Below are positions 1 through 44,271 of a stretch of DNA of 44,271 bases, piece after piece. Under the pieces are notes generated by a model. The model was not told the DNA's origin and made no database searches. It was given only the letters and a program-made list of their open reading frames with translations. Position 1 is the stretch's first letter. Each line of letters opens with the position of its first letter. The translations under genes were made by a program, and so were the position numbers. This stretch comes from a virus, in the IMG/VR virus record IMGVR_UViG_3300046170_000174, positions 1 to 44,271 of that record; one strand, given 5' to 3'.

Positions 1-189
1 AACGGGAAGGTGCGTGTTTGTTGGACAAACGAAACTTCCCTGGCATTTGCCCTGGATATTTTGCCAGAAAGTCCAGTGGTAGCAAGGGTTGGCAGGAGAA
101 AAAGCCAAAAAAATCTGGACAATAAAAATGAAAATAAAATTGGTCAAAAAATAAAAATGACTTTTGGTTTGGGGGTATGCTGCGTGTGA
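1..189 (+). CDS. possible 3' end of a gene cut by the window edge
   Basis: Frame 1 is open from the first base to a TGA at 187-189 (62 codons) with no start inside the window. The C-terminal part is Lys/Asn-rich and I do not recognise it. The first 120 bases are more GC-rich than the rest and carry inverted repeats: GTTTGT (16-21)/ACAAAC (25-30), GGGAAG (4-9)/CTTCCC (35-40), and GTCCAG (71-76)/CTGGAC (115-120). A structured RNA is therefore an equally possible reading. Confidence 0.3.
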   Translation, partial: NGKVRVCWTNETSLAFALDILPESPVVARVGRRKSQKNLDNKNENKIGQKIKMTFGLGVCCV

Positions 190-231
190 TGCTATAGAGC
201 CCGTTGGTTCTAAACATCTCAAAAAATTTAT

Positions 232-239
232 TACCTTTG
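232..239 (+). promoter_or_regulatory. Bacteroidetes-type -7 box (TACCTTTG)
   Basis: TACCTTTG fits the TAnnTTTG -7 element of Bacteroidetes promoters. It lies just before the ATG at 243, so a transcript from it would have almost no leader or be leaderless. No clear -33 TTG at the usual spacing was seen. Confidence 0.4.
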
Positions 240-242
240 CAT

Positions 243-383
243 ATGCTGTGGGATATAGAAATACATAATCGTATTAGAATAGGTTTCGCAATTGGATGGC
301 AATATTACGCATCAGATGAGGACCATAATTTTTCAGAGGTTACGATTTTTCTAGGACTCATAAGTATGATAATAAAATATTAA
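243..383 (+). CDS. 46-aa hypothetical protein
   Basis: ATG at 243, TAA at 381-383. The product begins MLWDIEIHNRIRIGFAIG, then WQYYASDEDHNF, then a hydrophobic end (TIFLGLISMIIKY). Small proteins with this layout (a beta-like RIGF..GW..Y stretch, a short acidic patch, a FLGL..I.I tail) recur in Bacteroidetes phages; this is from memory and no function is known. The stop lies 2 nt before the next ATG, so the two genes are probably co-transcribed from the box at 232. Confidence 0.6.
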   Translation: MLWDIEIHNRIRIGFAIGWQYYASDEDHNFSEVTIFLGLISMIIKY

Positions 384-385
384 AC

Positions 386-580
386 ATGGAAAATAAAATA
401 AGTGATTTTGTAGATGGTCTATACGTCAAGGACGGAAGACTTATAAATGGCAGACCTAACTCGATGATGGGAATAGAAAAAGTTTCTAAAATGAGACAAG
501 AAGTTAAGCGTCAAAAAAACATACAGGAGATATCAGAAGGTATTCAAAGAGCAAAGACTCTTGAAAAATTTATGAATTAG
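386..580 (+). CDS. 64-aa hypothetical protein
   Basis: Short charged protein, probably helical after residue 28 (KVSKMRQEVKRQKNIQEISEG). It has no membrane segment or motif I recognise. It follows the 46-aa gene by 2 nt and is the last gene before a strong terminator at 615-645, so the two small genes form one short transcription unit. Function unknown. Confidence 0.6.
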   Translation: MENKISDFVDGLYVKDGRLINGRPNSMMGIEKVSKMRQEVKRQKNIQEISEGIQRAKTLEKFMN

Positions 581-614
581 TCATTCATATTAGTTAGTTT
601 TAATTGTGTTAAAG

Positions 615-645
615 AGGTTACCTCACAAGGGTAGCCTTTTTTTTT
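615..645 (+). terminator. rho-independent terminator
   Basis: AGGTTACC (615-622) pairs with GGTAGCCT (630-637) as 8 bp with one T-G pair across a 7-nt loop, followed by a run of nine T from 637. It ends the unit 243-580 and isolates the GroEL promoter region downstream. Confidence 0.85.
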
Positions 646-675
646 ATTTCTAAAAACAGCTAAAAAAGCCTATTT

Positions 676-861
676 ATGACGAAGTTCGTCATATCGATGA
701 CGAAAATAAATGAGTTCGTCATGGACTAACTAACTGGTTATTAATACTTTATTTTTTTTTATGACGAAATGACGAAAATAGAAAGGGTCGCATATAAGAG
801 AAGGAAAATAAAAAGTAATTTTATATAGAGTAAGTAGAGGAAGAAAGTCGTCATTCGTCAT
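676..861. repeat. iteron-like array of ATGACGAA / TTCGTCAT
   Basis: Seven exact copies of the 8-mer ATGACGAA or its complement lie at 676, 685, 697, 715, 761, 769 and 854, plus one 7/8 copy (GTCGTCAT) at 847. The first pair makes a 17-bp perfect palindrome ATGACGAAGTTCGTCAT, and 761/769 are head to tail. The gene-free stretch 581-911 otherwise holds the terminator, AT-rich DNA and the GroEL promoter box. Likely roles are a multi-site operator or a replication/packaging recognition region; the sequence does not decide between them. Confidence 0.75.
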
Positions 862-883
862 GGGCGGTTTAAATTGTTTTTTA

Positions 884-891
884 TATATTTG
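884..891 (+). promoter_or_regulatory. -7 box (TATATTTG) of the chaperonin operon
   Basis: TATATTTG fits TAnnTTTG, 21 nt before the GroEL ATG at 912. The leader AATAAATCAAATCAAATC is A-rich with no Shine-Dalgarno sequence and resembles leaders at 14666, 20443, 23163 and 33774. Confidence 0.6.
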
Positions 892-911
892 AATAAATCA
901 AATCAAATCTA

Positions 912-2508
912 ATGAATACATCAGGGGGGTACTCACCGAAAGACTTACATTTTAGTCACAAAGCACAGAAGAAACTTATCAGCGGAATATCAAAGATGGC
1001 TATGGCCGTCAAGTCTACGCTTGGGCCTATGGGGAACACAGTTCTTATAGAGTCGCCTAGTCATACACACGGTATAACCGTGACCAAAGGATGGGGTGAC
1101 GGTTGCCAAGTCCATACAACTATTAGATCCTGTGGAGAACCTAGCTGTTCAAATGCTGCGTGAAGCGGCATCGAAGACTGCAGCCAATGCAGGGGATGGG
1201 ACAACTACGGCTATTGTTCTGACAGAAGCGATAGTGACTAAGGGTATGGAGCTCATACAGGAGGAGGATAATAAAACTCAGGTCCTTCGTGATATGGTTA
1301 CACTAACCAATGAGGTAGTGGACAATCTAAAAAAGAAGACTCGCAAGGTGAGCAAACAAAAACTGCTAGATGTGGCGACCATCTCCTCGAACAATGACAG
1401 GGGGGTAGGAAAAATAATAGCCGACACTTATAACAGTGTGGGTAAAAATGGGATAGTAACGGTGGAGAAATCCCAGGGAGCTGAGACAAGCTTCGAGACT
1501 ACCAATGGTCTAAAGGTAGACAGGGGATATTCATCACCGCTGTTTATAAACAACCATAAAAAAGATGAGTGTATACTCGAGGATGTCTATGTGCTAGTAT
1601 CTGATGCAGAGATTAGCAACATACTGTCCATAGAGAATATATTAAAACCAATAATAAACGAGGGGAAGAAATTATTAATTGTAGCCCCATGTTCACAAAA
1701 CGTGATAAACACCCTAGCGGCGAATGTCATGAAGAACAGCTTGAAGCTTTGCGCCATAATTCCACCCTCCTTTGGCTATAAGCAACATGAACTGATGGGC
1801 GATATCGCACTGTCAGTGGGTGCTACATATTTTTCAGAGAAGACCGGTGATGATTTGAGCATTATAAACTTTGAGGACCTAGGTCACGCACAAAGGATAA
1901 TAGTTGGCAAGGACTCAACGATCATATTGAAAGACAATGACCATGTGGACCAGACGGCAATCAAAGAAAGAGTGGACCAGCTATGGGACGCACATAAAAT
2001 TACACAGGCAAAAGTAGATAAGGAGTTTATACTATCACGTATCGCTTCGCTCACAGGAGGCGTTGGTGTTATCTACGTGGGTGGAAACACAGACCTTGAA
2101 CAAAAAGAACTATTCGATAGGGTTGATGACGCAGTATGCGCAGTCCGTAGTGCCCTAGAGGAAGGCATACTCCCTGGGGCTGGACTGGCTCTGTATCAAG
2201 AGGGGCTGTTAATGCAAGGGGAAAAAAATTCCGATAAAAAAATCGCCAAGGCGATTTTGGGGGGAGCACTGTTAGAGCCCCTAAAGCAAATACAACAAAA
2301 CGCAGGGATAGAAAACCACCGAGTGTATAACGAGAAGAACATAGGGCTTGACGTTAAGACAGGACAGGAGGGAGATTTAATTGAGATGGGGATAATAGAC
2401 CCACTGAAGGTTACCAAGCAGGCACTTCAAAACGCAGTCTCGGTAGCGGTGACTATACTTTCTACTAACGCCATAGTTACTATGGCAAGAACAATAGAGA
2501 CAGAATAA
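912..2508 (+). CDS. groEL: phage-encoded group I chaperonin GroEL (Cpn60)
   Basis: ATP-driven folding chamber subunit, about 531 aa when read through one frameshift, close to the usual length. In order: N-terminal KSTLGPMGN; then GITVTK, shift, GVTVAK; the ATP-site GDGTTTAIVL; an apical domain; VDDAVCAVRSALEEG, whose Asp matches the catalytic D398 of E. coli GroEL; and LIEMGIIDPLKVTKQAL. The C terminus lacks the Gly-Met tail. The frame changes at about 1089-1090, where AAAGGATGGG has one G more than needed for K-D-G. The second part is continuous to 2508, so I treat this as one gene with an indel, probably a sequencing error. A co-chaperonin follows at 3777. Phage GroELs usually help fold virion proteins; the client here is inferred only. 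Confidence 0.93.
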
Positions 2509-2527
2509 AACATATAAAAATTAAATT

Positions 2528-2791
2528 ATGCCATTTATAAAAAAAGATGTATTAAATCGTAAAAATAGAAAAATTGAACATTATGAAAAAGAAATAGATA
2601 TTCTTGAAAAATTTGTACAATATGTTTACCACCATAACGCTAGGTTATTTTATGATGCCAATTATTTTATGAAAAAAAATTACGGTGAAGAAGTGGAGTT
2701 ACCTTACGAATCATATTCTGATGAAGAAGAACCAAGGAAATTAAAAATAAAATTAAAAGAATATTCAATTTATAAGGATGAGACTTCTTAA
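2528..2791 (+). CDS. 87-aa hypothetical protein
   Basis: Charged, probably helical protein: basic N terminus (MPFIKKDVLNRKNRKIEHYEK), an aromatic middle (VYHHNARLFYDANYF), then an acidic patch (SYSDEEE) and a Lys-rich end. I recognise no family. It starts 20 nt after groEL with an A-rich leader and overlaps the next gene by 14 nt, so it belongs to the chaperonin operon. Function unknown. Confidence 0.6.
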   Translation: MPFIKKDVLNRKNRKIEHYEKEIDILEKFVQYVYHHNARLFYDANYFMKKNYGEEVELPYESYSDEEEPRKLKIKLKEYSIYKDETS

Positions 2792-2960
2792 GTTTACTCT
2801 TATCTGGATAAGTCAAAACTTAGCCATACCATTTTGGATTGTAGGGCATGTGCATTTATCGATACATTCGTTTCATGACCTAGTAGAGGTAGCGTCCTCA
2901 ATTGGTATGAATCTACTTGTGGCTATTGGGTTTGTAATAGATTATAAAAGCAGTAAATGA
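2778..2960 (+). CDS. 60-aa small membrane protein
   Basis: Two hydrophobic stretches (about residues 5-24 and 42-54) separated by a His-rich loop (GHVHLSIHSFHD), ending in a basic tail. This predicts a two-pass inner-membrane protein. It overlaps both neighbours (14 nt upstream, an ATGA-type 4-nt overlap downstream), implying coupled translation. It could be an accessory holin or a membrane anchor, but nothing identifies a role. Confidence 0.6.
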   Translation: MRLLKFTLIWISQNLAIPFWIVGHVHLSIHSFHDLVEVASSIGMNLLVAIGFVIDYKSSK

Positions 2961-3685
2961 AACTATTTAATAATAAAAAAAACAAATCAATAGATTGTCT
3001 TATACACTCTTCAATATTAGATGACCAAAAAGATTTGTTTGTTAAAAATATTATAGAACCTGCCCTAAAAAGTCAACCCCAGTGGTGGAGAAAATTGAAA
3101 GTTCACATGATTAAAGAGCTGGGTGAAGAACAAAAATTGAATGTAAAAACTTGTCCTGCTTTTATTGAGTTGTTTAAAAACAGTTATATAATTAAATCTC
3201 CATGCGACTGGATGTTTGAAGCAAAACCTGGAGAATATTGGAAATTTTTAACATCTAATAATAATTTAGCGCAAGCGGAAGACCACAACCTTGATTTACA
3301 AATGAACTCATTTTCTAAAGGAAATGTTTTTAACTTTAAATTGAAACTACCAATGACAATTAAATCCTCTCCTAATTCAGGAGCTACAAAGCTTGTATAT
3401 ACTCAACCTTACTATCATAACTATAAGTTTCCCTTAACCGTTATGCCTGGTGTTTTGCCTTTAGTAGAAAACATAAATGTGAATTTATCTGTCAATTATA
3501 GCTATGATAATAAAAAACACATAAAATTTAAATGCAATAAAGGAGACGTTTTAGCTTATTTATATTGTACAGAAAAAAAACTACCTAATATTAATATTAT
3601 AAAATCAAAAAATAATAATGGGATGGGCTGGTTTATAAATAAATTTCACTCTTCTTACATTGATAATTTAAATGAAAAGCAGTAA
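2957..3685 (+). CDS. conserved phage protein of unknown function (CPAF..SPCDW type)
   Basis: 242 aa, soluble. The central signature KTCPAFIELFKNSYIIKSPC followed by DW recalls a protein family I remember from marine phages with a CP.F....N...I..P.D core and beta-rich flanks. I cannot name a function. The N terminus is basic and the middle holds YTQPYYHNYKFPLTVMPG. It overlaps the membrane protein upstream by 4 nt and is followed immediately by a 26-codon membrane peptide. No catalytic motif was seen. Confidence 0.65.
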   Translation: MKLFNNKKNKSIDCLIHSSILDDQKDLFVKNIIEPALKSQPQWWRKLKVHMIKELGEEQKLNVKTCPAFIELFKNSYIIKSPCDWMFEAKPGEYWKFLTSNNNLAQAEDHNLDLQMNSFSKGNVFNFKLKLPMTIKSSPNSGATKLVYTQPYYHNYKFPLTVMPGVLPLVENINVNLSVNYSYDNKKHIKFKCNKGDVLAYLYCTEKKLPNINIIKSKNNNGMGWFINKFHSSYIDNLNEKQ

Positions 3686-3766
3686 ATGAAAAACTTTTTA
3701 GAAGAAATACTAGACTACCTAATACTTTTCTTTCTGTTAATTCTTTTTGTATTAGCAGCATCTTAA
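3686..3766 (+). CDS. 26-aa single-span membrane peptide
   Basis: ATG abuts the preceding TAA. The product MKNFLEEILDYLILFFLLIL plus FVLAAS is a short acidic head and one hydrophobic helix. It sits in an operon with no gap, and its stop is 10 nt before the GroES gene. Such micro-membrane peptides are easily missed. Its coding status rests on position and composition only. Confidence 0.4.
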   Translation: MKNFLEEILDYLILFFLLILFVLAAS

Positions 3767-3776
3767 AATAAACAAT

Positions 3777-4034
3777 ATGAAACCAATCGGAAAAAACATA
3801 ATCATACAACCCATAGAAGAAGAAATCAAAACACAATCAGGATTACTACTTAGCTCTGAAGACACCAACCAACTAAGATACAAAAAAGGAATTGTAGTTA
3901 TAGAGGGTACGGATGTAAGTGTTATAAAATCTCACGACACCATCTACTATGACAAAAGGGCTGGGTTCACCATGCTAATTAATAATAAACCTTTCACTAT
4001 TATTCAGGAGAAAGACGTTGTTGTTGTCGTCTAA
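3777..4034 (+). CDS. groES: GroES-like co-chaperonin (Cpn10)
   Basis: 85 aa, slightly shorter than bacterial GroES (about 95). The order fits Cpn10: MKPIGKNIIIQP (first beta strand), a mobile loop KTQSGLLLSSED whose G-L-L-L takes the place of the G-I-V-L GroEL-binding tripeptide region, KKGIVVIEGT, HDTIYYDKRAG, then the closing strands FTIIQEKDVVVVV. It should cap the GroEL ring encoded at 912-2508. Its 3' end overlaps the opposite-strand regulator gene by 35 nt, so the two transcripts are complementary at their ends. Confidence 0.85.
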   Translation: MKPIGKNIIIQPIEEEIKTQSGLLLSSEDTNQLRYKKGIVVIEGTDVSVIKSHDTIYYDKRAGFTMLINNKPFTIIQEKDVVVVV

Positions 4035-4443
4035 GATGATTCATCTCTAGTATCATTTTGCGATACGCTTTGTCTGAGTACTTTACATTCTTAACAAAAA
4101 TAGGATTGTTATTTAAAGAGGTTGGTATTTCTTCACCAGATAATTTTTTATAAACAGAACTAATAACTCTTTGTGATTTAAATGTTAATCCATAAAGAGA
4201 TTTATGTTTTTTTCTACGTTTACGAAACACCTCTATCCACCCATCACGAAGTAACCGGTCAAACCTATCTTCATTCCAAGAGAGCAAGCTATCAAACTCA
4301 TCAAACTTTTCTTTAGAGAATATGTCTTCACTGTATAAAAACAGAAGCATATCAAGGTCAGATGTAGTAAGTCCGTACTTGGATTTAATAAAGTACCTGA
4401 TAACTCTCCAGTATTTTAAGCAATCATTTACTTTTAATTTCAT
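4000..4443 (-). CDS. winged-helix DNA-binding protein (MarR/PadR-like)
   Basis: 147 aa, the only convincing minus-strand gene. Residues about 25-100 look like a winged-helix domain: LTTSDLDMLLFLYSED, a recognition-helix region (FDSLLSWNEDRFDRLLRDGW), then a basic wing (FRKRRKKHKSLYGLT) and a dimer-type helix. It is therefore probably a transcription regulator of phage timing. It is divergent from the gene at 4482 (38-nt gap holding a -7 box) and convergent with groES. The target is unknown; the repeat array at 676-861 is one candidate. Confidence 0.7.
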   Translation of the reverse strand: MKLKVNDCLKYWRVIRYFIKSKYGLTTSDLDMLLFLYSEDIFSKEKFDEFDSLLSWNEDRFDRLLRDGWIEVFRKRRKKHKSLYGLTFKSQRVISSVYKKLSGEEIPTSLNNNPIFVKNVKYSDKAYRKMILEMNHLRRQQQRLSPE

Positions 4444-4457
4444 TAGATTAGATTTAT

Positions 4458-4465
4458 TATCTTTG
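4458..4465 (+). promoter_or_regulatory. -7 box (TATCTTTG) of the small-gene cluster
   Basis: TATCTTTG lies 17 nt before the ATG at 4482, inside the 38-nt divergent gap next to the regulator start codon, so a regulator bound here could act on both genes. Confidence 0.6.
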
Positions 4466-4481
4466 TAAAAATAAGAATATT

Positions 4482-4679
4482 ATGCAAGAAAGAAAACGTG
4501 AGCCTAAACGTAAAACGCAAAAAGATTTTATTAAAAGCAAGTCGCCAAGAATGGGAACTGTGTATGACACGGTAGCTTTTCAAAATTATCAAGCTGAAAG
4601 AATAAGCAGATTAATGAGTACTGGCCCAACAGGTATGCCTTATTATAAAAGCACTGGAACAATGGCTTCCACCAGATAG
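4482..4679 (+). CDS. 65-aa basic hypothetical protein
   Basis: Very basic N terminus (MQERKREPKRKTQKDFIKSK) followed by a Ser/Thr/Gly/Pro tail (STGPTGMPYYKSTGTMASTR). It has no membrane segment. The composition suggests nucleic-acid or virion binding; no family is recognised. It is the first of nine tiny genes downstream of the -7 box at 4458. Confidence 0.55.
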   Translation: MQERKREPKRKTQKDFIKSKSPRMGTVYDTVAFQNYQAERISRLMSTGPTGMPYYKSTGTMASTR

Positions 4680-4725
4680 ACCTAAATTTAAAATGGGTAA
4701 GTAATAACAATTAAATAATTAAATT

Positions 4726-4878
4726 ATGCCAACAGTAATATATCCAGGAGGAATGAAAGAGTTTCCTTACAACGCACCAGGTAAAGCGCAAGCCTATGAA
4801 TTTGCAAAATTAATGAAGGGTAAAATAAAAAACAATCCAAACTACGGTATGGAAAAACAAAACACATCAAGCTACTAA
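4726..4878 (+). CDS. 50-aa small protein
   Basis: Begins MPTVIYPGGMKEFPYNAPGK, continues AQAYEFAKLMKGKIKNNPNY and ends KQNTSSY. The PGGMKEFPYNAPGKAQAYEFAK stretch is similar, from memory, to tiny conserved proteins of marine phages. It starts after an A-rich leader (AATAATTAAATT). Its stop overlaps the next start as TAATG, so translation is probably coupled. Confidence 0.55.
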   Translation: MPTVIYPGGMKEFPYNAPGKAQAYEFAKLMKGKIKNNPNYGMEKQNTSSY

Positions 4879-5027
4879 TGAAGACAAAAATGAAAAGAGG
4901 TAAAAAGGTTTGCTGGGAGTATGGCAAAGGAAAATATTGCGGTACGTTAATTCCTAGTATGGAGAACGCTAAGAACAGGTATGCTAGAACTGAAAACGGA
5001 AAAATTAAAACTTTGCCTAAAAAATAA
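4878..5027 (+). CDS. 49-aa basic protein with two cysteines
   Basis: Reads MKTKMKRGKKVCWEYGKGKY, then CGTLIPSMENAKNRYARTEN, then GKIKTLPKK. The WEYGKGKYCGTLI core has beta-hairpin character. It is linked to both neighbours by TAATG one-base stop/start overlaps, which supports real coding. Function unknown. Confidence 0.55.
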   Translation: MKTKMKRGKKVCWEYGKGKYCGTLIPSMENAKNRYARTENGKIKTLPKK

Positions 5028-5158
5028 TGGCTACTAAAAAATTTAAACCACACCAGATGTTTAGCAAAACAGGAGTAGCTAAAATGGCTACAACCATGAA
5101 ACAGCATCTATCCTTGAAGAATAAAGGATATACACATAAAAAACCTAAAAAGAAATAA
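5027..5158 (+). CDS. 43-aa basic protein
   Basis: Reads MATKKFKPHQMFSKTGVAKM, then ATTMKQHLSLKNKGYTHKKP and KKK. It is strongly basic at both ends. The start overlaps the previous stop (TAATG) and the stop is one base before the next ATG. Probably a virion-associated or nucleic-acid-binding peptide, judged only from charge and context. Confidence 0.55.
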   Translation: MATKKFKPHQMFSKTGVAKMATTMKQHLSLKNKGYTHKKPKKK

Positions 5159-5159
5159 C

Positions 5160-5414
5160 ATGGCTAGACCAAGGGCGGGCAAAGCTAAAGTACAAGTAAC
5201 GTCTGACGGAAGACGAATTAGTTACGGTCAAGCAGGAAACGCTAAAGATGGAGGGCCTAGAGTTAGGCCTGGTACTACTAAAGGGGATAGCTACTGCGCC
5301 AGAAGTCTAGGTATAAAAAGGCGTCTTAGTAAGAAGAAGCAAAACGACCCGAACACTCCAAACAACTTATCGAGAAAGCGCTGGAAATGTGTGGGCGCTA
5401 AGTCTGCAAAATAG
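5160..5414 (+). CDS. 84-aa conserved basic phage protein (KDGGPRVRPGT...GDSYCARS type)
   Basis: Contains the block ISYGQAGNAKDGGPRVRPGT, then KGDSYCARSLGIKRRLSKKK, then DPNTPNNLSRKRWKC. I remember nearly the same sequence in marine phages and some giant viruses, annotated only as a domain of unknown function (DUF6321/DUF5872-like; the label is not certain). The small basic composition and invariant Cys suggest a capsid-internal or nucleic-acid-associated protein. It ends the first set of coupled genes; a new -7 box follows at 5431. Confidence 0.75.
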   Translation: MARPRAGKAKVQVTSDGRRISYGQAGNAKDGGPRVRPGTTKGDSYCARSLGIKRRLSKKKQNDPNTPNNLSRKRWKCVGAKSAK

Positions 5415-5430
5415 ACTATAAAAATATTAG

Positions 5431-5438
5431 TATCTTTG
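5431..5438 (+). promoter_or_regulatory. -7 box (TATCTTTG)
   Basis: TATCTTTG is 22 nt before the ATG at 5460 in a 45-nt intergenic gap, with the leader ATAAAAATTTTATATT in front of the start. Confidence 0.6.
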
Positions 5439-5459
5439 TATAAATAAAAATTTTATATT

Positions 5460-5615
5460 ATGAAAAAACAAGGATACAATTCAAGAGACGACGAAGCAAT
5501 CGCAGCTCGTAACGGTAAGAAAAAACAATCTTTAAAAGACAGAAGAAACGAGTCTAAAGGAATGTACAAGTATTACGGAGAACACCCATACTCAGCTGAT
5601 TCAAACATGAAGTAA
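5460..5615 (+). CDS. 51-aa charged protein
   Basis: Reads MKKQGYNSRDDEAIAARNGK, then KKQSLKDRRNESKGMYKYYG, then EHPYSADSNMK. It resembles, from memory, short proteins with an SR.DE.I..RNGK..QSLKDRR..S.GM core in phages and in marine bacteria. It begins after an ATATTATG leader and shares a TAATG junction with the next gene. No function is known. Confidence 0.6.
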   Translation: MKKQGYNSRDDEAIAARNGKKKQSLKDRRNESKGMYKYYGEHPYSADSNMK

Positions 5616-5821
5616 TGGCTGCAAAAGGTAGAACTAAAAAAAACGCATTTCCTGAAATCAAAAAAAAGAATGAAGGGAAGTTCACTAACTGGGTAAATAA
5701 AAATATGCCAGGTAAGTCTACTTGTTCTGCTGCATCAGCAGTAATGAAAAATACAGACAAGTATTCTAAAGCGGTAGTAGCCATGGCTAACTACGCAAAC
5801 AATTTTGGTTGTAAAAAATAA
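5615..5821 (+). CDS. 68-aa conserved small phage protein
   Basis: Core KKNEGKFTNWVNKNMPG, then CSAASAVMKNTDKYSKAVVA and MANYANNFGCKK. It resembles small proteins of marine phages (pattern KKKNEGKFT.W....G..C.AA..VM.....Y...VV..AN.A.NFGC) that often sit beside the 84-aa gene type above. Two cysteines and a helical body; perhaps virion-associated. Coupled to the previous gene by TAATG. Confidence 0.65.
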   Translation: MAAKGRTKKNAFPEIKKKNEGKFTNWVNKNMPGKSTCSAASAVMKNTDKYSKAVVAMANYANNFGCKK

Positions 5822-5826
5822 ATATT

Positions 5827-5988
5827 ATGAAAAAACTAGGAGCATGGCTTATAAAAACATCGCACGCAATCGCAAGATGGTGGGGTGGCTTGACACATAA
5901 TTTCAAATGTAACTGGAATAAGATTATATTTGCAATATCATTTAAGATGAAAGATTGTAAAAAAGAAAAGTGTATATGTATAAAATGA
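5827..5988 (+). CDS. 53-aa Cys/Trp-containing protein
   Basis: Reads MKKLGAWLIKTSHAIARWWG, then GLTHNFKCNWNKIIFAISFK, then MKDCKKEKCICIK. An amphipathic, Trp-rich first half and a C-terminal C..K..C.C pattern suggest membrane association and possibly metal or disulfide bonding; neither is shown. It follows the previous gene by 5 nt and overlaps the next (ATGA), so it is part of the same unit. Confidence 0.5.
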   Translation: MKKLGAWLIKTSHAIARWWGGLTHNFKCNWNKIIFAISFKMKDCKKEKCICIK

Positions 5989-6149
5989 AGTCCAGGGGTC
6001 TGGGAGATGATATAGAAAAGTTTACTAAGTTTACAGGCATCAAAAAAGCTGTAGATGTAGTATCACAAAAACTTAATAAAGATTGCGGGTGCAGCGAAAG
6101 ACGAGATGGTCTTAATCGTTTGTTTCCGTATAGTAAAAAAAATAATTAA
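5985..6149 (+). CDS. 54-aa conserved phage protein (DCGC...LFPY)
   Basis: Reads MKSRGLGDDIEKFTKFTGIK, then KAVDVVSQKLNKDCGCSERR, then DGLNRLFPYSKKNN. The layout RGLGD.IEKFTK.TGIKK.VD.V....DCGC..R...LN.LFPY is one I remember as recurrent in Bacteroidetes and marine phages, with unknown function. The CGC pair and the RR..LN.LFPY end are typical. The start overlaps the upstream stop by 4 nt. It closes the small-gene cluster just before the fibre island. Confidence 0.7.
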   Translation: MKSRGLGDDIEKFTKFTGIKKAVDVVSQKLNKDCGCSERRDGLNRLFPYSKKNN

Positions 6150-6151
6150 AA

Positions 6152-6620
6152 ATGGCATACCAAAAATTACAAGGATATAGAGCATGGCCTGTTAACAAAT
6201 CAGACTTAACAGACATTCCAAACATAGGAATAGTAGGTCCAAGTGGAACAACAACATCTGCTGCAACCAAGCAACTAATTGATAGCAATGCAAACTTTAC
6301 TGCAGGAAACAGTTCAAACTGGTATGATCGTAGTAAATACTACAGATGGTACTCAGACAACAGTCCTGAGTATAGAGAATACAACCACGTTAAACTTGAC
6401 TGATGATATTATGGCAAATGCAAAGGCTTATCAGTTATACGATGGTAATCAAGAAGGTGCCGTGTTGTATATAGGTACAGCAGGAAATTTAAAAGTAACA
6501 ACCGTAGGTGGTGATGAGGTTACTTTTCAAGGAGTAAACACAGGAACTTTTTTCCCAGTGAATGTAGTTAAGGTTTTTGCGACAGGAACAAGTGCTGATA
6601 ACATAATAGCTCTTTGGTAA
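6152..6620 (+). CDS. small virion protein, beta-rich (about 155 aa, one frameshift)
   Basis: Begins MAYQKLQGYRAWPVNKSDLT (start ATG 6152). The frame shifts by one base at about 6310-6320, going from ...NANFTAG(N) to VQTGMIVVNTTDGTQTTVLS, and runs on to 6620. Joined, the protein gives a continuous beta-rich sequence with NLTDDIMANAKAYQLYDG and a C-terminal PVNVVKVFATGTSADNI. It resembles small phage structural proteins found before tail fibres. The two halves overlap only as an artefact of the shift. Function is inferred from context. Confidence 0.7.
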
Positions 6621-6621
6621 T

Positions 6622-6762
6622 ATGCCGTCATTTATTGCCATAGGGAATTGGATAGGACAAAGAGAAGCGGGGCAAGCTCCGTTTGGAAGTGAAGATATTA
6701 TAACTGAACTTTCAATCCAAATGGTTTCAGAATTAAATAGTAATGACTTAATAACAGAATAA
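6622..6762 (+). CDS. 46-aa hypothetical protein
   Basis: Reads MPSFIAIGNWIGQREAGQAP, then FGSEDIITELSIQMVSELNS, then NDLITE. The ATG follows the previous stop by one base and the product ends 11 nt before the next gene. The N terminus could be a short surface-binding segment and the C-terminal half is helical. Likely a virion accessory protein by position only. Confidence 0.5.
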   Translation: MPSFIAIGNWIGQREAGQAPFGSEDIITELSIQMVSELNSNDLITE

Positions 6763-6773
6763 ATTAAAATAAA

Positions 6774-7438
6774 ATGGCAGTAAAATTTTCACAATTTACA
6801 ACAGGTTCTTCTCTAGCAGATATAGATTATTTCGTTGGATATAAAGGAACTGACAATATACAAGTAGCGAAGTCCTTGCTATCTGGTACAACTTATACAG
6901 TAGATGTCCCAGCAGCAACAACTAATATTAACCTAGCAGGTAGTGATGGTACAAATGATGCTATTACTTTGATTGGTGGTACTGATATAACATTAGCGCA
7001 TACAAGCACAAGTTCAATAACAATTAACTCTACAGCAACTGGAGACACTTATGATTTAAATGCTACTGCTGATGGAAGTAATGTAGATTTAAATTTAACT
7101 TCAGGTTCAGGTACGTGATAATTCTGTTGTACAGTTTACTGCAGGTACAGGAATTACTTTAACTAGAACTGGAGCTCAAGAAATAACATTTGCTTCTGCC
7201 GCAGGTACTACAGTTGTCAAGGATCAGTTTACAGGAAACAACTCAACAACAGCATTTACATTATCAGTAACGCCAACGGCAGCTGCTAATCTGAATATAT
7301 TTATTAGCGGTGTATATCAAAACTCCAAAGATTCTGGGGGAACGGCGAAACTATACAGTTGCAGGAACGACATTAACTTTCGCAACAGCGCCACCGACAA
7401 CCGCAGCAAATGGAATAGAAGTAGTAATAACACAATAA
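6774..7438 (+). CDS. tail-fibre-like structural protein (about 220 aa, two frameshifts)
   Basis: Begins MAVKFSQFTTGSSLADIDYF, an N-terminal type (KFSQF..G....D.D.FVGY) common in phage fibre or adaptor proteins. It continues with a Thr/Ser/Asn-rich beta region (TNINLAGSDGTNDAITLIGG; FTAGTGITLTRTGAQEITFA) and ends VAGTTLTFATAPPTTAANGI plus EVVITQ. One-base shifts are needed at about 7112-7117 and about 7340-7352. All three segments fit together as one protein ending at TAA 7436-7438. It is first in the row of fibre genes and could be a fibre hub or short fibre. Confidence 0.65.
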
Positions 7439-7448
7439 CGTTTAGCTC

Positions 7449-8406
7449 ATGGCAACAAACAAAGTAACTACAAACGTAATTGACATGAGTGGTAACACTG
7501 GAGGTCTAGTGTGGGCTAAGGGAACTACAGGCTCAAAGACCAACGGGAGTTGCTGGAGACCTACGTTTAAATACAACAGACAGCAGACTCGAATACAAAG
7601 ACAACGTAGAATGGAAAAGATTTTCTGAAACAACATCATCTGGACCTCCTGGAACACAAAACGCTGAAGTTTTTATGGTAGGTGGAGGAGGAGGAGGTGG
7701 AGCTCAAAATAACGTAAGTGGTGATTATCCTGGTGGTGGAGCTGGTGGGTATACCACGACTACAGCCACTATAGCTTTATATGGAAACGTAACTGTTAAT
7801 GTAGGAGCTGGTGGAGCAGCCGGAGTTTTAGGTGTTAGCGCACCTGGGGTTATTGGAGGAACTACAAGTATAGTTAACAGTGGAACTACGTATTCTATTG
7901 GCGGTGGACAAGGTGGTGCTCAGAGTTATAAAGGAGGAGACGGAGGTTCTGGTGGTGGAGAAGGCCAAAGCGGTGGTGGTGGAACTGATGGAAGTGATGG
8001 TGGAGGTGGAAGCCAAAGAGGAATTGGACAAGGGACAACAACAAGAGAATTTGCCGACTCTGGTAGAACATTATATTCTGGAGGTGGTGGAGCTGGAAGA
8101 TGGAGCAGTCCAACACCTGGTGGAGCAGGTGGAGGTGGTGATGGTCAGAGTGACAACTATAACCTAGGTGGGGGTACAGCAGGTACTACTAATTTAGGTG
8201 GAGGTGGAGGTGGAAGGTCTACTTATCCAACACCAACACCAGCTCAAGGGTTACCAGCTTATCCTGGTGGTTCAGGTATTGTGGTGGTAAGGGTCAATAA
8301 AAGCGCTATTACAGCAAACATAGGGGGATATTCAAGCACTAATTCAGACGCAACTTATAATTATTATGTTTTTAATAATTCCACAACAATGACAGTAACA
8401 ATATAA
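7449..8406 (+). CDS. tail fibre/adhesin with glycine-rich domain, paralogue 1 (318 aa, one frameshift)
   Basis: Start MATNKVTTNVIDMSGNTGGL. A one-base shift at about 7537 restores an N-terminal anchor module: RPTGVAGDLRLNTTDSRLEY, KDNVEWKRF. The rest is a glycine-rich domain (MVGGGGGGGAQNN, then long GGGGxxG tracts) of the type found in phage tail-fibre tips, where polyglycine helices form a receptor-binding lattice (known for the T4-like S16 adhesin). The C terminus is beta-like (GGYSSTNSDATYNYYVFNNS). The anchor is shared with the fibres at 9094 and 10156. Likely determines host binding. Confidence 0.8.
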
Positions 8407-8408
8407 CG

Positions 8409-9092
8409 ATGGCACACTACGCATTTTTAAATAACGACGCAACAACAGAAACTCTAAGAGAAGAGCTTACAGTATTATGGAGTGAGATGAGTACGCTTAC
8501 TTCTATTGAAGAGCCGACCCAGGAAGATACAGCTGCGATTGAAACAAAACAAGAAGAGATTGATGCAAAATACCAAGAGATAAATAATCAGCTGTGCATA
8601 GTAACCAATGTTATAACTGGAGTATCTGAAATAAAATATGAGGTTGGTAGGGATGAAGAATTTGAGCAAGAAATGATAGATTTATACCACACAAGGGTAG
8701 GTAAAACACCAGAAGAAGCTGCAGAAATAGAAGCTGAAGCAAAACAAAAAATTGAAGAAAAAGGCCCAATTCCTTCAACTGAAATAGACAATACGATTTA
8801 CTGGGAAGGGTATTATGGAAAAGGTGGACTATGCAAAAGAACTTCTTACAATACAATAGGTGGTGTTCACCAAAACGGAAAAACACCTTTTAGAAAAAAT
8901 TATGCAGGTATAGGATATACTTACGACCCTGTAAGAGATGCGTTTTATGCGCCACAGCCATTTGAGTCTTGGACTTTAAATGAAGATTCCTGTCTATGGG
9001 AAGCACCAGTAGTTTATCCAGATGATGGAAATTCGTATATTTGGAATGAAGAAATTATAAATTGGGAATTGGTAGAATCTACAATAGAATAA
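8409..9092 (+). CDS. fibre-associated protein, MAHxA paralogue with coiled-coil insert
   Basis: 227 aa. The C-terminal half (YNTIGGVHQNGKTPFRKNYA, GIGYTYDPVRDAFYAPQPFE, SWTL..D..LWE.P...PDD) is the module of the 126-aa protein at 13246 and of a protein common in cyanophages and other marine phages beside fibre genes. The N-terminal part after MAHYAFLNNDATTETLREEL is an acidic helical insert (residues about 15-100) missing from the shorter paralogue. It lies 2 nt after fibre 1 and 1 nt before fibre 2. Probably a fibre chaperone or fibre-bound virion protein; the exact role is unknown. Confidence 0.7.
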   Translation: MAHYAFLNNDATTETLREELTVLWSEMSTLTSIEEPTQEDTAAIETKQEEIDAKYQEINNQLCIVTNVITGVSEIKYEVGRDEEFEQEMIDLYHTRVGKTPEEAAEIEAEAKQKIEEKGPIPSTEIDNTIYWEGYYGKGGLCKRTSYNTIGGVHQNGKTPFRKNYAGIGYTYDPVRDAFYAPQPFESWTLNEDSCLWEAPVVYPDDGNSYIWNEEIINWELVESTIE

Positions 9093-9093
9093 T

Positions 9094-10152
9094 ATGGCAA
9101 CAACAAAAATTAGAGGACAATTAGTAGATTTAAATGAAGCGACTTCAGAGAGCGGACTAAAAATCCCTACAGGTACAGCATCAAATAGACCGGCTACAAA
9201 TGTTACAGGTATGGTTAGAAACACTACATCTGACAGTTCTTTAGGTTCTGCTTCTTCAATCGAGTATTATAATGGAGCTGAATGGAAAGCGATAAACAAT
9301 ACTGCAGTACCTCCTGTACAAGTTGACTTTTTGGTAGTCGCTGGTGGTGGTGGTGGAGGTGGAGCTTTAGGTGACAGTTCTGGAGGTATTGGTGGAGGTG
9401 GAGCAGGTGCAGGAGGATTGAGAACGTCTTATGGTTCTACATCTGGAGGTGGTTCATCAGCTGAATCATCATTATCTTTAATTCGTTTAACTTCTTATAC
9501 AATAACAGTGGGAGGTGGTGGAACAGGAAATACTAAAGGTTCAGATTCTATTTTTTCTACCATTACTTCTGAAGGAGGTGGTGATGGAGGTGATAGATTT
9601 GGCTCTGCTGGTGATGGTGGTTGTGGAGGAGGTGAAGCAACTGATGCTAGTGGTACACCTGGTCAGGGTACTGCTAATCAAGGATTTAATGGAGGCCCGA
9701 CAGGAGGGTCTGGAACTGGTAGGTCTTCTGCTGGTGGTGGTGGAGCAACTGCAGCTGGAGGAGCAATAAATTCTACAACTGGTGGTGGTGGAGGTGCAGC
9801 TTTAGCTGTTTCTATTACTGGCTCATCAGTAGCGTATGCTGGTGGTGGAGGTGGAGGTGCAGGAGGTACAGGTTCACAAAATGGTGGGGCAGGAGGCTCT
9901 GGAGTAGGTGGTGATGGAGGAAATGTTAATGGTGGTAATGGAGGAAACGCCACAACTAATACTGGTGGTGGAGGTGGTGGAGCAGCCGGAGGTACAACTA
10001 CAGGTGGTACAGGGACAGGAGGTTCAGGTATTGTAATATTAAGACTACCTACAGCAGACTATTCAGGAACCACATCAGGAAGTCCAACAGTTACTACAGA
10101 TGGTTCAGACACAATATTAACGTACACAGGAAGCGGAACATATACAGCGTAA
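9094..10152 (+). CDS. tail fibre/adhesin with glycine-rich domain, paralogue 2
   Basis: 352 aa, intact. N-terminal module MATTKIRGQLVDLNEATSES, GTASNRPATNVTGMVRNTTS, then IEYYNGAEWKAINN, matches the anchors at 7449 and 10156. From FLVVAGGGGGGGALGD onward it is glycine-rich (about residues 85-315) with small hydrophobic breaks, as in fibre-tip polyglycine domains. The end SGTTSGSPTVTTDGSDTILT, YTGSGTYTA is nearly the same as in the 1018-aa fibre, so the tip domain is shared. It probably binds a surface receptor. Confidence 0.85.
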   Translation: MATTKIRGQLVDLNEATSESGLKIPTGTASNRPATNVTGMVRNTTSDSSLGSASSIEYYNGAEWKAINNTAVPPVQVDFLVVAGGGGGGGALGDSSGGIGGGGAGAGGLRTSYGSTSGGGSSAESSLSLIRLTSYTITVGGGGTGNTKGSDSIFSTITSEGGGDGGDRFGSAGDGGCGGGEATDASGTPGQGTANQGFNGGPTGGSGTGRSSAGGGGATAAGGAINSTTGGGGGAALAVSITGSSVAYAGGGGGGAGGTGSQNGGAGGSGVGGDGGNVNGGNGGNATTNTGGGGGGAAGGTTTGGTGTGGSGIVILRLPTADYSGTTSGSPTVTTDGSDTILTYTGSGTYTA

Positions 10153-10155
10153 ATT

Positions 10156-13100
10156 ATGGCAACAACAAAAATTACATCACCGGAATTATTTGAATTAGAA
10201 AGTTTAAACACTGCTTTAAAGTTACCGTCAGGTACTACTGCGCAGAGACCGACTAGTCCAAGTACAGGTGAGTGGAGATATAACACGACTACTAACTTAG
10301 TAGAGTTTTGGGATGGAGGACAATGGAGACAATTACAATCCGAAGATTTCCCGCCAATACCTAGCGAGCATTTTAATGTTGTTTTATATACTGGTAATGG
10401 AAGTACTCAGTCAATTACAGGAGTGGGATTTAAGCCTGACTTTGTTTGGGTAAAAGTAAGGTCAACTACAGGTTCTGGTCCAATAGCTGATTCTTCAAGA
10501 GGAACAGGGAAAGCAATGTATTCAAATTTAAGTGATGCTGATTATACATTTCCAGCTGGACAAGGAGTTACAAGTTTTGATGCTGACGGATTTTCTATAG
10601 GGGATGATTCAACGGGTAACGGAGGTTATAACGGTAATGGAAAAACTTATGTAGCTTGGTGTTGGAAAGCAAATGGAGGAACGACAACAGCAGGTTCTGG
10701 AACAAATACTACAAGTGTTACAAATCAAGCGAATACTAAAGTAGGTTTTAGTATTTCTACTTTTACTGGTTCTGCTACAGCAGCAGGTAATTTTACACAC
10801 GGATTAGGTGAAGTTCCTGAAATGTATATAGTTAAATCAGTAAGTTTTGCTGATTCATGGTTTATGTACCATAAAGATTTAGGTAGTGGTTCTAATGCTC
10901 AGGAATATGCTTTACGATTAAATACAAACGCAGCACAACAAAATAATTCAGGTTTTTGGAATAACACCGCACCTACATCAACACTGATTAGTCTTAATAG
11001 TGGAATATTAGTTAATAATGCAACTTATGTTGCTTATGCTTTTAAAAGTGTTGCAGGATTTTCATCTATTGGCTCATACATAGGTAATGCTTCACAGAAT
11101 GGCCCATTAGTAGTAACAGGATTTGAACCCGCTTTTGTACTGGTAAAAAACATTAATATACTGTCTCATTGGAGAATAGTTGATAATAAAAGAAGTCCAT
11201 TAAATCACAGACAAAGAGCATTATTTCCAGATTTAAATGTTGCAGAATCAAATGACTCTAATGATGCAGTGGATTTTTTAAGCACAGGATTTAAAATTTC
11301 TAACGATAATTCTTATTGGAATGCTAATGCAGACAAATTTATTTATATAGCATTTGCTTCTGACCCAACAGCTGCACCAACCTTAGCGGCTAGTTTTAGT
11401 AATGTAGCATATTTTGGAGATGGTCAATCAAATAGAGCAATCACCGGTTTAGGGTTTAGTCCAAGCTGGGTTTGGATAAAAAACAGAGTCGCTGCAAGAG
11501 ACCACATGGAATTTGATAATGTTAGATTGTTAGGTTCAGAGCTTGTGCCTGGAAACTACACGAACTTAGATGCAGCTGATTTTAACACAACTGCTAATGA
11601 CTTTAATAGTTTTGATACTGATGGATTTACAGTAGGTCAAGACCCATATACAAATGACGCAGGAAGTGATATGATAGCGTGGGCTTGGAAAGCAAATCCT
11701 ATTCCGGCTATAAACAATGATGGAGATATACAATCTATAGTGTCTGCAAATCAAGCAGCAGGTTTTAGTATAGTTACATATACAGGAAATTCTACAGCAG
11801 GAGCAACTGTGGGTCATGGATTGACTGTTGCGCCGGACGCTATAATTATTAAATGTATGAATACAGGCTCGACAAACTGGATAAATTATTATGAAACAAT
11901 AGGTGTTAACGATTATCTTACATTAAATTTAAATAACGCCTTAGACACGTTTTCAAATTGGTTTGCTTCCAACGCCACAACTTTTACTTTAAATAACACT
12001 TTTGGAAACGCCAACACAACTGGAAGAACTTACGTAGCTTATTGTTTTAAATCAACAGCAGGGTTTAGCAAGATGGGAAGTTATACTGGAACGGGAAGTG
12101 CGGGTAATGCTCAAAATGTAGGATTTACTCCATCTTGGGTAATGATTAAAAGAACAAACAGTATTTCAGATTGGTATATGTTTGATACAGCAAGAGGTGA
12201 TACAAGTGTATTATTGGCTAATAGTTCTGCTGCTCAATTTACTAATACTAATTTTAATTTAACATCAACAGGTTTTGATTTTGATGGAACTGACTTTAAT
12301 GAAGCTGGTTCCTCTTGGATTTACATGGCGTTTAAAGATAATTACGAATACGCATCTACAGGCACAATGGCATTTATGCTTATTGCAGGTGGTGGAGGTG
12401 GTGGAGTTAGCACTGGAACTAACACCGGTATCACCTACGTTGGTTGTGGAGGAGGAGCTGGAGGGTTCAGAGGTTCTGGTAAAGTTACTGGTGGTGGATG
12501 TTCTCCTCAGACAGATATTTCCTTAGCAGCAGGAACTTATACTGTTACCATAGGTGCAGGTGGGTCTCCCGGAGTGAGCGGTTCAACTTCTTCTATAGCT
12601 GGCCCAAGTTTAACCACTATAACAACAACAGGTGGTGGTAGAGGAGCGTCTAGTGCTTATCAACCTGAAGGAGGAGGGTCTGCAGGAGGTAGAAGCACAC
12701 ATAACAGTGCAAATCAAAGCGCAGTAGCTTGTGAAGGTTTTCCAGCTTTAGAAGGTAGTCAGGTTTCGTGGCAAGCAGGAGGGGGTGGAGCTGGTGGAGC
12801 GCAAACTACTACAGGAAGTAGTAACGCTTCAGGTATTGGGGTAGAAAGCGCAATGACTGGAACTGCAACTTATTACGCAGGTGGTGGAGCGCCAGGTGGA
12901 TTTAATACAACTTCAAGACCTCAACCTCAAGCGGGTGGTGGTGGTCAAGGGCAACTGATGGGAGAAACTGCCGTAGACACCCCATCTATAATTACTGGAA
13001 CTATAAACACTGGTGCTGGTGGGGGTGGAGGTTCTAACAACACAAACACCGGAGCTAAAGGTGGCGGAGGGTCAGGTGGTTCTGGATTTACTGTTTTAAG

Positions 13101-13212
13101 ATTAAAAACTGCAGAGTATTCTGGAACAACTACAGGTTCTCCTACAGTTACCACAGATGGAGATGAAACAATAATACAATTCACAGGGAGTGGAACATAC
13201 GTTCACTCATAA
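10156..13212 (+). CDS. long tail fibre with repeated lectin-like modules and glycine-rich tip, paralogue 3
   Basis: 1018 aa, intact. Residues 1-65 are the shared anchor (MATTKITSPELFELESLNTA; GTTAQRPTSPSTGEWRYNTT; VEFWDGGQWRQL). About residues 70-735 hold repeating beta modules with YTGNGSTQSITGVGFKPDFV, YVAWCWKANG, GSYTGTGSAGNAQNVGFTPS and TYVAY.FKS.AGFS..GSY blocks, like a phage fibre repeat family (DUF7483-like, from memory) with a concanavalin-type look. From about residue 740 it is glycine-rich and ends SGTTTGSPTVTTDGDETIIQ, FTGSGTYVHS, like paralogue 2. It is the longest fibre and probably the main adhesin. Confidence 0.85.
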   Translation: MATTKITSPELFELESLNTALKLPSGTTAQRPTSPSTGEWRYNTTTNLVEFWDGGQWRQLQSEDFPPIPSEHFNVVLYTGNGSTQSITGVGFKPDFVWVKVRSTTGSGPIADSSRGTGKAMYSNLSDADYTFPAGQGVTSFDADGFSIGDDSTGNGGYNGNGKTYVAWCWKANGGTTTAGSGTNTTSVTNQANTKVGFSISTFTGSATAAGNFTHGLGEVPEMYIVKSVSFADSWFMYHKDLGSGSNAQEYALRLNTNAAQQNNSGFWNNTAPTSTLISLNSGILVNNATYVAYAFKSVAGFSSIGSYIGNASQNGPLVVTGFEPAFVLVKNINILSHWRIVDNKRSPLNHRQRALFPDLNVAESNDSNDAVDFLSTGFKISNDNSYWNANADKFIYIAFASDPTAAPTLAASFSNVAYFGDGQSNRAITGLGFSPSWVWIKNRVAARDHMEFDNVRLLGSELVPGNYTNLDAADFNTTANDFNSFDTDGFTVGQDPYTNDAGSDMIAWAWKANPIPAINNDGDIQSIVSANQAAGFSIVTYTGNSTAGATVGHGLTVAPDAIIIKCMNTGSTNWINYYETIGVNDYLTLNLNNALDTFSNWFASNATTFTLNNTFGNANTTGRTYVAYCFKSTAGFSKMGSYTGTGSAGNAQNVGFTPSWVMIKRTNSISDWYMFDTARGDTSVLLANSSAAQFTNTNFNLTSTGFDFDGTDFNEAGSSWIYMAFKDNYEYASTGTMAFMLIAGGGGGGVSTGTNTGITYVGCGGGAGGFRGSGKVTGGGCSPQTDISLAAGTYTVTIGAGGSPGVSGSTSSIAGPSLTTITTTGGGRGASSAYQPEGGGSAGGRSTHNSANQSAVACEGFPALEGSQVSWQAGGGGAGGAQTTTGSSNASGIGVESAMTGTATYYAGGGAPGGFNTTSRPQPQAGGGGQGQLMGETAVDTPSIITGTINTGAGGGGGSNNTNTGAKGGGGSGGSGFTVLRLKTAEYSGTTTGSPTVTTDGDETIIQFTGSGTYVHS

Positions 13213-13224
13213 ATAAAATTTAAT

Positions 13225-13232
13225 TAACTTTG
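13225..13232 (+). promoter_or_regulatory. -7 box (TAACTTTG)
   Basis: TAACTTTG is 14 nt before the ATG at 13246, with leader TAAAAATAATATT. It separates the lysis-side genes from the fibre genes. Confidence 0.65.
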
Positions 13233-13245
13233 TAAAAATAATATT

Positions 13246-13626
13246 ATGGCACATTTTGCAGAACTTGACGAAAACAACACAGTACTACAAGTAATTGTTG
13301 TACACAACAATGAACTTTTAGACACAGGCGGAAACGAAAGCGAAGCTAAAGGAGTGGAGTTTTGTTCTACGCTCTTTGGTCATACGAACTGGGTGCAAAC
13401 TTCTTACAATCATAATATAAGAAAACAGTTTGCTGGAACAGGTTACACTTACGACTCAGACAGCGATGTTTTTGTTGCACCTCAGCCCTACCCAAGTTGG
13501 TCTTTAGACGACAACTTTGATTGGCAACCCCCAACGCCAATGCCAGATGATGATAACCTATATAACTGGAATGAGGAAACTCAAAATTGGGATTTAGTTG
13601 AACCTATTAATGATGAAACAGAATAA
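13246..13626 (+). CDS. fibre-associated protein, short MAHFA paralogue
   Basis: 126 aa. MAHFAELDENNTVLQVIVVH, then WVQTSYNHNIRKQFAGTGYT, YDSDSDVFVAPQPYPSWSLD and MPDDDNLYNWNEETQNWDLV fit a protein family frequent next to fibre genes in T4-like cyanophages and other marine phages. It is the standard-length form of the 227-aa paralogue at 8409, with the same Y-D-x3-D-x-F-x-A-P-Q-P and PDD...WNEE..NW blocks. It has its own -7 box at 13225. Function unknown. Confidence 0.75.
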   Translation: MAHFAELDENNTVLQVIVVHNNELLDTGGNESEAKGVEFCSTLFGHTNWVQTSYNHNIRKQFAGTGYTYDSDSDVFVAPQPYPSWSLDDNFDWQPPTPMPDDDNLYNWNEETQNWDLVEPINDETE

Positions 13627-13627
13627 C

Positions 13628-13777
13628 ATGAATTTAGATTTTGAACCTACGATACTAGGAATAACAGTTTTAGTACTTAGTATATCTCAAATTAATGAGG
13701 CTTTACAAAGTTTACTTTTACTGGCAACTATAGTTTATACAATCATTAAAATTTATCAACTAATAAAGAAAAAGTGA
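13628..13777 (+). CDS. 49-aa membrane protein, possible second holin or lysis regulator
   Basis: Reads MNLDFEPTILGITVLVLSIS, then QINEALQSLLLLATIVYTII, then KIYQLIKKK. Two hydrophobic helices with a Lys-rich cytoplasmic end are typical of small holins or antiholins. The stop TGA overlaps the GTG start of the endolysin (13774), so translation is coupled. A separate three-helix holin lies at 14123, so this protein may be an accessory or antagonist. Confidence 0.55.
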   Translation: MNLDFEPTILGITVLVLSISQINEALQSLLLLATIVYTIIKIYQLIKKK

Positions 13778-14130
13778 AATACTTTACATACTCAGAATTT
13801 GATTCTCCAGACTCTTCCGATAGTGGTAGTAATATGGATGAATCTTTTTTACGTATGTTAGATAGCGCACGTGAAGCTGCAGGTACACCATTCAGAATTA
13901 ACTCAGGATTTAGAACACCTAAGCATAACAAGAAAGTAGGTGGCTCAGAGAACTCATCACACCTTAGAGGGTTTGCAGCTGATATACATGTAACATCAAA
14001 CAGTACAAGGTATGTAATATTAGAAGCTTTACTTAATGTTGGCTTCAATAGAATAGGCGTAGCAGATACATTTATTCATGTAGATGCTGACCCTATTAAA
14101 ACAAAAAACGTAATTTGGACGTATGCTTAA
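13774..14130 (+). CDS. peptidase M15-type endolysin (D-Ala-D-Ala carboxypeptidase-like)
   Basis: 118 aa, GTG start overlapping the previous stop. Peptidase_M15 signature: FRINSGFRTPKHNKKVGG, then SSHLRGFAADIHV (zinc ligands H and D in H-x6-D), then NRIGVADTFIHVDAD with the third ligand His and a catalytic acid nearby. It is expected to cut peptidoglycan peptide stems at the end of infection. It has no signal peptide, so it needs the holin. It is flanked by a small membrane protein (upstream) and a 3-TM holin (8-nt overlap downstream), giving a compact lysis cassette. Confidence 0.88.
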   Translation: MKYFTYSEFDSPDSSDSGSNMDESFLRMLDSAREAAGTPFRINSGFRTPKHNKKVGGSENSSHLRGFAADIHVTSNSTRYVILEALLNVGFNRIGVADTFIHVDADPIKTKNVIWTYA

Positions 14131-14494
14131 GCTTTTAAAAAAATTATTAGGATTTAGTGACTCAGGCGTTGATGGCTTAGGTTTAGAGATAAGACAGCTT
14201 ATTAAGGGAAAAGAGATTGACCCTCAAAAACTTATAGAGATGCAAACTGCTATCAATGAGATGGAGGCAAAGCACAGAACAATCTTTGTGGCCGGATGGC
14301 GCCCTTTTATAGGATGGGTGTGCGGGATAGCCTTAGCGTATAACTTTATTATAAGAGATATGCTAGTATGGTATATGGGAGCTGCAACAGCGCCACCTGC
14401 TCTACAGATGGAGCATCTTATGACCGTACTTATCGGTATGCTAGGACTAGGTGGTATGAGAACGTTTGAAAAAATAAATAATAAATCTAATTAA
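14123..14494 (+). CDS. three-TM holin (GTA_holin_3TM type)
   Basis: 123 aa. Residues 1-55 are cytoplasmic and charged (EIDPQKLIEMQTAINEMEAK). Then WRPFIGWVCGIALAYNFIIR, a second helix region and HLMTVLIGMLGLGGMRTFEK, matching the W-R-P-x-x-G-W ... LG-GMRT-x-EK layout of the phage/gene-transfer-agent 3-TM holin family. It makes the membrane lesion that lets the M15 enzyme reach the wall. Its start overlaps the endolysin by 8 nt. Confidence 0.85.
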   Translation: MLKLLKKLLGFSDSGVDGLGLEIRQLIKGKEIDPQKLIEMQTAINEMEAKHRTIFVAGWRPFIGWVCGIALAYNFIIRDMLVWYMGAATAPPALQMEHLMTVLIGMLGLGGMRTFEKINNKSN

Positions 14495-14629
14495 ATGGCA
14501 CAATCAATGTCTGCTCTTCGCTACGAAAAACCAAAGACTCGTAGGCCAGGGGTACACGCAAAAACAAAATCTTCTAAGGTAAAATCATCTAAGTATTACC
14601 AAAAAAAATACAGAGGTCAAGGCAGGTAA
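14495..14629 (+). CDS. 44-aa conserved basic protein (RRPGVHAKTKSSK type)
   Basis: Reads MAQSMSALRYEKPKTRRPGV, then HAKTKSSKVKSSKYYQKKYR, GQGR. The pattern RRPGVHAKTK.SK.K.SK.Y.K.YRGQGR is one I remember upstream of terminase genes in many Bacteroidetes phages. Its high Lys/Arg content suggests DNA binding or a role in head assembly; none is proved. ATG follows the holin stop directly. Confidence 0.7.
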   Translation: MAQSMSALRYEKPKTRRPGVHAKTKSSKVKSSKYYQKKYRGQGR

Positions 14630-14637
14630 ATAATTTA

Positions 14638-14645
14638 TATCTTTG
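14638..14645 (+). promoter_or_regulatory. -7 box (TATCTTTG) of the packaging operon
   Basis: TATCTTTG is 21 nt before the ATG at 14666; the leader ends TTTAATCAAATG, a shared leader class. The genes 14666-20395 follow with overlaps or tiny gaps, so this box probably serves terminase and portal. Confidence 0.65.
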
Positions 14646-14665
14646 TATTAATCAAATTTAATCAA

Positions 14666-14890
14666 ATGGATATAAGAAAAGTATCAATAGGCGCTGATTA
14701 TAAATCAGGAGCGATGCACTATATAGTAGGGCAGGAAGTATTAGGAAAGAATTACATTATACACTTAATACAGTTCGACCAAGAATCTAAAGGTTTTAAA
14801 ATTTGGATTCAACATAAAGATGAAATACTTTTATGGAAGGAGTTCAATGTCAACATGCCTGTATCAATAGAATATAATATAAACTTTTAA
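14666..14890 (+). CDS. 74-aa conserved phage protein (MDIRKVSIGADYKS.AMHYIVGQ)
   Basis: Begins MDIRKVSIGADYKSGAMHYI, then VGQEVLGKNYIIHLIQFDQE; ends WKEFNVNMPVSIEYNINF. I recall this protein before the terminase in many Bacteroidetes phages. It is beta-rich with no enzymatic motif. The TAATG junction at 14890 couples it to the double GroES-fold gene. A packaging or head-assembly role is inferred from conserved position. Confidence 0.7.
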   Translation: MDIRKVSIGADYKSGAMHYIVGQEVLGKNYIIHLIQFDQESKGFKIWIQHKDEILLWKEFNVNMPVSIEYNINF

Positions 14891-15453
14891 TGAGGTCACC
14901 TTTTTATTTTATCGTAAAGCCAGTAGATGACAAGAGATATAACAATACTAAAAGTTTAAGTGGTATTGAGCTCATTACAAGTACATCAGAGGAGAATCAC
15001 AAAGCTTCTAACCGAGAAGGAATAGTTGAGGCTACTCCGTTAGGGTACACTGGTGATATAAGGGTAGGTGACACACTGCTAGTACATCACAACGTATTTA
15101 AGTTTTATAATGACATGAAAGGAAGAAGACAGAGTGGTAAGAGTTATTTTAAAGATAACTTGTTCTTTATAGAGAACGACCAGTTCTTTATGTATAAGCA
15201 AGATGGGCAGTGGCATTGTCATGACAGGTATTGTTTTGTTAAGCCTGCAGCAAAAGAAGATTCTGTTATAATGAAAAGAGGATTAGAAGAACCTTTGATT
15301 GGTTATATGAAATATCCAAACAAATACTTGTTATCTAAAGGTGTTAACAAAGGAGATAAGATATCTTTTAAACCAGAGAGTGAGTATGAGTTTATGGTAG
15401 ATGATGAAAAGTTATATAGAATGTATGACCACCAAATAACCATGGTATTATGA
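14890..15453 (+). CDS. protein with two GroES-like folds (co-chaperonin-like)
   Basis: 187 aa. Residues 1-104: MRSPFYFIVKPVDDKRY, a loop with SGIELITSTSEENHKASN, REGIVEATPLGYTGDIRVGD, TLLVHHNV, ending LFFIENDQFFMYK. This copies the Cpn10 order (beta strand, mobile loop with G-I-x-L, GxV, VGD, closing strands). Residues about 112-187: RYCFVKPA, LIGYMKYP, VNKGDKISFKPESEYEFMVD, MYDHQITMVL repeat the fold without an obvious mobile loop. It could assist GroEL in folding capsid proteins or be a structural relative. It sits directly upstream of terminase genes, away from groES at 3777. Confidence 0.65.
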   Translation: MRSPFYFIVKPVDDKRYNNTKSLSGIELITSTSEENHKASNREGIVEATPLGYTGDIRVGDTLLVHHNVFKFYNDMKGRRQSGKSYFKDNLFFIENDQFFMYKQDGQWHCHDRYCFVKPAAKEDSVIMKRGLEEPLIGYMKYPNKYLLSKGVNKGDKISFKPESEYEFMVDDEKLYRMYDHQITMVL

Positions 15454-15728
15454 ACTCAGATGAATTAAAAAAAGAAATTATACACGCAGGTCGTAGAGCT
15501 GTAGAGCAACTAATAAAGGTAGCGAAAGAAGATATTATAAAGCCTGACCCAGACGATGAGTTGGCGGCAGATAGATTAAAGAACGCAGCAGCAACTAAGA
15601 AGCTTGCTATATTTGATGCGTTTGAGATACTAAATAAAATAGATTCAGAGGAAGAAGTAATAAACTCTGGAGGACACGTAGATAAAACAAATACAAAACA
15701 AGGGTTTGCAGAACGAAGGTCAAAATAA
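15450..15728 (+). CDS. putative terminase small subunit / packaging accessory protein (92 aa)
   Basis: Helical, charged protein: RRAVEQLIKVAKEDIIKPDP, then DDELAADRLKNAAATKKLAI, FDAFEILNKIDSEE. This helical core with LAADRLKNAAATKKLAIFDAFEIL is conserved before TerL in Bacteroidetes phages as I remember them. The position, small size and helical make-up suggest TerS, but I see no clear HTH. It overlaps its neighbours on both sides (4 nt upstream, 23 nt with the TerL start). Confidence 0.5.
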   Translation: MNSDELKKEIIHAGRRAVEQLIKVAKEDIIKPDPDDELAADRLKNAAATKKLAIFDAFEILNKIDSEEEVINSGGHVDKTNTKQGFAERRSK

Positions 15729-17955
15729 ACTATATCATGTTATAAAGGATTATATTCCTAAGTCTGTTTTTAATAAAAAAAACAAAGCGAAGACGTGGTT
15801 ATATGGGTATAGTGAAAAATATGATTTAGTTGTTATTTCTAAAAACGGAACAATAGGAAAGATAGTAAATATAAACGGTTTAGCTATTGGGTTGCCTATA
15901 CAGCCAGAGGAGATGTTTAAACGTTCTGACAAGAAAGATGAGCAGTACTGGGAAAGACAAGAGCTTCATAAAGATTTATCTAGGATTACATCTATCTTCC
16001 AGTGGAATGATAGACCTCCTAGTTTTAAAAACAAATGGGTTGATTACATAGAGGAAGAGTTTGATAGAAGAGAGCTGGGATACTGGTTTTATAATAATGG
16101 AAAGCCTACGTATATGACAGGTTCGCATTATATGTATCTTCAGTGGACAAGTATAGATGTTGGGTATCCAGATTTTAGAGAAGCTAATAGAATCTTTTTT
16201 ATATACTGGGAAGCTTGTAAGGCAGACAAGAGGTGTTTTGGTATGGATTATTTAAAAATAAGACGTTCAGGGTTTTCTTTTATGGGTTCATCTGAGTGTG
16301 TCAATACCGGTACTCTGGTTAAAGATTCAAGAGTTGGTATATTATCAAAGACTGGTTCGGATGCTAAAAAGATGTTTACAGATAAGGTTGTGCCTATAGC
16401 AAATAGACTGCCTTTCTTTTTTAAACCTATTCAGGATGGTATGGATAAACCTAAGACAGAGTTAGCTTTTAGGATTCCAGCTTCTAAAATTACCAAGAAA
16501 AACATGCATGAGGTGATGGATGAAGAGTTAACAGGTCTTGACACTACAATTGACTGGAAGAATACAGACGACAACTCTTATGATGGTGAGAAACTTTTAC
16601 TATTAGTACACGATGAATCAGGTAAATGGCTAAAGCCAAATAATATTCAGAACAACTGGCGTGTAACAAAGACTTGTTTAAGATTGGGTAGTAAGATAAT
16701 TGGTAAGTGTATGATGGGGTCTACTTCAAATGCGCTTAGTAAAGGTGGTGAGAATTTTAAAAAATTATTCGAGGATTCAGATTTGAAGACTCGTAATGCA
16801 AATGGTCAAACTAAATCTGGACTGTATTCGCTTTTTATTCCTATGGAGTGGAACATGGAGGGATTTATAGATAGGTTTGGTATGCCAGTGTTTAGAGCTC
16901 CAGATAAAAAAATAAAAGGTGTGGATGGTGAGTGGATAACAAATGGAGCAATTGATTACTGGGAAGCAGAAGTAGATTCGTTAAGGAAAGACGCTGACGC
17001 ACTTAATGAGTTTTACAGACAGTTCCCTCGAACCGAGTCGCACGCATTTAGAGACGAGAGTAAGTCATCGCTATTTAACTTAACTAAGATATATCAGCAG
17101 ATAGATTATAATGATTCATTAATCATGGAGCATCACGTAACAAGAGGTAGGTTTTACTGGAAAGATGGAATCAAAGACTCAGAGGTTATATGGACGCCAG
17201 ATTCAAGAGGACGATTCAAGGTGTCCTGGACTCCCTAAGAAAGGTTTAAACAATGCTAAGTATTCTAAACACGGAGTGTTCTTTCCATCAAATGAACATA
17301 TAGGAGCTTTTGGTTGTGACTCGTATGATATATCAGGAACAGTTGGAGGAGGAGGTTCTAATGGAGCGCTACACGGTTTAACAAAGTATAGTATGGATGA
17401 AGCTCCAAGCAATGAGTTTTTTCTTAGAGTATGTAGCTAGACCGCAAACAGCAGAGAATATTTTTTGAAGAAGTATTGATGGCTTGTGTGTTTTATGGGA
17501 TGCCTATACTGGTGGAGAATAACAAGCCTAGGCTACTCTATCACTTTAAAAACAGAGGGTATAGAGGGTTTAGCATGAACAGGCCGGACAAACATTACAC
17601 TAAACTGTCTAAGACAGAAAAAGAACTTGGAGGTATACCGAATACTTCTGAGGATATTAAGCAGTCACATGCTGCAGCTATAGAGTCGTATATAGAAAAA
17701 TACGTAGGTTTAGATTTAGACGGTGGTTATAGAGCTGGGGATGAAATGGGTGGTATGTATTTTACTAGGACTTTAGAAGATTGGGCTAGGTTTGATATAA
17801 GTGCTAGAACTAAGTTTGATGCTAGTATTAGTTCAGGGTTAGCCATTATGGCAAATCAAAAACATGTATATCTACCGCAGAAAAAAGAGTCAAAAATAAG
17901 TCTTAACTTTGCAACATATAATAACAAAGGAACATTAAGTGAATTAATTAGATGA
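15706..17955 (+). CDS. terL: large terminase subunit (about 748 aa, three frameshifts)
   Basis: ATPase/nuclease motor that packages DNA into the procapsid. An atypical Walker A lies in DYLKIRRSGFSFMGSSE and a Walker B in EKLLLLVHDESGKW. The nuclease half has GAFGCDSYDISGTVGGGGSN (first catalytic Asp) and EEVLMACVFYGMPILVEN. One-base shifts at about 17230-17240, 17420-17426 and 17450-17465 break the gene after SWTP; frames run 1, 2, 3, 1, each as if one base were inserted. The start is TTG at 15706, overlapping the putative TerS gene; no closer in-frame ATG exists before 15913. It ends 4 nt inside the portal gene. Confidence 0.9.
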
Positions 17956-20395
17956 AAGAGGTAAACATAAACATTTCATCAGTAGGATTCCCTAGTCAGT
18001 TTGTATCTGATGCTGAGAAAGCAACGGATGAGTTTGGATTACAAATAGGACAGGCTATTCAATATGAATGGTTTCGTAAAGATTCTAACGGATGTAGATA
18101 CTATAGTCAGTGGAGGGACTTTAACAGATTACGCCTATATGCAAGAGGTGAACAATCCATAGCAAAGTATAAAAATGAATTAGCCGTTGACGGTGATTTA
18201 TCTTATTTAAATTTAGACTGGACTCCAGTTCCTATTATTCCAAAGTTTGTAGACATTGTTGTTAACGGAATGTCTGATAGATTGTTTAAAGTAAAAGCTT
18301 ATGCACAAGATGCAATTTCACAAGAAAAAAGAAGTAAGTTTCAGCAGATGATACAAGGGCAAATGGATGCAAAAGAAGCTTTAACTATTATTCAAGATGG
18401 AACTGGCTTCAATCCATTTACAATGAATCCAGATGATTTACCAGCGAGTGATGAAGAGTTGTCGTTGTATATGAATTTAAATTATAAACCGGCTATAGAG
18501 ATTGCTGAAGAAGAGGCGATTGATACAATGTTTGCCGAGAATCATTATGACGATATACGTAAACGTTTGGATTACGATATGATGGTAACTGGGATGGGTG
18601 TTGCTAAACATGAGTTCTTACCTGGTTCAGGTGTAAATGTTTCTTATGTAGACCCTGCTAATGTGGTTTATAGTTATACAGAAGACCCTCACTTTAAAGA
18701 TTGTTTTTATTGGGGTGAAATTAAAACAGTACCAATTGCAGAGTTAATGAAGATTGACCCTACCCTTACAAATGATGATTTAGATACAATTTCTAAATAC
18801 AGTCAGAGTTGGTATGATTATTTTAACACTGCACAGTTTTACGAAAACGATATATTCTATCGTGATACTTGTACGTTAATGTACTTTAATTATAAAACCA
18901 CTAAAAAGATGGTTTATAAGAAAAAAGTAAAAGATAATGGAAACATTAGTATGATAGAAAAGGATGAAGGTTTTAATCCACCAGATGAAATGATGGAGGA
19001 AAACAATTTTGAAAAAGTAGAAAAGACAATTGATGTTTGGTATGATGGTGTTATGGTGATGGGGACAAATATAATTTTAAAATGGGAGCTTGCTAAAAAT
19101 ATGGTAAGACCTAAGTCTTCATCTCAGCATGCAATACCTAATTATGTAGCAGTTGCGCCAAGAATGTATAAAGGTGTTATTGAATCACTAGTAAGAAGAA
19201 TGATACCTTATGCTGATTTAATACAAATGACGCATTTAAAACTACAACAAGTAATTGCTCGTACTGTGCCAGACGGTGTATATATAGATGCAGATGGTTT
19301 AAACGAAGTAGATTTAGGGACTGGAGCAGCTTACAATCCAGAAGACGCTTTGCGTTTATATTTCCAAACAGGTTCTGTGATAGGTAGAAGTTATACACAA
19401 GAAGGAGATTACAATCAAGGTAAAGTTCCAATACAACAGCTCACAAGCAATTCAGGAGCTTCTAAGACACAAATGTTAATTGCTAATCTAAATCACTACT
19501 TAGACATGATACGTGCTGTAACAGGCTTAAATGAAGCGAGAGACGGTACAATTGCTAACTCCGATGCTTTAGTAGGTGTTCAAAAGTTAGCAGCATTAAG
19601 TTCTAATACCGCTACTCGACATATATTAGATGGAAGTCTTTACATATATAGAACGTTAGCTGAGGCTTTAACTTACAGGGTAGCGGATATTTTAGAATAT
19701 GCAGATTTCAAAGAAGACTTTATAAATAAAATAGGAAAATACAATGTTGGTATACTTGGAGAAATATCTGATTTATATATATATGACTTTGGAGTCTTTA
19801 TTGAGTTGTCTCCAGATGAAGAACAAAAGGCTATGCTTGAGCAGAATATTCAAATGGCATTATCAAAGAATGATATTAACCTGGAGGATGCTATTGATAT
19901 ACGTGAAATTAAAAATCTTAAACTTGCAAACCAGTTACTTAAAGTAAAGCGTAAAGCTAAGCAAGAGCAGGATGAGCAAAGAGATATGAAAAAGCAGGCT
20001 ATGATAAATCAGCAACAATTAAAATCTCAAGGAGCTTAGCTGCACAAGGTAGCTATGCAAAAAATACAAGCTGAGACTCAAGCTAAGATGCAGTATAGCA
20101 AGGCAGGACGTAGCTTTTGAAATAGAAAAACAAAAAGCGGAAGCTCAATTGAAAGCACAGTTAATGCAGCAAGAGTTTAATTATAACTACAGCTTGCAAG
20201 GGAATGACACAAGCACAACTTATCACAAAGAGAAGGCGACAAAGAGCAAGCAAAAGAGCGATAGGAATAAGTCAGCAAAATACAGAGCAATCAAAATTAA
20301 TTACTCAACGAAAGAATAATTTACCTCCGCAGAACTTTGAATCTAACGAGGATAGTTTAGATGGTTTCGACTTATCAGAATTTGAACCAAGATAA
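17952..20395 (+). CDS. portal protein (695 aa to an in-frame TAG; probable full length about 810 aa)
   Basis: Dodecameric head vertex through which DNA passes. Features: DPANVVYSYTEDPHFKDCFY (wing), WYDGVMVMGTNIILKWELAK, a long helical stem (SLVRRMIPYADLIQMTHLKL) and a helical Gln/Lys-rich C terminus. Translation stops at TAG 20037-20039 after KSQGA, but the same frame goes on with LHKVAMQKIQAETQAKMQYS, then shifts at about 20107, 20203, 20218 and 20256-20260 (two bases) to end LINQRKN-like ...PPQNFESNEDSLDGFDLSEF, EPR at 20393. The coiled-coil tail is typical of portals of this phage group. TAG replaces an expected Gln codon and may be a sequencing error. Confidence 0.85.
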
Positions 20396-20412
20396 TGTGT
20401 TTAAATTTTACG

Positions 20413-20420
20413 TAACTTTG
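20413..20420 (+). promoter_or_regulatory. -7 box (TAACTTTG) of the scaffold/capsid unit
   Basis: TAACTTTG is 23 nt before ATG 20443; the leader AATTAAATTAAATCAAATC is of the AAATCAAATC class. It likely drives scaffold and major capsid protein. Confidence 0.7.
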
Positions 20421-20442
20421 CAATTAAATTAAATCAAATCAA

Positions 20443-21604
20443 ATGGACATTAAAGTAAGAGAAGTAGACGGCTGATGAAAATTCATCTCAGCAAATAGAG
20501 CAAGAACTCCTTGATAAGCATGAGGAGAAACAACAGTCAGAGACTGAACAGGAATCAATAGAGGTAAAGGCAGTAGAGCCCGAAGCAGAAGTTGAGGTTA
20601 AAGAAGATAATACACAGGAAGAAACTCCTGTTGAAGAGGTAGTTGAAGAACAACCTCCACAGCTGGAAGCTCAACCTGAATTAAATGAAGACGAAGTTCT
20701 TTCATATATTGGAAAAAGATACGGTAAGGAAATTAATTCTATTGATGAATTAGTTAGCAAGCGTGAGGAAAGCGAACCGCTTCCAGAAGACGTTGCCGCT
20801 TACCTAAAGTATAAAAAAGAAACTGGACGTGGTTTTAATGATTTTGCAAAATTGCAAAAAGATTATTCTGATTTAAGTCCAGATGCTTTGCTAAAAGAAT
20901 ATTATTCTATAACAGAAGAAGGTTTAGATTCTGAAGATATAGATCTTCTAATGGAAGATTTTGTTTTTGATGAAGAAATACATGAACCAAACGAGATTAA
21001 GAAAATAAAATTAGCAAAGAAAAAAGAGATTGCTAAAGCTAAAAAGTTTTTACGTCAACAACAGGAACAATACAAACAGCCCCTTGAGTCAAGGGAAAGT
21101 TCTGCCTCTGTAAATAACGATGAACTAATAGAATATAGGCAATATTTAGAGTCAGCTAAAACACAACAAGATGATGCAGCTCAAAAACGTGAATGGTTTA
21201 TTAAAAAAAGTAATGAAGTATTCAGCTCCGAGTTTAAAGGTTTTAAATTCAATGTAGGAGATAAAGATGTTGTTTATTCGCCAGGTAGTGCTTCTGAACT
21301 TAAAAAAGCTCAAGAAAGTCCATTAAATTTTATTAATAAATATTTGGACACTAAGGGTTTTATGAAAGATGCAGAAGGATACCATCGTGCTTTAGCTATC
21401 GCAATGAACCCTGAAAGATTTGCTCAGTTCTTTTATGAACAAGGCCAATCAACTGCAACAGATGATGTAATACGTAAAACTAAAAATATAAACATGAGTG
21501 AGCGTAGTGCACCAGAGGTTTCTACAAAATCAGGACTTCAAGTAAAATCAGTTTCACAACCTTCGAGTCGTGGACTAAAAATTAAGAGTATTAAAAGAAG
21601 TTAA
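20443..21604 (+). CDS. scaffold / prohead assembly protein (386 aa, one frameshift)
   Basis: Starts MDIKVREVD; one extra base near 20470 then gives ADENSSQQIEQELLDKHEEK in a frame open to 21604. The N-terminal 90 residues are very acidic and Gln/Glu-rich (EVEVKEDNTQEETPVEEVVE), the middle is helical (KKIKLAKKKEIAKAKKFLRQ), and the end is basic (SRGLKIKSIKRS). An acidic disordered start, coiled coil and basic C terminus directly before the capsid gene are typical of phage scaffolds, whose basic end binds the coat protein. Confidence 0.75.
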
Positions 21605-21631
21605 TAATTTAAATAAATAAATAATAATATT

Positions 21632-23098
21632 ATGGCAGGACAAGTATTAGCAACCCCAGGGTTTGCTTTGACACCGAGTTCAGAAAGAACTCCAACACCG
21701 GAAAACTATTTAACTAATGCAGATTTCAATTGGTTGAATCAGTACTTACCAGATACTTACGAAAAAGAATTTGAAAGATATGGTAATAGAACAATCTCCT
21801 CATTCCTTAGAATGGTAGGAGCAGAAATGCCTACAAACTCAGACCTTATTAAATGGGCAGAGCAAGGTAGGTTACACACGAAATATACACAAGTAGGTTG
21901 TGCCGCTGCGACAGGTGGTAATGACCAAGTTGTATTTCAAGTAAATGATGCGCTAGACCCAGCAGCAGCTCAACAAGTAATCAGAGTAGGACAAACTATT
22001 GTAATTGTTCAAAACGATGGTTCAGGTCTTAACAAAGCAGTAGTAAGCGCAGTAAACAATGCCGGTGGTGGTAAAGGACAGTTCACAGCTGACTTTTACG
22101 AAGCAGGTGGTTTAGTAACTGCAGGTACTGGTGTTGGTAATGCAGACGTTACAGTATTTATTTACGGTTCAGAATTTAAAAAAGGAACAGCAGGTATGGT
22201 AGGTTCATTAGAATCTAATGACTTCATTTTCGACAACAAGCCAATCATCATTAAAGATACTTACAACGTATCTGGTTCTGATATGGCACAAATCGGATGG
22301 GTAGAAGTAACTACTGAAGACGGTGCTACTGGTTACCTTTGGTATTTAAAGTCTGAGCACGAAACAAGATTAAGATTCGATGACTATTTAGAAACAGCTA
22401 TGATTGAAGCTGTACCAGCTGAGCAAAACTCAGGTGCTGCTGCTATTTTAGGTAGCGCAGGTGGTGCTGCTAATCCAGGTGCAGGTTCTGATGGTATTTT
22501 CTATGCTGTTGCAAACAGAGGAAATATCTGGGACGGTGGTAACCCAACTACTTTAGCAGATTTCGATTCTATCATTAGTAGATTAGACAAACAAGGAGCT
22601 ATTGAAGAAAATGTAATTTTCGCAAACAGACAATTCATTTTTGATATGGACGATATGTTAGCTGCTCAAAACTCTTATGGAGCGGGTGGTACTTCTTACG
22701 GTCTATTTGACAATGACGAAGATATGGCATTGAACTTAGGATTCTCTGGATTCAGAAGAGGATACGATTTCTATAAAACTGATTGGAAATACTTAAACGA
22801 CCCTACAATGAGAGGTGGTTTACCATCAGGTGCAGGTTCAGGTAAAATCAATGGACTATTAGTTCCAGCTGGTTCTACAAGTGTTTATGACCAAATTCTT
22901 GGTAAAAACGCTAAGAGACCTTTCTTACATGTTAGATATAGAGCTTCAGAAACTGAAGACAGAAGATATAAGACTTGGATTACTGGCTCTGCTGGTGGTG
23001 CTGCAACGTCGGATATCGATAACATGCAAGTAAACTTCTTGTCTGAGAGAGCTGTATGTACTTTAGGTGCAAACAACTTCTTCTTATTTCAAGACTAG
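21632..23098 (+). CDS. major capsid protein
   Basis: 488 aa, intact. Assigned from size, position after scaffold, balanced composition and a strong terminator right after it. MAGQVLATPGFALTPSSERT and YLTNADFNWLNQYLPDTYEK at the N terminus, and EHETRLRFDDYLETAMIEAV, RPFLHVRYRASETEDRRYKT and VCTLGANNFFLFQD later, recall major capsid proteins of marine flavobacterial and crAss-like phages, presumably HK97-fold. The codons are regular and there is no frameshift. Start ATG follows AATAATATT. It is a likely client of the phage chaperonin. Confidence 0.85.
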   Translation: MAGQVLATPGFALTPSSERTPTPENYLTNADFNWLNQYLPDTYEKEFERYGNRTISSFLRMVGAEMPTNSDLIKWAEQGRLHTKYTQVGCAAATGGNDQVVFQVNDALDPAAAQQVIRVGQTIVIVQNDGSGLNKAVVSAVNNAGGGKGQFTADFYEAGGLVTAGTGVGNADVTVFIYGSEFKKGTAGMVGSLESNDFIFDNKPIIIKDTYNVSGSDMAQIGWVEVTTEDGATGYLWYLKSEHETRLRFDDYLETAMIEAVPAEQNSGAAAILGSAGGAANPGAGSDGIFYAVANRGNIWDGGNPTTLADFDSIISRLDKQGAIEENVIFANRQFIFDMDDMLAAQNSYGAGGTSYGLFDNDEDMALNLGFSGFRRGYDFYKTDWKYLNDPTMRGGLPSGAGSGKINGLLVPAGSTSVYDQILGKNAKRPFLHVRYRASETEDRRYKTWITGSAGGAATSDIDNMQVNFLSERAVCTLGANNFFLFQD

Positions 23099-23111
23099 TA
23101 ATTAAATATTA

Positions 23112-23137
23112 GGGGCGTAGCAATGCGCCCCTTTTTT
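23112..23137 (+). terminator. rho-independent terminator after the capsid gene
   Basis: GGGGCG (23112-23117) pairs with CGCCCC (23126-23131), followed by six T (23132-23137), 13 nt after the capsid stop. Confidence 0.92.
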
Positions 23138-23162
23138 AAATAATCAAATTAAATTAAATCAA

Positions 23163-23989
23163 ATGAAAAAAGAAAATACTACTCCAGAAGTAGTTGAGAA
23201 AGCTGAAACTAAAACAGTTGCTCAACCCAAACCAAAAAAACAATCACCTAAATTTGTTGACAAATCTTATAAGCTTACAAGAGAGGTTGCACCTTTATCT
23301 TTAATCTTAGCATCAAGGCATACTAATAGGTTTCCCTTATTGCATTTTGATGAAGAGACAGGAATTAACAGACCTTTAAGATATGCAAGAAATCAGAACA
23401 GTCCATTTCAAGACGAACAAGATGACAATGCTATTTTAGAGCCTGTAATATTTGAAGATGGATTTTTGTTTGTTCCAAAAAACAATCAAATACTACAAAA
23501 GTTTTTACATTATCATCCTGGTAATGGAAGAATATTTGTTGAAGTTAACAAAGCAAAAGAAGCTGCTGACCTTGTAGAAGATTTAAACTTAGAGGTTGAT
23601 GCTCTTATAGAGGCTAGACAGTTAGATGTTGCGCAAGTGGAGAATGTTGCTAGAGTTTTATTTCAACAAGACGTTACTAAGGTAACAACTGCTGAGCTTA
23701 GACGTGATATATTAATATTTGCTAAACAAAACCCAGGTGGTTTTATGCAGCTATTGAGCGACCCTATGCTAAAAGCTTAATGCAACGGTACAAGAGTTTT
23801 TAGATAAAAACTTAATACAGTTAAGAAATAGCAAAAAAGAAGCTGTGGTTTAATACACCATCTAATAAAAAGAAAATGTGTAATATACCATTTGGTGAAG
23901 ACCCTATGTATATTATGACATCTTTTTTTCAAAGTGATGATGGACTAGAAGTATTTAAACACTTAAAAGCATTAGCTAAAAATGCGTAA
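23163..23989 (+). CDS. head-associated structural protein (about 274 aa, two frameshifts)
   Basis: Starts MKKENTTPEVVEKAETKTVA with a Lys/Pro-rich lead (KPKKQSPKF), then LTREVAPLSLILASRHTNRF, PLLHFDEETGINRPLRYARN and PVIFEDGFLFVPKNNQILQK. Helical second half. Shifts at about 23770 and 23849 continue it as NATVQEFLDKNLIQLRNSKK and then NIPFGEDPMYIMTSFFQSDD to the TAA at 23987-23989. It follows the capsid gene and its terminator, with the AAATTAAATCAAATG leader but no clear -7 box. Possibly a capsid minor protein; unnamed. Confidence 0.65.
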
Positions 23990-24029
23990 CTTTACGAACT
24001 TGTTTAACCCATTAAAAACTTTTTATAAA

Positions 24030-24308
24030 ATGGAAAAATTTATCAAAATTACAAACGCTCCTATTACTAATACACTAATTAGTGTTAACGGAATAAAGTC
24101 AATAGGTACTGCAACAGCAACTGCAACAACTGTGGTAATTAAGTATGCAGACGGAACAGCAACTACAGTAACAACTGCAGCACAAGTTGGTCATGATGTT
24201 TATACAGCTATCCTAAATGCTACTGAAGGCGCTTTAGTTACAAGCTGGACAAACCCAATGTTTTCTTTAGCTTTACCTAAAGCTGTAACAAGTATTGTAA
24301 ATGCTTAA
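24030..24308 (+). CDS. small virion protein (92 aa), possible capsid decoration protein
   Basis: Start chosen at ATG 24030 (MEKFIKITNAPITNTLISVN) because the longer reading from 23982 would overlap the previous gene end. Thr-rich beta protein (TATATATTVVIKYADGTATT) ending SLALPKAVTSIVNA. The MEKF.KI..... start is shared, from memory, with small virion proteins after the capsid gene in Bacteroidetes phages. A TAACTTTA sequence (23987-23994) could be a weak -7 box. It is followed by a terminator. Confidence 0.6.
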   Translation: MEKFIKITNAPITNTLISVNGIKSIGTATATATTVVIKYADGTATTVTTAAQVGHDVYTAILNATEGALVTSWTNPMFSLALPKAVTSIVNA

Positions 24309-24339
24309 CTAGTTTAAGTATTGTACTAAATTAAGAAGA

Positions 24340-24364
24340 AGCACCCAAATCAGGGTGCTTTTTT
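24340..24364 (+). terminator. rho-independent terminator
   Basis: AGCACCC (24340-24346) and GGGTGCT (24353-24359) form a perfect 7-bp stem with a 6-nt loop, then a T run to 24364. It separates the head genes from the connector/tail genes. Confidence 0.92.
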
Positions 24365-24372
24365 ATTTTGTG

Positions 24373-24380
24373 TATCTTTG
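24373..24380 (+). promoter_or_regulatory. -7 box (TATCTTTG)
   Basis: TATCTTTG directly follows the terminator and is 16 nt before ATG 24396, so it should start the connector operon 24396-31020. Confidence 0.7.
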
Positions 24381-24395
24381 TAAAAAGATTTTCAA

Positions 24396-25128
24396 ATGAT
24401 AAATTCTGTAAGAAATACTGTGCTTGCTATTATCAACAAAAATAACTATGGGTATATATCTCCTAGTGATTTTAATTTGTTTGCTAAACAAGCTCAGTTA
24501 GATATTTTTGACGAATATTTTATAAGATACAATCAGCAAATTAATGAAGAGAATGCGAGAGTGTCAGGAACGGGATATGCTGATATTAAAAAAGGATATG
24601 AAGAGGTTATAGATATGTTTTCAATAACTGCGTTCCTTACACAAAAAAACTCAAAACGTTTATTTTTTACCATCTCAATCCACAACAGGTTCTGATTATT
24701 ATTTACTTAATAAAGTTCTTTGTTTTTCTGGAGGAGAGTTAAAGGGTGAGGCAGAAAAAGTTTCTCATAGTAAAATTACTATGCTGAACAGTTCTCTTTT
24801 AACCTCTCCATCAACAACGTTTCCAGCTTATGTTCAAGAGGCTAGTGAGCTAACCGTGTTTCCAAACACATTTAGTAATGTAAACGATATACAGGCTCAA
24901 TTCATTAGGTATCCTTTAGACCCTAAATGGACTTATGTTACATTGTATGGAGGTGAACCATTGTTTGACCAAACTCAAGCAGATTATCAAGATTTTGAAT
25001 TGCCTATTGATGACTCTAATAATTTAGTGGCTAAGATATTACAGTACGCAGGCATATCAATTAGAGAGGCTGACGTGTTTCAATTTGGACAATTAGAAGA
25101 CCAACAACAAAATCAAACTAATTTATAA
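24396..25128 (+). CDS. connector/neck-type virion protein (243 aa, one frameshift)
   Basis: Begins MINSVRNTVLAIINKNNYGY, ISPSDFNLFAKQAQLDIFDE, and a helical region typical of head-tail connector proteins. A shift at about 24655 turns TQKNSK into NVYFLPSQSTTGSDYYLLNK; the frame then continues through KGEAEKVSHSKITMLNSSLL to FQFGQLEDQQQNQTNL at 25128. It lies just before the next connector-like gene (2-nt gap). I recall the same N terminus in marine Bacteroidetes phages. The role is inferred from order. Confidence 0.65.
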
Positions 25129-25130
25129 TT

Positions 25131-26051
25131 ATGGCATATATAAATCAAAGAAAATATTATACTAATGATGGTGTTAATCCAACAGATGCTAATTGGGGTT
25201 CGTACCAATATGTAAGCTTAGAAGATGTGGTAAAGAACTTTCAATTAATGTATGCTGGTAATCATGGTTTAGTAAACAATGTTAATAGGTTTAAGATATT
25301 GTTTCATGCAAAACGTGGAATACAAGAATTAAACTATGACGCTTTTAAAGAAATTAAAAATTTAGAGCTTACAGTTTATGATGATTTAAGATTTGTTTTA
25401 CCTTCGGATTACGTAAACTGGGTAAAGCTTTATTTGTTTCAAGGAAATACTTTAAGAGAACTAACAGAAAACATACAAGTTCAATCTGCAGTTTCTTTTA
25501 TTCAATCCTCTTCATCTACATTTGGGTATGATGGAAATAATAATGTATCAACTATAGAGTCAAATTTAGATACTGCAAGAAAAGATGGGTCTTTAAATAG
25601 TATTTATTTAAATCAAAATAATGAAGCGGATGAGAACGGTAACTGTATTGATTGTGATGGCGACATATACAATTCTCGTATTGGAGCTAGATATGGTTTA
25701 AATACAGAAACAGCCAACATTAATCCTACTTTTACTATTGATAAAAAAGCTGGTGTTATTAATTTTGATTCAACTATGGCCAATAGACAATGTGTGTTAC
25801 AATACATATCTGATGGAATGGAAAATGGTGATGACTCACAAATAAGTGTAAATAAATTATTTGAAGATTATATTTATGCTTATATACAATATGCTATATT
25901 AAATAGTAAATTTGGAGTGCAAGAGTATATTATTAATAGAGCAAGAAAAAACAAACAAGCTTTATTAAGAAATGCTAAAATCAGATTAAGTAACATTCAC
26001 CCAAGTAGATTGCTTATGAACATGAGAGGTGAAGATAAGTGGATAAAATAA
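25131..26051 (+). CDS. connector/ring-type virion protein (306 aa)
   Basis: Intact. MAYINQRKYYTNDGVNPTDA, NWGSYQYVSLEDVVKNFQLM, then VNRFKILFHAKRGIQELNYD and ELTVYDDLRFVLPSDYVNWV resemble crAss-like and marine-phage ring or neck proteins. It includes CIDCDGDIYNSRIGARYGLN and a basic C terminus (NRARKNKQALLRNAKIRLSN). It starts 2 nt after the previous gene and is followed one base later by the 1655-aa protein, so the three form an operon from 24373. Confidence 0.65.
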   Translation: MAYINQRKYYTNDGVNPTDANWGSYQYVSLEDVVKNFQLMYAGNHGLVNNVNRFKILFHAKRGIQELNYDAFKEIKNLELTVYDDLRFVLPSDYVNWVKLYLFQGNTLRELTENIQVQSAVSFIQSSSSTFGYDGNNNVSTIESNLDTARKDGSLNSIYLNQNNEADENGNCIDCDGDIYNSRIGARYGLNTETANINPTFTIDKKAGVINFDSTMANRQCVLQYISDGMENGDDSQISVNKLFEDYIYAYIQYAILNSKFGVQEYIINRARKNKQALLRNAKIRLSNIHPSRLLMNMRGEDKWIK

Positions 26052-26052
26052 A

Positions 26053-29000
26053 ATGGCAAACATTCAAAGAAATTTTATAGCTGGCCGAATGAATAAAAGC
26101 CTAGATGAAAGGCTTATACCTAATGGTGAATACATAAATGCTGTAAATGTTAGATTGGGTTCTACAGAAGACTCTGAGATTGGGGCTGTTGAAAACTCTA
26201 AAGGAAATATACCTTTAACAACCCTACAATATGTTGATGGAACACCATTAAGTTCTCAGGCTAGATGTATAGGAGCTTTTGAAGATGGAGCTAATTTAGT
26301 TATATATTGGTTTGTTCACGACCCTGCGTTTACGCAAGGAGCAACTGGTAAATTAGATTTAATTGTTTCTTTTGATGTAGAAACAGGCGAACTTATTTAT
26401 CATGTTATTAGTATAGATAATGGAAATGGTGTAGATACAACTTTAAATTTTAATCCAAATTTTCTTATTACAGGTGTTAATAAAATAGATAATTTATTAT
26501 TTTTTACAGACAACACAAACCCTCCTCGAGTAATTAACATTAATAAAAATTATGGAGACCCCAGACCAGCAGTATTAACTGATGATTTTAATCAGGTAGA
26601 TATAATGGTTATAAAAAAACCACCAACCAGCGCACCTACAATTACTGTTTTTAATGTAGCTAGTATTACAGATGCGTATTTAGAAGATAAGTTTATTTGT
26701 TTTGCGTATAGATATAAGTATGATAACAACGAGTACTCTGCAATATCTCAATTTACCGAACCTGCTTTTAGTCCTCAATCTTTTAATTTTAGTTCCAATA
26801 GTTACTTAAATGAAGGAATGATTAATAGGTTTAATGCTGTAACTATAAATTTTAATACAGGAGATGAACGTGTAATTGCTGTGCAGGTTGTTTTCAAGGA
26901 GTCAAATTCTTCAACTATAAAAGTTGTAGAGACTTATAATGTAAGTAACAGAGTTCGATATCCCGTAAACACAATCGTGAACGAAACTTTTACAAATCGA
27001 AAAATATACACTGTATTGCCTAGTTCAGAAATTTTAAGATTATATGACAATGTTCCACAGCTTGCTAAAGCTCAAACATTAATGGGGAATAGATTGGTAT
27101 ATGGAAATTATTATGAAGGGTACGATTTAAAAAGTTCTAATGGTACATCTGTAGATTTTAGTTTTGAATCAATTTTAAAAAGTGAAGATATAAATTTAAC
27201 ATCTATAAAAGCTAATGAAGCAAGGGGAGCTGCATATACTATAAACCCACCAGGATTTACAGCACCGGCAGTTGAAATTGATGATAGTGTTTTTTATGTA
27301 GATTTACTTCCAGCAGTTCCTTTGCCTAACAATCCAAAAGGGTTTTTAACTGCAGGAGCTACATTGACATTTACGTTTGGAATAGCTTATGCTAGTAATT
27401 ATGCTACTTCAACCCCAACTCCTGTTCCTTTTGAAGATGTTGTATTTGTGACTTGGAGTTATACTTTAATTAAAGATTACATTTCTGTAAATGCCTTAGC
27501 AACTGATGCAGATTTTGTAGATAAAATAGGTACTCTTTCTACTATAAAACCTATAACAACAGCTTCAACTGGTTTAACTTTAACTGATGTTTTTAATGCA
27601 GCCTTACCTTTAACGTTTGATTCAACTTATACTAATCTAGTTCAAACTGGAAGAACTTCATCTACACCTACAGCTCCTGCTGGCCAGCCTTTAGAAATTA
27701 TAACGAGTGCTACAAGTTATAAAATAGGTATACAAGCTAATGCAGCTGTTTATGATAAAGGGTCAGCGCCTTTAAATCCAATAATTGCTTATTTAAGATT
27801 TACCAATGTATCTGCTGAAATAAGAACTGCACCATCAATAGCAAGTTTACACAGTAATAGAGGCTACGAAATAGGAATGGTCTATATGGATGACTTTAAT
27901 AGAGCATCAACCGCTCAAGTAAGTGAGTTTAATTCTGTTAATTTACCATGTAATCTTTCAAATCAAAAAAATTATATTCAAGTACAAATTCCAGAGTCTC
28001 AACAAGCGCCTTTATGGGCTACTAAATATAAGTTTGTTATAAAGCCTACAAAAAGCAACTATGAAACAATATATAGTAATATAGCTTATAGTGAGTCAGG
28101 AACAAACTCTTCATATTTTTTATTAGAAGGAGAAAATGCACAAAAAGTAGAAGCTGGAGATAGGTTGATTGTAAAAGCAGATTCAACTGGCGCAATAAAT
28201 AATTGTACATACGCAACAGTTTTAGAAAAAGAAGCACAGGCTGCAGGTTTTATTAAAATTTATGATGATGCTGGAGATGAACTAGAAGTATTCGGAGGAA
28301 CATATATGAAAATTAATGCTTCTAATTTTGTAATCAATACAACTGAAGATGCAATTATTAATAGTCAAGTATTGCCAAGCACTGCTAAAGGTGCACAAAA
28401 TTCATACCCAGTTGTAGCATATCCAATGTTTACAGCAACTCAAGCGTCAGGTGTGGTTGCCACTACATTAGTTTATGATGTTCCTGTAGGCACAAGAATA
28501 AAAATGGAGTTTGAGTTTAGAAGAGATGGAGTTCCTGCGGATAAAAACAATGCTTGTTTAGAAAAAAGTTATACGTTAGTAAAAACTTTTACTGCATCTA
28601 GGGATTATGGAAATATGCAAGAATGGTTTGAGGGTGACAATATAGCTTTAACTTTAAACGAAGGAATAGAAACGGTAGCTGAAGATGAGTCTATAGTCAA
28701 TAGTTATATACCTACACCTAACACATCTCAAAATTTTCCACCGTTTCCGGTTACAGGAGCAAAAAGTGTAACTCAATACAATGCAGTATTAACAGCAGAT
28801 GAAATTAAATCAGCAACATATTTTGGTTCTACAGCAACTTCGCCTAACACCGATTTTTATTATAGGTTTTATGTAGACCAAGTTTCAAACAACATATATT
28901 TATTAGTATCAGGTTCTAGCTCTTGTACTACAGGTGCTGACCAACCACATAGAGAATCATCAGTAAAAGTTAATTTTACAATATCAAGAGCTAATTCAAC

Positions 29001-31020
29001 TTATGTATTTGAAACAGAACCAGAAGAAGCGTTAGCTGATGTATGGTACGAGAACAGTGAGTCATTTGATATAAATGGAGATTTTCATTTAGGGAATGTG
29101 CAAAATCAAACATTAAATCAGCCAGGGATTGTTAATACTGGATTTTTTAATTGTTATGCTTTTGGAAACGGAGTGGAAAGTAATAAAATACGAGATTCAA
29201 TTAAAGGTGAACAAGTTACTCTAGGTAACAGAACTTTTACCACTTCTAATGAAGAATACAAAGCTGCGCATAGATTTGCTGATTTAACGTACAGTGGCGT
29301 ATTTAATGATGAATCAAATGTAAACAGACTTAATGAGTTTAATCTAGGGCTTCTTAACTTTAAGCCTTTAGAAGAAACTTATGGAGATGTAGAAATATTG
29401 TTTGCAAGAGAAACTGATATACTAGTTTTACAAGAAGATAAAATTTCTTATGTACTTGCAGGTAAAAATTTATTATCTGACGCTGTAGGAGGTGGAGCGG
29501 TAACTTCTGTTCCTGAAGTATTAGGAACACAAATAGCTCGTATTGAAGACTATGGTATAAGTAATCATCCAGAAAGCTTTGCAGAATTTGGTGCGAACAA
29601 ATTTTTTACAGACGCAAAAAGAAATGTTGTAATAAAACTTACAGGTAGTTCAGCTCAGAATGAACAACTTACAGTTATTTCTAATGAAGGTATGCGAAGC
29701 TGGTTTAGAGATTTATTTGCTGAAGCATCTGCAACCCAAAAATTAGGAGGGTATGACCCTTATATGCAAGAATATGTTTTTACAACAAACACAATTGTAA
29801 AGCCAGAGACAGAGTTATGTACAGCTTGTGGAGTTACAAAAAACATTACAATTGTTGCTGGTCAAGAATTTGTCTATTGTGTCGATATAGGAGAAGATTC
29901 TGGGCCTCCGTCTAACCAGTACTATGTAGAAATAGATTATGTTATACCTTTTGAAAATACAGACTTAATAGTTACTGAGGGAACAGAGCAGCAAGTAGTT
30001 ACGGAAGCAGGAGTAGATATTGAAACTGAAGGACAAGTTACGGGAACAGGTTATACCATTCAAGCTATATATGATGGAGTAACTTACACTACTGGGATTG
30101 TTTACCAAAGCGGAACTTTAGTATTTCCAAAACCTAATCCAACGCCTACTGAAGTTGTCATGATTGTTTCGTCAGATGCAATAGTAAACGACACAATTCA
30201 GGTAACGGTAAAATGTCCAGAAGAAGAATTGTTTAGTGTTTATAGTATTACTTTATCTACTAATGCAAATGCTAATCAATTTATTCACACTGAATATTCT
30301 TGGAAAGATTCTACTGTCACATCTCCAATTCAGAGTGATTTAGTTACATTTATATCAAGTCCTAACGACCCAGTTGTTTCTCAGTATAGAGAATTAGAAG
30401 GGCCTCAAGGTTCAAATATTATACCTCCAGATGGAGCAACAATTACAGTAAGGTCTAACAAAATTAATTTTGATAATTTTCAATTTGACCCTACTGAAAA
30501 TGAATTTAGATATTTAAGAACCGATGCTCTGTATGAAAACAACTCAACTGACATGAGTATTTTATTAGCTGCTTCAGTTCAAGCAACTCCAATTAACACA
30601 AGCGATGCCCCCAATTTATATAGTGCGCAATTTGGGCTTCCTTCACTGGGTAATAAATTATATTTAATATATGATTTAAGAAATTCAATTGGGCAAGAAT
30701 TATGTTATTCATCAACAAGTTTATTTGATGCTTGTTGTAACTGTACGTTTACCCCAACACCAACACCTACGCCTACACCAGTCCCTTCACCTGTAATACC
30801 AACTTATGATTATTTTGTAGGTATTAATTGTGTAAGTTTAGAGGCAGTATATTTAAAGTCCAACACTACTCTTGGAGTGGTGGTTGGAGATGAAGTTCAA
30901 TATTCTTTTGGAGGTGCTGTAGTGGGATGTGCTTCTTTATACGCAACTGATGGAACAGGAAGTAGTGGTGAAGTAACATTTAAAGTAGCAGGATGTGGAG
31001 ATTCAAGATGTTCAGTATAA
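26053..31020 (+). CDS. large stabilisation/tail-hub-like virion protein with C-terminal Pro/Thr linker (1655 aa)
   Basis: Intact, 1655 aa. N terminus MANIQRNFIAGRMNKSLDER, LIPNGEYINAVNVRLGSTED recalls a conserved tail-stabilisation protein family of Bacteroidetes phages. Most of it is beta-rich, including FADLTYSGVFNDESNVNRLN and ILFARETDILVLQEDKISYV (propeller-like). Near the end [20 protein letters not shown] is a Pro/Thr stalk leading to one Cys module (YDYFVGINCVSLEAVYLKSN ... CGDSRC), the same design as the next protein. It is probably attached near the tail or capsid vertex, with the Cys module exposed. Translation is coupled to 25131 by a one-base gap. Confidence 0.75.
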   Translation: MANIQRNFIAGRMNKSLDERLIPNGEYINAVNVRLGSTEDSEIGAVENSKGNIPLTTLQYVDGTPLSSQARCIGAFEDGANLVIYWFVHDPAFTQGATGKLDLIVSFDVETGELIYHVISIDNGNGVDTTLNFNPNFLITGVNKIDNLLFFTDNTNPPRVININKNYGDPRPAVLTDDFNQVDIMVIKKPPTSAPTITVFNVASITDAYLEDKFICFAYRYKYDNNEYSAISQFTEPAFSPQSFNFSSNSYLNEGMINRFNAVTINFNTGDERVIAVQVVFKESNSSTIKVVETYNVSNRVRYPVNTIVNETFTNRKIYTVLPSSEILRLYDNVPQLAKAQTLMGNRLVYGNYYEGYDLKSSNGTSVDFSFESILKSEDINLTSIKANEARGAAYTINPPGFTAPAVEIDDSVFYVDLLPAVPLPNNPKGFLTAGATLTFTFGIAYASNYATSTPTPVPFEDVVFVTWSYTLIKDYISVNALATDADFVDKIGTLSTIKPITTASTGLTLTDVFNAALPLTFDSTYTNLVQTGRTSSTPTAPAGQPLEIITSATSYKIGIQANAAVYDKGSAPLNPIIAYLRFTNVSAEIRTAPSIASLHSNRGYEIGMVYMDDFNRASTAQVSEFNSVNLPCNLSNQKNYIQVQIPESQQAPLWATKYKFVIKPTKSNYETIYSNIAYSESGTNSSYFLLEGENAQKVEAGDRLIVKADSTGAINNCTYATVLEKEAQAAGFIKIYDDAGDELEVFGGTYMKINASNFVINTTEDAIINSQVLPSTAKGAQNSYPVVAYPMFTATQASGVVATTLVYDVPVGTRIKMEFEFRRDGVPADKNNACLEKSYTLVKTFTASRDYGNMQEWFEGDNIALTLNEGIETVAEDESIVNSYIPTPNTSQNFPPFPVTGAKSVTQYNAVLTADEIKSATYFGSTATSPNTDFYYRFYVDQVSNNIYLLVSGSSSCTTGADQPHRESSVKVNFTISRANSTYVFETEPEEALADVWYENSESFDINGDFHLGNVQNQTLNQPGIVNTGFFNCYAFGNGVESNKIRDSIKGEQVTLGNRTFTTSNEEYKAAHRFADLTYSGVFNDESNVNRLNEFNLGLLNFKPLEETYGDVEILFARETDILVLQEDKISYVLAGKNLLSDAVGGGAVTSVPEVLGTQIARIEDYGISNHPESFAEFGANKFFTDAKRNVVIKLTGSSAQNEQLTVISNEGMRSWFRDLFAEASATQKLGGYDPYMQEYVFTTNTIVKPETELCTACGVTKNITIVAGQEFVYCVDIGEDSGPPSNQYYVEIDYVIPFENTDLIVTEGTEQQVVTEAGVDIETEGQVTGTGYTIQAIYDGVTYTTGIVYQSGTLVFPKPNPTPTEVVMIVSSDAIVNDTIQVTVKCPEEELFSVYSITLSTNANANQFIHTEYSWKDSTVTSPIQSDLVTFISSPNDPVVSQYRELEGPQGSNIIPPDGATITVRSNKINFDNFQFDPTENEFRYLRTDALYENNSTDMSILLAASVQATPINTSDAPNLYSAQFGLPSLGNKLYLIYDLRNSIGQELCYSSTSLFDACCNCTFTPTPTPTPTPVPSPVIPTYDYFVGINCVSLEAVYLKSNTTLGVVVGDEVQYSFGGAVVGCASLYATDGTGSSGEVTFKVAGCGDSRCSV

Positions 31021-31025
31021 ATAGT

Positions 31026-31033
31026 TAACTTTG
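31026..31033 (+). promoter_or_regulatory. -7 box (TAACTTTG)
   Basis: TAACTTTG is 12 nt before ATG 31045, the shortest spacing among the boxes here, giving a leader of only a few nucleotides. Confidence 0.6.
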
Positions 31034-31044
31034 TAAAATTGTAA

Positions 31045-33720
31045 ATGGCAACAACAGGAACATATTATTATAGCTCATCTAGCTTTTCAACAGCTACAGC
31101 ATTATTTTTAGATGCAGCTTTAACTAGTTTTGCGCCTGATGGATGGTATTCAGACCAATCAATATATAGGCAACAAGCATCAGGAGTTTTATTTGCAGAA
31201 ACATCATGCCCTAACTGTGGTACACCAGTCCCTGTTCCAACTCCAGTAGTTTACGATTACAAAATATACACTGAATGTGTTGGAACTGGAACACAAGTTT
31301 TTAGAATAGTTCAAGGAGGAACTTTTCCACCTACTGTTGAGTATAGTGGTATTTGTTATTATAACCCACAACCGACTGGGTTAACATCTATTATAAATGT
31401 AAATGGTTTAGTAAGTTATGCTGACTGTGCCGCTTGTGGTACAACGCCTACTCCAGGACCAACGCCTACTCCAGGACCAACGCCTACACCAACGCCAGTA
31501 CCCACAGTTTCTTATGATTACAAAGAATATAATGCGTGTGGCGGAACTGCAACACAAATATTTAGATTGATTTCACCAGGCACATTTGAACCAGTTTACT
31601 TATATAATGGAACATGTTATGAAAATCCTTCTCCAACGGGGTCTACTTCATCAGTAGATGCAGCAGGGCTTTCATTTTATGCTAATTGCGGAGCGTGTAC
31701 ACCAACACCAACACCTACGCCTACACCAACACCTACACCTACGCCTACAGCATCCGGGACTGAAATTTTCTCGACTAACACAGTTGGAAATGGACAAAGT
31801 GCTTCCAGTATTGCTTGTCCACTTCAAGCTACCAATAGCATGTATACAACAAGAGCAAATGTAGCTTCGATACAAGTAAATGATATAATATATACAAACT
31901 CTGGACTGACTAATATTTGGAACGGTGGTCTTAAATGGTATGGTGTAACAAATGTAAATAGTCATTATCCAAACTTAGATAGTGGATATGCTTTATTAAT
32001 TAGTGCACTTGGAGTTGTTGATTCAATTGTAGATTGTACAGCGCCACCTAGTCCAACGCCAGTTCCAGCAGCTGCTACATTCCAAGATGTTGAAATAAGA
32101 CAATGTTTTACAACAACACCGACTTACAAAGTAAGAGTTACAGGTTTAACAGCCCCAACCTTAGCTAATGGTATTGTAATACAAATAACGGGCGCAGCTA
32201 GCGCACCAAACCCAGAGTTTACTGGCTCTACTTGTTGGGAAATTATTGACAACGCTGCAACATCTTTTGATTCTTCAGCCGCTCTTAATTCTACATTTAG
32301 TAGCTGTTCAGCTTGTGGAGCAACACCACAATATAATTACGCTATATATACGGAATGTCAAACTTCTGCAACTATAGTACTAAGAAAACTTACTACAACT
32401 GCTAGTTTCCCTAATTTTGTAGAGTATAATAATATTTGTTACTCAAGCCCAGTTCCAACTACAGCTACATCACTTATTAGTGTTGAGTCTTTAACAAGCT
32501 TCAACAATTGTTATGATTGTGAAAACCCATCAATGTTTATTAATGGTCTACCTCAAGGGGGATATACATTAGCTGATGGATGTGTTGCGAGAACAGATTA
32601 TTTTGTGTTCTCTAATAGAGCAACAGTTGCACAAATTGTGGTGGGAGATATATTATATGCTAACTCTTCTAAAACAACTGTGTTTGATGGAGGTTTAGAA
32701 TATTTTAGTATATCAAATACATTAGGACATTTGCCACAATCTACTGATAGTAAATATTTAATTAATTCTTTAGGAGAAGTTTTAACTATATTAAGTTGTT
32801 CATCTACGCCTACGCCTCCTACGCCTACGCCCGTGCCATCACCAACTACTAACATTCAAGTTAGAGATTGTGCTGATGCTAGCAGAACGGCTTACATAAC
32901 AGTAGCTGGAACTTATTTATCAAATGCAATTGGAGTTTCTCTTAAAATTAGTGGTGGTGCTGGTGGTTCATGTCAATCAGGATTTAATGGAACTAAATGT
33001 TGGGAAATTATAGCAGTAAATACGGTTTCAGATTGTAGCGTAACGACAGTTTCAGTACAAGGAAGTTGTGGTGGATGTACACCAAGTCCTACTCCAACGC
33101 CAGTTCCAGCTCCAACGCCAGCTCCAGTTCCAGTTGCACCAGTGCCAACACCTACCCCAGTCCCTACTCAGTCTGTTTATTATTTTAATATTGATAGATG
33201 TGATGGAAGCGTAGGAACATTTAGTAATGTAGCTACAACTTCTATATTATCAGAAGGACAATCAGTAAAAATGGCTGATGGCCATTGTTATGAGTATGGT
33301 GGAAGTGTTGGTATAATTAATTCTAATTCTCCCGTAGCTATATATAATAATTGTACTATTTGTTTAGCATCAATTCCGACTCCGACTCCGACTCCGACTC
33401 CGACTCCGACTCCGACTCCAGCTCCGACTCCGACTCCGACTCCGACTCCAGCTCCGACTCCTACTCCAACGCCTAGTAACCCGTCTATTAGTTTAGAGTA
33501 TATAGTCCAGAGTGGTCCTTCGCCTGTTCCAAGTTTTACTTGTAGTGGATACACTACTTTTTACATGAACACATCCGATTTCTGTACAGCTACAAACTTA
33601 TACAGGGATAGCGCAGGAACAAGAGGAGCTTTTGCAGGATACTATAACACAGGTTCTTTCTATAGATTTTGGAATGGTAGTTCATTTACACTTTCATGTA
33701 CATCTACAAGTTGTCCATAG
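31045..33720 (+). CDS. Cys-module / Pro-Thr-stalk virion protein (891 aa)
   Basis: Intact. About nine small modules (60-90 aa) joined by stalks such as [20 protein letters not shown] and [19 protein letters not shown]. Module type [21 protein letters not shown] ... [11 protein letters not shown] ... YADCAAC (copies at about residues 68, 155 and 430). Type [10 protein letters not shown] ... CWEII ... SCSAC (twice, plus a variant DGHCYEYGG). Type C: residues about 240-330 and 515-600, both with GG(L)(K/E)(W/Y)(Y/F). First and last modules ([40 protein letters not shown]) are alike. Paired cysteines suggest disulfides or metal. No signal peptide. Likely a displayed, extensible adhesin; the family is not named to my knowledge. 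Confidence 0.7.
33376..33473 (+). repeat. hexanucleotide tandem repeat encoding Pro-Thr/Pro-Ala stalk
   Basis: CCGACT repeats almost without change, with CCAGCT units encoding Pro-Ala in between. The stalk lies just before the last module of the 891-aa protein. Such identical hexamers can gain or lose units in frame, changing stalk length. Confidence 0.85.
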
Positions 33721-33744
33721 TTTTTCATTTTAAATAATTATGAT

Positions 33745-33752
33745 TAACTTTA
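33745..33752 (+). promoter_or_regulatory. weak -7 box (TAACTTTA)
   Basis: TAACTTTA departs from TAnnTTTG at the last base; it lies 22 nt before ATG 33774 with the leader TTAAATCAAATCAAATG. It is the candidate promoter of the oxygenase/glycosyltransferase cassette. Confidence 0.4.
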
Positions 33753-33773
33753 TTTGAAATTAAATCAAATCAA

Positions 33774-35073
33774 ATGGAGGAAATACACAATTATATTACG
33801 CCACAGGAGTGTCAAGAACTTATTAAAATGATTGACGCAAACCATTCACGCTCTTCAGTAGTAGTAGGAGGCACAGACCGAACTGATGTTACTAATCATA
33901 GAACATCAAGCACATCTAATTTAGACATGAATACCCCTGTAATGTCTAAAATAAAAAAACAAATATCTGAAACATTGGGATTGGAACTTGTTAAAGGTGA
34001 AGCACTTCAAGGACAACTATACGAACCTGGTCAATACTTTAAACCACATAATGATTTTTTTAGTGGACCAGCTTATGATATGCACTGTAAGGCATCTGGC
34101 AATAGAACACATACTTTAATGATATATCTTAATGAAGATTATAAAGGGGGTGGTACATATTTTCCAACACTACAAAAAACAATAAAACCCGAAACAGGCA
34201 AAGCTTTGTGGTGGCATAATTTAAAAGACGGAAAAGTTCAAGAACAATATTTACATGAAGGTGTAACGGTAGATGAGGGTAAAAAATATGTTGTTACTTC
34301 TTGGTGGAGAGAAAAAAGTTGGGATGGAGCTGGAGATGAAAAAATGTATTACGATTCTAAAAAAGAAAATACAGTACAAAAAATAGAGGATAGTTCAATT
34401 GTAGAAGGTATGCAAAATAAATCTTATATAGTTAAAGCATCCGAGACTGAAAACTTAAAAAAAATAGTAGAAAAAAAAGAATTTACTAACGTAGATAATT
34501 TTCCTCGATTTACAGATAATGGTTTTACTTTAATTAAATGTCCTGACAGAAACCTGGAATTTAATTAATGAATCTTACGAGTTACTTAAAGATAAAAAAG
34601 AAACAGAAGATTTTGAGGTAAAGAACAGATTTATTGTTGGAGGAGATTCTGACATAATGTCGTTTGACCATTTGCCACCGTAAGAACAATGATACACGAC
34701 CAGTTCTTAAATCTCATCAAGACTGGGTTAAAAGAATTTTAAACCATCTTTTATTTATGGTATACGGTCATACACAAAAGGAGCTACACTAACTCCACAT
34801 GTTGATAGGATAGCTACACACCACATATGCTCTATAATTATAGTAGATAAAGATTTAGCTTGTGGTTGTTCAAATAAACCATGAGTCTGATGATTGGCCT
34901 CTTGATATTCAAGGTCACGATGGAGAATGGTATAAAGTATATGCTCAACCAGGAGATATGATACTTTATGAATCAGCTGTGTGTGAGCACGGTAGAAAAG
35001 AAGCTTTGGGGGGACACATTTTAGAAATTTTTACGTACACTATAAACTAAAAGACTGGGTATATAAGCCATGA
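33774..35073 (+). CDS. tandem 2OG-Fe(II) oxygenase, prolyl 4-hydroxylase-like (about 430 aa, several frameshifts)
   Basis: Oxygenase that uses O2, Fe(II) and 2-oxoglutarate. Domain 1 (residues 1-180): FKPHNDFF gives iron ligands H92 and D94, GGGTYFPTL, then LHEGVTVDEGKKYVVTSWWR with distal H161 and 2OG-binding K171 at H+10, as in prolyl 4-hydroxylases. Domain 2, rebuilt across shifts near 34550, 34677, 34740, 34881 and 35022: FIYGIRSYTKGATLTPHVDR (HxD), PLDIQGHDGEWYKVYAQPGD, MILYESAVCEHGR, FRNFYVHYK (distal His), ending VYKP at TGA 35071. It sits between Pro/Thr-rich virion genes. Substrate is inferred, not shown. Confidence 0.8.
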
Positions 35074-35720
35074 GCAAATCAATAATAAATGATTATACTG
35101 TTGTTACTTGTGTAACCGGAAATTTTAATAAAGTACATAAAACAAATATTAAAAACGCTATAGTATACACTACATTAAGAGATGTTGAGTTTACTGAGCA
35201 TGCTACACAAAACGGATGGCAGGTTCGCATTTTACCATTTACACACTCATACGATTTAAGAGAAGGAACAAGACAATCCAAGTATGTTAAATTTTTAAAG
35301 TATCATATTCCTGAAACAAAGTATGTAATTTATATAGACCATAAATATAAAATACAAAACATTCATGCAATAAAATTAATAGAATTAATTGGAAACAATT
35401 CTTTTTTATCTTTTATAAATACTTCAAGTATATATCATGAATTTTTTAAATCTTTAAGTTTTCCTAGATATAAAAATGATATAGATGAAATGATAAAAAC
35501 AATTACAGAAAATGAAAATAAAGGTTATGATGATTTAAAATTATTTTATGGAGGCATGATGGTTTACAACACAACCCATCAAAGATTTAAAATTATAAAA
35601 CAAAAAATGGAAGAGTATACTGAAAAATACTATCATGTTCAAGACCAGTTATTATTTCCTATAGCAATAAAAGATGAAACAAAGGTTTTGATTCATAATA
35701 CTATTGATTTAAAAACATGA
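35070..35720 (+). CDS. glycosyltransferase-like protein (DUF616/TOD1-MUCI70-like)
   Basis: 216 aa. DYTVVTCVTGNFNKVHKTNI, then WQVRILPFTHSYDLREGTRQ, SKYVKFLKYHIPETKYVIYI, DHKYKI: the K.LKYH..PETKY.IYID..Y.I layout is that of a glycosyltransferase-like family known in plants and bacteria (PF04765-type), with D-x near the DxD position. The end has DLKLFYGGMMVYNTTHQRF. The start overlaps the oxygenase stop (ATGA), so the two are coupled. A shift at about 35715 might extend it by about 12 residues (EHIQEPIPNKTY) to TAA 35755-35757. Confidence 0.6.
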   Translation: MSKSIINDYTVVTCVTGNFNKVHKTNIKNAIVYTTLRDVEFTEHATQNGWQVRILPFTHSYDLREGTRQSKYVKFLKYHIPETKYVIYIDHKYKIQNIHAIKLIELIGNNSFLSFINTSSIYHEFFKSLSFPRYKNDIDEMIKTITENENKGYDDLKLFYGGMMVYNTTHQRFKIIKQKMEEYTEKYYHVQDQLLFPIAIKDETKVLIHNTIDLKT

Positions 35721-35760
35721 GCATATTCAAGAACCTATACCTAATAAAACATATTAATTA

Positions 35761-36588
35761 ATGATAAGATTTTTACCTAGCGCAATAGTTGACCCTCGAT
35801 ATAAATGGATGGCAAACTTTTGGGCATACTGCCAAAAAAAAGTATACGGTAAGGATGCTTTATATAATAGTCTAGTCACTATTGTTAATCAAAATACATA
35901 TAATAGTAACGTATATAATTCAGTCGATTGGGATTTACTTGGATTCCTCATTACATAAGTCCTCCGATTTGGAATTACGTTAATAGTAAAAATGATTTAT
36001 GTATAGTTATTAATGTCGTTTCTTCTTTAAAACCCTTGCTTAAAGATTTTGATGACAACGATACTTTAGTTTTGTGTGATATGGATATGGTTTTATTAAA
36101 ACCGTATGATGGTATTTTACCTGACGATAACACTATTATTTGTTATGATGGTTACGAAGATTGGCACATGTTTATAGCTAATAAAGAAAAACAAAACTAT
36201 AATAAAATAGTACCTTATTTAAAACATCAAGAACAGGGGTATATGAATGGTGGCTTTGTTCCTATTTTTATAAAAGCAAAACTTTTAAAAAAAATTATAG
36301 ATGAATTAATATCAACTGCTGAAGAAATTGTGGAGTCTAAAGAAGAGTCCAACATGGAAATGGTGGAGCTGTATGACTGCTTTATCAATAGTTTGTCATA
36401 ACAATAAAATTAAAATGGTTGGTCAAGACAATACTTATATTCCTAATTTTAATCACTTTAACCAAGACAAACATTACTTCGCACATTATAGCGTAGACCC
36501 TATATTTAATAAAAGAACTTTTCCTAATCATAAAATAACAAATACCCAAAAAACGATTTTTACAACCTTATTAAGGAATGGATGGTAA
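35761..36588 (+). CDS. glycosyltransferase with DxD motif (about 275 aa, two frameshifts)
   Basis: MIRFLPSAIVDPRYKWMANF, then NSVDW, shift near 35935, GFTWIPHYISPPIWNYVNSK, LVLCDMDMVLLKPYDGILPD (DxD-type DMDM), then QGYMNGGFVPIFIKAKLLKK. A second shift at about 36350 leads from ESN to WKWWSCMTALSIVCHNNKIK and HYSVDPIFNKRTFP. The DMD..L.KP core, the GG.VPI..K...LK.I stretch and the late W...CM.AL.I helix recall hydroxyproline O-arabinosyltransferases of plants; this match is loose and from memory. A nucleotide-sugar transferase is the safer call. It is last in the modification cassette. Confidence 0.6.
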
Positions 36589-36610
36589 AATAAAAGAATT
36601 ATTAAATTCG

Positions 36611-36618
36611 TAAATTTG
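36611..36618 (+). promoter_or_regulatory. -7 box (TAAATTTG)
   Basis: TAAATTTG is 16 nt before ATG 36634. Confidence 0.55.
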
Positions 36619-36633
36619 TAACAAATATACCGA

Positions 36634-38432
36634 ATGGCTTGTAAGTCATATTTGTCGTGTCCTATAGAAGCAGTAGGAAGCTCCACAGCTATATGTTCAT
36701 GGATAGTTACTTGTTGTGAAGGCAAAGAAATACAAATTGATGTTCCAGTAAACACATTTGCTGTTTATTGTTTGGATAATCCTTCCCGTAATAATATAAT
36801 ACCTAATTCAAACGGTGGGGGAGTGGACTACTAAATACCTAGAATGTGAAACCAAATGTGGGGATGCTAACCCGACCCAATAGAAGGGTATATATATTAT
36901 GAATATGAAAATTGTAATGCGGCAAGTCAGAAACAAATATTTAGAGCTCCAGCCGGTTTTACTGCGTGGCCTGACACTATTGGCTTATCAATCGATTTGT
37001 TGGAGCAAATGGTGTTAGCGTAACTAATATATCTTATTTAGATGTTGCTAATATACCTACGTATGCAGATTGTGCTACTTGTGCAACAGCAATAGCTCCA
37101 ACACCGACGCCACCGACGCCACCGACGCCACCGGGTACTCCTGAATATTGTTTAAGTTTTACTAATACACTAACAGTTTCTTCAAATGCAGTAGAATTTC
37201 CTGATATTTTAAATTTACCTGACACTTCAGTAAGTTTTTATGTGATTAATGGAGCTTGGGGTATTTATCAAGTAAGCACTGGTGTTTATCAAATAACAGG
37301 TGTGTCTGCAGAATGGCCAATAGCATTTTTAAACAATGGAAAAGAAAATTTAATTTCATACACAGGGACAAAACTAGAAAAAGATGCAGTTGCTTTAGAT
37401 GGAAATACATACTCATTTTATTCAGGTACAATAACATTAAATGTAAACGAAGATTTTGGAACTATTAGTTATCAAACATTATATCCTGAGTCTACAAATG
37501 GACAATACTTTTTAGGTGAAAATAATTTAAGATTTAGCACGGATTGTAATCCTTCAAACCCTCCAACCCCAACACCGCCTAGTCCAAGTCCGACACCACC
37601 AAGTGTTGTTCCTCCTATACCTTCACCAGTTGATACTGAATGGACAGTAAGTTATAGTGAAAACTCAAAAGGTTGGCCTTCATTTTATTCTTATATCCCA
37701 GAGTATATGATAGGGATGAATAATTTCTTTTACACATTTAAAGGAGGTAATTTATACCAGCACAATGTAAATGAAAAAAGAAACAATTATTATGGTGAAC
37801 AATATAACTCACAAATAACAAGTGTATTTAATCAAAACCCACTGGAAAATAAAGTATTTAAAACACTAAACTTGGAATCTAATGATGCTTGGGAATCTTA
37901 TTTAGAAACTGATATACAGATAAATGGTTTTATGGAAGATGGTTGGTTTGAAAAGAAAGAAGGAGCTTGGTTTGCATATCTTAGACAAAGAGGCGAAGTG
38001 CCAGCACTTGAAGGGCAATACGCTATGAGGTCAGCTAATGGTATTGGTAAAACAAACAATGTAGCGATTACACAAGGTACAACAACTTTAAGTTTTTCAA
38101 CTGACCCACTTGTATCTATAGGAAACTTTATTAGTGTAGGTGATTATGTATACCACTCACTACCACAATACACTGAAATTTCTTACGGTGGTATTGTGAC
38201 ACAGATAAATGTAGATTTACAGAACAATATAAATGAATTAATTGTAAGTACTACTTCAGCTGACACAGTTACTTTTCCGCTAAATGACCCATACATTATG
38301 TTTATAAAAAGTTCTGAGGCTGAATCTCATGGTTTACTAGGACATTATTGTATATTTACTATAACTAACTTTAATACTCAAGCTACGGAACTATTTGCAG
38401 TAGAGAGCGATGTAATGAAAAGCTATCCGTAA
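36634..38432 (+). CDS. virion protein with Cys modules, Pro/Thr linkers and a conserved C-terminal domain (about 600 aa, three or more frameshifts)
   Basis: MACKSYLSCPIEAVGSSTAI opens a Cys-rich module. Shifts at about 36835, 36880 and 36995 give LECETKCGDANPTP, YYEYENCNAASQKQIFRAPA and ISYLDVANIPTYADCATC, a type-A module as in the 891-aa protein. Linkers APTPTPPTPPTPPG and NPPTPTPPSPSPTPPSVVPP follow. The C-terminal 280 residues have SENSKGWPSFYSYIPEYMIG, MNNFFYTFKGGNLYQHNVNE, NNYYGEQYNSQITSVFNQNP and LENKVFKTLNLESN, a conserved block of Bacteroidetes-phage structural proteins (similar sequences occur in crAss-like phages). Probably anchored to the virion by this part. Confidence 0.7.
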
Positions 38433-38439
38433 AAATTAG

Positions 38440-38447
38440 TATCTTTG
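38440..38447 (+). promoter_or_regulatory. -7 box (TATCTTTG)
   Basis: TATCTTTG is 19 nt before ATG 38466, leader AAAAAATTATT. It starts the internal-virion-protein operon. Confidence 0.65.
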
Positions 38448-38465
38448 TAAGTATAAAAAATTATT

Positions 38466-39196
38466 ATGGCAAACCCTTTATTATTAGCAGCGGCAGGTGT
38501 ACAAATTGTTGGCTCTATATTTAGTTTCGGTGAAGCAAAGAAACAGAGAGATGCAATGAAGAAAGCTCAGAATGCAGCGGCAGTAGCAGCAGCGGAAGCA
38601 AAAAAAGAATTATCAGTAAATTATATGAAAGGTTTATCAATTGCAAAAGAACCTTATGAATTAGAAAGAGAAGCTTTAGCACAGGCTGGAGCTAGTGCAT
38701 TAGCGGCAGGTGTTGCGGGAGACCCAAGAGGTGCAGCAGCTACAGCAGGTAGGGTTGTACAGGCGCAGCAAGCGGGGTTAGCACGTCAGAGAGCAGCTAT
38801 GTCGCAAGAGATGTCACAATTAGACAGGCTAGTAGCTCAAGAAGAATCAAGACTTGGTTCAGCAAGAGCGCAAGTAAGCTTAGCTGAAGCGACAGGAGCA
38901 CAAGCAGCAGCACAAGACGCAATGAAAATGCGTGCTTATTATATGCAGCAAGGTTTTAGTCAATTAGGAGGAGGTTTATCAGGACTAGCTACATCAGGTT
39001 TATTAGACGGTAAAAAAGGAGGTGGTGATACACCTGACCCATTTGGTGGTTTTATAGGAGGACAAGCACCTGGTTTAGGCGTAGACATAAATTATGCCAA
39101 TCAGGTTTTGAATTACTTGACGGAGTTACATCATTAGCACCACAGCCTTCAATAGATTATACTTCGATGTTTAGAGGACAATCAGAAACAAGTTAA
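38466..39196 (+). CDS. internal virion protein 1 (T7 gp14-like; about 243 aa, one frameshift)
   Basis: Ala/Gln-rich helical protein: MANPLLLAAAGVQIVGSIFS (short membrane-active helix), EAKKQRDAMKKAQNAAAVAA, EREALAQAGASALAAGVAGD, PRGAAATAGRVVQAQQAGLA, then a Gly-rich C terminus (QLGGGLSGLATSGLLDGKKG). This matches the character of podovirus internal core proteins ejected with DNA. A shift at about 39100 changes NYANQ into SGFELLDGVTSLAPQPSIDY, which ends at TAA 39194-39196. The next gene starts 4 nt later. Confidence 0.7.
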
Positions 39197-39200
39197 TTTT

Positions 39201-40881
39201 ATGTCATATTACGGATACGAAAGATTAAGACCAGGGGATGCTTAGGCATAGATATGGCTACTGTTACTAAGAGTCTTAGTGACGATTTTAAAAGCATACG
39301 AACAAAAGAAGGCAGATGAAACAGCAGGTGTAGCAAACACAAGTCGTGAGTTTGCAGAGCTTCTAGGTTAAAATGCCTACAAGTTTTAATCATAGAATGC
39401 AATACTTTTTTTGGTGATACATCCAACAAGTAGCAATGCAGGCTGCAACTCAAAAGTCAACTGATGCAGTTTGCTAATGGGGTTATTGATAAAAGAAGCA
39501 TTCGACATACGTATGGCTAACTTAAACTCTTCTAGTCTCCATGACAGTAGATTCTATGACTAAGTATTGCTGCTGAATGATAAACGACATATGAAGAAAA
39601 GCTTTCTGCTGCTGGAATGATGAAGTGCTGAAGACCTATTTAAACTGGAGCCAGCTTCAAGAGTTTGCTGACCTCGGTAATGTTAGCATGGCGTTTGACC
39701 CAGAGGCATATACATCTACCTTAATAAAAGTAAATCCACCAGATATAGCAAAAGGCACATCTAGTAGCTATGAGATGATGAATATAAACCAGTTTTACAA
39801 TGGTGTTAATATGACGCCTGGTCCTATGTACGATACGAATGCTGCCATCACAAACACTTTAAATAGTTTGGGTGGGGTAAGAGATATCACAACTGCTGAT
39901 GGCAAAAGAAGAGCAGGTATAATTTTAGAAGGTGCTGATGGGGATGAAGTAGTTGCTGATTTAGCACAGGCAATGTTAGGCCAGTCAAGAGATATGAGAT
40001 TGTTTGCTATGGGCAACACTATAACAGACAAAGGTGCTGATGGGGATGAAGTAGTTGCTGACTTTGATTACGCTGCTATACCAATGGATGTATACGATAC
40101 CGGAGGAAGTATTAATCAAGAAAAATTTAAAAAGTTACAGACGGATAACCCATATATATTTTATGAGGACCAGTCTGGTAGATTCTATGAGAGTGATAAA
40201 GCAAGAGAGTTGATATTAAAAAATGCAGGCGAGATGCTAAGAGGTGCTGCAGACTTTACAGCAGTAGACAAGCCTCCAGTTAAAACAACTAATGATATGG
40301 GTAAAGCATATGACAGGTTCAGATTAGGGCTTGAGCTTGTTAATAGAGCTGGTAAAAAAATACCGGATAATTTATTAAAGTTGGCTTTAACTGTTCCCGG
40401 TATGGATGCGGAAACTGCAGACACATTATTTAGTGACCTTACCTTTGAAGATAAAGATACTAGGACCACTACGCAACAAAAAGATGAATTAGAAAAAATT
40501 AGAAATAGAAAAATAGCAGCTGCATCAAACGAATGGTTTGAAAGTGTGTTCTTAAGAGAAGCTGTCAATGCAGAAGATGACGAAGGATTTTCTATAGATA
40601 AAATAAATGAATTTTTATTAGACACCCCATATACTGTTGATAATGAAACAAGAGAGGTAAAGTTTGGAGATGAAACAATTTACACTTTTGATAAAGAAAA
40701 CTGGACAAATGATGAAGTGAGAGCCAGCGATATTAAAAACTTTAAAAGAAAGCTTAAAGCTCTTCTGGATACACAACAAGAGGTTCTTTTGTATTTCTCT
40801 GAAAATCCAGACATGATGACCAAGGATTGGGATAGCGATACAACTAAAGTAAAAACTGATAAATATAATAACCAGCCATAA
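39201..40881 (+). CDS. internal virion protein 2 (about 560 aa, error-rich 5' part)
   Basis: Begins MSYYGYERLRPGDA. The first 450 nt needs six or more one-base shifts, but pieces are readable as a helical protein: AYEQKKADETAGVANTSREF, AMQAATQK, AFDIRMANLNSS, TYEEKLSAAGMM. From about 39625 the frame is open to 40881 (FADLGNVSMAFDPEAYTSTL; KAYDRFRLGLELVNRAGKKI; EWFESVFLREAVNAEDDEGF). Acidic, no membrane segment. Its position between two ejection-type proteins suggests an internal core or ejection protein. It has an internal 31-bp direct repeat. The 5' part should be re-read from raw data. Confidence 0.6.
39929..40061 (+). repeat. 31-bp in-frame direct repeat inside internal virion protein 2
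   Basis: The same 31 bases lie at 39929-39959 and 40031-40061, spaced 102 bp (34 codons), and encode GADGDEVVAD both times. The flanking bases differ, so this is not a simple slippage of one unit. Confidence 0.8.
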
Positions 40882-40886
40882 AGCTA

Positions 40887-43800
40887 ATGAACGAAGAAGC
40901 AATACAGGACGCATATAATCTTTTTACAGACGCTGGTTACGATGGAACTATAGAGGAGTATCAAGAATTAATCTCTACAAATCGTGATGCTTTCAGTGAT
41001 TCGTTCGCTTTATTTTCTCAAGCCGGGTATAATGGAAGTGCAGATGACTTTACAACCTTGATAGGAGTAAAAAAAAAAGACATACCAGAAATAAATACGG
41101 ATTCTTCATTGCTGGATGGTTCTTCGGATTTGTCAGAAGAAGAGTTACTGCAAAATAGTTTAGATTTAGATAAGACTAAGCAACAATTAAAAGCCACTGA
41201 AGGTTTAATTCGAGAAACAGGATTTTCTCCTGACTTATCTATCAAACAAGATTCTTTAAATAAAGAGGTTAGAGAGATTAAATAAAATTAAAAAGAACGC
41301 TCCAAGGCGTGAAAAACTTTCTAGCAATAGACCACCTCCAACAATTGAAGAAAATTTTGAGGACGAAACAATTACTACCGACCTTTTAGAAAGAAGGGAA
41401 AGTTATATTGTGCCAGAGCTTAATTATTTATACGGAGACCAAGGGTTTACATTTGAACAAGCAGATATACTGGGGCAAAAAATAAAAGTTACTGCTAAAA
41501 ACGAAAAGGAATTACGTTTGAATATAGGAAAGCTACAAAACGAAGGTATAAGAAGTGAAGAGTTAAAAAAGTTTATTAGAGAAAATAAAGAAGAAAGTAA
41601 AGCTTTAGCTCAGCAAGATGTAAAGTATGAAGAAAATAAATTAAAATTAAAAAACGAGCAAGAGTACACGGAATCATGGGCCTCAATATCAAATGGAGCA
41701 TCACAAATAATGGAGCAGCGTAAAGCATATTTGTCTAACAATGCAGAATTAGAAAAAGTTTTTGAAGACATAAACTCAATGACTCCAGAAGAACGTGAGT
41801 TAAATTTAGATTACATAAAACAATTTGGTGAATTGGTTGCAGAGCATAACATTAATGCTCAAAACATAAAAAATTCTGTTGATGCTTTAGTTGCGCAAGA
41901 GGAAGCGGTGTTAGTGGCAACAGGAAAATATATTGCAGCTAAACAACAACAGGGCACACCATTAGGATTAGCATTAAAAAAATTTAAAAAAGGTTTTTTA
42001 AGGGAGGGCTCTGAGTTTGTGCAAACAATTGCTATTGATTTACCCACACGTAATGTTCCTCTTAAACTACAAATGGGAGAAAAAAATTATAAAAATGAGT
42101 TAATTAAATATGCTGAAGAATATGGGTTTGGAGTACCAGAAAATATAGAAGAAATAACAACAGATGAATTGCAAGAATTTTATGATAAAGATTCTGATAG
42201 ACGTGAAACAGTTACAAGTTTTACTAGAGGTATAGGCCCTGCATCTCAACAAGGTAGTGCATTTAAAGAAGAGATTATTCTACCTATGATTGAAGTTCTT
42301 AATGAAAAAATTATAGATGATAATCGAAAACAATTATCAGTAATACCTACAACCATAAGAGAAGATGTTATAGAGGAGTGGGGTGGAAAATCTATTTCTG
42401 AACAATATGAAGCCATGATGACAGAAGGTTTTTTGGTTAAAAGCTTTATATGGAGTAACTGAATCTTTACCATCATTATTTTTGCTGCTAACAAACCTCA
42501 ACGATTAGCAATCTATATACACTAACAGCAAGTTTTATAGATGAACAGATGGATAATAATCCTGAGTTTGATAATGTGTCTGAGGTTGAAAAAAATCAGA
42601 TAAAACTTTTGGTGGGTACAACAGGTGCAGCTTTAGAATTTTTTGGTTTTAGAAATATAATGCAAACAAAAAGGTATTGTTACTAGTGTTATTATGCGTG
42701 CATTAGGTAAAACACCAAAGGGTTCTGGGCCTACAGCTTTTAGAGATATGATAAACCAAGAGATAACATCATCGTTTACTAAAGGTGGGTTGATAATAGG
42801 AGCAGGTGCTGCAGCAGAATTTGAAACAGGATTTTTACAGCAAGTGTCAGAAGGGGTTATTAAAAACATGTATAATGACATGAAAGATAAAGACATGTTT
42901 GATACTCCTGAAATTTTCTCCTCTGAATTTCTAGCTGACGCTTTTGAGTCAGGAGCATTAGAAGCTGTTGGAGGTGGTTTTATTAGCACTATGCCCCGCA
43001 GTAGCTAACGCATACGCAACCAACACATTTAATCGTTTAACACCTCAACAAATGGAGGTTTTCTTAGCTATCAAGGATGACCCTAACATTAGTACTAAGG
43101 CATTGCTTTCTATGCTTAAAATTGATATTGCTAAAGGAGATTTAACTTTTGAACAAGCTGTTCAATTAAGAAATGATTATGATATGGCAATTGGTTTAGC
43201 TAAACAAGTTCCATCGAGCCTGTCACCTGAGTTGTATTTAGAAGCCATGAACTTACTTACAAGAAGAAAAAAGATTGAAGATGCAATAGAGGGTAAAGAT
43301 AAAAGTTTAGTTAAAAATGATTTAAACGAAATACAAGAAATAAATAAAAGGCTAGAGCAATTAAAATCTCAACCAGAAACTGTTCAACAAACAGATGACC
43401 AGGCATTAGATGATATTTTTACAGACCCTGAAGAAGAATCAGCTCCAAAACAAAGTGCTTTACAAAACTTTTTTGGAAAAACATTACCGGATAGTGTACA
43501 AAAAATTGCTGATAACTTGTTTGTAAATACAGAAAACCAATCTACTAATCTTACATCATTTCAAACGAACATGAGGAAAATTAGTTAATGATATAGCTGT
43601 TAAAGGAGCTAAAGCTATAAGTAAATTATTACCTGACACTCGTATTCTATTACATGAAAACCAAAAAGAGTTTGAAAAAATATACAGAAAAAAAAGGAAG
43701 GGCTTATTATGACGCAAAAGAAAACATAATACATATAAATTTAGATAAAGCACGTGTAACAACTGTGCCACATGAAATTTTTCACAGTGTTTTAATAAGT

Positions 43801-44271
43801 AAACTAGAAACTGAACCTGCTATAGCAAAAGCTGCTATTACAATGATGAAAGCTGTAAGAAAATCTTTACCTAAAAACAGTGCTATAGTTTCAAAGAATT
43901 GATAAATTTTCAAAACAGTATGTTACTGATGGCAAGATAGATGTTCAAAATGAAGAGGCCTTAGCAGAACTAATAGGTATTATGGCAACCGAAGAGTATG
44001 CAGCTTTAGATAAGCCACAAAAAAATATTATTAATAAAATTTATAAAGGACTTAGCTAAAATAGTAGGGTTAGAAAATTACATATCAGAGTTTACTAAAT
44101 CAGATGAAGACGTAGTTGATTTATTAAACACATTAGCAGGCAAAATTGCTACAGGAGAGGAAATAACAGAAGTAGATGTAGAATTATTAAACTTTAATCA
44201 AGAAGAACCTGGCCCTGTAGGGCCACCAGTAAAATTAAAAAAGCCAAAGGGTAGACAGCAAGTTGTTGACT
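40887..44271 (+). CDS. giant internal virion protein with HExxH metallopeptidase motif (partial, more than 1100 aa)
   Basis: Starts MNEEAIQDAYNLFTDAGYDG, TIEEYQELIS, with a second copy SFALFSQAGYNGSADDFTTL: two roughly 30-residue repeats. Shifts near 41282, 42440, 42500, 42670, 42995, 43578 and 43900 connect a continuous sequence. It has helical coils (KNEKELRLNIGKLQNEGIRS), membrane-active stretches (LLVGTTGAALEFFGFRNIM; GGLIIGAGAAAEF), then YYDAKENIIHINLDKARVTT and VPHEIFHSVLIS with zinc motif HEIFH at 43771-43785; a possible third ligand Glu is in EEALAELIG. It resembles giant ejection proteins of podoviruses that may cut the cell wall or host proteins on entry. The gene runs off the window. 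Confidence 0.7.

Follow-up and report, generated by a model that had tools for sequence, protein, structure and literature searches.

A muzzle-linked array of cysteine modules on Pro-X stalks in a crAss-like phage contig: a putative tail-tip adhesin with candidate stalk-modifying enzymes

Receptor-binding proteins of phages usually consist of a conserved dock and a hypervariable distal part, and folded modules carried on Pro/Thr linkers of variable length are familiar from cellulase-type PT-box linkers and mucin-type stalks. The muzzle gp44 of phicrAss001 is a ~1-MDa hexameric tail-tip gatekeeper, and in the same phage disulfides stabilise the tail barrel and fibre hubs (PMC10172136). In crAss-like phages, a protein associated with the tail contains BACON repeats, for which host-surface binding has been proposed (PMC6949934). 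The adhesins of gut phages contain Ig, BACON or PKD domains and were shown to bind mucus and epithelium; the accessible part of that publication reports neither Pro-X (PX) stalks nor a hydroxylase operon (PMC13370021). Proline-rich repeats are modified in plants, where prolyl 4-hydroxylases (P4Hs) hydroxylate extensin- and AGP-type repeats (PMC4132260) and noncontiguous hydroxyprolines can be O-arabinosylated (PMC8012813). In the case of Skp1, prolyl hydroxylation enables glycosylation of the protein (PMC7864055).

The DNA analysed here is a stretch of 44,271 nucleotides of the IMG/VR record IMGVR_UViG_3300046170_000174 (hereafter, the window), a crAss-like phage contig. By eye, a GroEL-like chaperonin ORF (1096-2508) and a GroES-like ORF (14890-15453) can be noted in it, as well as glycine-rich proteins upstream of the terminase (6774-13212), which seem to be additional tail-fibre or decoration proteins. 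The gene considered below encodes an array of Cys-containing modules with PX linkers. It resembles the BACON repeats of gut crAss-like phages in its variable tandem beta domains, their duplication and horizontal transfer (PMC6949934), and the Ig-like adhesins of Bacteroidota phages in the modular combination of domains, which mediate adhesion there (PMC13370021). Unlike the BACON repeats, the modules are Cys-rich, lack a Pfam match (A and B), are carried on (PX)n stalks, are linked to the muzzle and are followed by genes of candidate modifying enzymes; unlike those of cellulases, they match no catalytic or known carbohydrate-binding family. Both genes flanking the array gene are homologous to parts of gp44 (PMC10172136); however, the muzzle of the window is split over two genes, both with PX stalks, and the array gene lies between them. 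The noncontiguous [T/S/V/A]-P repeats and the homologous enzymes are similar to those of plant extensins and AGPs with P4H and hydroxyproline O-arabinosyltransferase, HPAT (PMC4132260 and PMC8012813), and the P4H and PF11397 glycosyltransferase homologues to those of the Dictyostelium and Toxoplasma Skp1 system with PhyA and glycosyltransferases (PMC7864055). In contrast to the plant and Skp1 systems, the enzymes are phage-encoded and distant (HPAT, E 5.6e-8), would act in the bacterial cytoplasm, and have a chemistry that can only be deduced from their families.

Modules and linkers of the array protein

Iterated profile HMMs made from the window's own modules delimit ten modules in the array protein, each with E <= 1e-14: two C modules, one at each end, four A modules, two A' modules (a longer variant of A) and two B modules (Table 1). 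The initial annotation had described about nine modules of three types alternating with PT linkers. The three types stand, the number has to be raised to ten, and the alternation is not strict, as the junctions within A'-A-B consist of 5 and 1 residues and have no PT linker. Profile comparison relates A' to A (hhalign E 5e-5, prob 67); it indicated no relationship of B with A or with C. Paralogous modules inside the protein share 13-55% identity, and dN/dS values of 0.15-0.28 over the module codons indicate purifying selection. Few positions are invariant, and these include cysteines. Those of the A module are C9, C36, C60 and C63, with a CxxC at the end, and those of the B module are C20 and C92; of the cysteines of A' that correspond to those of A, two are fully invariant and one is nearly so. 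The conservation of cysteines in each module, claimed earlier, is borne out by the module alignments for A and B, and partly for A'.

Table 1. Array gene, flanking muzzle genes and downstream genes of the window
Feature	Position	Strand	Evidence or remark
Muzzle, N-terminal part	26053..31020	+	phrog_14478 "virion structural protein"
Muzzle C-terminal extension	30742..31017	+	Pro-X linker and A-like Cys module
Array protein, 891 aa	31045..33720	+	C-A-A-B-A'-A-B-A'-A-C modules and Pro-X linkers
Module C1, N-terminal, 58 aa	31045..31218	+	Proposed muzzle dock; in 64 distinct proteins
Module A1	31252..31437	+	Profile HMM, E 8e-23
Pro-X linker A1-A2	31438..31512	+	
Module A2	31513..31698	+	Profile HMM, E 6e-20
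Pro-X linker A2-B1	31699..31755	+	
Module B1	31756..32037	+	Profile HMM, E 2e-41
Pro-X linker B1-A'1	32038..32076	+	
Module A'1	32077..32316	+	Profile HMM, E 1e-35; AlphaFold2 A'-A-B model, pLDDT 95.3
Module A3	32332..32520	+	Profile HMM; within the A'-A-B model
Module B2	32524..32799	+	Profile HMM; within the A'-A-B model
Pro-X linker B2-A'2	32800..32841	+	
Module A'2	32842..33078	+	Profile HMM, E 4e-29
Pro-X linker A'2-A4	33079..33177	+	33-114 aa in relatives
Module A4	33178..33363	+	Profile HMM, E 1e-14
Pro-X linker A4-C2	33364..33528	+	Longest of the array
Module C2, C-terminal	33529..33714	+	Profile HMM, E 4e-27
2OG-Fe(II) oxygenase, prolyl-4-hydroxylase type, N-terminal domain	33774..34568	+	PF13640, E 2e-12
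ORF; L052 and L055 have homologues in the same position	35070..35720	+	No Pfam or NCBIfam match
HPAT-like glycosyltransferase fragments	35919..36585	+	BLAST cluster shared with L024:13044-13877 (PF23452, E 5.6e-8)
Third gene, A module	36889..37082	+	Over two frames in the contig; E 8e-8 and 2e-4
Third gene, region with two Pro-X linkers	37092..37601	+	Linkers at 37092-37145 and 37551-37601
Muzzle C-terminal domain (K), separate gene here	37605..38432	+	

The linkers are of the (PX)n type and hold 67 prolines in 171 residues, compared with 27 in the 720 other residues of the protein. The residue after the linker proline is T in 40 cases, V in 12, S in 6, A in 5, and G and P in 2 each. The longest Pro-X run of the array is 34 residues, whereas the maximum among 2000 shuffles of the protein was 8. 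Linker lengths were compared in nine distinct relatives of the same architecture, window included, as the initial annotation had suggested. They vary widely (17-51, 33-114 and 46-62 aa for three linker slots) while module lengths are nearly constant, and some relatives have PS or PV where others have PT. The linkers, taken earlier for near-identical, are alike in composition but differ between relatives.

AlphaFold2 models were built from an alignment of orthologues and paralogues, fold prediction being another check proposed at the outset. The A'-A-B model (241 aa) is confident, with a mean pLDDT of 95.3 and a pTM of 0.75; for the C1-A1 model, these values are 84.7 and 0.60. Both are mostly beta, and both pTM values are compatible with modules that fold independently. 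As in the initial annotation, which recognised no module family, the searches returned no assignment: there was no convincing Pfam match for A and B, no match to PDB sequences for A, B and C, and no Foldseek match of the A'-A-B model to the PDB with E below 0.6. The BACON family (PF13004) was matched neither by the A1 and A2 alignments (E up to 0.1) nor by the whole protein (E up to 1). Among PHROGs, the modules match only families of unknown function (B weakly phrog_21885). No match to the whole array was found by tblastn in 50,697 phage records, and of 503 pattern matches to the B module in bacterial genomes, none was confirmed. A likeness to RbpA (VIA-align best Z 3.8 for A'-A-B and 4.3 for C-A, 40 residues) was taken for a common small beta arrangement and rejected; matches to RSV matrix, Cas9 and antibody structures were taken as chance. 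Whole-ORF matches to phrog_38031 and phrog_15511 were also discarded: they covered one linker and its neighbourhood, although the third gene does belong to phrog_38031. In the BFVD, the A'-A-B model matched uncharacterised proteins of uncultured phages, Virus NIOZ-UU157 and Cellulophaga phage phi17:1, whose gp62 also gives a weak match to the B profile (iE 9.5e-4). Since these BFVD and phi17:1 matches exist, a new fold is not claimed. The gp62 protein (L152, 36770-37207) is a small protein with a B-like module in an unrelated flavobacterial phage, and its gene adjoins tail and lysis genes.

Array gene and split muzzle

The ORF upstream of the array gene is related to structural proteins of Cellulophaga phages, Flavobacterium phages (Elemovirus) and other flavophages. 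Comparison of its N-terminus with gp44 of phicrAss001 and the cr118_1 counterpart gave an hhalign match of E 4e-6, prob 87 (columns 4-236), which is a moderate match to the N-terminal ring-joining/propeller region of gp44; gp44 was not listed by hmmsearch against the PDB. The K domain encoded downstream, in a profile of the window and its relatives, matches residues 1199-1285 of gp44 (PDB 7QOK) with E 2.5e-12, and in Elemovirus and the gut crAss phage cr118_1 it is joined to the muzzle in a gene fusion. Given that both flanking genes match parts of gp44, the muzzle is encoded in two pieces with the array gene between them: it is a single polypeptide in Elemovirus and cr118_1, whereas in the window it is divided between 26053-31020 and ~36.9-38.4 kb.

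Past a conserved CCxC motif, the C-terminus of the muzzle N-terminal part carries a variable extension of 0-156 aa, often Cys-rich. The module found there in the window has an A-like layout; however, its comparison with the A profile (E 0.006, prob 6) does not establish homology. In the third gene, the A module is genuine; it is frameshift-split in the window contig and intact in relatives (E 1e-20 or better). Consequently, the recurrence of modules and linkers in three virion genes, proposed earlier, holds for the PX linkers in all three genes and for the A module of the third one, but is not established for the muzzle module as an A homologue. The muzzle extensions of L107-L112 contain, by eye, A-like Cys modules with no PX linkers between them.

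The loci were gathered by matches to the array and to B or C modules, not by the muzzle. In 14 distinct relatives, the muzzle and the array form one ORF (e.g., L024, 2305 aa); the fusions inspected (L024, L045 and L050) lack the N-terminal C module and keep only the C-terminal one. Each of the 64 distinct proteins that start with a C module has a muzzle gene directly upstream, and 69 of the 70 spacings between muzzle and array measure 1-28 nt. Every protein pair is related in the N-terminal 58 aa (2016/2016, 100%), compared with 541 of 1830 pairs (30%) for the remainder. On sequence grounds, such a pattern is that of a tail-tip adhesin whose dock is conserved. Owing to the fusions, the synteny of the C module and the muzzle, the contrast between the conserved 58 aa and the variable remainder, and the variable muzzle C-terminus, we consider that the array belongs with the muzzle, and the fusions and synteny suggest its membership in the virion. 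The comparison with extensible adhesins of the cellulase or mucin type, drawn in the initial annotation, fits the architecture, the confident prediction of independent folding, the linker-length variation and the tail-tip linkage; for the location in the virion, it is the fusions and synteny that speak. The spacer from the muzzle stop to the array start (31024-31047) is nearly invariant DNA in relatives, keeps the frame and is unique in the window; it is perhaps a translational coupling signal. Programmed readthrough from muzzle to array, raised by their shared frame and the conserved spacer between them, was set aside.

Lineages differ by gain, loss and exchange of modules. The DNA of L007 and L008 is identical over C1-A1-A2-B1 (95% at the muzzle 3' end), whereas the later modules share 71-88%. 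The window shares 98% with L007 in B2 and 95% in A'2, but 53% in A2; with L008 it shares 95% in A'1 and in C2, but 66% in A3. The second A' of L013 is only 20% identical to that of the window, L021-L023 have no counterpart of one A module, and L028 and L029 carry at least one more.

Oxygenase and glycosyltransferase genes downstream

The second domain of the oxygenase is broken by a frameshift in the contig, with a piece at 34862-35050. Intact homologues of ~390-450 aa are present in PX-bearing phages and match solved P4Hs: a bacterial one at 1e-24, human P4HA2 at 2e-16, a chlorella-virus P4H (5c5t) at 2.5e-12, and that of Chlamydomonas (2jig) at ~8e-12. The H-x-D...H...K(+10) set (H102, D104, H171, K181) is invariant in 34 homologues, window included. 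The HPAT-like fragments of the window alone match no family, and the HPAT family (PF23452) is found above the Pfam cut-off in four relatives and below it (E ~3e-6) in three. Relatives carry intact copies of the oxygenase and HPAT-like genes, both of which are interrupted by frameshifts in the window. The oxygenase, the HPAT-like gene (35919-36585), the third gene (36600-37100) and the terminase (15706-17955) all look split over frames, which can be explained either by contig indel errors or by decay.

Between the array and the gene of the muzzle C-terminal domain, PX-bearing phages, and only these, carry an insert in which the oxygenase comes first and glycosyl- or sugar-related genes follow. 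Other insert genes encode O-FucT-like proteins, dehydratases/epimerases, a carbamoyltransferase and a radical SAM/SPASM protein. The latter lies between the oxygenase and the glycosyltransferase in L016 (11881-12792) and L026, and might perform a further peptide modification of the array. The carbamoyltransferase (PF16861/PF02543) is encoded in the insert of L045 (8359-9795).

A P4H-family oxygenase is the next gene in all 34 PX loci with visible downstream sequence, and it occurs in 15 of 15 whole records with a PX array, compared with 0 of 17 others. A glycosyltransferase of the HPAT type or of the PF11397 type, to which the GlcNAc-transferase that modifies hydroxylated Skp1 belongs, usually follows the oxygenase and is found in none of the 16 PX-free records; PF11397 itself is present in eight PX-array records and in L143. 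In L143 and L144, the array has no PX, the gene that precedes the muzzle C domain has a short PX tail, a PF11397 glycosyltransferase adjoins and there is no P4H. When the search was started from the oxygenase or the HPAT-like protein, 87 of 89 loci belonged to the muzzle/module family, and long PX runs were present in 77. Among 50,697 named phage records, a P4H homologue (E 1e-8) was found in eight and the HPAT-like protein in none. On the muzzle tree, there are only two changes of PX and two of P4H, and these coincide, so that one or two evolutionary events are represented. These are not statistically independent observations, and for this reason no p-value is given for the link between PX and P4H. 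Given so few events and a chemistry deduced from enzyme families, the modification of the stalks is put forward as a strong, testable hypothesis.

Proposed role of the array

We propose, with a probability of about 0.68, that the array is a muzzle-docked tail-tip adhesin of a crAss-like phage and that its PX stalks are hydroxylated and glycosylated by the downstream enzymes. With its N-terminal C module the protein would dock on the muzzle hexamer of the tail tip, and the small Cys-containing beta modules, spaced by polyproline-II-like (PX)n stalks, would form a flexible string reaching toward the cell surface, where they may bind receptors, probably glycans. The muzzle itself also bears PX stalks, on its N-terminal half and on the C-terminal domain encoded separately. 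The observed gain, loss and swapping of modules would serve to tune recognition, and the observed variation of linker length to tune reach. The linkage and the enzyme families make it likely that the P4H homologue hydroxylates PX prolines in the infected cell before assembly, and that the glycosyltransferases put sugars on the stalks; these modifications may stiffen, protect (protease resistance) or mask the stalks. The host is probably a marine representative of the Bacteroidota, as judged from related isolates only.

We lean slightly towards a dedicated phage pathway, in which a P4H and an HPAT- or Gnt1-type glycosyltransferase, in some phages with NDP-sugar enzymes, would yield extensin/AGP-like rods at the tail tip. 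By analogy, the linker sequence is a plausible type of substrate for both steps, because plant P4Hs act on proline repeats and noncontiguous hydroxyprolines can be O-arabinosylated. PF13640 oxygenases and HPAT or PF11397 glycosyltransferases could have other substrates. In a reading that we regard as rather unlikely, the array would again be a tail-tip adhesin, with the PX linkers as unmodified spacers, and the enzymes would be cargo at a permissive site, acting on other virion proteins, host surface glycans or nucleotides. The variable gene set of the insert (radical SAM/SPASM, carbamoyltransferase, dehydratase, O-FucT) does resemble a cargo hot spot, and no PX runs lie near the P4H-like genes of Erwinia, Salmonella and Microcystis phages (four inspected). 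Against cargo, however, the oxygenase is always the first gene after the PX array, and records without PX do not contain it anywhere. Two glycosyltransferase families with known hydroxyproline-acting members substitute for each other at this site, and only 2 of the 89 loci retrieved by the oxygenase or the HPAT-like protein have no muzzle or module match, which also argues against it.

It is very improbable that the infected cell exposes the array on its surface or secretes it (e.g., for superinfection exclusion or aggregation) rather than being a virion adhesin. PX-linked Cys modules are indeed typical of extracellular proteins, and the assignment to the virion is an indirect one; however, the array is fused in frame to the muzzle in the relatives described above, it sits between the two muzzle halves, and its N-terminus, by eye, opens with a C module and not with a hydrophobic signal-like segment.

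Modular tail-associated beta-domain arrays are already known in crAss-like phages. Searches of the open-access literature for virion proteins with prolyl hydroxylation or hydroxyproline glycosylation by phages gave no report, and stalk modification would be new if confirmed. The array adds a probable tail-tip adhesin, unrecognised and rapidly reshuffled, to the crAss-like phages of environmental (probably marine) samples, and it shows that their muzzle gene can be split around the gene of this adhesin. If the linkage to the enzymes has the proposed meaning, phages hydroxylate proline and glycosylate hydroxyproline on their own virion proteins, a plant-cell-wall-like modification on a bacterial virus. 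This would be a new route to stiff, protease-resistant or masked appendages, and such phages would provide a compact, testable source of hydroxyproline-glycosylating enzymes independent of the eukaryotic secretory pathway.

Follow-up and report, generated by a model that had tools for sequence, protein, structure and literature searches.

Hydroxyproline-linked glycans occur in plants, algae and protists. In the protist Skp1 pathway, a cytoplasmic prolyl 4-hydroxylase (P4H) acts first and is followed by a hydroxyproline GlcNAc-transferase and later by Gal and Fuc enzymes. To our knowledge, hydroxyproline-linked glycans are unreported in phages, and we know of no hydroxylase step described for phage virion glycosylation of the Maravista type. 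The literature searched, which was open-access only, held no description of phage hydroxyproline glycosylation. Virion glycosylation by phage-encoded glycosyltransferases (GTs) was suggested for mycobacteriophage Maravista (PMC11256854), and the P4H of chlorovirus PBCV-1, a virus-encoded enzyme, converts proline-containing peptides sequence-specifically (PMC7019647). Plant AGP dipeptides are AP, SP, TP, VP and GP, and plant hydroxyproline O-arabinosyltransferases (HPATs) are described as related to GT8 (PMC4908140).

The cassette and its enzymes

IMG/VR record IMGVR_UViG_3300046170_000174, a virus record of 44,271 bases, was analysed over its whole length (the window). It belongs to a crAss-like phage, as is seen from hallmark structural features of that group: terminase, portal and head genes, a muzzle C-terminal domain (MUZ_C) and structural homologues in Cellulophaga and Flavobacterium phages. 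A GroEL-like chaperonin ORF at 1096-2508 (phrog_5725, 1e-113) is a phage-encoded chaperonin. At 33774-36588, on one strand, a two-domain P4H and two GT-A glycosyltransferases lie amid three virion genes with alternating Pro-X stalks; an earlier note on this DNA had placed the cassette between genes for three stalk proteins, and the flanking genes do bear Pro-Thr and related stalks. The features are as follows (loci of related phages are cited by L number).

26053..31020, + strand: large structural protein (1655 aa), proposed substrate; its homologues are structural proteins of Cellulophaga and Flavobacterium phages, and a short Pro-X stalk of 7 repeats lies near its C-terminus
31045..33720, + strand: 891-aa virion protein, proposed main substrate, in which six Pro-X stalks (54 repeats in all, most of them Pro-Thr) carry Cys-containing domains
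33774..35050, + strand: two-domain P4H-like 2OG-Fe(II) oxygenase, assigned by Pfam, by a P4H profile against the PDB and by an intact 429-aa homologue (L002:3-1292)
35070..35720, + strand: GT1, a glycosyltransferase of GT-A fold (AlphaFold model) with a conserved Y-x-D-H-K and no Pfam family
35761..36588, + strand: GT2, an HPAT-like (PF23452) GT-A glycosyltransferase with an invariant DxD, in three broken frames (intact in L002, 277 aa)
36634..38432, + strand: Pro-rich stalk protein with a crAss muzzle C-terminal domain (PF25729, Pfam, 7.9e-19), in several broken frames (one ORF in L002, 2859-4628)

The P4H was compared with the PDB by using a profile built from two intact homologues. Nine of nine matches are named P4H or derived from P4Hs, the best being 5iax/5hv0 (4.5e-31), with human P4HA2 (7e-22) and Chlamydomonas 2jig (6e-20) among the others. 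Domain 1 is unbroken at 33774-34568 and matches 2OG-FeII_Oxy_3 at 2e-12; the HxD...H iron triad and 2OG-binding Lys read there earlier (H92, D94, H161 and K171) were confirmed, do not vary among 10 diverse homologues and align with those of solved P4Hs. By sequence, the solved structures nearest to domain 1 are peptidyl P4Hs, and the substrate of the enzyme would be proline. The HxD and distal His reported for domain 2 are likewise present, in broken frames at 34534-34680, 34732-34881 and 34859-35047. Annotated phages yielded no two-domain P4H over most of its length and no HPAT-like GT2.

The broken frames stem from single-base indels, roughly twelve when set against L002, which are clustered at 34547-37007; the preceding 5-kb gene is intact. 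All three cassette genes are intact in L002 and L003 (∼99% identical in GT1), and in L002 the P4H forms one 429-aa ORF (3-1292), followed by GT1 (1289-1975, overlapping by four bases, ATGA) and GT2 (1979-2812). Because the breaks are single-base and confined to one stretch, and because these close relatives are intact, a local patch of assembly or read error is probably their cause. True gene decay was set aside as the likely cause on the same grounds, although this one genome may have decayed.

The fold search proposed in the earlier note for the two genes beside the P4H returned GT-A enzymes for both AlphaFold models. The GT1 model (pLDDT 85) is nearest to GT6 enzymes (best Z 11.7); a DUF616 identity, which had also been suggested, found no Pfam match, though a remote kinship may exist, and GT1 matches no Pfam family even at E up to 1. 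The GT2 model (pLDDT 89) has GT8 glycogenin as its nearest structure by Z (Z 15.5, 218 residues, rmsd 3.4), its DxD is invariant across an alignment of 16 homologues, and a PDB sequence search with its profile gave no match. The likeness to HPATs, noted loosely at the outset, finds weak but real backing in relatives: PF23452 (hydroxyproline O-arabinosyltransferase, GT95) matches six of 11 viral records, two above the gathering score (25.8 and 25.2 bits vs 23.9) and four below, and none of 14 control genomes, but the broken-frame copy in the window reaches only E 0.15. The operon of a P4H and two GT genes described earlier thus holds in that both products are predicted to fold as GT-A enzymes and the genes are coupled in relatives, but not as two clean GT ORFs in the window, since GT2 is spread over three frames.

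Proposed stalk glycosylation and its sugar genes

The best reading of the locus, and as a whole a probable one, is that the phage encodes the hydroxylation and hydroxyproline O-glycosylation of its own fibre or muzzle stalks. That the stalk prolines are hydroxylated is itself quite likely; that sugars would sit on the hydroxyproline is somewhat less so. The two-domain P4H would convert prolines of the Pro-X stalks (X = T/S/V/A/I/G) into 4-hydroxyproline in the host cytoplasm, and cytoplasmic GTs, here the HPAT-like GT2 and GT1, would add and extend sugars on the hydroxyprolines. In relatives, the sugar step could be taken by PF11397, O-FucT-like or GT32-like enzymes, and some relatives have NDP-sugar, carbamoyl, deacetylase and sulfotransferase-like genes of their own. 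For the virion, the product would be a stiff polyproline-II rod clad in sugars, which would hold receptor-binding domains apart and could vary its coat as GT cargo is exchanged.

At the stalk positions of P4H-bearing loci, T/S/V/A/I/G make up 98% of 4202 X residues, and these stalks carry the AGP-like module in which X-Pro recurs, X being A, S, T, V or G. Proline alternation is conserved while X drifts. An origin of the stalks as DNA microsatellites was ruled out: proline codons within the arrays have mixed third bases, the same as outside them, so the alternation is kept at the protein level. Stretches of the PVPVPV kind, free of Ser and Thr and as long as 47 residues, occur in L097, L045, L039 and L203-L206. 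An O-linked sugar on such a run could only sit on hydroxyproline, though it may sit elsewhere in the protein. In the short contig L202, the gene before the P4H (802-1698) has a Thr/Ser-rich run (TTTTSTSTTTTTSS) in place of a Pro-X stalk, and in L004 a small nucleotidyltransferase-like ORF (7581-7994; no Pfam match) stands between a (PV)n stalk gene and the P4H.

The genes downstream of the P4H were surveyed in about 100 loci and vary widely. They include HPAT-like GT2, GT1, PF11397 GlcNAc transferases, O-FucT and GT32-like genes, as well as NDP-sugar dehydratases (one closest to dTDP-glucose 4,6-dehydratase) and carbamoyltransferase, PIG-L deacetylase, radical SAM/SPASM and sulfotransferase-like genes. 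Enzymes of PF11397, the GT60 and Skp1-hydroxyproline transferase family, stand behind the P4H in many relatives, although Pfam found none in the window cassette; the family exceeds its Pfam gathering score in L050, L055, L069, L101, L107, L321 and L277. In L107, a PF11397 domain (4.6e-37) is fused to an HPAT-like domain (4.1e-5) in a single ORF behind the P4H. Four loci (L080, L081, L085 and L086) have no gene between the P4H and the muzzle-C gene, which, together with the varying cargo, marks the P4H as the constant part and the GTs as exchangeable. Phages that otherwise differ (L069, L104, L113-L115 and L321) share a radical SAM/SPASM gene adjoining P4H and PF11397 genes. We lean slightly towards the wider view that a complete, modular hydroxyproline O-glycosylation system may coat receptor-fibre stalks in bacterial viruses, in analogy to the extensin/AGP pathways of plants and the Skp1 pathway of protists, with a fixed P4H core and GT cargo swapped across unrelated phages.

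The two activities could also be separate, the P4H hydroxylating and stiffening the stalks and the GTs glycosylating stalk Thr/Ser or other virion sites in a mucin-like, hydroxyproline-independent manner. Such a division would suit the Thr/Ser-rich composition of most stalks (T+S, 67% of X in P4H-bearing loci), the inclusion of Ser/Thr-type GlcNAc-transferases in GT60 (PMC8724618) and the P4H without an adjoining GT in L080 and L086. It is nevertheless unlikely: long PV or PA runs lack Ser and Thr altogether, GT genes adjoin the P4H in three loci with such runs (L097, L045 and L039), and HPAT-like and PF11397 genes follow the P4H in one operon, once as a fusion.

Distribution of the P4H and the stalks

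Throughout the family, runs of alternating Pro-X adjoin the P4H. Co-occurrence was assessed on contigs with the large structural gene, those without a P4H being required to extend at least 4 kb downstream, and a dense stalk was defined as eight or more PxP within a stretch of 40 residues. Dense PxP was found in 58 of 58 P4H-bearing crAss-like loci vs 0 of 43 relatives without a P4H, the latter including Cellulophaga phi19:3, a Flavobacterium elemo phage and MW202828; stalk proteins are absent from these relatives, which share the structural genes. As expected, L185, whose sequence stops directly behind the structural gene, groups within the P4H clade and does have stalks. In a first tree, the P4H carriers formed one main clade, so the contrast of 58/58 with 0/43 mainly reflects one event, and its treatment as independent points was dropped. 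A structural-protein tree with more rows shows at least two P4H origins, with L203, L205 and L206 apart under a long-branch warning, and subject to that warning the crAss-like phages appear to have acquired the P4H twice or more. The P4H tree, for its part, needs two or more switches between the crAss-like and the remaining phages.

Two-domain P4H genes are found in at least five phage lineages, and beyond the crAss-like phages they accompany stalks in L107 (a contractile-tail phage with a tail sheath), L108/L109, L101, L114 and L201. In six loci, among them L232 and L201, a search at nucleotide level for P-[T/A/S] runs came back empty; the irregular stalks of L201 escaped it and were seen on translation. 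The co-occurrence that the earlier note had proposed to check stands, and in several lineages.

From the stalk side, a scan for (PT)6 gave 80 loci, of which six (L308, L326, L321, L277, L282 and L322) have a P4H-like 2OG oxygenase near the stalk gene. In L308, L326 and L321 the stalk gene is followed by a single-domain oxygenase and then by epimerase, GT, PF11397 or radical SAM genes, in L277 PF11397 lies near a stalk gene with a 2OG oxygenase, and in L322 a gene (6462-6833) that resembles only the part of the P4H from the linker into the second domain stands directly behind a Pro-Thr stalk gene, the contig ending inside it. Within the DNA examined around the other 74 loci, no P4H was found, so the presence of Pro-Thr stalks is not enough to infer hydroxylation.

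Exceptions also run the other way. In the 52-kb contig L232, which is perhaps incomplete, a P4H and an HPAT-like gene were seen but no stalk gene; to that extent this contig touches the counter-case named in the earlier note, a cassette in a phage without a Pro/Thr-rich virion protein. No stalk gene is present in the partial contig L240. No stalk was found near the single-domain P4H-like genes of cultured phages of Erwinia, Microcystis, Synechococcus and Salmonella, and one scan of bacterial genomes gave a single partial relative (L243), without a stalk gene.

Phages often carry sugar genes, and in the partial contigs L212 and L240 the P4H appears to lie beside a ribonucleotide-reductase-like gene, not tail genes; with the single-domain homologues located away from stalks, this would fit a moron that modifies host surface glycans or proteins and for which the tail genes are only a tolerated insertion site. 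Such a role is quite improbable in view of the tight match between P4H and stalks, the absence of stalks where relatives have these structural genes but no P4H, and the recurrence of the match in unrelated lineages. Action of the oxygenase on another target in the island (a sugar or another virion domain), leaving the stalk proline alone, is likewise quite improbable: 2OG oxygenases are diverse and domain 2 could serve some other role, but domain 1 is nearest to peptidyl P4Hs among solved structures, has all four motif residues and accompanies stalks whose proline alternation is kept while X drifts.

Comparison with known systems

If hydroxylation and hydroxyproline O-glycosylation of the stalks are borne out, the cassette would provide a simple, cytoplasmic, operon-encoded route to sugar-clad polyproline rods and would let the virions of widespread marine crAss-like phages vary in a further, new way. 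HPAT-like and GT60-like enzymes would then occur outside eukaryotes, which would bear on the origin of both families. The proposed modification is directly testable, having a fixed mass and known stalk peptides.

The cultured cyanophage S-SCSM1 (L252, record 92-117 kb) carries, close to a tail-fibre gene, four 2OG oxygenases and several GTs together with O-FucT, carbamoyltransferase and GDP-sugar genes. It resembles the present cassette in this pairing of 2OG oxygenases and sugar genes near a tail-fibre gene and offers a cultivable analogue, but its oxygenases are single-domain and the region read contains no Pro-X stalk gene.

The hydroxyproline-rich glycoproteins of plants and green algae, in which a P4H is followed by HPAT (GT95) or Hyp-galactosyltransferases, share with the phage system a P4H with an HPAT-kin GT, X-Pro repeats with X = A, S, T, V or G (PMC4908140) and, in GT2, a GT8-like fold. 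They differ in that the phage system is phage-encoded, operates without a secretory pathway, has a virion protein as its proposed substrate and exchanges its GT cargo among relatives. The protist Skp1 pathway is matched by the order of a cytoplasmic P4H and then PF11397-type GTs, and by fucosyltransferase-like genes in phage relatives; the phage, in contrast, has many repeat prolines and a multi-GT operon, and the window cassette yielded no PF11397 gene. With PBCV-1 the likeness is a P4H encoded by a virus, but that is a small algal-virus enzyme, whereas the present one has two domains and is encoded in an operon with GTs beside the stalk genes of a bacterial virus. In mycobacteriophage Maravista, phage GTs are likewise thought to decorate virion proteins; in the crAss-like cassette, unlike there, a P4H is the constant part.
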